Made by a program: the position numbers and the translations under genes | Shown here: piece by piece, positions 1-64,000 of the stretch | Numbering within the stretch: the first letter of the stretch is position 1 | How the letters are laid out: every line of letters begins with the position of its first letter | Assembly: GCF_032854445.1 (NCBI RefSeq) | Contig: NC_088297.1 | Span: 10,440,163-10,504,162, forward strand | DNA: 64,000 bases | Source of the DNA: Liolophura sinensis | Taxonomy: Eukaryota; Mollusca; Polyplacophora; Chitonida; Chitonidae | Direction of reading: 5' to 3' | Notes under the pieces: generated by a model | Told to the model about the DNA's origin: nothing | Seen by the model: only the letters and a program-made list of their open reading frames with translations | The model's database searches: none

Positions 1-525
1 TTCAAAGCGTCAAACTATGCTACAGTCATCTGTTCAATGCTTCATACTATGCTACAGTCATCTGTTCAAAGCTTCATACTATGCTACAGTCATCTGTTCA
101 AAGCGTCATACTATGCTACAGTCATCTGTTCTGTTCAAAGCGTCATACTATGCTACAGTCATCTGTTCAAAGCTTCATACTATGCTACAGTCATCTGTTC
201 AAAGCGTCATACTATGCTACAGCCATCTGTTCAAAGCGTCATACTATGCTACAGTCATCTGTTCAAAGCTTCATGCTACAGCCATCTGTTCAAAACTTCA
301 TACTATGCTACAGTCATCTGTTCAAAACTTCATGCTATGCTAGCCATCTGTTCAAAGCTTCTTGTTATGCTAGTCATCTGTTCAAAGCGTCATACTATGA
401 TACAGCCACCTGTTCAAAGCGTCATACTATGATACAGCCATCTGTTCAAAACTTCATACTATGCTGTAGTCATCTGTTCAAAACTTCATACTATACTGCA
501 GTCATCTGTTCAAAGCTTCGTGCTG
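1..525. repeat. 32-bp minisatellite
   Basis: Tandem array of about 16 copies of a 32-bp unit built around CTATGCTACAGTCATCTG followed by TTCAAAGC(G/T)TCATA. Copies diverge and shorten toward the right end. The array runs off the left edge of the window, so its true size is unknown. Reading frames across it are low-complexity artefacts of the repeat. Confidence 0.95.
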
Positions 526-2039
526 TGTTAGTTCAGGTCTATGACTGCATGAGTCTAGACGTAAAAAACATTTCGTATATCATATGTTTTCATTTTAACC
601 CTGCGTACAGACTGCTCAGGCTATGACCTTGAAAATTGGTCAGTATATTAACAAAATCATGCCATTTGAATGTTCAAAGTTTGAAAGGGTTTGAACAAAG
701 GGTAATGGAGCAATACAGCATCAAAGTACGGCCCATTTTTTATGCCCACCCGATATAAGTTGTCGATAATCAAAACATGTATCTCATTTGCGCTTTCGTT
801 GCAACTGTTCATGTATCCAACGTGGCGATTTAACTCAGTCTCCTCAGTTCATGGTTTCTTTTCATAGATCGCGGCCGGAGATTTAATTTCATTGGTGTAT
901 TCTTTGCTGTGATGACCCAACATTTTACTAAGTTAATCTCTGGGCGTTTAATGGAGACAAGAAACACACACACATACGCACACACACACGCACACACACG
1001 CGCACACACTCACGCCAAACAAATGTTAATCAAATTAAGAAAATTTTTTAGAAGGGCTAATATGTTGCTTGGACTCGAGAATTAACAAAATTATGGCGTA
1101 ATGTCTGCAGAAGAGAATAAATGAATGATGATGGTTGAACAGTACATTGGTAGTATTTGAGCTATATCGTGGCGACTGGTTGAAAGGATGTTTATATTTG
1201 TATGCTGGAGTTTTTACAAAGTACTTAACAATATTTCAGTCATATGTCTGGGGGAATGGAAGAAATGACTAGTACATATTAAAATGGTGTCCGAGAATAC
1301 ACATCAATATATGAATAAGAATTGACCACAAGGGAAAGTATCTGGTGGCGATTACGCCAGAGAACCGCTATACCCGGAAATCATCAATAATCAGCAGGTA
1401 CATTTAGCTGGTTTGCGACGGTTATTGATTGCTAAGTACCCTTATCTCTTGATAACCTCCATTAACACCTGATGAAGTTCAACAATCCAACGCCGGCTGG
1501 CCTTAAAAGCTAACGGACATGAGCATTGTGAAGGAATTCCTTATCTTTAACCTATGGCTTGAGGTTTTTTCTCGTATTGATCGACCGTGTAGCCAGTCAG
1601 CTAAGAGGCACTCTCGGGATGCTAAGGTTTTCTTGGCGGCATCTTTGAAGATTGACCTGCCATAGGTCAATTTACCTGCGCCAGGTGAGTGTCCTTTGAT
1701 GATGGCCGCTTTTGAAAGGTGTGGAATCAATTGAGGCGTGCTAGCGGGAAATGAGCAGTGTCACTCCCCATTAACGTGTCACTTTCTCTCTCTCCCTCTT
1801 ATTCGAAGGCTTATTCGCCTTGAATTATTTCGCAAAATTATTTGGCATAAGAATGAAATTAACATCTTGACACTTTTAGTGGAAAAGTTCACAGTCAAGT
1901 GGGGATAAAAAGAATAAAAACAGACGAGTATCCACGCTAAGTGACATGTCAGGCTGACTTATTGATGTTTGATTGATTTATTGGCTTAGTTGTCCATTTA
2001 TTCGTACATGTGCTCAGTCGTTTACTTGTAAACGACGTG
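526..2039. other. gene-free stretch with a CA microsatellite
   Basis: No coding exon recognised. A degenerate (CA)n microsatellite lies at about 966-1014. The rest is unique-looking AT-rich sequence. Confidence 0.5.
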
Positions 2040-3270
2040 TACTACATACGTAGTCTCGATCATAACACGCACTACATACATATTTCATAATGTCTGGACC
2101 CCAAACAACGTACCACATGCGAATATCACAAATAATACTAAACGGCGTACTTCATATCTATACCACATATAAGGATAATACCAAACACCGTACCACATAC
2201 GAATATCACAAAGGCTAATAGCAAGCCACTCTCTGCAAACAAATACACAAAGGACAATACCAAACGACGTATCACATACGTATTTATTAAAGAGGATAAC
2301 AAACCGTGTACTACATGCCTATACCATATGTAAGGATAATACCAAACGACGTCCTTCATACCTATACCACATATAAATATAATACCAAACGACGTACTAC
2401 ATACCTATGCTACATATAAAGATAATACCAAACGACGTACTACATACCTACACCATATGTAAGGATAACACCGAACCACGTGCTACATGCTAATACCACA
2501 TATACAGATAATACCAAACGACGTACTACATACTTATACAATATACAGGAATGATAGAAAACGGCGTACCGCATACCTTTACCATATATAAGGATAATAC
2601 CCATACCATACATACGGATAATACCAAACGATGTACTACACACGTATACCATATACAAGCATGATAACAAATGACGTACTACATATTTATATCACGTGTA
2701 AGGATAATACCAAACGACGTGCTTCATAATTATACCACATATAAGGATAATACCAAACGATATACCTAAACTATATATAAGGATAATACCAAACGACGTA
2801 CTATATACCTGAACGATACATGAGGATAATACCAAACAGCGTACTACATACCTATACCACCATATATAAGGATAATACCAATACCATATATAAGGAAAAT
2901 ACCAAACGACGTACTGCACACGTATGCCATATATAGGCATGATACCAAACGACGTACTGCACACGTATACCATATATAGGCATAATACCAAAAGAGGTAC
3001 TACATATTCATATCACGTGTAAGGATAATACCAAACGACGTACTACATGCCTCTATCATATAAAAGGATAATACCAAACGACGTACTACATACCTATACC
3101 ATATATAAGAATGATACCAAACGACGCACTACACACGTATACCATATATAGGCATGATACCAAATGACGTACAACATATTTATATCACGTGTAGGATAAT
3201 ACCAAACGATGTGCTACATAATTATACCACATATTTGGATAATACCAAACGACGTACTATACAACTGACA
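2040..3270. repeat. about 43-bp minisatellite
   Basis: About 28 tandem units of 40-44 bp with the core GGATAATACCAAACGACGTA followed by CTACATACCTATACCATATA. Units differ by small indels and by variants such as TATCACGTGTAAGG, which recur at 2692, 3014 and 3183 and suggest block (multi-unit) duplication. Minus-strand frames of 70-100 codons here are repeat translations, not genes. Confidence 0.93.
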
Positions 3271-3439
3271 CGTGTAACGAAAGCTATTACATACAGCTGA
3301 AAGTTTATGTTCTAGAAAGGAAAGTCTTAAAGGTACTGTCTGTATATATTCATTTATTGTATTGATAGACTGACGTTGTAATAATCGAATGAATGAATAA
3401 ATGATTATGACTTACTATCATAATAAAGAATGATTGAAT

Positions 3440-3745
3440 AATAGTCATGAAGATGAATAAATGAATGAGTGAGTGAGTTAGTTGGTGAGTGAGTGGGTGG
3501 GTTTGATATCGGTGGTTGGCGGAATTAATGACTGAATGAATGAAGTGATTGATTGATTGGCTAGGTGAGTGAGTGAGTAAATGATTGGTTGATTGATTGA
3601 CTGACTCGTTGCTTGATTGATTGATTGATTGATTGACTGATTGATTGATTGAGTGAGGGGATGAGTGAGGGGATGAGTGAGGGGGTGAGTGAGGGGGTGA
3701 GTGAGGGGGTGAGTGAATGAATGAATGGATGGAATGAGTGAGTGA
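3440..3745. repeat. tetranucleotide simple repeats (GAGT / GATT)n
   Basis: Mixed (GAGT)n, (GATT)n and GAGG-rich tracts. The stretch at 3655-3715 has repeated GAGTGAGGGG units. It is a compound microsatellite. Confidence 0.9.
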
Positions 3746-4069
3746 GTGAATTAATGGGGGAATGAATTAATCCCCAAATCAATATAAGGATGAATGATCA
3801 TCATGATGAATGAAAAAGATGATCATCACGATGAACGAAAAAATGATCACCATGATGAATGACGAATGGTGCATACATGATGGTTGAAGACATACATGAA
3901 GTTGATTCAAACATACCAATAGTTCGGACAATTTATGGACCGCTTGAATTGGATATATCTGCATAGATTATATGAAGGCAATCTGCTACTGTACTGACCA
4001 CTCATTTGTACTGACCACTCATTTGCACTGGCCACTCTTTTTTACTGATGGTTATCTTTTGTGAGCATT

Positions 4070-4207
4070 CTTCCAGCAACCTGCGGATGGTCGTGGGTTT
4101 CCCCGGGATTCTGTCCTGTTTCCTCCCACCATAATGCTGGCCGTCGTGGTCTAAGTGAAACATTCTTGAGTACGGCGTAAAACTCCAATTAAAGTAATAA
4201 ATAAATA
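4070..4207 (+). mobile_element. SINE type A, 3' part
   Basis: Contains CAACCTGCGGATGGTCGTGG, CCTCCCACCATAATGCTGG and CTTGAGTACGGCGTAAAA, ending in (AAATA)n. It lacks the tRNA-like head. The same body and tail recur at 16.0, 22.6, 31.2, 34.6, 41.9 and 59.2 kb in this window. Confidence 0.88.
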
Positions 4208-5223
4208 GTGCAAAACATGTACAGTACAGCGGTAAACGATGTTAGTTAACATCCGCATGAAAAAATAGTACAAATGTGCCGCCTGGTGTGATAACTCAGA
4301 GTCACACTGAAAAGCGTTGCTAACAAAATAGTTTGTGCGGTAATGTTGACAGTGCTGACAATGAATCATTGACCGACCTTTCTATTAGTTGACCAATCAT
4401 TAACTGACCAATCGTTTACTGATAAAGTATTTACTGACCAGTAAAACCACCCATTGATCTACCAATCAATGACTGACCAATCATTGACAGGCTACTAATT
4501 TACTAACCACCCATTGGTTGACCAATCAATGACTCGCCTGTCATTCTCTACTCTGTCAATTTCTGGCAAATCATTCCCCATTACTATCTCGTCTCCTATA
4601 TACCAGTCCAATCGATTCCCCTATAGATATAGTCCGTCTCAGCCGTCCATCAAAGTCCGTAAATCAACACATTGATTATCTTACCTCGATAACAGTCCAG
4701 CACTGCAGGTAATCGATATATCAACTGACCGATTTGACAGGCAGATATTTATACCAACTGCTCTAATCAATAAAACTATAGATTATACATTGGTTCCTGG
4801 CAGGGAACGAAAATGCATGGCAATTTAAGCATCGGCATGTGTCGGTGTGCTTCCGGGTCATATACTCTTCCCTTTAAGTGAATTTTCATTGACTTTTTTA
4901 ATCGAATGTAAGGCTGTTCTGAGCGACAGAGTCATGAAATGGCAGGTTAATTTGTTAATTGGCAGTAACATTATATCGTCTTGGGACACATTTTAATAGT
5001 GAAATAACACACTATCGTAGCCAGTGACATATCTTTACTGTACAACAGAGGAGTTTTCGATTCGAACTCTTTCATCAGCAAATGTGGCCTTTTTACACTC
5101 TAGGTTGTTGTCTTTTATATTGTATTCCTGAATAGACCTGGATTCTGCTGGTGGACTAAGCAATCCCGTGGCCTGGTCCCATTGCATCGTTTTAGTGTAT
5201 TTATATATTATATGCGGTTGTAG
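4208..5223. other. gene-free stretch with degenerate GACCAATCATTGACT repeats
   Basis: Between 4370 and 4530 there are short degenerate repeats of the type TGACCAATCATTGACTGACC. Nothing else recognised. Confidence 0.5.
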
Positions 5224-5455
5224 TACAGTATTTTTAGCAATTCTAGATCAGCTCTAATGAGCTGCGATTAATATTACTGCATTTGTTGTACCGGTGCCTA
5301 ATTCTACTTATTCATGGTGCTAGGGGGCTTGTAATTTGCAACTTTTTAAGGATTTACATGGACAATTAGGTGATGAAATTGACAGAAGGTCGCATATCAC
5401 CGGTTGCGTGTGACCATTTGCCAACTATCACCCTGTCAGCTGCTCACATGGTACA
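5224..5455 (+). repeat. dispersed element D1, copy 1
   Basis: Shares an ordered series of blocks (AATTCTAGA, CATGGTGCTAGGG, a CATGnACA block, GTGTGACCATTTGCCA) with 14935-15165 (reverse strand) and 20770-21015. It has no SINE tail and no coding capacity. It is probably a non-autonomous transposon or other dispersed repeat. Confidence 0.6.
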
Positions 5456-5720
5456 ATAGGACTTTTTTCACCTTCATTTATAAAAGAGCTCGAACTCGAA
5501 ACTCACCTCTTTATTCAAAATACCGCAACTACTAAAATTACCTAGTAAACCCACACAAATGAATGAGCAAACTTCACAGGTGCTTGGTGAAGCCGCATTG
5601 CAGAAAAGGAGAGTGATATGGGTGTCAAACGGGCTATACAGGGAGACCTGAATCGGAATACGCAACCACGATGGTATATGGTAACACACAATAGTAGTTA
5701 GCAAGCAACCACTTTATAGA

Positions 5721-5744
5721 CGGTGGGGGGTGGGGGGGGGGAGT
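5721..5744 (+). other. G-run cluster, potential G-quadruplex
   Basis: GGTGGGGGGTGGGGGGGGGG-type tract with four or more runs of at least three G on the plus strand. No nearby gene is recognised. Confidence 0.5.
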
Positions 5745-5854
5745 GGATTAGAATATATGAAAGCCATATTCTTCGGCGAACATGAGCGCTTTACAAAGAA
5801 CTGCATTCTACATTCTACAGAAAAATACTATAACTGTTGCTCTGTGACCTTTCA

Positions 5855-6027
5855 TTCACTGAATCGGCACCACAAGGGATTAACTCCCTTGCGGTGATCC
5901 CCTTTGCCTAATGGCCGGGAGAATGGTTTACCCCAGCTCGCTCCACCCATAAAAAAATACGACCATCTAAGTGGAAAGTGAGTATAGTGTTTAACAATAA
6001 ATAAATAAATAAATAAATAAATAAATA
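5855..6027 (+). mobile_element. SINE type B 3' fragment
   Basis: CTCCACCCATAAAA, GACCATCTAAGTGGAAAGTG and a (AAATA)n tail at 5997-6027. This is the type-B tail also seen at 12.4, 41.3 and 46.3 kb. The 5' part is diverged. Confidence 0.6.
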
Positions 6028-6189
6028 CAAGAAAATGGGACCGTCGTGCTAGCTGATGACACAAATCTATATAGATATGCCTCAAAACAGGCATTCGTAC
6101 ACCTTCATACAGGGGCCACCGTCACAAAAACTTCGTAAGTCCAATTTCTCGGACCTTTGCTCGCACAAGACGTTGTCTTGGTTATAGTG

Positions 6190-7122
6190 TCATAAGTCGA
6201 TATCAGTGCGAGATAAGTTACGGAAATTTGCAATACGAGGTTTTGTGAAATGTGGTGTGGTGAAACCAGAGGGCCCTGATCTGTGACAATAATTGTTAGC
6301 GTGTTTATGGAACCAAAGCTTAAACAAACTCACGGAACGACCACAGAGTGTATCAGTGAAGTGTTTACTCACCCTGCCGAAGTCGAAGGTTACCTTAGAG
6401 CGTTTCTTCCGTCGCACGTTGTAATGATTGCCTGTTCTAAGTTCGGCTCGTACCATCGCGAATGCCCGTCGCCATTTCATCGTTACTTTGGTCGTTCGCT
6501 TCCAGTGAACCTTTTTCCCGAGGTTAACTTTTGACCTTTCCCACCGAACACGAGGCGGGGTTAGACAGCTTTTTGGTGTCAACGTCAGTTGTTCATCAAC
6601 GGAAGATTTCCGTTGCTGAATCAGATTTATGTCGTCGTCATCGCCGACGAATGCCTCGTTAGTTTGATCCTTGTATTTGTCTTTGTCAATACATTCGATG
6701 GTCTTTTCGTCACAGATTTTTTCTCTTACGTTGTCGTCATCGTCGACGAAAGCCTCGTTAGTTTGTTCATTGCCTTTATATCTGTCACTAAATTCGATGG
6801 TCTTGGTCTCGTTGACTTGGTTGTTTTTGTTTGAAGACACGTTGTCGTTGTGGAGTGCAGATTTTCTTACAGCACTTTCTTTGGTGCCAGCAATGTCTAA
6901 GTTACCATCGTTGTAAATACACGGATTTGCTGCCTTTACGTCAATACCTTGATCACGTTCCTCGTAAAATCTCTTCAGGATATCACCATTATTGCTGTAA
7001 CGCTTCTCTCGACGAAATGAGTCATTGGGATTTTCAGTGACGTCACTGTCCTCTGATGACGTAACGGACCCTGTGGAGTCCCCGTCAAACGTAACAGTGT
7101 CCAGGGAATATGACTGACTCAT
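6190..7122 (-). CDS. unrecognised 310-residue protein with RVxF-like motifs
   Basis: Uninterrupted ATG-to-stop frame of 310 codons. I do not recognise the family. The N-terminal half is acidic and Ser/Asp/Glu-rich. It contains an internal duplication: the TIE...QTNEAFVDDDD block at residues about 108-130 recurs at about 141-164 as TIE...QTNEAFVGDDDD. From residue 185 it is strongly basic (RVRW at 191, KKVHW at 203, KWRR at 216, RRKKRSKVTF at 237-246). These three sites fit the loose RVxF consensus for protein phosphatase 1 docking, but short motifs like this arise by chance. No signal peptide or membrane segment is visible. Frames on the opposite strand overlap it but are shorter and hydrophobic shadows. 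It could be an intronless gene, or one exon of a larger one. The biased composition and internal repeat favour real coding sequence; function unknown. Confidence 0.6.
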   Translation of the reverse strand: MSQSYSLDTVTFDGDSTGSVTSSEDSDVTENPNDSFRREKRYSNNGDILKRFYEERDQGIDVKAANPCIYNDGNLDIAGTKESAVRKSALHNDNVSSNKNNQVNETKTIEFSDRYKGNEQTNEAFVDDDDNVREKICDEKTIECIDKDKYKDQTNEAFVGDDDDINLIQQRKSSVDEQLTLTPKSCLTPPRVRWERSKVNLGKKVHWKRTTKVTMKWRRAFAMVRAELRTGNHYNVRRKKRSKVTFDFGRVSKHFTDTLCGRSVSLFKLWFHKHANNYCHRSGPSGFTTPHFTKPRIANFRNLSRTDIDL

Positions 7123-8074
7123 TGCTTGTCACAACGTGTCAGATAAATAGTTTAAAACCCTCTCGAAAGCGTGCCCGAAAAAAAGGCAGGTAAATGTACG
7201 TTTTAACTCTCTCTTGATGATACTGGTAAACTTGCAACTATAGCTGTTTGAAAGATTCTTTTTTTTTGAAAGAAGGGTTAAACCAAAGAACTCATATTTA
7301 CTACATATTTAGCTGGAATTTATGACCCCTCTGACGACTGCTGATGTGATATATGACTCTCCTGCATACCGACAATACTTTCTATCCTTTGGGTTAGCCA
7401 TTTTGCTTCCATTGAGGATGAACTTATCACAAAATGCCGAAATTTTCCTCGAGATCTTTTTTCATCAACAAAATAATCACTATAAAACACAAAACACCAT
7501 AATCCACTGTCAGCGGCACATGAATTCCATTCAGGACCTATCATGAAACTTTCTGCCCAAAAGACCGGAAGTTGTCCTGTCGTCTGCAAATTGAAAGCAA
7601 TTAGATACAAATTTCCGGGAGAAACTGATACACGTATTCTGATACCGACCTCGTTTCATGGTCCTAGAACTGGAAGGTTGGGGTTGTAAACTGCTCGTGG
7701 GATCCCCAGCATACGGTATAAATGGTATAAACGGTTTACGTCGGGCAATGTCGCGTGTCAGGATTCCGTCAACTTCAGACCTAAGAACAAAAGCCTCTCA
7801 CGAAAGCCTCTGGACAGATCGGCAGGGTTTAATGGTTAATCCGGTTCAGTAATTACATTGATCTTTGTCCTCGAGAGCAGATAAATGATATCCCTGTGGA
7901 TGTTATTCAGAGGAGGGTAAACAAACACTGCAGTGCGTCTGCGTGGATACAGGTGGGTAAACAGATGTCATGCTACAGAAGGCCAATGCCTGCGCTTTAT
8001 TTTTTAGCCTTCTTTGGACTTGTTCTGAAATGCATGGGAGGAGCATGAGTCATAAAGTATGCTTATTTATTCGT
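7123..8074. other. no gene recognised
   Basis: Upstream flank of the 310-residue ORF. No SINE, array or splice-supported exon seen. Short frames of 60-96 codons here show no recognisable domain. Confidence 0.4.
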
Positions 8075-8432
8075 TTTCGCTTATTTATTTATTTGTTTTT
8101 TTAATTGATGGTTGCTTAACGCCTTACTCAAGAATTTTTCATTTTGTCGCTTTTACGTGTGGAGGAAACTGGAGTGATGGTCGTAAACCAGCGACCACCG
8201 CAAGTTCCTGACAAACTGTACAACATGTGATGTAAATTAACATATCCACAAGACAAGTGGTATTCAACGAACATTGGATTGCGCAAATGGCCACACGAGC
8301 GTCGTCGACTGCTTAATGTCACACCGTGGGAATCTAAAGATTCCCTGTCCAAGCCCGGGTTTGAACCCGCATCTCGTATGTTCTAACTATTAAAAGGAAA
8401 GCATCCATAATCATCAAACTACGGCCCGCTCC
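8075..8432 (-). mobile_element. SINE type B, near full length
   Basis: Read on the minus strand it starts with a tRNA-like head (GGGCCGTAGTTTGATG...), has a good pol III B box (GCGGGTTCAAACCCGGG, 8350-8366), then TTTCCTCCAC and TTCTTGAGTAAGGCGTTAAG, and ends in an (AAATA)n tail. The head matches the element at 46035-46345. Confidence 0.75.
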
Positions 8433-9769
8433 CGATTGATTGATTAGTAATTAAGTAAACTTACATGTATATACAGGCTTACAATTACGAAGGCTGTGGA
8501 GTTAGGGTGGGTAGGGGTGTGGTTAGGTTGTCAGTCAGGGATGTCAGTACGATGATTGATGGAAGATATGAAAGACATTTTGGATTCTCGTGACTTACGT
8601 GAGTGTAATCTACATTCGATGTACAACTCATAAACATGTAATCATCACTGCATAATCACCTGTGAGGCAAAGTACGAGACGTGTCACAACAAAAAAAAAA
8701 CTAAAAAAAAAACACAATATCGAGAGGCTTGCTCGGGTACGCCCCATTGTGACCAGCTCTCACAGCCCTCAAACCAACCGGAAGTCACTTAACTACCAGT
8801 CTAATTGCTTTATCACGTGCCACGTGCTTTTTCGTCCTCACGGCAGTAACCTGTGCTTGTGACCCGGCTAATGGAGTATCCCAGCACGCGCTGCTTTGAT
8901 GTGAGCAGATCTAATCAGTGGCTAATTAGCCCACGAATTGTTTTACCGACTCTATGGCCGTAGTGCTGTTTTCTGTTTTTACCTGATTTCCGGCACGGAA
9001 TGCATTAAAGATCACGCCGACACTTAGCCCAGTATTTCTATAAATGTACAAAATAGCTGCACACACTCGGCGGAGTTGAGACCGGTAGACAACGCATGAA
9101 GCCTGCATCGTCCTTAGTAAATATGATTGTCTTAGTCTTTTAATTCATAACTGTGCAGGTTAATAGATTTTATGTTGTGGGCTTCCTGAAATGCTTGATT
9201 TATTGGAGCTACTCTCCCCGGTTAAGGAAAAGCGCATGCGCAGAATTCAGCGCCATGCCAATAGGAGCCATGGAATTTTCCTCGTTCCCGTGATCTCTGA
9301 AATTATAGCTCAGTATACACGGTGGCCTAAGACCCAACTCTATTCGACTTATGCAAAGCTCATTGTCATCGCAGCTTCTTGCTAGATGGTGTTGTTTGGC
9401 CATCTATAATAGAGGGACAGTGGAAATTGCAACACTCCATGCTCCATCAGAACGTCAGTAAGATGACTTCCAGGAAAATCTCGCGAGAGCCACGGGATGC
9501 CGCGAGGAGGGGTAACAGCTAGACGTCGGAAAGACATGTCTCTTTACACTGATTTTGATCATTATCAGTCCAGTGTAAAGACATTTTAACTTACTTTCTT
9601 TTGCATCCTCGACTTAGTGGTGTATACTTTGACTGGATAAAATATCCACGGGCCTCGTTTACAAACGGATCGCAGATGATCGTTACCTCCATAAAAATAT
9701 TTGGTTTTAACATGCTTTTCCTAGGTAGTTACAAGATACTTAGTCTGCAATCATTTTGTTCAACCGGGT
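8433..9769. other. no gene recognised
   Basis: Unique-looking sequence with short (A)n tracts at 8690-8712. No convincing exon, SINE or array. Confidence 0.4.
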
Positions 9770-10680
9770 CAGGTGTCCTGTCTGGTGTCGGCATACTCTG
9801 ATTAGGTGGCATATATGGTGTCATCATACCCTGACTAGATGTCCTGTCTTGTGTCAGTATACACTGACTGACCGGGTATCCTGTTTGGTGTCAGTATACT
9901 TTGAGTTGGTGTCCTGTTTGGTTTAAGTTTATACTCTGACTAGGTCGGGTGCCATATGTGGTATCAATATACTCAGACTGACCGGGTGTCCTGTCTGGTG
10001 TCAGTATACTCGGTGTAGGTATCTGGTATGGTGTATATTTACTCTGAATAGGCCGGATGTCATATCTGGTGTCAGTATACTCAGACTGACATGATGTCCT
10101 GCGTGGTGTCAGTATACTCTGAGTAGGTGTCTGGTATGGTGTAAGTTTTCTCTGAGTAGGCATCCGGCATGGTGCTATGTCTGGTGTCAGTATGCTCTGA
10201 CGAGGTCGGGTGTCATGTCTGGTGTCAGTATACTCTGACTAGGTCGGGTGCCATATGTGGTATCAATATACTCAGACTGACCGGGTGTCCTGTCTGGTGT
10301 CAGTATACTCTGTGTAGGTATCTGGTATGGAGTAATTTTAATCTGAATAGGCCGGGTGTCATATCTGGTGTCAGTATACTCAGACTGACATGATGCCCTG
10401 CATGGTGTCATTATACTCTGAGTAGGTGTCTGGTATGGTGTAAGTTTTCTCTGAGTAGGCATCCGGCATGGTGCTATGTCTGGTGTCAGTATGCTCTGAC
10501 GAGGTCGGGTGTCATGCCTGGCGTCAGTATACTTTCACTCGATCAGGTGTCCTATCTTGTGTGAGTATACTGGTCGGGTATCATATCTGGTGTCAGTATA
10601 TTATGACTGGCAGGATGTCATGCTTATTGTCAGTATACTCTGACTGGTCTGGTGTCAGGTCTGGTGTCTCCAGAGACAAT
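9770..10680. repeat. about 40-bp minisatellite with a 299-bp higher-order duplication
   Basis: Units of the type CTGACTAGGTCGGGTGTC followed by (CTG)TCTGGTGTCAGTATACT. A multi-unit block starting at 9931 is repeated at 10230, and another landmark at 10141 recurs at 10440. Both offsets are exactly 299 bp. Frames of 90/91 codons on the minus strand (MPTQRKLTPYQTPTQS...) are repeat translations at the same offset. Confidence 0.9.
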
Positions 10681-11402
10681 ACAAAAACAAGATAGTAGAC
10701 ACCGCCGTGAAATGACAGAAACAGTACTGAAAACGTTGCTACACCTTGTTTGTTAAACAAAGAAAAAAGGGGATACCACTCAATAGTCTTTGCATTCCTC
10801 TGCAGATTTGCGAAGATATACAGAATCCTGTATTTAATTAAAGATCGAAAGTGACGAATACAGATGCCTTTATTGGAATTCGGATAACATTTAATTCCTA
10901 TGACAATTCCGCCATTCCACGGAGAAAGTGTGACGAAATATTTCAGAAATAAAATACTGAGAAGAAAATAAAAATATAAAAAATGCCATCACCACAGCGT
11001 ATTTGTTCGTTGTGTGGTTCGAAATCTATACCCTAAAGTCTCCATGGCAATCCAAGAGATCTGTTACAGACCGAAATTTGTATGCGGGCAGGTAACGTTT
11101 ATTACATTCTCTGGAACCTTAATTAAACCGTACAGTGGTTGGGTGCTGTGGTTCTGATGAGCTGGCTTCATGATCTCAGAATTCGATTTATATTGGTTAT
11201 AAAAAATTGAAATCTTGTTTTGCTGTCAATCACTGAATGAGAAATTGTATTTTCAATTCCAATTCTTCCAGAAATAGATAAATGCCTCAAAGATCTAAAA
11301 AAGATACTTAAAAGCAATAAGTGTCATTATCTCTTAGTTTTGTCTGATCTGTAGACCTACGTGCGGACTGTATTTTGAGAGGCCATCACATCCTAAAATT
11401 TA
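10681..11402. other. 3' flank of the minus-strand aquaporin
   Basis: Downstream of the minus-strand aquaporin stop codon. A TTTATT (AATAAA on the minus strand) at about 10869-10874 is a possible polyadenylation signal about 530 nt past the stop. No other feature recognised. Confidence 0.35.
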
Positions 11403-14400
11403 TCAGACAGACGACTGTAAGGCGTCAGTCACGTGACTGAAGTCAAAATTATTCCGACGTCCGACACTGGACGACAGTAACACCCGCGGCGTTGTCCTTC
11501 CGTTGTGGGTTGAACAGCGCCGACTGCGCACCCGCTCCTCGAGACTTATCGCGAGAGCAGGGGAGACAATCACGTCAAAGTCTGGTGGAATAGCCAGCTG
11601 GGGGCGTTGTGCCACTGAAAGGCAAAAAGAAACTGCGTCAAATAGTTCTATTTAACTTATCTTTGAAATTTTATACCTGTTAAAAACCAAGAATTCATTT
11701 TGGGACATACTATGAAAAGAAAATGTATTTGCCTATATATCCTTAACAGAGTAAAAGAAAGTTTGGTTGAGAAGCAGGTGATTGCTAAATTTCTAGTGAC
11801 AATTACAGAAATTCGTTACCAGTTTCACTTTTGTTTGAGTGTGTGTATTTATTTTTAGCCCCCCACCCCACCCCCCCACCCCCAAAAAATCGATGACTTA
11901 TTTGAATACGCCGATGATAACAAAGAGACAAAGAGAGAAGGGCAATAAGGGATACAGTTAATTGGTGTCACAAATTAACCCTTTTCTGATTTGGTTGCGT
12001 GTCTCATGCAGAGTTGTTGTAATAGCTCTTGCCATCCTGGTTGACCATTTTACTTCCTCGTTTTTTCCCCAGTGTGTTGGTGTGTCTCCTCCTTGAGTAT
12101 ATAACATATCCTCATTCTGCCAAAGAGTATTTTGTTCCCAGTGTCCTGTTACATAGCGTCTAACGAACAGTTTAAAAGCTGAATATGCTTCAAAAATTTA
12201 AAGCAGAGCGACCATGATGTTGGTTAATTCCGATCCAGTTTTGCCAATTTATTCTGATCTATAGAAAGCTTCTCTTGAAGACTTTCATTGCAATATAACG
12301 TTGGTTGAAGATAACTTGTCTTCGGTTCGGCCAAGGTTCGGTGGTTTACCCTCGGGCTCTCCGTGTTTGTCCACCCATATAACCGACCGCCATCGAATAC
12401 GTGATAAGTGTTTGAGTTTGATGTTAAGCAACAATCAAATAAATCAATGAGTCATTATGTGTTGCTGTTGGGTTTTACACATATTAACGGCTGAACTACA
12501 TGAATATCCGCTCCAAGACGGACGGAGTCCCTAGATGCGAAATCAAAACAATCCGCATTATTGTCATTTAAAATACTTTTCTGATAAATACGCTCACCAG
12601 TCCTCTACAAAGGGAAACAATGTTTGTACCTCATAGAACAACAGTGCCCTCTGTCTTCTAAGTACAACTGATCCTGAAAAACAATAGCCGGTATTGTCAT
12701 TCAAATAGGCATATTGCATTGTTGTTCCGTGGGTTACAAGATTTACCTCCCTTCATAGAGGGCAAATTGGCCTCGTTGGTCCATAGCAACCTTACCAATG
12801 TCCTGCTCCACCTGGTCTATGGTCTTAGCGTGTCTATATGGATCCAACATATATTTGTACACAACCACCGCCAACGCCGCACCGGTGAAAGGACCTGCCC
12901 AGAATATCTGAGAACATCATCAACAACAACAGCATCAGATCAACGAAGATTAACTAGTGTAAAGTACCTCCCTGAAAGGTTATTACGTGAACGACTTTGG
13001 CATTGCTTCACATTGCGATAGGCATAAGGAGATTTGCTGAGTTATGGTCTGTCTCGTGTTATTATGCAATCAGTGGGGATGAATTGTCATGCCCGGTGAA
13101 TTCATGATAACCTTCCTATTTATTTATTTATTTATTTATTTATTATTTTTTTGGCTGGTGTTTTACGTCGTGCTTAAGCATATTTCCCTTTTGAGAATGA
13201 GGGCGTTTGGTGCTTGGGACACACTAGTTATTGTATAATAACTTATAACTTACAGGGAAATCGTCATATAACTATCAGGATCTAACAAATTTTATATTTA
13301 CCCAAGGTATAAGAAATATGTAATCGGATTGATTGATTGATTGATTGATTGACTGACTGACTGACTGACTGACTGACTGTCTTACTGACTGACTGACTGA
13401 CTGTCTTACTGACTGACTGACTGACTGTCTTACTGACTGACTGACTGACTGACTTGCTGACTTACTGACTGACTGGCTGACTGACTGACTGTCTTACTGA
13501 CTGACTGACTGCCTGACTGATTGACTGATTGGCAGACTAACTGACTAGCTGTCTTACTGACTGACTGACTGACTGACTGGCTGTCTTACTGACTGACTGA
13601 CTGACCGGCTGTCTTACTGACTGACTGGCTGACTGGCTGACTGACTGACTGTCTGACTGACTGGCTGACTGACTGACTGATTGACTGACTGGCTGTCTTA
13701 CTGACTGACTGACTGACTGATAGGCTAACTGACTGACTAACTCACTGACTGACTGGCTGACTGACTGACTGACTGACTGACTGACTGACTGACTGGCTGA
13801 CTCACTGACTGACTCACTGACTGACTCACTGACTGACTCACTGACTGACTGACTGGCTGACTGGTGGTTAACGCCGTGTTCAGAAATTGTTCCAGGAAAA
13901 CTTCAAGAGTGAGAGTACTGGTTGTGACAGACATGCCAGCTTACCCAGTGTCGGTCCCAGTGTCCCGAGAAAATGGCGGGACCCAGAGCACGTGCGGGAT
14001 TCATCCCTCCGCCAGAGGAATTCTTCTACAAGCAGAAACCATCGGTAAACATACGGAGAATGTAATACAAATCACTAACGTAATCTATCCAGCCTCGCTT
14101 GGCGATCAGGTCTAAGAAATTAGAGCAAGGAAATAAGACTGATCGGCCAGGTGTCTGACTGTATAATGTGACTGGGTGGGGTGTCATGCCCGGTGTCTTC
14201 GGCATAATACTTAAGTGGCGGCATATGTACAGACCCCTGATGACGTCATCATATGGCTGAAAAATACAGAACGACAGACATACAACACAGCATTAGCTGG
14301 ACTAGGACATACGTCTAGTCAAAGGCTGATATAATCTAGACAACTCGGGTAGCCATAACGGCTTCCCACAATATTGGGAAATCAATCTGCACAACAATAA

Positions 14401-17400
14401 ATAAAATGTTTTTCATGTATCATTGGTTTTATTTTTGCTGTTTGCTAGAATAAGTTTGATGTATACTTTATCTGTGCTTTTGTCTGTATGTGAAACAGGT
14501 CTATCACCAGATAAAAGGAGCGGAAGGAGACTTTGTTGGTGTATTACCGTATGATTTACCACGGTGAGCAGACACGCCGTCACGCTGAGTCTGATCACCA
14601 CAGAAAAGGTGCTGAAGGAGACTTTATTGGTGTATTACTCTATGACTTACCGCAGTGAGCAGACACGCCGTCACGGTGAGTCCGATCACAAGGGAGAAGG
14701 TGCTGAAGGAGACTTTGTTGAAATCCTCTGCTCCGAGGATCACAGACATGAGAATAAAGGTGAGGATGAGCTCGATGACCAATGCCTGTACGGTGTGGAG
14801 GTTTGGATTGACCAAGTGGGCACCCAGATGACCTCTGTACGACAACGGGGTCAGCCTACCGGAAAGTTAATGGCTTTAGTGCCGCTGGTGGCAGTTTAAC
14901 ACAACATGTTTGGTCATTTTTTTGGAACTTATTAGCAAATAGTCACGCGTAACCGGTGAAATACGGCCTCTTGTCAATTTACCTCATTTAGTGATTTATT
15001 TTAACTGTTCATGCAAATTAATGCTTAATTACTAGTAGATTACACGCTCCCTAGCACCATGGCGTAAGCAAAGTAGGTAAAAACGCAGTAATGTTACTTG
15101 CAATTTAATAGACCTCACCGGTCTAGAATTACCCAAAATGTTGTGTTGTCATCACACTTAATGGACACAGATATGAAAGCCGGATGGAGATATCTCGTCC
15201 TGTGCCTCGTGGATAGAGACCCGCGGTACTAGAACGGTCCTGTTCGCGAGGGATTTGCGCCGTCCTTGTGTCGCGGGTTTTGATGTTCTCATCCGGCTTC
15301 CATACATGGACTAATTAAAAGTATAAATTCTGATTTTACGGCTTGATTATGGGCCATATAAGGGTTGAAACTGGGTAAGCTTGATTATGGACCATATAAG
15401 GGTTGAAACTGGGTAAGCTTGATTATGGGCCATATAAGGGTTGAAACTGGGTAAGCTTGATTATGGGCCATATAAGGGTTGAAACTGGGTAAGCTTGATT
15501 ATGGGCCATATAAGGGTTGAAACTGGGTAAGCTTGATTATGGGCCATATAAGGGTTGAAACTGGGTTAAATTTGAAATTTAATAATTTGACCCTAGACGA
15601 ATATTGCTTTATGCAATCGGCCTTGTGATAGGGCCAAAATAATCCGGTGGATTTCTTGGTATAGACCTATATAGTTAGGTATTGTAAAATTAATTTCCGT
15701 GTGTCACCTGCAAATGTTGCATATTTGCCGGTTAGTCTTTTGCGTGACAATGTAATATAACATCAATATCATCACAAAGCAATACACGAAAACAAAGGAA
15801 ATTTACATAGCTGTTTTTTTATAATTTATCCTGGGAATACGGCGGGTATACTTTTGATTCAGTACACTTCAGTTGGATTTTTGACCCAAGATTTACGTCC
15901 GTGTTCCACAGACTAAAATTTTATAATTAGTTGGATTTATTAGAACAGGATGTACCTTAAGCTTCATAAGGATCTCCTCGCTCGTTTTATAGAGTCTTTT
16001 AATTTGAATTAAAGGTGGGCGGTAAGTGGGAAGGTCTGTCAGCAGCCTGCGGATGGTCGTGGATTTCTCCCGGGTTCTGCCCGGTTTCCTCCCACCATAA
16101 TTCTGGCCGCCGTCGTATAAGTGAAATGTTCTTGAGTCAAACACCAATGAAATAATTAAATCAAATAAATAAATTAAAGGTGTATAATAATCTCAGTCAC
16201 TTACTGATTGATTACCTCCTGTTTATCACGTTAAGGCGTTAAGACGTTAAGAGGTCAGTTCACAGCACTTTGTGTACATTCCTCAAGTGTTTTAAGATGT
16301 CCAGGAAGTTAAGGTAAGTCAGGATTGGGCGGTACATTAGCTTAAGAGCGGGGCCTTTAAACCTTATACCCACCCCCCTTCCCCCCGTAGATTTAATTAC
16401 AATGTACGGGTTTACCTTTACCCGGAAGTATACAATCACTGACAAAACAACAACACCATGGCCATGATTGTTTAAGGGATAGATGAAAAGGAACTATAAA
16501 ACAAAGATTATGTTTCTATGCCAAATGAAGAAAATTATGCTCCGGAATTTTTGTTAAAAAAATTTCGTTTTGGGGGTATTTTTGTACCTGTTAATTACTC
16601 CTATATATTATGCATATTTTCCGTCAACGATCGAATTTTTTTTTCAGAAATTACATCATCGTGCTCGGAACTCGGGGAACACCCCAGAAGTGCCCCCAAG
16701 CCGGTGAACCGTCTCACTACAGCGCGGGCAAGGTGACATGTACACAGATACTGCAAGGCTTCTTTGGCCCAGCTCAGAGCCCCCTCCGCGTGCCCTACAC
16801 CAGCAATTCGGTACGTTCCCTACATCCGCGGTCTCCATTCGGCCAAACCCCGCTCGGCCTGTCCCGCACAGAGTTCTTTTTTAAACAGGGATTATTGTTG
16901 ATGTAACCTCTGCAAGCTACTTAATTTTCGGTCTGACCGCTGGGGCCTCAATAAAACTGTACTTTGAAGCCATTTTTACCCCATCCCCAACACTAAAGTG
17001 AAAGTTGAAAAATTTGTTTGTAGTGCTATATGTTATTACGCATGATAATCCGCACATTGAGAAATAAAACCAAAGCGTTTCATGCACCCTTTAATGTTTA
17101 TGTTTTGTCCCCGCGATTCGGCCTTGGATACACCCTTGTGTGGAGAGTTCAAACCAATATATCTACCCAAAACAAGCCGTGAAATAGGTGCCTGGTATTA
17201 TTGAAAACACCCCCTTTTCAAAAGGTGGCAAGACCCAATTTGTTCACGTTATATCATGCACTTGACCATGTTCACTTGGGTTAAACCAAGGTATTCAACG
17301 GTGTGTTTATCATAGATAAGATGAGATTGCCAAGGTACCCGCTCTGAATACAGCCAAATAACGTCCTCTCTTATGGAATTCCGTATCTCCACCACCAGAC

Positions 17401-19361
17401 GAAATTGTCACTCTTTTCAAAGTCAACACTCAGATTTAATCCTATATTTTCAGTTTTCTATCTAATTCCGCTTATAATTTACAAACTAGCACGGTACTTG
17501 ATTCGGATACTGATTTAATTCATTTGTTTGAGATGAAGATTAGTGGATACAAAACAAACTTTATTATCTAAGAAAACGTAACTGGAATTAATTTAAGAAA
17601 GCTTTCAAGATGGATACAAAAAAGCTTTTCCTCTTAAAAACAATATTGCATGAAAATAACACTCTACAATATACATTCAAAATATGCAGTATACGAGACC
17701 AAAACTTCAGTAAATCTAGACGTATTGCGTCTGGTATCAAGCAGAAATGAATTACTGGATAAGGGACATCTTTCAAACTGCGTGCCGTTGTGAAAAGAAC
17801 TAAACGATAGAAAAAAAAAAACCCGCTGCCTTACCCATAAAGTATGGCACCTGCGGCCGTGGCTCCCAGGCACTGAGAGATGATGTACATCAGCGTCCTC
17901 AGCGGTGTTATAGCCATTGAGACGAGGAATCCGAACGATACTGCGGGATTGATGTGAGCACCGGAAACGTGGAACAGGTATTCGATCATCCCGGCTTCCG
18001 TTAATCCGAACACGAACGGAGTCTGCATAGGGGCCAAAGTGTAGAGAGTTAATATCTCATAGGCTCACGTACATTTCAAGCAGTTGGTTGTTATTTATTT
18101 CGGGGAAAAAAGAAAGTGATTAATGTTAATTAACTCTGTACTCCAGAATTTTTAATGACGATCTCGTCCCGGTTTCATGAAGCGCACTTAAGTAACTAAG
18201 CCCATATATAAGTACCATGACAAATGTTGTAGAGATATGAATTACACTTAGCCAAGGGCTAGGCTACTTAACACTTGCTAGGGTTCATGAAACCGAGATC
18301 TGGTTGTGGGCGGAGGAAACTAGGAAAAACATCCTCTTATCAGGTAAAGCAAACTGACATAAAATCGCCGCTGAATCAGCGCGAGTAGAATTTTATTTTT
18401 AGTGGTCTTTCGCATGTAATGATTTTCTTTGCCCTTGAACAAGGGTGGAGTTTTTCCAGTAAGTTTTACTCCCAGACAGCACGACCAACTACGACTGTCC
18501 AACAAACCAAAGTGTATAGATTACCAATTGGCGGCTTTGCTTGGTCGCAGATCTATATAAATAGGTGTTTATATCTCGGATATAAGTTGTGATTAAATTC
18601 TGAACATATAATACAGGTAAAGTTTGTTCTCCAATCCTGGTTTACACTGGAAATAAAAATAGTATTTATACCAAAGGCTACTTCTTGCTTCCAAGATATA
18701 CACGCATTTTTGCAACATACACACACGGTTGATACTCACTGAAAAACAATACCCGAATCTTACTGGGTGCCTCCGTGGAACACTTGGTTAGCGTGCTAGC
18801 GCAGCGTAATGACCAAGGAGCCTTTCACCGTCGTATAAGTGAAATATTCTTGAGTACGGCGTAAAGCACCCATCAAATAAATAAATAAAATGAATCTTGC
18901 TTTACAGAGGATGGAAAGTGATCTGGCCTAAAACAAAACTTGTATAGAACAGGTCTTTTCCGCTTAGCCTTCTTCGTCAAGCGCCCAATTACGCAGCCCA
19001 AAGTTCGTTGGAGGTATTTGTCTTTCACCGTTATGATTTATATAATTGTTTATTCATTTTATTGCTTTCTTCGGGAAAATCGAGAATATATCACTTATAC
19101 GACAGAGGACCAGCATTGTGGTGAGAGGAAACCAAGCAGAGCCGGGGAAACCCACCTCCATCCGCAGGTTGCTGATAGACTCCACCAATGGAATGGACGC
19201 ATTCCACGCATAGAAAAGTTCGTCAGTAACTTACCAAACACCTATTTACACCAGGCATCTCGGTTCTATCCATAAATAAAATTGACCACAATCGTATAAG
19301 TGAAAAATGAATGGCGTTAAACGACAAACAGATAATTAAATGAATAAATAAATGCCGGAAA

Positions 19362-19457
<96 letters not shown>

Positions 19458-19722
19458 AATGCATAGTCCTCATATGCAAGCGTAATATTATTATAACAGC
19501 GGTGAGAATACTTACCAGCATTTCATGAGGAATGCGGCTATCGTCCCACAACAATGTTGACGAACAGCCTAGAAACACGTACAGCATAGTGCCGATAAAC
19601 TCTGCCAAGCAAGCCCGCCATAGTCCGACAGAGCAGAATTCAAATACAACTGATTTCGGGATTTGCTCAGAAAATCTTAGTTTGTCGATCTTCCGAGCGA
19701 TGTGAGAGAAGTAGGCCTCCAT
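11403..19722 (-). CDS. aquaporin (MIP family), minus-strand copy, 6 coding exons
   Basis: Membrane channel of the aquaporin family, expected to move water or small neutral solutes as a tetramer of six-helix subunits. Coding exons, 5' to 3': 19722-19516, 18022-17835, 14855-14651, 14025-13945, 12907-12796, 11614-11403. All introns are GT-AG and phases agree (0, 2, 0, 0, 1). Total 1005 nt, 334 residues. Evidence: [19 protein letters not shown] in helix 1, [14 protein letters not shown] (first NPA, residues 94-96), [19 protein letters not shown] (second NPA, 209-211), then [19 protein letters not shown] as helix 6. The start at 19722 gives [13 protein letters not shown], matching [13 protein letters not shown] of the plus-strand gene; an ATG 13 codons upstream (19761) is less likely. 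Exons 2-5 have the same lengths as in the plus-strand gene. Aligning to AQP1, the selectivity filter would be F74, L197, G206, R212, i.e. the usual His and Cys are replaced. Exon 4 begins at a TAGAAG tandem acceptor, so one Lys may be optional. Exon 5 could read through its donor to a stop at about 12746, giving an alternative short C-terminus. Confidence 0.88.
11856..11884 (-). other. C-rich tract, potential G-quadruplex on minus strand
   Basis: Runs of 6, 4, 7 and 5 C separated by single A. On the minus strand, which is the transcribed sense of the aquaporin, this lies in intron 5 about 240 nt upstream of exon 6 and meets the four-run G-quadruplex pattern. Confidence 0.5.
12330..12447 (+). 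mobile_element. SINE type B 3' part
   Basis: GTCCACCCATATAACCGACC, GCCATCGAATACGTGATAAG and TTAAGCAACAATCAAATAAA. Inserted in intron 5 of the minus-strand aquaporin, in the orientation opposite to transcription. Confidence 0.7.
13105..13190 (-). mobile_element. SINE 3'-end fragment
   Basis: (ATTT)n at 13110-13145 followed by GGTGTTTTACGTCGTGCTTAAG, the reverse complement of the common SINE tail. Intron 4 of the minus-strand aquaporin. Confidence 0.6.
13329..13862. repeat. (CTGA)n tetranucleotide array, about 530 bp
   Basis: Long CTGA/GACT microsatellite with periodic CTGTCTTACTGA interruptions (at least seven), so part of it has expanded as a longer unit of 24-60 bp. It lies in intron 4 of the minus-strand aquaporin, ending only 82 bp from exon 4. 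On the minus strand it reads (SQSV)n, an artefact. Confidence 0.95.
14150..14290 (+). mobile_element. SINE type C fragment
   Basis: Contains TATAATGTGACTGGGTGGGG, GTCTTCGGCATAATACTT and ATATGGCTGAAAAAT, matching the element at 58030-58320. Inserted in intron 3 of the minus-strand aquaporin. Confidence 0.6.
14499..14698 (-). repeat. 91-bp tandem duplication of the 3' end and donor of aquaporin(-) exon 3
   Basis: Units start at 14517, 14608 and 14699 (exact 91-bp offsets). The unit 14608-14698 holds the true last 48 nt of exon 3 plus its donor GTAAGTC (14644-14650). The unit 14517-14607 is a copy with the donor changed to GTAAATC, and also copies the exon segment encoding KVSFST. A further degenerate trace lies at 14499-14516. 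Read-through of the true donor meets a stop (VSHRVIHQ*) before the copy, so the copy cannot extend the frame. Confidence 0.85.
14935..15165 (-). repeat. dispersed element D1, copy 2
   Basis: On the minus strand it carries GATGACAACACAACATTTTG, GGTAATTCTAGACCGGTGAG, CCATGGTGCTAGGG, TGCATGAACAGTTAAAA and GTATTTCACCGGTTACGCG. These are in the same order as at 20770-21015 and, more diverged, at 5224-5455. Located at the start of intron 2 of the minus-strand aquaporin (next to exon 3). Confidence 0.7.
15175..15302. repeat. GC-rich fold-back element
   Basis: Begins GAAAGCCGGATGGAGA and ends TCTCATCCGGCTTCC, which are near-perfect inverted repeats. An inner inverted pair ACCCGCG ... CGCGGGT and a third AACGG ... 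CCGTC nest inside. It is much richer in GC than its surroundings. It could be a MITE or a structured RNA; nothing here distinguishes them. Confidence 0.6.
15342..15566. repeat. 38-bp repeat x6, each with a CArG-box consensus
   Basis: Six almost identical 38-bp units (GCTTGATTATGGGCCATATA followed by AGGGTTGAAACTGGGTAA). Every unit contains CCATATAAGG, a perfect match to the SRF-binding CArG consensus CC(A/T)6GG. Located in intron 2 of the minus-strand aquaporin. Whether it binds SRF is untested. Confidence 0.93.
16024..16171 (+). mobile_element. SINE type A, 3' part
   Basis: GTCAGCAGCCTGCGGATGG, CCCGGTTTCCTCCCACCATA and GTCGTATAAGTGAAATG with an (AAATA)n tail. Inserted in intron 2 of the minus-strand aquaporin. 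Confidence 0.88.
18160..18302. mobile_element. MITE-like inverted-repeat element
   Basis: Left end GATCTCGTCCCGGTTTCATG followed by AAGCGCACTTAAGTA. The right end, reverse complemented, reads GATCTCGGTTTCATGAACCC followed by TAGCAAGTGTTAAGTA. About 140 bp with no coding capacity. Intron 1 of the minus-strand aquaporin, 140 bp from exon 2. Confidence 0.75.
18766..18890 (+). mobile_element. SINE type A with internal deletion
   Basis: tRNA-like head (GCCTCCGTGG...TTGGTTAGCGTGCTAGCGCA, pol III A-box region) joined directly to the tail TATTCTTGAGTACGGCGTAA and (AAATA)n. The middle body is missing. Intron 1 of the minus-strand aquaporin. Confidence 0.85.
19085..19190 (-). mobile_element. SINE type A fragment
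   Basis: Reverse complement of the type A body (GGTTTCC, CATCCGCAGGTTGCTGATAG). Followed at 19275-19354 by a plus-oriented tail (ATCGTATAAGTGAAAAATGA, AATGGCGTTAAACGAC, (AAATA)n). Confidence 0.75.
19363..19456. repeat. (AT)n microsatellite
   Basis: About 47 uninterrupted TA units in intron 1 of the minus-strand aquaporin, 60 bp from the exon 1 donor. It reads as (YI)n in translation and probably is length-variable. Confidence 0.97.
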
Positions 19723-20404
19723 ACTCTTCCGAGTTTCTAGTAGTACGTGGTGATTTATCACGACATGACTATATCAGATCAATGAAGGGAAAAAATTCCA
19801 GAGACATTTTTCACTAAATTTATGACTGTCAACTGCACAATTCTTCAACCATTCTAAATAAAATGAAGTCTATGCACACTGAATGTTTTAAGTGAAAATG
19901 AGAATGATCTTAGTCATAAAGAAGTTAACATTTTATTTATTTACTTATCTATCTGTTTCGTGTGGAAAACTCTGCACTGGTGAGAATAAAAAAAGTAAAC
20001 AGCAGGTGTCCCAGCACGGCTCCCTGTTCAATTCCCATGTCCGGGTATAATAAACCGTGTTAATTCATGAACACTCCTTACTGCATCTATCATTTGATCT
20101 TGCTAAGTGATATCTTCATCTGAAATTGAATTGAAGTGTATTGCAGAGTTCACCATTAATGGCTTAACTATTTGTTAGTTTAGTCAGAAAAACTATCAAC
20201 CATGGATTCTTTTGATGTATATATACCTAAAAGAAGTATATACTGCCTGGTGTTTTAGTTATTAAGAGCCTGTGACTAAGGGAACATATTTATTTGCTGT
20301 ACAGATATGTACATGAGCTTACTTAAATAACAAAAAAAATAATAATAATAAGTGCACAGTTTATCATAGATGACTTTGTGTTATTTATATGTTTATATCC
20401 CTTG

Positions 20405-20500
20405 AAACTTTATGGACATTTAGCCTAAAATTTGACTCAAAAATGTATTTTAGAGGCAAATAAAGGTCATAAAATATTGTTTTGGGAGTGGAAAGTCACA
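20405..20500 (+). mobile_element. possible partial MITE of the family at 54.1 kb
   Basis: TTATGGACATTTAGCCTAAAATTT, then AGAGGCAAATAAAGGTCATA and AAATATTGTTTT resemble the left half of the elements at 51.1, 54.1 and 56.0 kb. The right half is not seen. Confidence 0.5.
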
Positions 20501-20769
20501 TCTGCGCAGTATGACGTAATTCCACTTTCCAAACAAACCCTAAAACATCTTTCTAAGGTGAACTTTCTAAGGTGATCTTTCCAAGGTGATCTTTCGAAGG
20601 TGAACAGACCTGTGCCAGAATAAGGCAAAGTGAATTACTTAGTCTTGGTTGAAATTTTGGTCTTATGCATGAACACTACATATATGCAAAGTACAAACAT
20701 TATCATTGACGTTTTACTGCCTGTAACGAATATTAGCTGATGTTCTCCTGTGGGTCTTTTAATGTGTGT

Positions 20770-21015
20770 GTGTTAAACGTAATGACAACACAGCATTTCG
20801 AGTAATTCTGGACCAGTGACATCTAATAAATTACAATTGACATGACTGCCTTTTTTTTTCACCTAATTCTGCTTAAGCCATGATGTTAGGGTGTGTAAAT
20901 TGCCGTCGTTTATACGTTTACATGAACAGTTAGAGTGAACCCCTGACTGAGGTAACTGACAAAGAGGGCGTATTTCACAGGTTACGTGTGACCATTTACC
21001 AGCTATTACACTGTA
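20770..21015 (+). repeat. dispersed element D1, copy 3
   Basis: AATGACAACACAGCATTTCG, AGTAATTCTGGACCAGTGAC, CCATGATGTTAGGG, TACATGAACAGTTAGAG, GTATTTCACAGGTTACGTG and TGACCATTTACCAGC match 14935-15165 (reverse strand) in order. It sits in the intergenic space between the two aquaporins. Confidence 0.7.
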
Positions 21016-21148
21016 ATCGCTGCTCTGGTCTTACTTTCTATGCGGTACATCTATCACACTGTCGCCGCTGCTCTAGTTTTACTCTACGCTGTATGTGTAT
21101 CACACTGTCGCCGCTGCTCTGGTCTTACTCTCTATACTGTACGCCTCT
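21006..21148. repeat. about 47-bp tandem repeat x3
   Basis: Three copies of a unit with ACACTGTCGCCGCTGCTCTG followed by GTCTTACTCTCTATGC; landmarks at 21021, 21069 and 21115. Located directly after dispersed element D1, whose 3' end it may have grown from. Confidence 0.75.
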
Positions 21149-21912
21149 AATTACATTGCATGCGGTAATCGGGTGTTGAGCATTAATCTGGTGGTATAAA
21201 CATAGCCGTTAAGCTAGACCGGATTAAGAAATGACGTTCAAATCTCATACTGAGATAACATACTGAGGGTCAGCTTATTGCATTCCAGGCCTTGATGTTT
21301 TACGACAACATTTGTTAACCTGGTTAGTATTAAGCCAAACGCAAAGTACCGTTATAAATACACTATATACAACTGCTATAATCTACAGTGTATTCTAACA
21401 GCTGATCTGCCGTTATGTAATTAAATGTATGCTGAGCATTACGCTCTACAGCTGGAGGATAGCAAATGGAATTTCTGTGGACGAACCCTTGAGTCAAGAA
21501 GCCTAACACCTCTTAAGGCTGGACTGTCTCGTTTGCTTACGTTCAGACATGCCCATGAGCTTATATATAGACTGTTTCCTTATCGCAAGAGTTTTACAAA
21601 ATAACTTCAGTTTGCGTGGAACATTTTTCGACGTAAGGAATTGTTTAGGCTTATAGTGAGATTTCCTTCTGCCTAGAAGTCAGTACTGTAGTAATATTTA
21701 TTTGAATATATTCGACGGGTAATGAGTATGTAGTTTTCTTGTTCTGATTCTGCGCATGGCGGAGAGAAACCCAGGTATCTCATTCCAACGAATGACAATC
21801 CCAAGGTTCTTAAACTGGCAGAAAAGAAAGTTTTAGCTGTTTACCCTTCATCTCAGCAGCAGAAACGTTAAGCCTCTCGAATCCACGGTTCCATGGCCGC
21901 TACTCTTATTTG

Positions 21913-21921
21913 TATATAAAG
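21913..21921 (+). promoter_or_regulatory. candidate TATA box of the plus-strand aquaporin
   Basis: TATATAAAG lies 306 bp upstream of the aquaporin start codon. A TSS at about 21945 would give a 5' UTR near 280 nt containing upstream ATGs (for example at 22014 and 22057) and a repeated CAGCATCAAG. This is consensus match and position only. Confidence 0.4.
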
Positions 21922-22226
21922 AATAGTTTTCGGATCCGCTAAAATTCGCTACTCGGAAGATCTGTCAAGAAAGGGTTGCTGTTTCGTGTGAAAGCAGTAT
22001 CAGCATCAAGGTGCCATTCCTCTATGTGCAAAAACAATAACAGCATCAAGACATCGATGGGATTGGATTTAATTCTTGGTGTTTCATCTTGAGGACTTTT
22101 TTTGGATAAGACATCAGGCCATTGTTAAAGCGGACTTCTAGGAAAAGGATGACGTGATTGTTGGCGACTTCTAAGAAGATTATTCCAACTAAGAAAAGGC
22201 TGCATATTTTGTGAAAGATAACAGAT

Positions 22227-24931
22227 ATGGAGGTTCTATTTGTTCACCTTGCTAGAAAAGTCGATAGTTTACGAAAAGGGGAAAAGAATGCCACTTCCGA
22301 CTGCAGTATTTCTTGTTCGATATGGCGGGCCATGATGGCAGAGTTTATCGGAACGATGTGTCTGGTACTTATCGGCTGTGGAGTTGCCATTACAACTAAA
22401 GATACAGAGGAAGGGATAATAAAGGTAAAATGCAAATGACTGAAAGCCAAAAACTCTAAAAGCACACTTAATTCATCTGAATAATCAAACTTTACGAAAT
22501 AATACTTTTTTATGAGCTTCTCGTCACTTATAATAGCTAAAACAATTATTTGTCAGGAGTCAGGGAGCAACCTGCGGATGGTCGTGGGTTTCCCCGGGCT
22601 CTGCCTGGTTTCCTCCCGCCATAATGGTGGCCGCCGTCGTATAAGTGAAATATTTTTGAGTACGGCGTAAAACACCAATCAAATAAATAAATAAATAAAT
22701 AAATAAATAAATTTGTCAAGAGTGTTTTTATGACAATATTTTCGATGTCAAGTATTCGCTAAAGAATAAGGGAACAAAACGTGTAATTGTCCAATAAGAG
22801 AGTTGTGCAAGTAGTTGATTATGTTACCACAGCTGTTTACTTCCACAAAATTAGATGCTTATAAAATTTGGATAATACTGAAGAAATATCACGCTTCCTC
22901 TGCTACAAATATGGCAATTTAACCCAGGAAAGTCAAACGTGAACAAGGTGCGTGCTCAAAGGGGTAGGAGGTGTGACTACGAAGTTTTTGCACAATTACG
23001 TATTCTGTCGCACCCTTATTACAGGAAGGAATATGTAGTGCGTTAACTAATGATTAGGGCTTTTGTATCCCTTTCCTCAAACTTTTTATTTCCATCCTCA
23101 CTTAAGTTTTCTTAATTATTCGAAAATAACTTTGTCTGATTGCTTTTCCTACATATCTGCCGTAAATTTAGTATTGCGGTGTCGGGACAGATAGTCATAA
23201 CAGCTCAGACATTTGTTAATTTTTTAAATGACGTTGTTCGGTGACTAATGGCATTGTCTATTCTAGAGAACCAAACGGCCCTTGAACAATGACGTTCAGT
23301 GAAAGGAGAAATGGTCATTGTTTGATGAGCTGATTGTTTTTGGTCAACATTTTGTTTAATATGAGAAAAAATAGCTGAAAACAATTCATTTCTTTTGGTA
23401 ATTGCCTATATACTATGGAAAAGACACAGAAAATGACACACATTTTATTCAAGTGGACCTGCTTTCGATTTCGCAATACATGCATCCAGTAATTCAAGGA
23501 TGTTTATATTGAGATCTTGAATGTCTGCAGACAATATAGGATACGTGGCAATGAATCAATGATGTCTCTACTTTGACTTGTTCACAGATCGCGCTGGCGT
23601 TTGGTCTGGGCGCCATAGCCTCCGTTCAGATGATTGGTCACATTTCCGGTGGTCACATCAATCCTGCAGTCACAGTTGCCAGCGTGATATCATTGGACAC
23701 GGGCTTCCTCCGAGGACTGTGCTACGTCATCTCACAATCTGCCGGCGGGATTGCTGGAGCAGCCATATTGTTAGGGTATGCTTACATAATGCATCGACAC
23801 TGAAGAAACTTTAAAGTGTACATAAAGTTAAAAACGTTGTGACCTTCCAAGTAAAGGTAGCAGACAACTGTGTCCAGAAATACTTCAAGCTGACCAAGAA
23901 ATTCTACACAATCTTTATTATTGAATTATTTTCTAAGACGGGTTTTTGAAACCATATTTTCCAGAGATTTTTCACATTGCAAAAATCCATTAAAACCTAT
24001 TAGAATGACCCTAAGATAGTTCATCAGAGAAATAACTACAGTATTTTCAAATATTTCATGCACATATACGGGATATTCTCAGAATCTGTTAAACATGATT
24101 ACTTAAATGACCTGTTGAGACACCTTTCATTATGTATCTTTTCTATAAGGAATCTTCAGATATATTGAAGAACAAACTTACTCGTATTAGCCTGCTCAGT
24201 ACAGTGTATTTGCAGTTATGTCTTTTCAGCTGTATAGATCTATCTAATACCGGATATTACACATTTTATTATTTTGAGTATGAATGTCATGTGTTCCCAC
24301 AGCTGTCTTAGTGTGCATGGTCACGTGTTTAGTCTTGTTATTTCTCACATTTGTGATGTTGATATTTTCCAGCACTGTTCCCTCATATTTATGATGTTGA
24401 TATTTTCCAGCACTGTTCCCTCACATTTATGATGTTGATATTTTCCAGCACTGTTCCCTCACATTTATGACGTTGATATTTTCCAGCACTGTTCCCTCAT
24501 ATTCATGATGTTGATATTTTCCAGCACTGTTCCCTCACATTTATGATGTTGATATTTTCCAGCACTGTTCCCTCACATTTATGATGTTAACGTTTTCCAG
24601 CACTGTTCCCTCACATTTATGATGTTAACGTTTTCCAGCACTGTTCCCTCAGCAGTCTCCACCTCCCTTGGATCCACCGTACCGGCACCTAGCGTTACTT
24701 ATTGGCAAGCATTTGGGGTGGAGTTTGTTCTCACCTATATTCTCGTGTTCGCTAACGCCGCCATTTCTGATTCCAACGCGCATGTCGCCGGTCACACGTC
24801 ACTTCCGACAGGGCTGATTATAGCCGGTCTTCATCTTCTCGGGGTAAGTTTGTACATTAATTACCAACACGCAACTGCGGAAATCATTTCAGCCTTGTCG
24901 GATATGTTCAGCTACCTGTAAATGTAGCTAC

Positions 24932-24987
<56 letters not shown>

Positions 24988-26147
24988 CAGTGGTTCAGTG
25001 TCGAAAAGCGGTATCCCCTCATATAACCAAACAAATTCATCGGAGCAATTGCCTACTTGACTTAAACTTTCCAACAGATACCACTGACCGGATGTGGGAT
25101 TAATCCCGCGAGATCTCTCGGACCTGCTGTTATTTCCGGAACATGGACACACCACTGGGTAAGCCATGTAAACTCTGTAGACTCTGTAGAACCTTGTGAA
25201 GTTCGAAAATATAAAATGTCTCGGTGTATCCAAAATTTTCGCGAACGAACCAATGAAAGAATAAAAGTGTATAAATAGCGTTTTACCCACTTGACATTTG
25301 TGAAAGTAACACATGTAGTCGGTTGCAGTTGTGATGCATTTTAGTTTTATTTTCTCAGGTCTACTGGGGTGGTCCGATAGGGGGCGCTATACTAGCTAGT
25401 TTGTCTTACAAATATTTGTTAAGCCCGTATAGACACTTGCCTAGCGTGGAGGAAGCCATCGAGAAAGTAGGTAAGCTAAACCGAAGATATTTTATCATGT
25501 ATATGCAGGAAGCTGAATTTAAACAATGATTTAAGAAAAGTTGCAATAAGAAGTTGTCAAGCAAGTGCCAAACAAGTTTTTTCAAACATACAAGTTTGGC
25601 ATGGCTGTACACCACTTTTCAAAATGCTACTATTTTGGCCTTTTGATCTACATATGCGAAATACAAGACTCTGGTCCGTATTTGGATAGAAACCTCTTCG
25701 TCAGGCGTATTTTGACCTGGGTCATTCCATCTGGTGAGCTATATACACACATATATTTATACCCTAATTAGATTCAGTCGTTCCTAAACTTCAAGTTTAA
25801 AAGCCTAAGCGACATAAGTGCTAAAGACCTTGGTACTCACAATACTCTGATCGCCACAATACCACCTGCAATATCAATATGCACACTGTATACGGCATAA
25901 ATGCGTAATCATCGACCATCTGATTCTGGTAAAACATGGCCGTCTTCCCTCTCTCTTTTCAGTACACAGTGACCCTATACTAGCAACAATCCGAGACTTG
26001 TCTACTCAGAGTCAGCTGGCGACGGTCAACAAGTCCCTGCCTTCTCGGGGCCGCACGCTTTGGGAGAGACCAGATATTCCTTCCGTCTACAGGCCGGGGT
26101 CAGAGTATGAAATCATCCCACATCTCCTAACAGAGGACCGGGTGTGA
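22227..26147 (+). CDS. aquaporin (MIP family), plus-strand copy, 6 coding exons
   Basis: Classical water-channel-type aquaporin. Exons: 22227-22424, 23588-23775, 24639-24843, 25078-25158, 25359-25470, 25963-26147. All introns are GT-AG and phases agree (0, 2, 0, 0, 1). Total 969 nt, 322 residues. Helix 1 is [18 protein letters not shown]. The first NPA is in [16 protein letters not shown] (91-93) and the second in [20 protein letters not shown] (206-208). Helix 6 is [20 protein letters not shown]. Against AQP1 the aromatic/arginine filter residues are F71, H194, C203 and R209, the full water-selective set. C203 is the residue linked to mercury sensitivity in AQP1. The exon 3 acceptor sits at the end of an 8-copy 38-bp repeat that duplicates it; only the last copy gives an open frame. 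The end of exon 6 is degenerately repeated in the 3' flank. The exact subfamily is not assigned. Confidence 0.92.
22556..22712 (+). mobile_element. SINE type A, 3' part
   Basis: GAGCAACCTGCGGATGGTCG, CCTCCCGCCATAATGGTGG, TTTTTGAGTACGGCGTAAAA, then eight AAATA-type units. Inserted in intron 1 of the plus-strand aquaporin, same orientation as the gene. Confidence 0.92.
24347..24651 (+). repeat. 38-bp minisatellite copying the 3' splice site of aquaporin(+) exon 3
   Basis: Eight copies at exact 38-bp spacing of TTTTCCAG|CACTGTTCCCTCA, with the acceptor AG followed by CACTG at 24373, 24411, 24449, 24487, 24525, 24563, 24601 and 24639. The last copy is the real exon start (completing Gly129, then TVPSAVS). 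Use of any upstream copy gives G-T-V-P-S-(H/Y)-(L/F/S)-stop, because each linker carries an in-frame TGA. Confidence 0.95.
24933..24987. repeat. (GT)n microsatellite
   Basis: About 27 GT units in intron 3 of the plus-strand aquaporin, 90 bp after exon 3 and 90 bp before exon 4. Confidence 0.97.
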
Positions 26148-26164
26148 CCAAGACAGGCAGACAG

Positions 26165-26650
26165 GCAGGCGTACAGACTACATCCCGTCTGTTTGTGTAC
26201 CTGGGTCAGAGCATATGACATCATTCCACATCTCTAACAGACGAGGAGGGGGGTGGGGGTGGGGGTGACATACAGACATTCAGGCGGACAGACAGGCAGA
26301 CAGATAGAAAGACATATTCATGATATTCTCTCCGTATACATGTATACATTCTGAGATCAGAGAATGATACTCTTCCATATCTCCTAAGAGACAGACAGAC
26401 AGACAGACATACTGACGATACCCCGCTTCGTATACATTCTGGGATCAGAGAATGATATTCTTCCATATCTTCTAAGAGACAGACAGACAGACATACAGAC
26501 ATACTGACGATACCCCGTTTCGTATACATTCTGGGATCAGAGAATGATATTCTTCCATATCTCCTAAGAGACAGACAGACAGACATACAGACATACTGAC
26601 GATACCCCGCTTCGTATACATTCTGGGATCACAGAATGATATTCTTCCAC
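26165..26650 (+). repeat. degenerate tandem repeat derived from the end of aquaporin(+) exon 6
   Basis: The coding end of exon 6 (GGGGTCAGAGTATGAAATCA followed by TCCCACATCTCCTAACAGA and then CAGACAGG) recurs as ...GGTCAGAGCATATGACATCA... (26195) and as four later units with GGGATCAGAGAATGATATTC then TTCCATATCTCCTAAGAGAC and (AGAC)n (about 26345, 26440, 26537, 26625). The later units are spaced about 90-100 bp. Minus-strand frames (MSVCLSLRR...) are artefacts. Confidence 0.85.
26244..26268 (+). other. G-run cluster, potential G-quadruplex
   Basis: GGAGGGGGGTGGGGGTGGGG-type sequence with four or more G runs. Lies about 100 nt past the stop of the plus-strand aquaporin and is probably transcribed in its 3' UTR. 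Confidence 0.5.
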
Positions 26651-29490
26651 AACTAGCAAAGATAAACGGAGGAGGGCAAAAACGAAAGAGGGCAAAAACG
26701 AAAGAGGGCTGAGGGAGAAACTGGCAGATAAATGCAGTCAGGCAAAAGGTTTTATAGACAGCAAAAGCGCTAGCGGCCTGGGATTGGGGCGAATACAGAC
26801 AGACTGGCCTGTCGGATCTCATAATTACGGACAGTGCCTTGGAGGGACACGCTGACACGCAGACAGGCGAGCAGACAGGAAATCATTATTTATGCTCGAG
26901 ACCAAATTCACTGCGCGAAACCAAAAGATCATTTAATTTATGGGTTTATAAATCACATGAATGAAAATTTTAAAGATGGACGATTTCTGGACGCCAATAT
27001 ATTTGTTTCCACGGTCTTGATAATAAAGAATTTTTTGAATTCATACTTCTGGGCCCTAACTCTAAATCAAGTGTTCAGTTTTATACTTAGTCCAAATATC
27101 TTTACGTAAGAGTATATTAAATATGAACTTAGTCTGTTGCTCTTGTACTTCGTCATGACTTCGTAATTCCTTGTCATGACGGATAGTGTATCCTCATTTG
27201 ATCGCCCTGCAGAAGACACAAGACAAGATACCGCTCGATCGACAATTGCCCCTACGGACATTTTCCCCTTTGGGCATTTCCTTTTATGTACATAAGTAAA
27301 TAAGTCAATAAATATACGAGCTGTATTTTATATATTGGGCCACAGAAGATTGATTCTGTCTTCACCACATTATTGGGTTTTGAGGCACATTTTGCCCAAT
27401 TAATGCCCAAAGAAATATACATGAATTCGTTTTATAATATTGGAGATTATGGATGATTGCTGATTTCATTGTCTTGTAAAAGTTCCGCTGTAATTGAATT
27501 AGTGAAGTTGTGTAAGACTGGGTACTACCACTTGACACAAGGACTGGGTATCCCAACATGCCGGCCATTGCATAAGATCGTACCATACTGATTATGACAT
27601 TTCCACCATGTTATGCATATAAGTATACTTATGGAGGGGGGCGCGAAGAGGAAAATGTCCGCAGTGGGAAATGTCGGCGGGGGAAATGTCGACAGAGGGA
27701 ATAGTCAATGGGGAAAATGCACATAGAGATAAATTCCATAGGGAACAAAGTTCTATGGGGAATAGTTCATAGGGGGAAATGTCCATAAGGGGAATCCGTC
27801 CATCTCAAGTCGACACCGAAGTGACAAATTAAAATGATGGTATATTTCATGGTTTTAAGCTGACTGAATCTAGACTTATGCATGGTCGAATCCATCCACA
27901 CCTCCCGTCTATTGCGGTCATATGAAATGGAAACTTCAACCGTTCTTATGTAGTGACTACACGTTAACCTTGATTGCATTGCACTAGTCCGTTTTGTTGA
28001 TCTTTGAGGGCCGTAGGAATGCATGTGTCCTACAAGATTTGTGTGTTATAATTACTTTCTGGTCGTCTGTTGACTTCATGTTATTTCATTTACACGTATC
28101 AGTTAAGAATAGCGCTTACATACAGTAGAAATAGGCATGGGCATGGTGAATAACAGATACATCTATAGGTTTATTTAATAGCGTTCCTAATTCCTAGGCT
28201 CCTCAAATTCTGTTTTTAACAAACATATACCGTTTCTCTACCCATGAAACGGATCGTCGCCCAAGAACATGCGAAATACATACATATATTGAGTATAGCG
28301 TTATAAACACCTAAATAAAAACTAAATAAAGCTATATAAATAAATAAGTTAACAATTGTTAGTTTGATCGGCGCTCAGTGTAAGAGGATAAGTACCAGTA
28401 CCGTGTCATTATCCTCTATATACGCGCTATATCTATCTAGGTTGTGTAAGTGTAATGTTAGATGTAAGCTAACAAGTGAATTCTTGACTTCTAAATCGGA
28501 CATAAATGTTGCGTCAGACTAAGGCTTCGTCACATTACTTCCATGTAAGCTATCTATGCATTATTCCCTGGTAACACTGGTTATCAGGAGGGGAGAGGCC
28601 GGTGATCGATGTACGGTACGCCTATACTGTAGTCTGTGTGACTTTTCGGTTATATACAATTGACTGAATAAGTTACTCTTACTCGTTACCAAACTTGCCT
28701 TTCATCAATGATACGTAAGACTACAGCTCTACACATTGATATGTTGGACGTCCGTTTTATTACAAAGAAATTGCAGGTAAAATTGTTTCCTAATTTATGT
28801 TAAACTCCTTGAAAGCTTGCGTGGAGATGAGTAGTCTGTGTTATTATTGCACTGTCCCGTGCGGTCAGAACAAACTCCACTTTTATCAACAGGCCCTGTA
28901 GGCCTACTAGTATTTCTGAAGAAAGATAACACTGTTACTGTTTTTTTTTGTGTGTAGCCTATGTTTTTGTTTTTTTTGGGGGGGGGGATTTTTTAGTTTG
29001 TTTTCTAATTGTTGTTTCTTTGTTGTTGTTTTTTGTTTTCTTGGGGGTGTTTTTAGTTTGTTTCCTAGTCGCTGCTTTTTTGTTGTTGTTGTTATTGTTA
29101 TATTTTTTTTTAGTTGTAAGGGAATTTTTAACATCGAACTCTGAAGCTATACCGTCGTGAGATCAAACAGATTCTTATTCTTAACAGATAAAAAAAAAAC
29201 AATTTCATAAGATTGTATTATTCCGGTAGTGGTGCAAGCTTTTTAATATGTGGTGTTTGTGGATAATTATGACTTGACTGTCCTTGTAATAATATGGACG
29301 TCCAACGTGTCACGTCTTAAGTGTCACTAAGGACTAATTTTCATAATATTAAAGTATGATTAATTTTACAAAGAGTTGAATTATAGCCGACAAGTTAAAA
29401 AAAGGAAATGAGACAGATTCTGGCCAAAAAATATTGTGGGCCATCTTTTGATATCTGAAATTATGTTCGTTTTGTAGACAACTAAAAGAT
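26651..29490. other. gap between aquaporin(+) and PDIA6
   Basis: No exon recognised. Holds AATAAA at about 27022 (possible aquaporin poly(A) signal), degenerate repeats of about 20 bp of GGGGAAATGTCCATAG type at 27640-27800, and a T-rich, TTG-repeat tract at 28940-29120 with a G run at 28978-28987. The poly-Phe/Val frames in the T-rich tract are artefacts. Confidence 0.5.
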
Positions 29491-29696
29491 AGCTATGAGT
29501 GCCGTCACGCCCAATGGGAGATTCGATAACAAGCAGCGAAGATGGTCTATGGCAGTAGAACGCATCGTTTTCTTCTGTGACATTGCAGTGTCAGATCACC
29601 ATTGTCTAGGGGGAGGTAACCGCACAGTTCCATGGACATGATCTCCCCTTGATTTCCGCGGAAGTATGCCAATCGCCATGCGTGTTAAATTTTCGT

Positions 29697-29715
29697 CCAA
29701 TCAAAATTGTACACG
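29697..29715 (+). promoter_or_regulatory. ERSE-like element (CCAAT-N9-ACACG)
   Basis: CCAAT at 29697-29701, nine bases, then ACACG at 29711-29715. The ER stress response element consensus is CCAAT-N9-CCACG, so this has one mismatch with exact spacing. It lies about 150 bp upstream of the PDIA6 start codon, where such an element would be expected. Confidence 0.55.
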
Positions 29716-29841
29716 CCCGGTACAGTTGGTAAAACGTGGTCGCTGATAATTTGATGTTTTGTACACAACTTTCCTAAGATCAGCTGCGACTGGAGACAGC
29801 ACAGGTTAGATAGCCAACAGAGAGGGGATTGTTGATTGCTG

Positions 29842-29849
29842 TGACGTGG
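29842..29849 (+). promoter_or_regulatory. UPRE (TGACGTGG), ATF6/XBP1-type site
   Basis: A perfect 8/8 match to TGACGTGG, 18 bp upstream of the PDIA6 start codon. Its closeness to the ATG means it could lie in the 5' UTR just downstream of the TSS. A related ACGTGG occurs at about 29734. The site fits the known induction of PDIA6 by the unfolded protein response. Confidence 0.6.
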
Positions 29850-29867
29850 GAAATAGAGCAGACGAAG

Positions 29868-32800
29868 ATGATAAATTTTGGTGAGTGTTTGATCGTGTCA
29901 ACATCGGCAGTAAATCGTGCGTAAAGTTTTGACAGCCGAGCTCAAGTTCAACTCCCCCGTCCGATTTTCAGAGAAACTGAAACCGGCTTAAAGGCAAAGT
30001 GTCGGCACGCCGGTTGCCACGTTTTTATTTTAAGCCCTCTGCTTAGTTAACCTTAAAGAAGGAACATTATTTAAAATGGATAGGGGATTTGTAGCTCTAC
30101 ATCCTCTCCACATTAGGACTGCAGAATTTCAGTTTTGGGTCATATTTATTCTCACAAACATTACTTTTCTGGTAAAGCATTTCGAAAACGTCATCACTGA
30201 CATTCCAGTTTTCGCGTTTAGTTGCGCTCGTCAAATAATTTTGTTAAGTATATTGGAAGAACCATAGATATATCAACAAATATTTCTTTGAGACGGAATT
30301 AATTTTTCTTTTTATTTCGGGGCATTGAGCTCAAAAATCCTGTTTCTATTTGTGCGTAAAGATAAAAAAAAAAGTTGAAAAGTTCGGTTTTGGCTATGTT
30401 AGCCATATTGGAATGATCGTTATCTTCAGCCGCCAGGTCCAAAATGTGTTGATACAGTACACAAGATGAGAACTTGGGAAGTCGAAGTAAAAGATAGTCG
30501 TGTTCTTCTCTTATAAGTGTACCCAGTGCAGTAGTTTGAAGGAAGTGAATTAGTCCTACATTCCTCTACCTTTGCTCAGACAACAAGCCAGGAAATGATG
30601 TTGAAGTTGGCACAGGACATAATGACAAATCTTCCAGCTATTCATATGTCACAATGTTATTAATTTACAGGACAGTTTTGTCCTGTGCTGGACTGTCTGC
30701 CCCAGTCAGAATAATATTTGTTGCAAGATAATGTCATGCTGTTTAATTATTTTCAGGGTATAATATCGTGATATTTGTTACCTTTGCACTGTAAGTAACT
30801 AACAAATATTGAACCGAAGGTTGTAGTACTAGAAGACAGAAGTAATACTTTGCTCTTCAGAAATTAAAAATTTTAGTGACATCTGATTTAGTCCTGCAGA
30901 TTTTCTAAGAGACCTGTAGACCTTCATTGTTCAAAAAATGAATTTGGTGGTATTTAATGAGCTTCGAACTTTTTTGTTCCTAAGACCAAGTACATTTACT
31001 ATAAACTAGACCCACAGTAACCAAGAAATACATCTTCTATTCTTGTTGACCAGTACTGCAGCTTTTTGAACAAACTGAGATATGCGAAAGTTTGTGAGAT
31101 AGTCCCAATTTTCCATTATAAAGAGTACAAGTATAATCTAGTTCCGCCCCCTTCTCCCCAACATCTGCCTCTGAATCACTGTTTTCAGTGTTTTTAAAAA
31201 TGGTATTATCCAAGAAAGTTGAAACAAATGTAGATCTTTCAGCAACCTGCGGTTTCCCCCTGGTTCTGCGCGGTTTCCTCCCACCATAATGCTGGCCGCC
31301 GTCATAGAAGTGAAATCTTCTTGAGTATGGCGTAAAACGCCAATCAAATAAATAAATAAATAAAACAAATGTCAGATTACTCTGATAACACCTTTTCTGT
31401 TGAGCTACTTGAGTGAATGTCCTTCCTGTCACATGAGCTGAAATTTAAAGCTCTGTAGCCATGCGCCTTTTTCCTTGAGCCTTTTTCCATCTCCAGGCAA
31501 GCTGAGAATACTGTGACTCTGACCAGATTAACTTGTTCAGTCAGTGTCAGTGTGTTTGACAAATTTGAACTGTGAACAAGTTTGAACGGGGGGGGGGGGG
31601 GGGGGGGTATTCTGTATATACATATACATTAACCAGGTATTGCCTTCAGAGATGCAGAACAAAGGAGGATAAGTAAACTGGTTCATGGTTCACTGAACAT
31701 AGTTATTGGCTGTTATCATCCACGGGGCTACATCTGTGCATTTTTTTGATGTGTCAGATTTTGATTGGTCTTCCCTCTCTTCCCTCTCCACTTATGAATT
31801 CAAAGATGGAGTGATCATACCAATGACACATGTTTGAGAGGTTTGACAGGTGCTTATCTACATATACTTACCTTGTGTAATATAAAATAAGTTTTAATAA
31901 CGGGTTGTGGTTGCATTCAGCAGTTTAAATTTTATCAACTTTTTTATTGCACCTGTGTCTGCTGTAGCTATTTTAATGTGTATATATTCAGGGTTTATTG
32001 AAATTGTATGTATTTGGTCACATGCTCCAGCCGCTGTATTTTATAACACTATAGGTGTAAAAAAAAAAATCTTTTAAAATCCTTTTTCCAAGATTATTTA
32101 AGCTTTTTATGGATCTGTATCTAGCAATTTTAATATGTATAGTTGAATTCCATAGTTATTGGAATTTTATACATTTGCTTCCAGCTGTTTCATTTTGTAA
32201 ATAAAGGTTTGTAATTTTGTATGGGTTCTAATGGTGCTGTTTTAGAGTCGTTTTACTTACTGGGACCCAAATTACTTAACTTTTTCGCATATTAAAGAGC
32301 AACCTTCAGTGCGATTTGTGCACATTTCTAAAGTGATTTTGTAGACAAAATATATGGGTTGGATTGGCCAGTTTCAGGGCTTCACAGAAAGTAAAATTTA
32401 TCAGTCTGCACTGAAGAATAATGCTTTCAAAGTATGCTTGAATAAACACCTGGCAAACATGCAAAAAAATTTGAAGAATTATGGTATGAAACGTTTATGG
32501 AATATCTCGGAGCTGTTTTGCTTGTGTAATGTTATTTGCATGTACATGTAATTGCTGTAGATCTGATGTATTCGTTGTTCACTTCTTTCAAATGGAATAT
32601 ATACACCCCACCCCCCTACCCCCACCCGGCCCGATAGTTCTGATACTACTGTTGTGGTACAGGTACCATAGAGGTGAGTAGATGATAAGGTGAAACACTA
32701 AACGACTGTTGGGCTCACTCAGTGTGCTCAGTCTAGATAAGGTGTCAGGTTGGGTGTCATGTACATGTACATGTGCGTGGCATTCCAGTGAGGCAGCAAC

Positions 32801-35800
32801 ACAGTACTGTAAATATGCCTACATTGAAGCTAGCCTGATCATGATGTGACCAAAATAATGCTGACTACAGTGATAACAGCAAATATGTTGACAGCAGTCT
32901 TGTTCAGTGTTTAGGTCGACAAATATTCGAGGAGTGATGATAATATTTCACTCATTGCTCAAAATCCATTCCATTACAAGGATTCATTATATGACTGAAA
33001 ACTTGTTAAGTATAATGTTGAACCCTAAGAGCTCACTCATTCACTCAAAATCCATTCTTTTGCCCATTTCAGTGTATTGTGTGACAACAGTGACGCTGTT
33101 CTCCGCAGCAGCGTTGGCTGACTACGGACCTAGTGATGATGTCATTGAACTGACGCCAAACAATTTCCACAAGACAGTGGTGATGAGCGATGAACTGTGG
33201 CTGGTGGAGTTTTACGCCCCATGGTAAGTGGACAGGAACTACATGGTGTATGTGGTGTGAAATTCCAAAAGACAAAATCATGTTTTAGAGCATGATTTTG
33301 TGTTATCAGATAGACAGACTCGTGTTCACATGTCAGTCCTGACAGTTTGAAGAAAATGCCCATTGAGAAGCAGAATATTACATCACATGAACTATGTTCA
33401 AGTTATGTCCCCTGGTAATGGTTTCATTCAGTGTTGTTTCTGAGTGTGAATGCTTTATTTTATGTTTTGCTCAGAGTTTTACTCAGTACATGGGGACCTT
33501 CATAACCAAGTGGTTAGCATGCTAACACACACAATGACTCATGAGCCTCTCATCAAGACAATCATTGTGAGTTCAACTCCAGCTCATGCTGGCTTCATCT
33601 CCAGTCGTATGTCACTTATGAAATGGTCAGTCAGAAACCTGCAGATGGTTGTGGATTTCCTCCGAGCTCTGCCCAGTTTGCTACAACCTTTTCTTCAAGG
33701 CCTCTGTGCTTCTGAAAGGGGCATTATTAAATACCAAACTTCACGTCAAATACAGCAGTTAGTCATCTGGTGCAACAGTTCAGTTTTGGTGAACGTGACG
33801 TGTCTAAAAAGGGATACATTGAGGTTGTCATTGACATGAAGACATTCTGATTGTTATGGACAAAATCAGTCAGTCAGCTGTCATTCATGGGCAAACTCAT
33901 GAATATTTATAAATATATTCATGCTCTACTCCTTAGTGGTTACATTATTTCGGGTTGCTTTATACAAACATGTATCGAAAATGGGTAGACTGGGCGAGTG
34001 TGGATGGAGTAGTTTTGTTAACCTTGATCTTTTATTATAATGCATACCCAGGGTTTTCATTTAGAATTGGAGAAGGAGGTCAGAGTTCGAAAGTAGCCGA
34101 CTGAATTGAAAGTAATTATGTGATGATTACTGTTGATTTATATAGTAGGAATATTCAAAATAGGCAGCTACAGGGACGGCAGTAGACAGCTGTCTTCAGC
34201 CTGCTGCTTGTTCTTTTTTGAACACCCTGCATATTATGGATCTTATTGGTATTGATATATCTGGATGTGGAAAGAGTTTTTATTATCCGCAATCTTCATG
34301 GTAGATCAAAATCCCTGATCAAGTGTTACATAACTGCTTTACATAACAAATTTAAGCTTTTGGGTGTTTGTATATCTTACAAAGGCCATTAGAAACAGGA
34401 TTATCATTGCTTTAGGATTACGTTTTCTGGGTATACAGATTCTAGCGCTGAAATATGGCAGAGAACATTTTTGGTTAGAACCAGCTACCTGAGAGTCCAG
34501 GATGACTGTCTAGACCAATCAGCCAGTGGCGCCCACAAATATGATGAGACCATCATTTATTTATTTATTTGATTGGTATTTTAAGCTGTATGCAGATAGT
34601 GGTGGGTTTCCTCCCATCATAATGCTGACCGCCGTCGTATAAGTGAAATATTCTTGAGTACGGCGTAAAACACCGATCAGATAAATGAATTTTAAGCTGT
34701 ATTCAAGAATATGTCACGTATGCCATGACAGCCAGTATTATGGCGAGAGGGAGCCAGGCAAAACCCAGGAGAAATCAACAACCATCCACTTTTGTGTAGA
34801 TCTTCCATGTGCAATCATACTCATAGCAAACGCATTCGTGAGAAGCTCCTGGGTTGCTGTGTTGGGCTATCACTCTAGCCGCTAGGCCACTAGACCCCAA
34901 TCTGTTCCTTTGCCAAATGTTAAAAACTACCCTTTACCATTAATTGCCCTGTAATTGTTCATGTCATCTTCACCTTTGCAGGTGTGGTCACTGTAAAAAT
35001 TTGGAACCAGAATGGAAAAAAGCTGCTACAGCATTAAAGGTAAGAAATCAGATTCTAAAATGAGTTTAAAAAGTTTGGAGACACAGTAGTTTGATCTAAG
35101 CGTAAATACTGCTGTGTTAAAACAGAGAAGTAGCCCTACGAACGTTTCACATCATCTCATTTCTTTTCCTGTTTTGTAGGGTGTGGTCAAGGTAGGAGCA
35201 GTCAACGCAGACGAGCACAGGACACTGGGTGGTCAGTATGGTGTCCAGGGATTCCCCACTATTAAAGTCTTTGGAGCGGACAAATACAAACCTGAAGCTT
35301 ACAACGGTAAGTAGTTCATGGAGTGGTTGGGAAGGGAGTGAAATATGTGTTAAAGGAGAAGAAAATGAAAATACCTATCAAATACCATTGAAAAGAGTAT
35401 GCATTTCCTCGCAGGTGCATGCCATGAAAAAAATTCTAATATGTGCCTCAAGTTGATAAATTATAAATAAAGTCATTGCCAACATCCACTGTGGGTGACT
35501 CCATTTTGCCTAAGAATTAGTCCTGAAGTCTTCTGTGTTAGGAGGAGAATTGCCGTCGGAAACCGTCGAAGTGCAGTTTGTACATTTCCGGTAGAACTCT
35601 TCGAACTGTACAAACAGTACAGTTCGTTTTCCGCTTGACAATCGGGACACTGGAATGTTGGACGTAGGTTCCAAGTTCACACGAACAAGCCGGCAGAAAC
35701 TCATTGGCTGAAAGGCAACACACCCCCAGCATAACTTACAGGGTATGAAAGATGGAGGACGCAATGAACTCATCGCTTTATGCCAGCTTTGCCGTTTTCA

Positions 35801-38800
35801 GGCTTTACATGTATGGTGAGGAAAAATCGCAAAATCATGCAGCAGGCACCACCAGATAGAAAAAAAACGTGCTCTTTTCAGCCTGTAGTGTCATGTTTTT
35901 AAATTTTCTTCTTCTTTAACTCATGTTGACATTGTGTACAATGTCATGTTGATCCTACCTCAGGCATATCCAGGAAATGTCCATCTAATGAAATGCGACT
36001 GGACACCCAGACTGCTGCATTTATGTCCCGGACTAAATTACCCATCACACTTACCGCTGGAAACCCACTGGCAGTATGTTTATCCACTTGCTCACTGGTA
36101 GGAATATTATAGCAGCATTATAATAGTCTTCTAACATTTTGGACGAACTGGTCGATTAGCTGTTGCTGTTGTTGTTGTTGTCTTGACCTTGAATTGATTG
36201 ACAAGGTGAAAGGACGGTGACTTCCCATTGCCAGTCGGCAAACATGCTATCTTTCTTCAAATTGGCAGTTTTTGCCTGACCAGTCATCTCAAAAATTTGC
36301 ATTTCAATTCAGTAATTCAATGTTGACATTTCTCTATTCATATCGGCTCTAACATGGAGTCTGTCAACTTTTAATTGGATCACATGACGTAAACTGATCA
36401 GTAATATTTTGTGTATGGATTTTCACTCTCCTGGGCATTTCTGCCATTTGATTGGCTCTCTGATAACTGGGTCACAAAAGCTGTTTTAACACAGGATGTA
36501 TCTATTTTTATCACTGGTTGATAGAGTAAAGAATGACTAGATAGGCCGATGATAGTATGATTGTAGGGTAAGGCAAAACCATCATAAAGTGGCAGGTACC
36601 CAACAACCTTTTGACCAAACTCCACAGCTGCATCTTGAGTCTAGCATGGAGCCTCACTGGTCAAAGCACTAGTTGCCCTAAAGGGAGAGAACTCACAAGA
36701 TGTCTTGGTCAGTCTGTCATTCAACCTTGTGAAGATCTCAAATTGAAACTTTTTTGCTATAGGTGGGCGTCAGAGCAAAGACATCATTGAGCAAGCTCTT
36801 AACCAGGCCAGAGCAATGGTGATGCAGAGAGTGTCAGGGAAAGGCGGAAGTAAGAGTGGAGGTTCAGGCGGGGGTAGTGGCAAGGTAAGAGAGAGGGGAG
36901 TGAGGTGCTTACGTTGGGGGAGGGTTAGTATGATACAGTTTTCATAAGCTACCATGAAACTTGGCCATGACTCCAGTGGTTTTTGTCATATTTAGTGGAG
37001 GATGGAACCATGATTTGAAGAGGCTCTACCAGAGATTTTTGGCAAAACATACAGTAAATCAGCAAAAATCCAGTCAATGCAATTCCTTCACAGGTTTAAA
37101 TTTCATGTTCATGTTTTGATGTTTCTCATCTATGTTTACCTGTATAAGTGCAATGTTCTTGACCTCTGTTTACAAACGAGCGACTCTGCTGATGTGATTG
37201 AGCTGACTGACATCCAGAAGCGTGTGAAGGATGGTGGAATTCTTTTTTACTTTCAAATACTTTCTTGTTTTCTCACCTGTGTCTTGACCTCTGTTGATAG
37301 AAGAGTGACCCGGCTGACGTTATTGAGCTGACCGACTCAAACTTCCAGAAGCTTGTTCTGGACAGTACAGACATCTGGATGGTGGAATTCTTCGCCCCCT
37401 GGTGTGGTCACTGTAAGAATCTTGCTCCTCATTGGGAACAGGCAGCCACTGAGCTGAAAGGGAAAGTGAAACTAGGTGCCCTGGATGCCACAGTTCATAC
37501 TGTCACAGCTGGCAGATACGGGGTAAGTATTCGTTTAGCTTCCAAGATTTAAATCAAGTAATGAACATTGGACGGATACCAGATTTTCTGCTATTATGTG
37601 TTGTAAATCTATGTTGAATTAATCAGCCAGAAGTTGTTTTCCTCAAAAACAGAAGAAGAGAATGCTTGTTTGATTTAAAAGGCTATTTCAGATTCTTGTT
37701 TAGAATAATGAAAGTTTTACTTCAAATTGTTACTAAATTAACAATTATTAATTACGCACACAAAAAATGAAGAAAATGAAATTAATAGTGTTGCCGACCA
37801 AAAAAGGAAAAAAAAAAACACAAATATGTTAATTTCTGTTTCTTCTATTTCTGCATGTAATGCCTGGTAGAGGGTCATACTATTAAGGTGCTTGCCTTCC
37901 TATCACCAAGACACGCAAGATTTGGTTTCGGTGCCATTCTCAGACAGGGAATTTCTAAAATTTGTTTTTGAAGCATTGCTGTCAATGAATGGTCAGCTGT
38001 AAATTTTCATGTAGTCTTACATCAAGTTCACTGCAGACTGGTGGCCTGTCACCAGTATGGCTTGGGTCTCCATGCCTTTTCACACAGAAATGCTTTCATG
38101 TAAAAGTTGTCTACCTTGTTTAGATTCAAGGATTCCCAACAATTAAGATCTTCCCTGCGGGGGTGAAGGATGGTTCAGCTGAGGATTACCAGGGAGGGAG
38201 AACTGCCTCTGACATTGTGCGTCAGGGTGAGGACTTGGCTGCTGAGAATGTCCCTCCCCCAGAGATCATACAGGTAACAGTCTCCTTGCTTACTACCAGC
38301 CTGGTTGGCTATATTATTTTGGATTTAATACTAATAACTGACTGATGAATTGATATGGAGAAAGTTTTCTAATTCTTAATTCTCCTTAAATGTCTTTTAC
38401 AAATATACAAAGATCTTGTAAACTTTTTTACTGAAATATTTTTCTGAAATCAGGTTTATCAGATTGTCTGGTACATTGTTCAAACCATTCGCAGTATTCG
38501 ATAGGGAACTCGTAAAACTCCTACCCGCCTGTATTAAGACGGTCCAAAGCTGTGAACTCATTAATTTTTCCCTTTATTACTTCACAATTATCAGCGTGTA
38601 TGAGTACTCATAACACATATATGAAGTACACACGCACTGCAACATCACAGAAGAAAACGATGCGTTCCTCTGTCATTGGAATCTTCTGTGTAGCTCGTTG
38701 TTGAGTCTCACATTGTGAAGAAAATGTCCTCCTGAATCTATATACTATGTGTAGCAAACATTGATTGACAGATTGCCAAATCACTGACCAATCCTAAAAC

Positions 38801-41800
38801 AAGAGAGAGTGCATTTGTCTAGTAGAGCCAATCAGTTGTCTCGGATGGAGAACTTTGTGAAAAGTCTTTGCAGTGATGATAATGACAGAGAAGAGCGGTG
38901 GTGGGAAAGGATGGGGGATGTGTTTTGTGCTTTGCAAAGATCTTTCATGAGGAAATGTGAAATTAAAGTGTAAAGTCCTAAAGGTGGAAGTTGTAAACTT
39001 GTAATGGCAATGTGGGATCAGATTCTTGGGAGATATTTTCACGAAGACACAACTACATTTGAAGTGGGGTGGGGAAGGTATGGGGGAAAAAAATGTTTAA
39101 AAGAAAAAAATTTGACAATTTAGGTTGTGATTAAGCACAAACTTTACCTGTTGATTCTTTGTTACAGCTAACGGAACAGAAGACTCTGACAGATGCCTGT
39201 GATGAACACCAGTTGTGCGTGATTGCTGTGTTACCTCACATCCTGGACTGCCAATCAAAATGCAGGAAGGATTATATCGACCTTCTGACACAGCTTGGAG
39301 CCAAATACAAGAAGAAGATGTGGGGGTAAGAGGGTGGCTTTTTTCTCAGACTATTTTTGCACCAACACAAACCTGATGGCTGTGAAGTAAATGTCAGATT
39401 CTGGAATGTGGCACTAAGCTCTGAATAAGATAAATGTAAGATTCTGGAATGTGGCACTAAGCCCTAAATGAGGTTAATGTAAGATTCTGGAATGCAGCAC
39501 TAAGCTGTGTAAAAAATAAATGTAAGATTCTGGAATGCGGCACTAAGTCCTGAATAAGATAAATGTAAGATTCTGGAAAGTGGCACGAAGCCCTGAATAA
39601 GATAAACGTAAGATTCTGGAAAGTGGCATGAAGCCCTGAATAAGATAAATGTAAGATTCTGGAATGTGGTACTAAGCCCTGAAAAAGATAAATGTAAGAT
39701 GCTGGGATGTGGCACTAAGCCCTGAAAAAGATAAATGTAAGATTCTGGAATGTGGCACTAAGCCCTGAATAAGATAAATGTAAGATTCTGGAATGTGGCA
39801 TGAAGCCCTGAATAAGATAAATGTAAGATTCTGGAATGTGGCACTAAGCCCTGAATAAGGTAAATGTAAGATTCTGGAATGTGGCACTAAGCCTTGAATA
39901 AGATAAATGTAAGATTCTGGAATGTGGCACTAAGCCCTGAATAAGGTAAATGTAAGATTCTGGAATATGACATGAAGCCTTGAATAAGGTAATTGTAAGA
40001 TCCTGGAATGTGGCACTAAGCCCTGAATAAGGTAAATGTAAGATTCTGGAATGTGGCACTAAGCCCTGAATAAGGTAAATGTAAGATTCTGGAATGTGGC
40101 ACTAAGCCTTGAATAAGATAAATGTAAGATTCTGGAATGTGGCACTAAGCCCTGAATAAGATAAATGTAAGATTCTGGAATGTGGCACGAAGCCCTGAAT
40201 AAGGTAAATGTAAGATTCTGGAATGTGGCACTAAGCCCTGAATAAGGTAAATGTAAGATTCTGGAATATGACATGAAGCCTTGAATAAGGTAATTGTAAG
40301 ATCCTGGAATGTGGCACTAAGCCCTGAATAAGATAAATGTAAGATTCTGGAATGTGGCACTAAGCCCTGAATAAGGTAAATGTAAGATTCTGGAATGTGG
40401 CACGAAGCCCTGAATAAGGTAAATGTAAGATTCTGGAATGTGGCACTAAGCCTTGAATAAGATAAATGTAAGATTCTGGAATGTGGCACTAAGCCCTGAA
40501 TAAGGTAAATGTAAGATTCTGGAATATGACATGAAGCCTTGAATAAGGTAATTGTAAGATCCTGGAATGTGGCACTAAGCCCTGAATAAGATAAATGTAA
40601 GATTCTGGAATGTGGCACTAAGCCCTGAATAAGGTAAATGTAAGATTCTGGAATGTGGCATGAAGCCCTGAATAAGATAAATGTACAGCAAAGCACCCAA
40701 GAAATGTCCATGTATAAATTTCCTGCGCTTGTAAGCCAACCATGGCTTACAAGCTCTGCATAAACTTTCATCCAAGTCCTTACATAATTTTTTGTTTAAA
40801 TTTTTTGCTCGAGTACACGCTGACAAAAATGTAGATGTTTTTTACTATTGTTGGCTTTTTTGTGAAGCATTCTTTGCTCATGCCCACCAGAGAAGATAAA
40901 AAGTGTCAACCTCCGCTTGATAAGCAGAGAAAATAGATCAAATCATTGTCCATGATCCTTCATTTGCAGTTGGAACACTTGGTGGACAGTGGGGACAACT
41001 CTGGTTCTCACAATTTTGATGCTTTTTGTTTGAGGTGTTTGCAGTGAGAGGTGTAAAAAGGCATTAAGGATTTTTTTTTTTCATCAGTATAATTGTTGCC
41101 TCTGCGACCTTGTGTGGGAAATTTGTCTTCAGGCCTGGCTGTTTGTAGGGCCTTGGTGACAATATGACGATGCTTATCTTCAAACGATCTTGTGTACACA
41201 TTTGTACTTCGCACATGGGAAAGTTTGCCTAAAGATCTGTGGATTGCGTCAGATGCTTCAGTTTCCTCCACCCATAAAACTGACCGCCATTGTATCAGTG
41301 AAAAATGTTTGTGTATGACATTAAACAAATAAATGACCATATAAAGTAACTGCTCTGTATTTTACCTTGATGGCGACCTTTAACCTTATGGTGACCTCTG
41401 ACCCCTGTTTGACTCTGGTTTCAGGTGGGTGTGGGCAGAGGCCGGATCTCAGATGGACTTGGAGGAATCTCTGGGCATTGGGGGATTCGGTTACCCAGTA
41501 AGTTTGTTGTTGTAGTTTGACTCTTTTTTAATCATTTTTTTTTAGTGTTTTTTTGGTTTTCTTTTCTTGTTTTTTGTAAGATCCGGAATATATAAGACTA
41601 TTTTTATGATACCCTTTTGTCTTGTCTGCAAGATAAATATGCTGAATTCCTTATTTTTGCATTTTTAAGACACGTTTTCAGTCTGTTTGGAAGCGTTTTA
41701 ATGTATTGTCAGTTTATCATCTGAGTATGAAACGGTACATAATGTGACATAAAAAGCTGCGTATACTGATTATTATACCAGAAACCAGAATGTATTGACT

Positions 41801-44354
41801 ACCACCCTTTACCTACATGTGTTTTCTCTTTTTAATATATCTATCTATCAGCTCATGCTGGTTTCCTCTCCGGCCATGTGTGGGAAGGTCTTCAGCAACC
41901 TGCGGATTGTCGTGTGTTTCCCCCGGGCTCTGCCCGGTTTCCACCCGTCATAATGCTGACCGCTGTCGTATAAGTGAAATATTCTTGAGTACGGCGTAAA
42001 ACATTTGTCTATTGGAGGAGCTTTTGTGAATTTGACCTTTCAACTGAACTTAAAAAATTTGACAAAACCCCTTGTATATCAGGAAGGTATCAACATTTAC
42101 CATTTGGCAGTGTGCACACATTTTTCAATATAGCTAAGGATGTACAATGTACCTATCACATTTCATCGTGATGTTTATTTCCAGGCTATGGCTGCTGTCA
42201 ACTCTAGGAAAGCTAAATTTGCCCTGCTCAAGGGATCATTCAGTGAACAAGGCCTTAATGAGTTTCTCAGGTAAGTCAGTCAGATTCTAAATTGTGCTCA
42301 GGGGATCATTCAGTGAACAAGGCTTTAGCAAGTTTCTCATGTAAGTCAGTCAGATTCTAAATTGTGCTCAGGGGATCATTCAGTGAACAAGGCTTTAGCG
42401 AGTTTCTCAGGTCAGTCAGTCAGATGAAGATGTTCATCTACTGCAATAAATACAACGTATTGCCCAAGATATCATTTATCTTATCTTTATTATATTGATA
42501 AAATATTCCAAAGATATTAATATGGCTGAAGGTCACATACGTAAAAATGTACGTAAAATTAAATCAGGTGAAGTCATTTTACACTATGAATGAGATACCG
42601 GCAGCAATCCTAAGTGGGATGTGTTATGTCATTTCATTGATGCTGGCCATTCCACTGCAGCGTCTGATAAACGAGTCCACAACACGGAGTTCCTGTTCCA
42701 ACACGTATATTCATTCACACAAATCCGCTACAAACACAGGCACATGTGGCCACACCAAGACACAAAAGAGAACTGAAGCACATGATTCCTCAACCCACAA
42801 TTCTCTTCACCTTTCCGGCCCCCTACACCCACGAGTTCCTAGGAGCCCAGGTACATGTACAGAGTTACATCCCCTTCACCACAGCTTTACAACATGACCT
42901 CATGCATCTTGGATTTAATATACTTCTCTTTTTCAAGACGACTTGGGTAGACCAAATACATCACAGATGAAACCGCAGCCCGCCACATGTATTGCGCAGA
43001 AGAATTTGTTCTTTTCAGCTAACCTCACAAAGACTTGCGAGGTGCAAGTAATCTATCACAGTAGCACTACCTTTTGTGAGAGGTTAATCTGCCGGTACCC
43101 GATTGTACAATGTTAATGGTGTAATTGCATATGTATGTTTGCTGAGCGTGGTTATATTTGTACCACAGCCTTATTCTTGGTTGTAAAACTGGTGTTTACT
43201 GGTGAGTGTTGTTTGTTTCAGGGATTTGTCATTTGGTCGGGGGTCTACCGCTCCACTGAAGAACGCCAAACTACCCACAGTAGTCAAGACAGAACCATGG
43301 GACGGCAAAGACGGAGTGGTGAGTGACAAGATTCCGTTCATGTGAAAACCTTGTCTCCTGGGGCCAGTTGCTCAAAAGTAGTTAAGCCCAGTATTAACTT
43401 TAATCTGGACTAAAGTTCCATTAGTTTTGTATTGGGCCAAGACATATTAAGATTTAAACCTGGCTTAACTTTAAAATTTAAGCCAGTCTTAACTTTTAAT
43501 ACGCTTTTGAACAACCGGCCTCTGATGCACAGATTATAAGGAGAGGGGAAGTCCTCACTATGAAATCATGTATGGGGGTCAAGGCTTGTTGGGCTAAAAT
43601 GTTGTTCTTGTTGCTGTCGATCTGTTGCTGACCAATGAGATTGCTGTGTTTAATTCATCTTCCGTCTTTCTCCACACATAAACCAGACGCCATCATCTAA
43701 GTTCTTAATCATGGCATTAAACAGCAGGCAAATATATATATAAATAAATCAAATCTGGCTTTAGTCAGTTTCCCTGTGTCGAGTCCAGGCAAGACTTGTC
43801 TGTTACATGTACCTGGTGAAGAGCAGTGGTTTCCTGCTGTGCACTGCAGTTTCCTCTGTGCACTGCGGCTTCCTCTGGGCACTGCGGCTTCCTCTGGGCA
43901 CTGCAGATCACTGGTCTGACAGAGGCGTATTTATAGCCATTTTATTTTCAGAAAACATTTGGACTTTTAAACAAATCAATCTGCATTAAAATTAACGAAT
44001 AAATTGAACAATAATGTGATGGTTTACTGATGAAATGTTAAGTTTTCACACTATTGGATTTCAATATCAATTTGGGTTTTCATTTTATAACATTTCTTTA
44101 TGCGTGGTCACTGTGTCACTGTTTGGGATGAGAACATTCAATTTTTGTAAAAGATATGGACCTGTTTGACATTGAAAATAAAAGCAGCAATTCAAATTCC
44201 AGACTTTTCTTGGATATTAAAATGCCCTGAATTTTATTTCCATTTCACACTTTTTGTGTTTCAGTTGGAAGTTGAAGACGATATAGATCTCAGTGATGTA
44301 GATTTGGATGACTTAGATGATGCTGATGATAAAGGGAAGAAAACAGAGTTGTGA
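29868..44354 (+). CDS. PDIA6: protein disulfide-isomerase A6 (P5), 12 coding exons
   Basis: ER-lumen thiol oxidoreductase that forms and shuffles disulfides in client proteins. Exons: 29868-29880, 33073-33223, 34982-35039, 35180-35306, 36763-36884, 37301-37522, 38124-38273, 39168-39325, 41425-41497, 42185-42270, 43222-43318, 44265-44354. All introns are GT-AG with agreeing phases. Total 1347 nt, 448 residues (human PDIA6: 440). Exon 1 codes only MINF plus one base and joins exon 2 to give a signal peptide ending [10 protein letters not shown] (residues 1-20). First thioredoxin domain has WCGHC (55-59, Trp split by an intron), then a Gly/Ser linker (about 145-157). Second has [10 protein letters not shown] (191-200). 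The b-type domain follows with [17 protein letters not shown] (C309, C313), KKKMWGWVWAEAG and [12 protein letters not shown]. The acidic tail [17 protein letters not shown] ends in KTEL, a variant of the KDEL retrieval signal. The intron 1-exon 1 assignment rests on phase and signal-peptide logic. The longer frame opening at 32907 is intronic before 33073. Confidence 0.95.
31240..31374 (+). mobile_element. SINE type A, 3' part
   Basis: GCAACCTGCGGTTTCCCCC (with GATGGTCGTG deleted), CCTCCCACCATAATGCTGG, TTCTTGAGTATGGCGTAAAA and (AAATA)n. Intron 1 of PDIA6. Confidence 0.88.
31587..31608 (+). repeat. poly-G tract (about 22 G)
   Basis: Uninterrupted run of about 22 G in PDIA6 intron 1. It is prone to length error in sequencing and assembly. 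Confidence 0.9.
33489..33700 (+). mobile_element. SINE type A, diverged, head and body
   Basis: tRNA-like head (GGGGACCTTCATAACCAAGT then GGTTAGCATGCTAAC; B box GTGAGTTCAACTCC), followed by CAGCTCATGCTGGCTTC and AACCTGCAGATGGTTGTGG. The 3' tail is lost. Intron 2 of PDIA6. This and the 59.2-kb copy define the head of the family. Confidence 0.75.
34553..34690 (+). mobile_element. SINE type A, 3' part
   Basis: GTGGGTTTCCTCCCATCATA, ATGCTGACCGCCGTCGTATA and TTCTTGAGTACGGCGTAAAA. Preceded at 34553-34576 by a reversed (ATTT)n GATTGGT tail remnant. Intron 2 of PDIA6, tail to tail with the next element. Confidence 0.85.
34694..34900 (-). mobile_element. SINE type A, near full length, inverted
   Basis: On the minus strand: GGTCTAGTGGCCTAGCGGCT (tRNA-like head), CACGAATGCGTTTGC, GGATGGTTGTTGATTTC, CTCGCCATAATACTGGC and ATATTCTTGAATACAGC. 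With the plus-oriented element just upstream it forms an inverted pair about 80 bp before PDIA6 exon 3. Confidence 0.75.
37158..37246 (+). pseudogene. degenerate duplicate of the 5' end of PDIA6 exon 6
   Basis: CTTGACCTCTG-TTTACAAACG at 37158 parallels CTTGACCTCTG-TTGATAGAAG at 37283 (offset 125 bp). It continues with GATGTGATTGAGCTGACTGA (residues DVIELTD) and GGATGGTGGAATTC (MVEF). About 24 nt are lost internally, and the acceptor AG is gone (TTTACAAACG). The copy therefore cannot be spliced like the real exon and ends in T-rich sequence before the CGHC site. It is a dead exon fragment in intron 5. Confidence 0.85.
37860..38095 (+). mobile_element. possible SINE remnant in PDIA6 intron 6
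   Basis: GGTAGAGGGTCATACTATTA and GATTTGGTTTCGGTGCC look like a diverged tRNA-derived head with a B-box-like motif. No recognisable 3' tail, so the identification is weak. Confidence 0.3.
39394..40684 (+). repeat. 43-bp minisatellite in PDIA6 intron 8, about 30 copies
   Basis: Unit of 43 bp (GATAAATGTAAGATTCTGGA then ATGTGGCACTAAGCCCTGAATAA). It starts about 70 bp after the exon 8 donor. A variant unit (GGAATATGACATGAAGCCTT then GAATAAGGTAATTGTAAGATCC) recurs at 39962, 40263 and 40521, exactly 7 and 6 units apart, showing higher-order block duplication. Minus-strand frames ([18 protein letters not shown]...) are repeat translations. Confidence 0.96.
41190..41335 (+). mobile_element. SINE type B 3' part
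   Basis: TTTCCTCCACCCATAAAACT, GACCGCCATTGTATCAGTG and ATGACATTAAACAAATAAAT. Intron 8 of PDIA6, about 90 bp before exon 9. Confidence 0.75.
41850..42004 (+). mobile_element. SINE type A, body and tail
   Basis: CAGCTCATGCTGGTTTCCTC, AGCAACCTGCGGATTGTCG, CCCCGGGCTCTGCCCGGTTT and TTCTTGAGTACGGCGTAAAA. The (AAATA)n tail is missing. Intron 9 of PDIA6. Confidence 0.9.
42225..42430 (+). repeat. 70-bp tandem triplication of the 3' end and donor of PDIA6 exon 10
   Basis: TGCTCA(A/G)GGGATCATTCAG starts at 42225, 42295 and 42365 (exact 70-bp offsets). The first copy is the real exon end with donor CTCAG|GTAAGT (42270/42271). The copies end CTCAT|GTAAGT and CTCAG|GTCAGT. Reading through the first donor gives an immediate TAA, so the extra copies cannot extend the protein. 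Confidence 0.93.
43362..43522. mobile_element. MITE-like element with about 19-bp terminal inverted repeats
   Basis: Left end GGGGCCAGTTGCTCAAAAG; the right end, reverse complemented, is GAGGCCGGTTGTTCAAAAG (16/19 match). The interior is palindrome-rich (TTAAG...CTTAA). Intron 11 of PDIA6, 45 bp after exon 11. A similar end (GAGGCCGGTTGTTCACAG) occurs alone at 45010. Confidence 0.75.
43656..43751 (+). mobile_element. SINE type B tail fragment
   Basis: TTTCTCCACACATAAACCAG, ACGCCATCATCTAAGTTC and CATGGCATTAAACAGCAGGC with an AT-rich tail. Intron 11 of PDIA6. Confidence 0.6.
43838..43910. repeat. about 20-bp repeat x4 in PDIA6 intron 11
   Basis: Four units of TGGGCACTGCGGCTTCCTCT type. Confidence 0.85.
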
Positions 44355-44867
44355 TTTCACGCAGATTCTTAAAAAAATATATATATATAAAATTATCTGT
44401 ATGAAAACAGAAAATTACTGACAATTTATCATTTTGTAAATATGCTTCACCTTGCAGTGTATTATGGGCAGATGATATGGGTAATGATGTGACTGTTAGT
44501 TTGTGACATTTTTTTTTTCTTTATTTTCTCTTGAATGTAGTAGATTTTCTCCTTTTGCTTTGATGGCAATGCTGAATTACATTTCAGCATCTGTAATTTT
44601 CAATATAATGTTAATGAAAATGTATCAAGGTTTGTATAAAATTTCTGTCACATGGAGTGTATGTGGGTGACATCTTGTGTGGTGTATATTAAACTGATGT
44701 GGACAAGAAATACTGGTTACTGATTCTAAGAATAGCTGGAACATGATTGGTCAGTAGCTGTCATATGACTAGAGGCAGCAGATACGGTGTTTGATGGTTT
44801 TGATTGGTTGAAATGTGGTGACCCTTTTGTCAGTTGTATCACTCATATATGTAGATTGTATGTACCA

Positions 44868-44873
44868 AATAAA
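44868..44873 (+). terminator. candidate polyadenylation signal of PDIA6
   Basis: AATAAA about 514 nt after the stop codon, in CCAAATAAAATAATAC, at the end of an AT-rich 3' UTR-like stretch. It is the clearest AATAAA downstream of the gene; use is not demonstrated. Confidence 0.5.
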
Positions 44874-44880
44874 ATAATAC

Positions 44881-46034
44881 ATTTGTTTGGTACAGGTTAC
44901 TTAGTACGATTTTTAAGCATTTTTCCACACGACAGCTAATTCACAATCAGCCGAGTGGCACGATCTAGATCAAAGTACAAAAAACAAGGTTGGAAACAAG
45001 GCCGTTAGAGGCCGGTTGTTCACAGTAAGTGACTTAAAGCACTCTTCCCCAACAACAGATTGGATGAATATGTAGGATTTGAAGTGAATTGTTCCAGAGA
45101 TACTAAAGTAGTACTCCCGGGGGTGAGGGGTGAGGAAAGGGGTAAAGAAAAAAACGGTGCACAGCCTTAATTCTTGATGTTCCGTTTATGTTTATATATT
45201 TATTGTGTAAAAAAAAAATTAAAAAAATGACACTGAACAGGAATTTGCCTGATGAAATGATGGTATTTTGGGAACATTGTTAGAATGGTCATAGATACAT
45301 GTTCATTGAATTAGACAATATGAATGTGACACATGCCATGATCCAGATTAGCATCGTATTTTGTGTTTTGTTTTGGTTGTTAAATGAAACTTCCTGATGG
45401 GAAACCGTGAAAATAACAACTGCTGTCTCGAAATTCTGTGAAAGAATCCCTTAGCTGAAGGTATGTACTTAAATCCCTAGTGTTTCCCTGTATGTTACAA
45501 TTATAAAGAATGCGTCACAGTTTTTGTTTCCTTTGGTATTTCCTTTTTTTTTTGTAAGTAAATGGAAAATAACCAATATTTTGTTTTTCATACCAAGTCA
45601 TAGTGTTCATCTTCCCTATTTTTTTTTTTAATTCATTTGTTTTGCTTTAGATGGCATCCCACAATGTAGCTCATTTTAGCACATGTGAAAACTGAAGTCA
45701 CGACCCACATCAGAGTGCTCTCGGGCATCACGGTTGTATTTGTACGTAGCGCAACTTCAGTGTCTATTGCTGAGCGTTGAAAGAAAAAGACTTTGACTAC
45801 ATATGATGTATGTAGATGATTAAAAATTTTCCATATACTATTTGTCAGAGTTCTGTTTTTATATCAAGGTATGTGTAATTTATTTCTCCATCTTTTCACA
45901 TAATGTTCGCATAAGTCATTTAATAAAAATATATTGTGTGTGTTCTTCTTTTTTTAATAATAATAGAAATACTTCTACTTATACAAATGTACTTTATTTT
46001 CCAAGAAAATGTGAAAGTAGTCTTCGAGTCTTTA
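44881..46034. other. downstream flank of PDIA6, no gene seen
   Basis: AT-rich sequence with several poly-A/poly-T tracts (45208-45230, 45546-45556, 45620-45632) and a lone MITE end at 45008-45030. No exon recognised. Confidence 0.5.
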
Positions 46035-46345
46035 AATGAAAGGGGACGTAGGCCGTGGTTTGTGTTTAATGGCGCGTGCGCTTTTAGTTCTGAGGACTTG
46101 CGTGGTGCTGGTTCAAATCCGGCCTTGGACCTGGAATTTGTAGAATTCCCTATCCTCGCTGCTTGTCCTTGGTGACAGTAAGAGGTTGAAGACCACTTGC
46201 CTTCCATCAATACGGTGTAACATCTCTACATGTACATCACATTGGGAAAGGTTGTCACTGGTTTGCCCTGGGCCACTCCTGTTTCGTCCACCCATGAAAC
46301 TGATCGCCATCGTATAAGTGAAAAAAAAAGAATTCAGTAAATAAA
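46035..46345 (+). mobile_element. SINE type B, near full length
   Basis: tRNA-like head (GGACGTAGGCCGTGGTTTGT; B box TGCTGGTTCAAATCCGGCC at 46107-46125), body with TTTCGTCCACCCATGAAACT, then GATCGCCATCGTATAAGTGA and an A-rich AAATA tail. The head matches the minus-strand copy at 8.1-8.4 kb. A further tail fragment (CACCATCGTATAAGTG, CTATGGCATTAAACAGC) lies at 46530-46590. Confidence 0.78.
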
Positions 46346-46616
46346 TAGAAATGAAAGGGATGTCCCTTGCTTGCTCTGTCAGAGTACTAGAACTCTCTGA
46401 CTGTCGGACCCTTGACCAATGAGGTAGCTTGTTTAAATCCAAATCTTTTAATTTCAGCTGCGGATTTACATCAGCAAGCTAGTCCATTATCTGACACAGG
46501 CTGGCTGTGTACTCATCGGTAAAAGTAGGTCACCATCGTATAAGTGAAAACTTCGTTACTATGGCATTAAACAGCAATGAAACAAACACTTGTAACCAAA
46601 AGTATCAATGACATAC

Positions 46617-49600
46617 GTTCTGATTAAGTAAAGATACCAATGCTGTCAGACCTGTGCGTTCTGATTAAGTAAAAATACCAATGCTGTCAGACCTGTGCGT
46701 TCTGATTAAGTAAAAATACCAATGCTGTCAGACCTGTGATTTTTGATTAAGTAAAAATACCAATGCTGTCAGACCTGTGAGTTCTGATTAAGTAAAGATA
46801 CCAATGCTGTCAGACCTGTGAGTTCTGATTAAGTAAAAGTACCAGTGCTGTCAGACCTGTGATTTCTGATTAAGTAAAAATACCAATGCTGCCAGACCTG
46901 TGAGTTCTGATTAAGTAAAGATACCAATGCTGTCAGACCTGTGAGTTCTGATTAAGTAAAAGTACCAGTGCTGTCAGACCTGTGATTTCTGATTAAGTAA
47001 AAATACCAATGCTGCCAGACATGTGGGTTTTGATTAAGTAAAAATACCAATGTCAGACCTGTGGGTTCTGATTAAATAAAAATACCAATGTTGTCAGACC
47101 TGTGATTTCTGATTAAGTAAAAATACCAATGCTGCCAGACATGTGGGTTTTGATTAAGTAAAAATACCAATGTTGTCAGACCTGTCAGTTCTGATTAAGT
47201 AAAAATACCAATGCTGCCAGACATGTGGGTTTTGATTAAGTAAATATACCAATGTTGTCAGACCTGTGGGTTCTGATTAAGTAAAAATACCAATGCTGTC
47301 AGACCTGTGATTTTTGATTAAGTAAAAATACCAATGTTGTCAGACCTGTGATTTCTGATTAAGTAAAAATACCAGTGCTGTCACACCTGTGATTTCTGAT
47401 TAAGTAAGAGTACCACTGTTGCCAGACCTGTGATTTCTGATTAAGTAAAAATACCAATGCTGCCAGACAGGTGGGTTTTCATTAAGTAAAAATACCTATG
47501 TTGTCAGACCTGTGGGTTCTGATTATGTAAAAATACCAATGCTGTCAGACCTGTGATTTCTGATTAAGTAAGAGTACCAATGTTGTCAGACCTGTGAGTT
47601 CTGATTAAGTAAAGATACCAATGCTGTCAGACCTGTGAGTTCTGATTAAGTAAAAGTACCAGTGCTGTCACACCTGTGAGTTCTGATTAAGTAAAAATAC
47701 CAATGCTGTCAGACCTGTGAGTTCTGATTAAGTAAAGATACCAATGCTGTCAGACCTGTGATTTCTGATTAAGTAAAAATACCAATGTTGCCAGACCTGT
47801 GATTTCTGATTAAGTAAAAATACCACTGTTGCCAGACCTGTGATTTCTGATTAAGTAAAAATACCAATGTTGCCAGACCTGTGAGTTCTGATTAAGTAAA
47901 AATACCAATGTTGCCAGACCTGTGATTTCTGATTAAGTAAAAATACCAATGTTGCCAGACCTGTGATTTCTGATTAAGTAAGAGTACCAATGTTGTCAGA
48001 CCTGTGAGTTCTGATTAAGTAAAAGTACCAGTGCTGTCACACCTGTGAGTTCTGATTAAGAAAAATACCAATGCTGTCAGACCTGTGAGTTCTGATTAAG
48101 TAAAGATACCAATGCTGTCAGACCTGTGAGTTCTGATTAAGTAAAAGTACCAGTGCTGTCACACCTGTGAGTTCTGATTAAGTAAAAATACCAATGTTGT
48201 CAGACCTGTGATTTCTGATTAAGTAAAAATACCAATGTTGTCAGACCTGTGATTTCTGATTAAGTAAAAATACCACTGTTGCCAGACCTGTGATTTCTGA
48301 TTAAGTAAAAATACCAATGCTGCCAGACATGTGGGTTTTGATTAAGTAAAAATACCAATGTTGTCAGACCTGTGGGTTCTGAATAAGTAAAAATACCAAT
48401 GCTGTCAGACCTGTGAGTTCTGATTAAGTAAAGATACCAATGTTGTCAGACCTGTGATTTCTGATTAAGTAAAAATACCAATGTTGCCAGACCTGTGATT
48501 TCTGATTAAGTAAGAGTACCAATGTTGTCAGACCTGTGACTTCTGATTAAGTAAAGATATCAATGCTGTCAGACCTGTGAGTTCTGATTAAGTAAAGATA
48601 CCAATGCTGTCAGACCTGTGACTTCTGATTAAGTAAAGATACCAATGCTGTCAGACCTGTGAGTTCTGATTAAGTAAAAGTACCAGTGCTGTCACACCTG
48701 TGAGTTCTGATTAAGTAAAAATACCAATGTTGTCAGACCTGTGGGTTCTGATTAAGTAAAAATACCAATGTTGTCAGACCTGTGATTTCTGATTAAGTAA
48801 AAATACCACTGTTGCCAGACCTGTGATTTCTGATTAAGTAAAAATACCAATGCTGCCAGACATGTGGGTTTTGATTAAGTAAAAATACCAATGTTGTCAG
48901 ACCTGTGGGTTCTGATTAAGTAAAAATACCAATGTTGTCAGACCTGTGGGTTCTGATTAAGTAAAAACACCAATGTTGTCAGACCTGTGATTTTTGATTA
49001 AGTAAAAATACCAATGTTGTCAGACCTGTGATTTCTGATTAAGTAAAAATACCAGTGCTGTCACACCTGTGATTTCTGATTAAGTAAAGATACCAATGCT
49101 GTCACACCTGTGATTTCTGATTAAGTAAAAGTACCAGTGCTGCCAGACAGGCGGGTTTTCATTAAGTAAAAATACCAATGTTGTCAGACCTGTGGGTTTT
49201 GATTAAGTAAAAATACCAATGCTGTCAGATCTGTGATTTCTGATTAAGTAAAAGTACCAGTGCTGTCACACCTGTGAGTTCTGATTAAGTAAAGATACCA
49301 ATGTTGTCAGACCTGTGATTTCTGATTAAGTAAAAATACCAATGTTGTCAGACCTGTGATTTCTGATTAAGTAAAAATACCACTGTTGCCAGACCTGTGA
49401 TTTCTGATTAAGTAAAAATACCAGTGCTGTCACACCTGTGATTTCTGATTAAGTAAGAGTACCACTGTTGCCAGACCTGTGATTTCTGAATAAGTAAAAA
49501 TACCAATGCTGCCAGACAGGCGGGTTTTCATTAAGTAAAAATACCAATGTTGTCAGACGTGTGGGTTTTGATTAAGTAAAAATACCAATGCTGTCAGATC

Positions 49601-50394
49601 TGTGATTTCTGATTAAGTAAAAATACCAATGTTGTCAGACCTGTGATTTCTGATTAAGTAAAAATACCACTGTTGCCAGACCTGTGATTTCTGATTAAGT
49701 AAAAATACCACTGTTGCCAGACCTGTGGGTTCTGATTAAGTAAGAGTACCAATGTTGTCAGACCTGTGGGTTCTGATTAAGTAAGAGTACCAATGTTGTC
49801 AGACCTGTGGGTTCTGATTAAGTAAAAGTACCAATGTTGTCAGACCTGTGATTTCTGATTAAGTAAAAATACCACTGTTGCCAGACCTGTGGGTTCTGAT
49901 AAAGTAAGAGTACCAATGTTGTCAGACCTCTGGGTTCTGATTAAGTAAGAGTACCAATGTTGTCAGACCTGTGGGTTCTGATTAAGTAAGAGTACCAATG
50001 TTGTCAGACCTGTGGGTTCTGATTAAGTAAGAGTACCAATGTTGTCAGACCTGTGGGTTCTGATTAAGTAAAAATACCAATGTTGTCAGACCTGTGGGCT
50101 CTGATTATGTAAAAATACCAATGCTGTCAGACCTGTGATTTCTGATTAAGTAAAAATACCACTGTTGCCAGACCTGTGATTTCTGATTAAGTAAGAGTAC
50201 CACTGTTGCCAGACCTGTGGGTTCTGATTAAGTAAGAGTACCAATGTTGTCTGACCTGTGGGTTCTGATTAAGTAAGAGTACCAATGCTGTCAGACCTGT
50301 GGGTTCTGATTAAGTAAAAGTACCAATGTTGTCAGACCTGTGGGTTCTGATTAAGTAAAAATACCAATGCTGCCAGACCTGTGGGTTCTGATTA
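46617..50394. repeat. 41-bp satellite-like array, about 92 copies (3.8 kb)
   Basis: Unit of 41 bp: GATTAAGTAAAAATACCAAT then GTTGTCAGACCTGTGGGTTCT. Variable positions are AAAAA/AAAGA/AAGAG, CAATG/CAGTG/CACTG, GCTGTC/GTTGTC/GTTGCC and GTGAG/GTGGG/GTGAT. Variants are not random: a three-unit (123-bp) pattern is visible near 46780-47030, and a GTAAGAGTACCAATG-GTGGG variant is homogenised in 49730-50330. It begins directly after a SINE type B tail. No coding potential. Confidence 0.97.
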
Positions 50395-51075
50395 ATGACA
50401 AGTTTGTGAAGGTTCCATGTTTGAATCCAGCTTGTGACTGTGCATAAATCCTATATTGTCCCACTAAATAATGCATTGTCAAACAAGCTGTTGTATCCTG
50501 ATATCCCTGTGACCAGAGGTTCAAATCCACATGATGTCAGTTTTATATTTGCACTACCAGTAATATTGAAGATATTAGGTCACAAAAGACATGCTGCTCT
50601 ATAAATGAAATACTTCTGTAGGCCTTTGATAGAAATTTATATGCTTTCTGCTATATTTCCACACAGAGGAATGTAGAGAGAACTGCTAAATATGCTAGGG
50701 GTCATGATTAATAAGACTTCGTGCAGAGTGCTACTTGACTGCCTGACTTAGAGAAGAAAAGGGTTATGGAAAAGTAATGCTCATGTAGAAATATTATGAA
50801 TAGTGAACTTTTGTAGGCTAATAATTACAGAAAATAATTAACGTCCATATGTAGATATTACAGATAGTTGTCTTGCATGTGCAGTTATTACAGAGCAAAA
50901 TTCCACATGCATAGTATGACGTTAAACCCCAAGCACTCACTCACTCCACATGCATTTATTACAACTATATATTCAAAACTAATATATGTAAGTAGTCATG
51001 ACAAACTTTCACATGAAATTATTTATATGCAGAGAACAAACTTCCATATGACGTCATCACCGGCAATAATCTTCC

Positions 51076-51123
<48 letters not shown>

Positions 51124-51129
51124 ATATTG
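50395..51129. other. SINE type C tail and (AT)n; otherwise nothing recognised
   Basis: ATGACGTTAAACCCCAAGCA then CTCACTCACTCC at 50918-50947 is a type C SINE tail. An (AT)n microsatellite runs from about 51078 to 51121. No exon seen. Confidence 0.6.
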
Positions 51130-51335
51130 AATTTAACCAAAATGACTTCAAATTTCGCCCACAAAAGTGAATGTTCGCGGCAAATAAACGTTACCGACAA
51201 AATATTATTTTTGGTGCAGACTTTATAATTTTCCAGTAGAATGTCATTCCATGCTACCTTCGAAACGCATTTCTAAACTCTCAGAATCAGGAAAAATGGG
51301 CATGTTTGTCATGGGCTAAATTTATGGTCATGTAC
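51130..51335 (+). mobile_element. MITE family M1, copy 1
   Basis: CAAATTTCGCCCACAAAAGT, GGCAAATAAACGTTACC, AAAATATTATTTTTGGTGC, CCAGTAGAATGTCATTCC, CTCAGAATCAGGAAAAATGG and a right end AAATTTATGGTCATG. Matches 54093-54318 along its length. Directly follows the (AT)n tract. Confidence 0.75.
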
Positions 51336-51754
51336 ATTACAAAGAATACGCAAATTTGCATACCGGTATGTCTGTACGATGGGACTAATTTAACTAGCCC
51401 GCTATATTAGTCCCAGATACTCGGCAGGCACAACAAACACCATTGCTCTACTGAACTTTTCGCCGTTACTTCACAACTTTGACTTAAGATCTTGGCAGTG
51501 GTTACGAATACTGGCATGTCACGACTTCAGATCTAATTGTTGTAAGCCTATAATAAGTTTTGCGAATGTCAGTTCTGATTATTTTTTTTTCTCTTTATTT
51601 ATTGTTTTGTATTATTTTTTCTTAATTGTAAGATGTTTTGTCACTGCTTTGTTTTTAAGTCCGGTATGGATCACATGATTCAACCACGTGATAATTAGGG
51701 GTGAAATATGCATGAAGTAAGGCGTGAAAGAGATACCACGCGCTTGGTTGGTTT

Positions 51755-52309
51755 TTAAAAATAGAGGTTCGAGTGGGCGGGGCATAAGTATATGTCATAA
51801 GTTAAAAGCTGCGAGTAGATGATTACTTGTAGAAATCCTCTTAGGTGGATGCCGTAGAGTTTTAAAGTTTTACACAAGTCTGGAATCACTGAAACTTTGT
51901 ATAAATCACGTTGAAATAAAGCAGTGGTGCATTCTTTTAAAGCAGGCGAGTCATTGCATGCCCCCTCGTCTAGAGCCTCACTCGCACTGCGCCATTCAAA
52001 GCCCAGTTGAATGACGTCAGACTTGAAAATAGCCCCAGCAGCCTCGCTTTGAGTTTGACATTTCTCAACGTAAACAAATACACGAAGCAGATTTTGACGT
52101 TTGTGACATTTCACCTCTGACGAAGAGTCGGTTGGATCGGAAAGAAAACGCCGCTTCAGACAGACTGATTGATCGATACAGCATTGGTTACGAATCGGTA
52201 AGTCATCTGGCAGGCATTTTTCAAGAAATCTCACTGAAAATGCGCAGGAGTGCAGATGTAAATGCTGATGAAATTTTGGCGAAATGCCGCGGTAGACTGC
52301 CCGCGTCAC
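51755..52309 (-). other. unsupported 184-codon frame in a GC-richer block
   Basis: ATG-to-stop frame of 184 codons with no recognisable domain. It overlaps an 89-codon plus-strand frame (52132-52401). The block is richer in GC/CpG than its flanks and has GGGCGGGG at 51775, so it may be a promoter or first-exon region rather than this frame. I cannot choose between a real gene and a chance frame. Confidence 0.2.
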
Positions 52310-52401
52310 TGACAGTTATCAGCTGTTATGGCGGACAGAGGGCTCCTTTTCAAAGATTTGCTGAGCATATATCGGTTCCTGGAGGGATTATTTCTCATTG
52401 A

Positions 52402-54092
52402 TGAATGACAGGTGTAAAGTAGCGATGCCTTCCAATCAGATCAGATCAGATCAGAATCGATTGCTAAACGTATACAGGAATCTGCACCAATATGTTGTTC
52501 ATTTTCAGTAGACGTCTAAAGCATTTAACCTTCACGGCGAGAGTTAACTGTTAAGCTACAAAAACTTGCTGACACAGCTAAAATACATCTATTGCCCTGG
52601 ATGATGAAACGAAATGCATAAGAGCATCAAAGAGACGAATGACTTGTTTACAACAGGTACCAGAAACCGTGAATAGACTTGTTTGACAATGATATGTATC
52701 AAGGCTTGCAGTGTGTTGTCGAATCAATATTTTGCTACTTCGAACTGCATGTAACTTCTAAGATACAGATAGGTGGATAGCAAGTGTTAGTGAGTGTCAT
52801 GGTTTGTATATGTTGCTACAGACACTAACACTCTGCGTGCTACTGTAGCACTAAAATATTGTATTGTGCATGTTAGACTGTAAAGCGGTTTAATTTGCAG
52901 CTTTATCTAAATTGGTATGCCTGTGTTCTTGTGGTTTACCCCATGTAATTTGGATGCACCCAGAGGCCGTAGGCCTATGTCTTTTCCCAGGGATGGGGGC
53001 CGCAGTAATAAGTTGTGTCAGAGTGCTGAATGTGTACTGGCTGTTTCATATCCTACACCCCTTTGTATGAGAGAGTTAGTTTTAATTAACCTGAGGGAGA
53101 TAAGAAAAATGAAAAGTAAAAAATTTTATGAATTAAAAATAGTTGAAAGTTAATGAGATTTGGTCTGTATGATCCAAAGAATGTACCCAATCAACAAAAA
53201 ACACCTTGAGATTTTAAGAGGTGTGACCAGAAAAAAAATATCACAAAAAGTGTTTTTTTTTCTATCCATTCATACCCTCGTTAAACAATACTGTTTAAAC
53301 CCTGCTGTTAATTCTTCAGGGTGGAGAAGGTAATGAGATAGCTCTCTAGCCTCTGACTCTGTTCAGAGTCACCCCAGGGTTGGTGGGGATTGAGTGTGTG
53401 GGCTCTTTGCTCTTGGGTTAATAATCAAGATTGTATCGTGCATGTTATTCTGACTCTAATGCAGCCCTGTTTATAATGTGATATAGATAAACACAATGTT
53501 CATAAGCCATGTAATATGATGCATGTAAAAAATATCAAGACAGTATGAGAGTAGAAAAAATAGTTCACTCAGTCACTTGTCATCAAAGACATTTTTGTTG
53601 CTCTGGTAATGTTCTGAAACTGCCCAGAATAAATAAAAAATAAACTGAGGCAATACTTATGTAAAGGGTTGTTTTGTTTTGCCTGATTCATTTACTTTTT
53701 TGACATTAGGAGACACAACAAAGAACAGGAAACCTAGTAAAACATATTAAAGAATTGTATAATTTTATTAGTTGTTCAAATTTTATATGATTTAAAAAGA
53801 CCAGTGAAATATTCAGCTGGGGTATATGTGATAGGGTTTATAATAAGCATGAAGTGCACTAGAGGTGATGAGAGCGATTAAAAATGTTATGATTACACGT
53901 CCTTACCTCCTCACTGTGTGTGGGCACGTTGTTGTGGTGGCAAGCTACAAGGCCATCCGTAAAAAATTCTTTGGTGGGTGTAACCCAACCCTGTCAGAAA
54001 AAAACAGAGTACATGTAGGTCAGTGGGGGATTTTTGTTTATTCTGGCTAATGAAAAAGAGAGAAAATAAAGAAGGAAATTCTTTCAAAAGCT
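52402..54092. other. no gene recognised
   Basis: AT-rich unique-looking sequence; ATCAG repeat at 52436-52455. Short frames show no domain. Confidence 0.4.
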
Positions 54093-54318
54093 CAATAAAT
54101 ACCATAAATGCCCTAAAATTTCGCCCAAAAAAGTGCATTATTAGAGGCAAATAAATGTCACAAAATATTATTTTTGGTGCTGAAACTGACATTTTGCCAG
54201 TAGAATCCCATGCTCCATGCAGATCTCTACACTCTTTTCTAAAATCAATCGAACTCCCAGAATCAGGAAAAACGGGCAAGGTGGGCACGGACGGAATTTA
54301 TGGTCATTTAAGGTAGTT
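54093..54318 (+). mobile_element. MITE family M1, copy 2 (best preserved)
   Basis: Left end CATAAATGCCCTAAAATTTCG; the right end, reverse complemented, is TTAAATGACCATAAATTCCG (imperfect terminal inverted repeats). The interior shares GGCAAATAAATGTCACAAAA, TATTATTTTTGGTGCTG and CCCAGAATCAGGAAAAA with the 51.1-kb copy. About 225 bp, no coding capacity. Confidence 0.78.
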
Positions 54319-54635
54319 AAAGTAGGCCCCTTCTTTAGATGTTGGGTCTGGTTAGAAGACTATTTTTAATGATGATTCAGTGCTTGCACAGGTGATTGTG
54401 CAGTGAAGTTAATCACATTAGCCTGTGCGTGGGATGTTTTCCATGTTTGTGCTGTGACATTGCATGATAAAGGTACATTCATGTATCAGTGTACACAAAA
54501 GACGACAGAACAAACTCTTTTTGAGTCTCATTTCACTGATACACCCTATGAACATGAGGTATTACATTGCTTTAACATGATTGGATGATCCAGGCCACTT
54601 AACATGCTTCAGTCAGTGCACCAGGAAAAAGAGAG

Positions 54636-55080
54636 GTTCAACTCTCACAGGGTCTCATTTCTTTAATATATATCTTTATATGCTGTAATTTTCAGTGATC
54701 AGAGTTAATTTAGGCTTTATTCAGAACACCGAGGAAAACAGGTGTTCAACTCTCACAGGGTCTCATTTCTTTAATATATATCTTTATATGCTGTAATTTT
54801 CAGTGATCAGAGTTAATTTATGCTTTATTCAGAACACCGAGGAAAACAGGTGTTCAACTCTCACAGAGTCTCATTTCTTTAATATATAACTTTATATGCT
54901 GTAAGTTTCAGTGATCAGAGTTAATTTATGCTTTATTCCGTACACCGAGGAAAACAGGGGTTCAACTCTCACAGAGTCTCATTTCTTTAATATATAACTT
55001 TATATGCTGTAAGTTTCAGTGATCAGAGTTAATTTATGCTTTATTCCGTACACCGAGGAAAACAGGGGTTCAACTCTCAC
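54636..55080. repeat. 108-bp tandem repeat, 4 copies plus a partial
   Basis: GTTCAACTCTCACAG starts at 54636, 54744, 54852, 54960 and 55068, all exactly 108 bp apart. Each unit also holds TTTAATATATATCTTTATATGC and a pyrimidine-AG stretch (GTAATTTTCAG or GTAAGTTTCAG) that resembles a splice acceptor. Neighbouring copies pair up by shared variants (copies 3 and 4 share CCGTACACC). Confidence 0.95.
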
Positions 55081-55984
55081 AGGGTAATATTATAGCCGTT
55101 GACTTCATGCTGTGCCCATAAACCGCCCAAGGCTTAAACTGCGTAGCTCTATATCCATGCAGAGTGACTGTCAGATAGACAGGGCAGTGACATCAACGAG
55201 CCAAGCTACATGAAACAAAAAAGAAAAAGAAAAAAACTGACAAGAGTTTAAAAGGGATCATGGAATTTTGACCTGCACAGTGCACCGGGAACAAATGAAA
55301 ATACATGTATTTGACCGACAATATTATGTTATTACTCTACTAATGAGGTGAATGTTTTAAACAAGTGATGAGGAAGTTGTGACACTATTGTGATGGGTAA
55401 CAAAGGCTATGTTAATTGTGCATTGATTGTGCAACTTTTGTCTAGTTGCCATGCTGTATGTTTTTTTTTTGTCATATATTATTTAATGGTGTACAGGAAC
55501 CTTTATACTTTTAGTCTCGTTTTTGCCTAGTAATAATAATAATAGTAGTAGAAATAGCAATCAATTTTTTTTCTTTCAGAGAGAAATCAGTAAATTCATA
55601 TTATCAAACCAGTTTTTGTTGAGACACAAGTGTTGACATCTTCCTTTAAATGTTGACAGTTTGTGTTAACTTTGACCATTACTGAAAATCCAGTTGTTCT
55701 ATGTGAGCAAGGATGAGGCTAGTGTGAAGAGTTAAGTGTGAATACTGGTTGGAACAACCTGAGCTACCGTGAAAGTAAGAAAAAGTAACGTCAGCCGACA
55801 GGTAGATATTAGCCGAATAAATGGGCTTACATCATGTATAAAGCTTTGTTCAGGAATGGCATGATTCACATATTTTGGAAGCCTTAGTTGGAGAAGTTTT
55901 AACGCAAAACTGCATATTTTTGTGGAAAAAAGGTATACCAGGGAGCTGTGTGTACTTTACAGTTAACTGGTATTTAACTGACAT

Positions 55985-56145
55985 GTACATTAAATGACCT
56001 AAAAATTCAGCCACAAAAGAGCATATTTGGAGGCAAATAAATGTCATGAAATATTACCTCTGACGCTAACATTTCTTAAAATCAATAGAACTACCAAAAT
56101 CTGGAAAAATTTTAGGTCGATTAGGTAGGTCACATACCATAATTG
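55985..56145 (+). mobile_element. MITE family M1, copy 3 (shorter)
   Basis: Left end CATTAAATGACCTAAAAATT; right end AATTTTAGGTCGATTAGGTAGG; together they give a clear inverted repeat (TTAAATGACCTAAAA). Interior GGAGGCAAATAAATGTCATG matches the other copies. About 60 bp shorter than the 54.1-kb copy. Confidence 0.75.
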
Positions 56146-58029
56146 GGAAAAAGACCTTGTGGAATGGGATCAAATATCATTCCCTGGAGCAATCTAGATT
56201 GTGGCCTGACAGGTAACAGAGCTTTTGTTATTAGAGCAAGATAAAGTTTACCTTGCAGTTGTTGAAAACCTGGGCTGTGTGTTTCAAAAGTTTAAAAAAG
56301 AAAATTGCTTGCAGTGTTTGCCCAAGACATATTTTAAACATACGTTTAGTTGTAAGAAAGATTTTGTTGTGTAAAGCTGTTTTCTGTTCAGCTTGTTCAA
56401 CATTGACAGGTGCTTGTTCATGGAGACACTAGACCTGGAGTTCATGTATGTACATAGGCCTTTAGCATGCCAATACATGTATCATTATAACGTGCTATTA
56501 ATAGCTATCAGGCATTTACATTATTCATTCACCTGAAAAGCCCTGGATACCTTAATTCTCTTAATATGTGTGAACCATTTTCATACCTTCAAAATGAACT
56601 AAATATATACTAGCTGTTAAATAAATTAATTACATAGCAATACATGATATATATATATCTTTCAAGGAAATCAAGACACACATTGACAACGTGCAGGTAT
56701 TTAGTAGTATGTCGGTATTTTGAATACTTGTTTTGAAAGAAATTTAACTTGCATTCTGAGCATGCCAGAAAGACATAAAAAGTCATGGTCGTTTTAAGGC
56801 TGCCTGATCTGGGGGAGTTTTTCTGTGATGTCAAAACGGAAGCAGATCATGTCACTCGAGTATGAGCTGATAAAAAAACATGAATAACAACATTTCTCGA
56901 GTATGGCTGTCAAAAGTAAGTTATCCAAGTTGTCTGTACCGATACCAATAATTGTTTCAAATCAAAGGTGACAAAAACGCTATTAACTTTCCAGTCCCAG
57001 TTGAAAAAAGGTAACCGTAAGATGCACTCTACAACTTAGCTAAATTGTGTTTGTGGTGAAGAATTTTATTAAATAGATAACCCATCTGCTAGGTAACTAA
57101 ATAAAACAGATAATAAAACAAATATAACAGATAACTAAATCTGCTAGACCTTTGGCAGATAAATCAAATGAAAAGAAATAAACAATAATTATCAGCTTTT
57201 GGAGTAAGTGTTTTAATATACCGTATCGTGAATGCGTCACTGCACCATACACTGATACCTCGTACAATCCTGCACGCATGCCATTCAGTGTTGTGAATTG
57301 ATCTGGTAAGGCGTATGAAAATAGTCACTTTTGGGGCCAGTTTTGTATGATATTGTACGTTTATTTGCATTGCACGAAGCACGATACAAGTTGGCATCTT
57401 CTAGATGTTATCCAAACATTCTGGATATCTATAGACTAAAACGAGAGAAGGGGTAGAGTAAAATAGGTCCTCTCGTAGATGGCAATTACAGACAGCTGGT
57501 GTATGCTTCGCTGAAGTTGAATATCACCAAAGTGTGTAGACTAGTAAGAAAAAACGCAGGCCACTACCGTTAGATCTGTAGTAAGCATCTACTTAACGTC
57601 CATCTTATATGTGAGACGAGCATCGCATAGGCGTAGGCCAAAAGCACAAAAGCTGAAAGTTGTACTTAAGGTGCATTTTAAGCGATATAACCCCACCATG
57701 CAACGTCTGTAAGAGGAGGGGAAGGGTGCTTTTTTGATTTGGATGGGGACTAAATGTTGCTGTTCAACCAGAGTCTTTGCGCTGACATTCTCGATTCACC
57801 AGAAGTTAGCTCTTTGTCCACCCTACAGCGAAGCGGCAGTGAGCCATTGAACAGTGTGAAGGTATATACTGACTGCTGAGCATAGTTGCACACCGCATTT
57901 TCATCTGCAATGCACGTCACCATTGTCTTATGCAGCGTTGTTGGGGACTTGTAATCTGTACCAAATTGTAGCCCAAGGTATATACATGTACAATCCGTGG
58001 CATACGAACATATTCAAGCTACGAATCTA
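56146..58029. other. no gene recognised
   Basis: AT-rich; short (AT)n at about 56648-56660. No exon, SINE or array recognised. Confidence 0.4.
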
Positions 58030-58320
58030 AGACCTTAAAAGAGGAAGTTGTAACTTCCTCGCTTGGCGTTCAACATGAAGTGGACAGAAGAACGACTGGT
58101 TGACCTGTATCAGTATAATGGCTCGGGCGGGGCAACTTACTTGCATTCGGTAAGGCGTCTCAGTGAAGCAGCACTAGATGATAGAGCAGTGGAAATCCGC
58201 CCTGCAACAAAGAGGCACATCACATGCACTCTAAGGATTCTTTCGTCGCCATATGACTGAAAAATTGTTAAGTACGACGTTAAACCCCAAGCACTAACTC
58301 ATTCACTCGAGCTACGGGTA
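58030..58320 (+). mobile_element. SINE type C, near full length
   Basis: CTTGGCGTTCAACATGAAGT, ACGACTGGTTGACCTGTATC, AGTATAATGGCTCGGGCGGG, then CATATGACTGAAAAATTGTT, AAGTACGACGTTAAACCCCA and AGCACTAACTCATTCACTC. Related pieces at 14.15 kb and 50.92 kb. The 65-codon frame across it (58063-58260) is a transposon shadow. Confidence 0.78.
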
Positions 58321-59187
58321 ATAGTTTTCCCGCCAGAAGTGTTAAAGTGACATCACCCTAATTTCAGAAATAGAAACTTAAACCCATTCGTTTCACCTAC
58401 ATGTATACAGAGGGCAACTGGACAAGGCTAGTGAACTTTGTCTTATACAACTAAATTAAGGGAAGATTATACGCTATATAGGGTTTCTGAGGAACGACTG
58501 CACGCAAAATTTTACATTGTATATGTATATACAGGTGCTTGTTAAATGGAAAGTCTTATTCATGGTTAATTGCTGCTGTCTTTTATTCAACCACCGCTGT
58601 AGAGAAACTGTAGGGCATGATAATAGTAAACTTTCTTGTGCACGTATACCTGCGTTATGCACATACCAGATTGCAGTGTCATGGTGATTGAAGTCTGGCT
58701 ACCTGTGTGTTTACGTACGCACAACATTATATATATATATACAGTGTCGATCCATGCATATACACGAGGGACTGAATGCTACATATATTTATACACCTCC
58801 ATGGCTTATAGCCCGTGCACAGGTGTTACATTGCTTGTGGTTTATGTAACCCCACCCACATCCTAAAATAATGACCAGTGTGAACCGGCCTCATTATGGA
58901 CAGGCGCCAGAGTTGCCTGGATGACTTTCTGACCCTTTTGCACTGAACAGCTGCATATGATATTGCGATACAACGTCGACTGTTTTGTCTTTGTAATTTT
59001 GTCTTTCGTCAGTTTGTAAACATTCCTGTTGTCATACAGATGTATCATTACGTACGGCGTAAAAGGTCAGCATATCATCAGTAAATTATAAACTCTCATT
59101 ATTATTTGGAACAGGTTCAAAATGAAAAATTTTTGCTGTAGTTTGCACACTGAAAATTTCAACACAAAAACAATATATGCAACGCTG

Positions 59188-59420
59188 TACCGGGGACTCC
59201 GTGGCTCAGTTGGTTAGCGCCGCTAACGCACCGTAATGACCGAGGAGTCGCTCACATTGTGGTCGCTTCCTCTCTGGTCGTACGTGGGAAGGTCTTCCAG
59301 AAGCCTTCGAATGCTTGTGGGTTTTCCCCCGGGCTGTGCCGGGTTTACTCCTCCCCCATAATGCTCTTGAGAAATATTCTTGAGTACGGCGTAAAACAAC
59401 AATCAAATAAATAAATAAGT
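59188..59420 (+). mobile_element. SINE type A, near full length
   Basis: Head GGGACTCCGTGGCTCAGTTG then GTTAGCGCCGCTAACGCACC (clear A box GTGGCTCAGTTGG), body with GTCGTACGTGGGAAGGTCTT and TTTTCCCCCGGGCTGTGCCG, tail TATTCTTGAGTACGGCGTAA and (AAATA)n. Best reference copy of the family in the window. Confidence 0.93.
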
Positions 59421-60477
59421 TATTGTATTTGGGTAAACGTTAAGTACATGTATCCAGGTGATATACAGATGCACGGATTTTAACTGTGGACATCACCAGC
59501 TAAAGCATATATCCCTTTGGATTTGGTAAAGCATCTGTGCAACATTGAGTCACCAGTTTTGAAATGGGGACCTTTTGAGCTGTGTATGAAATAATTTATA
59601 GCTGACTTCTCTCGATGGCATTTAGAAGCTGGGTTGGATAACATAAGATATATTGATCACCACTTCTGTTTGTTCAGTATAAATAATAAATACATGTAGA
59701 ATGAATAGAATTGTGATCCCAATAGATCTTATGTTATAATTTATGGCCGATCTCGACAAATCGGTCATTGAAATCATATCAAAATTTGTATAAGTACAAT
59801 TAGCATGTAGGAGTGAAAGGAAAGAAACCGAAACATGCCGTTTTTCAGCATGTTAACAGTGGGCTTCAGTTCAGGGTTGATTCAGATAGAAAGTGGAGGG
59901 GGGAGTGAGGGGAGGGGGAGTTACTCTCTCTATGTTATCATGTGATCACGGTATACATCTATACACAAAAGCACACATGTTACCATTATATATGTCACAT
60001 GCGTCTCTGAGAACGGCTGAACTTTTTACCTGTAGATTATGGGGGCCTGTGGTAACGATCTTGTGGATTACAATCCAGGTGTATATAATGCTTTTAGCAA
60101 GGCGGATTTTAGCATATATGTTAGCATGTGACATTGGTATATATAAATAGCCACAATATCCATTAAGCTAACATTGTGAACTTAAACTGTCGGTTAAGAC
60201 ACCAGCACATATATTAAGTCATCTGGATAATTACTCATGCACTACTATAAGAAAGGAAATAAGTAAAAAAAATACGACCTATGCATGCAATGACGAAGAA
60301 AAAGTTCAAACGCGACAAGTAGGATAAAGCAGAATGTTTAGGGTGTGCAAAAGTAGGAAATACATGAAAAGGGGGGGGGGGGGGGGGAGGGCACTATCGC
60401 AGTCTATCATGATCAAGTGAGGGTCCAGATATCGCCGAGGATCCGGGAGATTTCACACATAACGTTGGTAGAGAGAG
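59421..60477. other. no gene recognised; poly-G tract
   Basis: Unique-looking sequence with a G-rich stretch at 59897-59922 and a poly-G tract of about 17 at 60370-60387. No exon recognised. Confidence 0.4.
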
Positions 60478-60600
60478 AATTTATGGTGGGAGAAAACTTT
60501 GCAGAGCCTGGGGGAAACCCACGACCATCCGCAGGTTGCTGCAGACCTTCTCACCTACGGTCGGAGAGGTAGCCAAGGAAGTTCGTGGGTTATTGCGCCG
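60478..60600 (-). mobile_element. SINE type A fragment
   Basis: Reverse complement of the type A body: TTTATGGTGGGAGAAAAC, CCTGGGGGAAACCCACGACC, ATCCGCAGGTTGCTGCAGAC. A poly-C tract follows at 60606-60622. With the poly-G at 60370-60387 it makes an inverted homopolymer pair around the SINE. Confidence 0.85.
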
Positions 60601-60622
60601 TGCTACCCCCCCCCCCCCCCTC

Positions 60623-62002
60623 CCCCCACCTTCCTACGGCCTGTTCTCAGTATATTACAGCCAACACGTAATTATATAGTACTGCACAGACGTCTTTCTG
60701 CTTTGCTTTTCAGGATATGCCACAAGTTGATTACCTTTGTTTGATTTATATGCTAAATGCGAAGGGTGAGACGACGGGCCTAAATATCATGGACAGTTGG
60801 CTGGTTTATCCTGTCTTGTGGATTTAAATGTCAGCTATACTGCTGTCTGCATATAAAACTATACATAGCCTGACAAAACACAGAGATACAAGTGTATAAT
60901 AGGAAGAACATGGCTTGTGCTATGTAGTTAATAGATCAGTTAGCTTGCGAATCCCAGGTATCAATGGAACAATATATTACTGTGTAATGCAGGCTATACT
61001 ATAACGGCAGGCATCGTACAGCGGTGGGCTATACATGCATTGTCGTCGCATTAATACTTAGATTCTCTAGTTTAATTCATGAACTTAAGTCTCAAAAGGA
61101 ACTGTGTAGAATTAAAAAAAGTATGTAATTTGTGGTCGACGAGAAGAACCAGGAAATCTGGAACACTGACGTTACAGTGTTTTTTGCCACAAAACTATAC
61201 ACGCTGCATGGATAGAAACAATCCCAAGTCGCTTTGGAAGGAAGTGTATTACGCAATTTGCAGAGGTCCAACAGCCCGTCAGAAATTTCGAAGACCGCAG
61301 GGAGATTATTCGTCTGATATATCGGTGAAAATAAATATATGCCCTTATCTGGGAAAGTCTTGTGTGGTAAACATTCTGTTAATATTCAATGATACACAAG
61401 AGGCAGTAATAGTAAGGAATAAATGCACGGTATTTGTCGTACTGACGTTCGTAGGTTGGTCACATAACGGACATTTGCTTGTGGAGGATTTTCAGACGTT
61501 TGCTTCTGCGCCATATTAAATTCTTTTTTACTCGCGCTGTAGCGGAAAGTTACAGGATATTAATTAAGTCCAAAGAGTATTTGTGGAGTTGTCTTACAGG
61601 TATGTTTGTTGTAATATAGCATTGTACTTGGTATTGCATGGCGGCTAGAACTTAGCTGAGGCTTGTGATGAATTTCAAATGGTGTCCAGTGTTGACTATC
61701 CATACAGGTGTTGGAAGTTTCCATGATTTGCATGTTGGTACCCTCTACTATATATGGAACAAGGGATCTATATTTATCAGCTACCTTTTTCATGTAATAG
61801 GCTGTGTTACGCCAACCGACTTCATTGTAAGTGGGTATGCCTAAATATGTCGCCTTATGCATTAGGTCTATAATTACTTAGCAATCTTGCTATTAGGTGT
61901 TGGAGGAGCCGTTATGCAATGTCTTTGTGAAATTTTGGCACTTGAGCTTATCTTCCCCCCTTTTGATTTCGTGTTTAGGACTCGGCTGAAGATTTGTAAA
62001 CA
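60623..62002. other. upstream region of the 62-kb gene
   Basis: No exon recognised. A 146-codon plus-strand frame at 61079-61519 has no recognisable domain or codon signal that I can judge. TTTCGTGTTTAG|GACTCGG ending at 61979 is a plausible acceptor opening the coding exon at 62003. Confidence 0.35.
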
Positions 62003-62715
62003 ATGGTTCAGAAAAACGGCAAGTGTGGTCTGAATAACGGCGCCACCATGAAGTTCGGCGAAACGAACTACCTGATGAAGCGACAAACCTCAGGATTCTT
62101 CATCCGTAAGTTGTTTAACGGAGGGCAGGGTTTGGAATCGGATTACGAACTGACGTCCAAAGGCGACGTCAATATCGCGAACTCATCCCCTGTGTGCTGG
62201 GAGCTAGAGTCCCTACGTGACGTCGAAGACGCCGGAGGCGCCGGCATTCCAGTGCAGCTGGCCAACGACCGGGGCCTCGTCTACGTATCTCTGAACAAGC
62301 ACAAACGTTGGGACCTTCTGGAGAAGTTAAAGGATCATATGCAGTTTAGGAGGATGTTTGAAGAGAAGTTGAACAGCATCAACAGCCCTGTACTGGGAAT
62401 TACACTGGTGGAGAAATATGGGGACTACCTTCACGGTCATTTGTCTTCCAAGGACGCTTGCAGCTGTATAAGCTACGAATCGGACGTGGCTTGGAATGCT
62501 CTTCCAATCGAGTCGAGGAGAAAGGCATCTTTCCCGTGGGAATTGCGCGATAAATCCAAGCAGATGAGTCCGGACTCTGAAGAAATGTTCAAAGCCCCAA
62601 AAAAGTCTGCTTCTCATAATCAGCATTATAGAGGAGTACAACGACATCACTCAGCCGATAGAAAATTACTGTCCCAAAGCTCCAAGAAGGAGAAAACACC
62701 AACGAAACCTTTAAG
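62003..62715 (+). CDS. 5' coding exon of an unrecognised gene, partial
   Basis: Frame of 237 full codons from ATG at 62003 to a donor at 62716 (CCTTTAAG|GTACAG, phase 2). Beyond the donor the frame turns into Cys/Ser/Leu-rich sequence and stops at 62806, so 62715 is the more likely exon end and the rest lies outside the window. The exon is richer in GC than its flanks. Two in-frame starts exist: ATG 62003 (AACAATGG) and ATG 62048, codon 16, in the near-ideal context GCCACCATGA. The protein has SGFFIRKLFNGG early, then LNKHKRWDLLEKLKDHMQFR with a helical, charged look, and a Lys/Ser-rich end (SSKKEKTPTKPLR). I do not recognise the family. No signal peptide or membrane segment. Confidence 0.6.
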
Positions 62716-64000
62716 GTACAGCACGGTTTCTTGGTGTGTCTTGTCTCAAGATTGCTGTGACGCACTGCACGTGTTGATTTTATCTCGTAATATACCATTG
62801 TCATAATTCTTTTACAACTCTCCTCACTCTTTTTATCGTTTACTGAAGAGGAAATGGTTTTCCGTTTGTTTCATTTCTGTTTTCCATTTCCTTCCCTAGC
62901 CCTCCAGAGATGCATGTTGCAATCCATCCATTTGTCCTTAGTGCCATTCTGTCAACTGTACACCTTGCTTCCGTAGTCGTTGGTGTTATTCCAGTTGTAA
63001 TCAGTGTATAGATCTGTTGGTTAATCAGTTCGCATTTCGCCTTCAAACTGGCTACGTATGATACATAAGGTGGCTTCATTTGGCCAGACAGGCTGTATAT
63101 ATGTGATCGTGACAGTAATCATGGCCACTCTAGCGTAATTCAACATCCCCGTTTCTTTTTGTGTCTTTTACAGTTACACTTATTTAATACAAAGGTGATC
63201 GTTGTAGACGAATTTTAGTTACCTGTGTTCGGGCAACGGTGAGAGGATTTTGCATGTACATCTCCCCTCCCGCCCTTGTTCAGTTTCACCAAGCCTATCG
63301 TCACAATCATTTGCATGTTAGTTCATCAAGGTAAGCCATATTGTTCGCATCTAAATCATAGGTTTTGGTGGTTATCTTATGCCAATCTTGTAAACGCAAT
63401 TACTTTTGACTCATTTCCTGTCACGCATGTACATGGTTGGTACGTTTGACTCACTTCCAAAACAAAACTATCTTTATTTCACATTCCTCATGTCTGTTGG
63501 GCGTATCCGTAAGTTTTTTTTTTACGGTGAACATTCCTTTCCCTTACCCAAACTTGTAAATCTGCACATTGTCTCAATGAGTACTCCGTCCAACTAATGG
63601 ACCTGGCACAATGGTGCCTGGTAACTGAGCATAACGGGTTGAACATTCTGATATATTCCCAAGGTCTTCTCCATGCTTGCCTGATGTAATACAGTCCAAA
63701 AACTGTGAGAACATGATTCCCGTCGGGCCTTCACATTACATGCATGGATATTCTTTCCACAGATTTTACACTGTACTTGTACCGCACATAGAATTTTTAA
63801 CGTGGCACACAATAACGTGTGTTGGTTTGGTTGTGGGGTTGTGAACCAACTCTTCGTTATTCCCTTCCATTAACGGCCTGTGTGTGTAGCACACACCATG
63901 GTAAAGTTTCACACTTTAGGTGCCATTACATTAATCTATTTGGTGTGTTTGACACAGTTCGCCTTTGGTTTCATTCCATTTGTCGTGTACGTGCTGAATC
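62716..64000. other. probable first intron of the 62-kb gene
   Basis: No further exon convincingly follows in phase 2 before the window ends. No SINE or tandem array recognised. Confidence 0.4.

Follow-up and report, generated by a model that had tools for sequence, protein, structure and literature searches.

The closest described systems are the amphioxus 'mirages'. In BflGb6, the repeat unit joins the last part of an intron to the beginning of exon 2, one haplotype carrying six such units and the second carrying three, and RT-PCR suggests regular splicing, though many units bear AG/GT signals (PMC3087553). PGBD5 was added as a mirage case in a paper that also cites Adh and troponin C (PMC3902484). 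In human genes, tandem repeats at exon-intron boundaries are reported to create introns (PMC2812944).

The window analysed here, a whole stretch of 64,000 nucleotides in whose coordinates all positions are given, holds a comparable arrangement in a plus-strand aquaporin gene (AQP+), where a 38-bp minisatellite runs over the end of intron 2 into exon 3. Like the amphioxus mirages, it is built of units that join an intron end to an exon start (BflGb6; BflGb9 represents the donor side), its splice signals are copied across many units, and the copy adjoining the exon is the authentic gene section. The array has the structure by which mirages are defined; regular splicing would follow by the amphioxus parallel, and the frame through copy 8 is intact. 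We consider it probable that the array is a mirage in this sense, namely, a near-neutral minisatellite lying over an intron/exon boundary, with exon definition favouring copy 8 and a slight leakage into nonsense transcripts.

The array and its host gene

The array, its acceptors, and the two aquaporin genes of the window are located as follows, a slash in the sequence strings marking the splice point.

22227..25470, plus strand: AQP+, with exons 22227-22424, 23588-23775, 24639-24843, 25078-25158, and 25359-25470
24344..24651, plus strand: 38-bp minisatellite of 8.1 copies, found by TRF, covering the last part of AQP+ intron 2 and the initial 13 bases of exon 3
24365..24613, plus strand: TTTTCCAG/CAC at seven poison acceptors, or decoys, whose exon starts run from 24373 to 24601 and every one of which leads to TGA
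24631..24651, plus strand: eighth copy, the real acceptor, with the intron end at 24638 followed by the first 13 exon bases and an open frame
12796..19722, minus strand: AQP-, a head-to-head paralogue, with exons 19722-19516, 18022-17835, 14855-14651, 14025-13945, and 12907-12796

AQP+ belongs to the MIP family (Pfam MIP, 9.8e-62), and its translation carries both NPA motifs, HINPAVT and GINPARS, within the picture of a MIP domain with two NPA motifs. All nine annotated junctions have GT/AG, and the frame is open; the exons were annotated as far as 25470. The nearest PDB matches are AQP2 and AQP4 (best 5.9e-41), and the residues from the copy 8 junction fall in a gap-free part of the AQP2 alignment, for which the query had been pre-joined at copy 8. 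The paralogue AQP- also matches Pfam MIP (5.1e-61), and exons 2 to 5 have equal lengths in the two genes (188/205/81/112 nt), the end of the fifth exon being set in both at a chosen donor. Intron 2 of AQP- contains a second 38-bp array (15341-15566, 5.9 copies, 98%), which has another consensus.

TRF describes the array at 24344-24651 with a period of 38, 8.1 copies, 95% matches, and a score of 539. The 21-mer TTTTCCAGCACTGTTCCCTCA occurs eight times, at positions 24365 + 38k, and eight identical 21-mers in register are beyond chance. The TRF result and the 21-mer positions bear out an earlier note on this DNA, which had described eight copies at 38-bp steps. Each copy carries the acceptor string TTTTCCAG/CACTGTTCCCTCA, with candidate exon starts at 24373, 24411, 24449, 24487, 24525, 24563, 24601, and 24639. 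The unit is composed of 25 intronic and 13 exonic bases and lies across the intron/exon boundary, as the units of a mirage do, and the splice signal is duplicated with it, TTTTCCAG/CAC being present in 8/8 copies.

The acceptors had also been called near-identical, which holds for the 21-base block in all eight copies but not further upstream, where copies 1 to 6 have TTGATA and copies 7 and 8 have TTAACG at the same place. Copies 7 and 8 show no difference from -37 to +13. The pairwise identity of the units averages 93.5% and ranges from 87 to 100%. Directly behind CTCA, units 1 to 8 have, in this order, the bases C,T,C,C,T,C,C,C, a pattern that hints at growth of the array by multi-unit steps.

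Branch-point-like YTNAY sites are found in each unit at -26 and -11, with an additional site at -20 in copies 2 to 8, and are followed in order by the pyrimidine tract, the AG, and the 13 exon bases. Ahead of the acceptor lies a zone free of AG, measuring 38 nt in copy 1 and 36 nt in copies 2 to 8, where it is limited by the AG of the preceding copy. Judged by its sequence, the 38-bp unit is an entire, self-contained 3' splice-site module, with the branch points being putative.

Assemblies easily get the number of short repeat units wrong, and one amphioxus mirage was reportedly assembled aberrantly in the draft genome (PMC3087553). It is nevertheless very unlikely that the assembler expanded or collapsed the array, with units that are told apart by substitutions over the range of identities given above and with unrelated arrays of the same type close by. 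The exact count of eight, which comes from one assembly, may be wrong.

Reading frames of the eight acceptors

When exon 2, which ends at 23775, is joined to copies 1 to 7, a TGA appears as the seventh codon past the split Gly in 7/7 cases, whereas joining 23775 to copy 8 (exon start 24639) keeps the aquaporin frame open through the end of exon 3. These joined translations agree with the earlier claim that the last copy alone opens a usable frame and that the seven others soon reach a TGA. Exon 3 is 205 nt long in both AQP+ and AQP-, and copy 8 is therefore the real acceptor and the ancestral border; the frames and the 205-nt exon 3 of the paralogue together confirm the proposed anatomy of tandem acceptors, seven of them poison and the last one real. 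A downstream acceptor at CCCTCAG/CAG/ (after 24652 or 24655) was rejected because, read from the sequence, it would shift exon 3 out of its frame and change the length from 205 nt.

All seven decoys (7/7) keep the AG and the pyrimidine tract. Seven intact AGs are what a young array would show. The decoy TGA would stand near the start of exon 3, over 200 nt ahead of the next junction, so that decoy transcripts would be expected to undergo nonsense-mediated decay, which is an established pathway.

These observations would also suit a copy-number attenuator, in line with the earlier note's idea that copy number tunes output, in which the seven decoys send a fixed fraction of the transcripts to nonsense-mediated decay and the repeat number sets the aquaporin output, perhaps differently between individuals. 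Such an attenuator would have decoys with AG, pyrimidine tract, and early TGA, as found in 7/7 cases, a copy 7 equal to copy 8 from -37 to +13, and units as alike (87-100%) as expected for an array of unstable length. We nevertheless find no support for tuning by copy number and hold this function to be decidedly unlikely in view of the tests for selection and the other duplicated boundaries described below, and the amphioxus mirages are reported to leave splicing undisturbed (PMC3087553, PMC3902484). A mirage close to neutrality is the reading that we prefer.

Splice-site scores and tests for selection

A crude acceptor matrix was derived from the window, based on 17 acceptors, and the leave-one-out scores of the 18 acceptors span -2.2 to 13.4. 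The score of copy 8 is 5.1, and that of copy 7 is the same. Copies 7 and 8 have an edge over copies 1 to 6, which stems mainly from column -9 and becomes smaller with larger pseudocounts. On this crude matrix, copy 8 is outscored by three AGs that lie in intron 2 but not in the array, after 24229 (the best), 23937, and 24332, and this speaks against a special role for the array. As a guide to the copy that is used, the matrix was discarded as uninformative, with copy 7 tying and the three outside AGs scoring higher.

The unit has a run of 21 invariant columns. With variable columns placed randomly, such a run has P = 0.024 when each of the 7 variable columns counts as independent and P = 0.14 when the TTGATA/TTAACG cluster is counted once (5 events). 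The invariance of the acceptor block was therefore rejected as a signal of selection, the P value moving from 0.024 to 0.14 with the counting of clustered changes, and this lack of a sign of selection on the decoys argues against the attenuator.

Other duplicated boundaries in the window

In the two aquaporin genes and a PDIA6-like gene, the exons of the latter being placed via a human protein sequence, we annotated 38 predicted junctions (18 acceptors and 20 donors) and searched for local duplications by comparing the window with itself within 1500 bases. Four of the 38 junctions (10.5%) lie inside local duplications, namely, the exon 3 acceptor of AQP+, the exon 3 donor of AQP-, and the exon 9 donor and the exon 5 acceptor of the PDIA6-like gene. 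The three cases beside the AQP+ array are the following.

14499..14720, minus strand: 91-bp array of 2.5 copies (86%) across the exon 3 donor of AQP-, with one complete decoy donor and a truncated third unit
42225..42425, plus strand: 70-bp array of 2.9 copies (93%) across the exon 9 donor of the PDIA6-like gene, with two decoy donors
37157..37225, plus strand: degenerate copy (76%) of the PDIA6-like exon 5 acceptor region (37282-37356), lying just upstream of it and having AA in place of the acceptor AG

The two decoy donors at PDIA6-like exon 9 each have a changed base (CAT/GTAAGT and CAG/GTCAGT). All decoy donors that keep GT score under their real donor (3/3), with 7.0 versus 11.0 for the AQP- donor and 4.9 and 5.4 versus 11.3 for the PDIA6-like exon 9 donor. 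Use of a decoy donor would give an immediate stop in the PDIA6-like gene (two decoys) and a stop after seven more residues in AQP- (one decoy). The in-frame copy is the copy adjoining the exon body in 4/4 boundary duplications, which is partly forced, because any other arrangement would have destroyed the gene. The four cases may represent a single life cycle consisting of the birth, expansion, and decay of decoys.

Local duplications cover 15% of the positions in the window, or 8% if the two longest arrays (39388-40685 and 46617-50395) are excluded; by gene span, the background is 6% for AQP-, 10% for AQP+, and 14% for the PDIA6-like gene. Compared with these backgrounds, the 4/38 junctions (10.5% versus 15%, or versus 8% once those two arrays are set aside) do not support an enrichment of arrays at splice junctions, and junctions are neither clearly preferred nor clearly spared by duplications. 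A rate near the background is a further argument against the attenuator, and the three additional junctions duplicated in the same manner argue against a special role for the AQP+ array.

The longest array of the window, a minisatellite at 46617-50395, repeats a 41-bp unit about 92 times. The window also carries a SINE-like string, which we take to resemble molluscan SINEs.

4150, 18834, 22640, 31305, 34638, and 41969, plus strand: six copies of the SINE-like string TATAAGTGAAATATTNTTGAGTACGGCGTAAA, all on this strand and with at most 3 mismatches

Exact searches of genome_contigs, viral_contigs, and a paper library with a SINE-like string gave no match. A search against Rfam at gathering thresholds gave 0 matches, and six other open reading frames compared with Pfam matched 0 families.

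Origin of the array and choice of the acceptor

The self-similarity at period 38 extends from 24344 to 24651, which corresponds to 8 x 38 + 4 bases, and the extra four bases are CTCA, found at both ends. The first tandem duplication probably took place between CTCA tetramers 38 bp apart in a presumed single-copy ancestor. The intronic CTCA would be the one in TTTCTCAC, itself branch-point-like, and the exonic CTCA the one in CCCTCAG of exon 3; a duplication between these two would place a complete acceptor module in every copy. The expansion to eight copies could then have proceeded via slippage or unequal exchange. Taken alone, the four-base CTCA microhomology is a weak mark of origin.

Splicing would take place mainly at copy 8, through exon definition, since this copy alone adjoins the exon body and yields the shortest exon when measured to the donor of exon 3, with 205 nt versus 243-471 nt for the decoys. 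Correct splicing must be frequent, because the AQP+ gene looks intact. Leakage to the decoys is predicted to drop with distance (7 > 6 > ... > 1), so that copy 7 would be the commonest decoy; as it is identical with copy 8 from -37 to +13, its use may even be substantial. As a whole, the array would be close to neutral.

A choice of the acceptor by proximity to the donor, or by scanning, would instead mostly take copy 1, turn most transcripts into nonsense, and leave the gene nearly silent. Copy 1, with branch-point-like sites of its own at -26 and -11, is the closest to the donor, but the exons, the borders, and both NPA motifs of AQP+ are intact, and the two donor arrays also have the exon-adjoining copy in frame, so that we regard this choice as highly improbable. 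It is very unlikely, too, that the number of copies in this acceptor minisatellite, possibly a non-chordate one, governs how many of the aquaporin transcripts are nonsense, with use declining copy by copy from the exon; if this were true, repeat slippage would be a heritable dial on water-channel expression. Exon definition acting on a nearly neutral mirage remains our preferred explanation.

Comparison with known systems

In the globin-gene constructs of the 1980s, which carried duplicated splice sites, identical sites reportedly competed in one transcript. The AQP+ array differs from these constructs in being natural, in having eight copies, and in residing in an apparently intact gene, and it can be seen as a natural eight-way counterpart of the classical duplicated-splice-site experiment. 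Since copy 7 cannot be told from copy 8 between -37 and +13, any difference in their usage must stem from position and context. The order of usage would separate the models, as it declines from 8 to 1 under exon definition and from 1 to 8 under donor-proximal choice.

The minisatellite of IFI6 (6-16), attributed to work by Turri in 1995, is said to provide multiple splice donors, and its repeats are reportedly used. Both are splice-site minisatellites, but IFI6 reportedly multiplies donors, whereas AQP+ multiplies acceptors. Introns are also said to arise from tandem arrays, reportedly in studies by Zhuo in 2007 and by Gao and Lynch in 2009, and mirages are a possible source of new introns. 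The human internal tandem repeats resemble the AQP+ array in being border repeats that multiply splice signals; in the human genes, however, novel introns form and the repeats may stay in the transcript, whereas a new intron is not evident in the AQP+ array (PMC2812944).

Four boundary duplications, apparently at different stages of decay, within one 64-kb window suggest that mirages are an ordinary by-product of the birth of minisatellites. With regard to the amphioxus mirages, the copy number of BflGb6 varies, with 6 and 3 units in two haplotypes; the AQP+ array represents one haplotype, and its unit of 38 bp compares with 150-160 bp in BflGb6 and 10-72 bp in Adh3. The AQP+ array further differs from them in having eight copies, in keeping all eight acceptor strings intact, and in belonging to a different gene. 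What it adds to the amphioxus cases is a very short, complete, and eightfold acceptor module, with its last two copies indistinguishable, in what is possibly a non-lancelet host.
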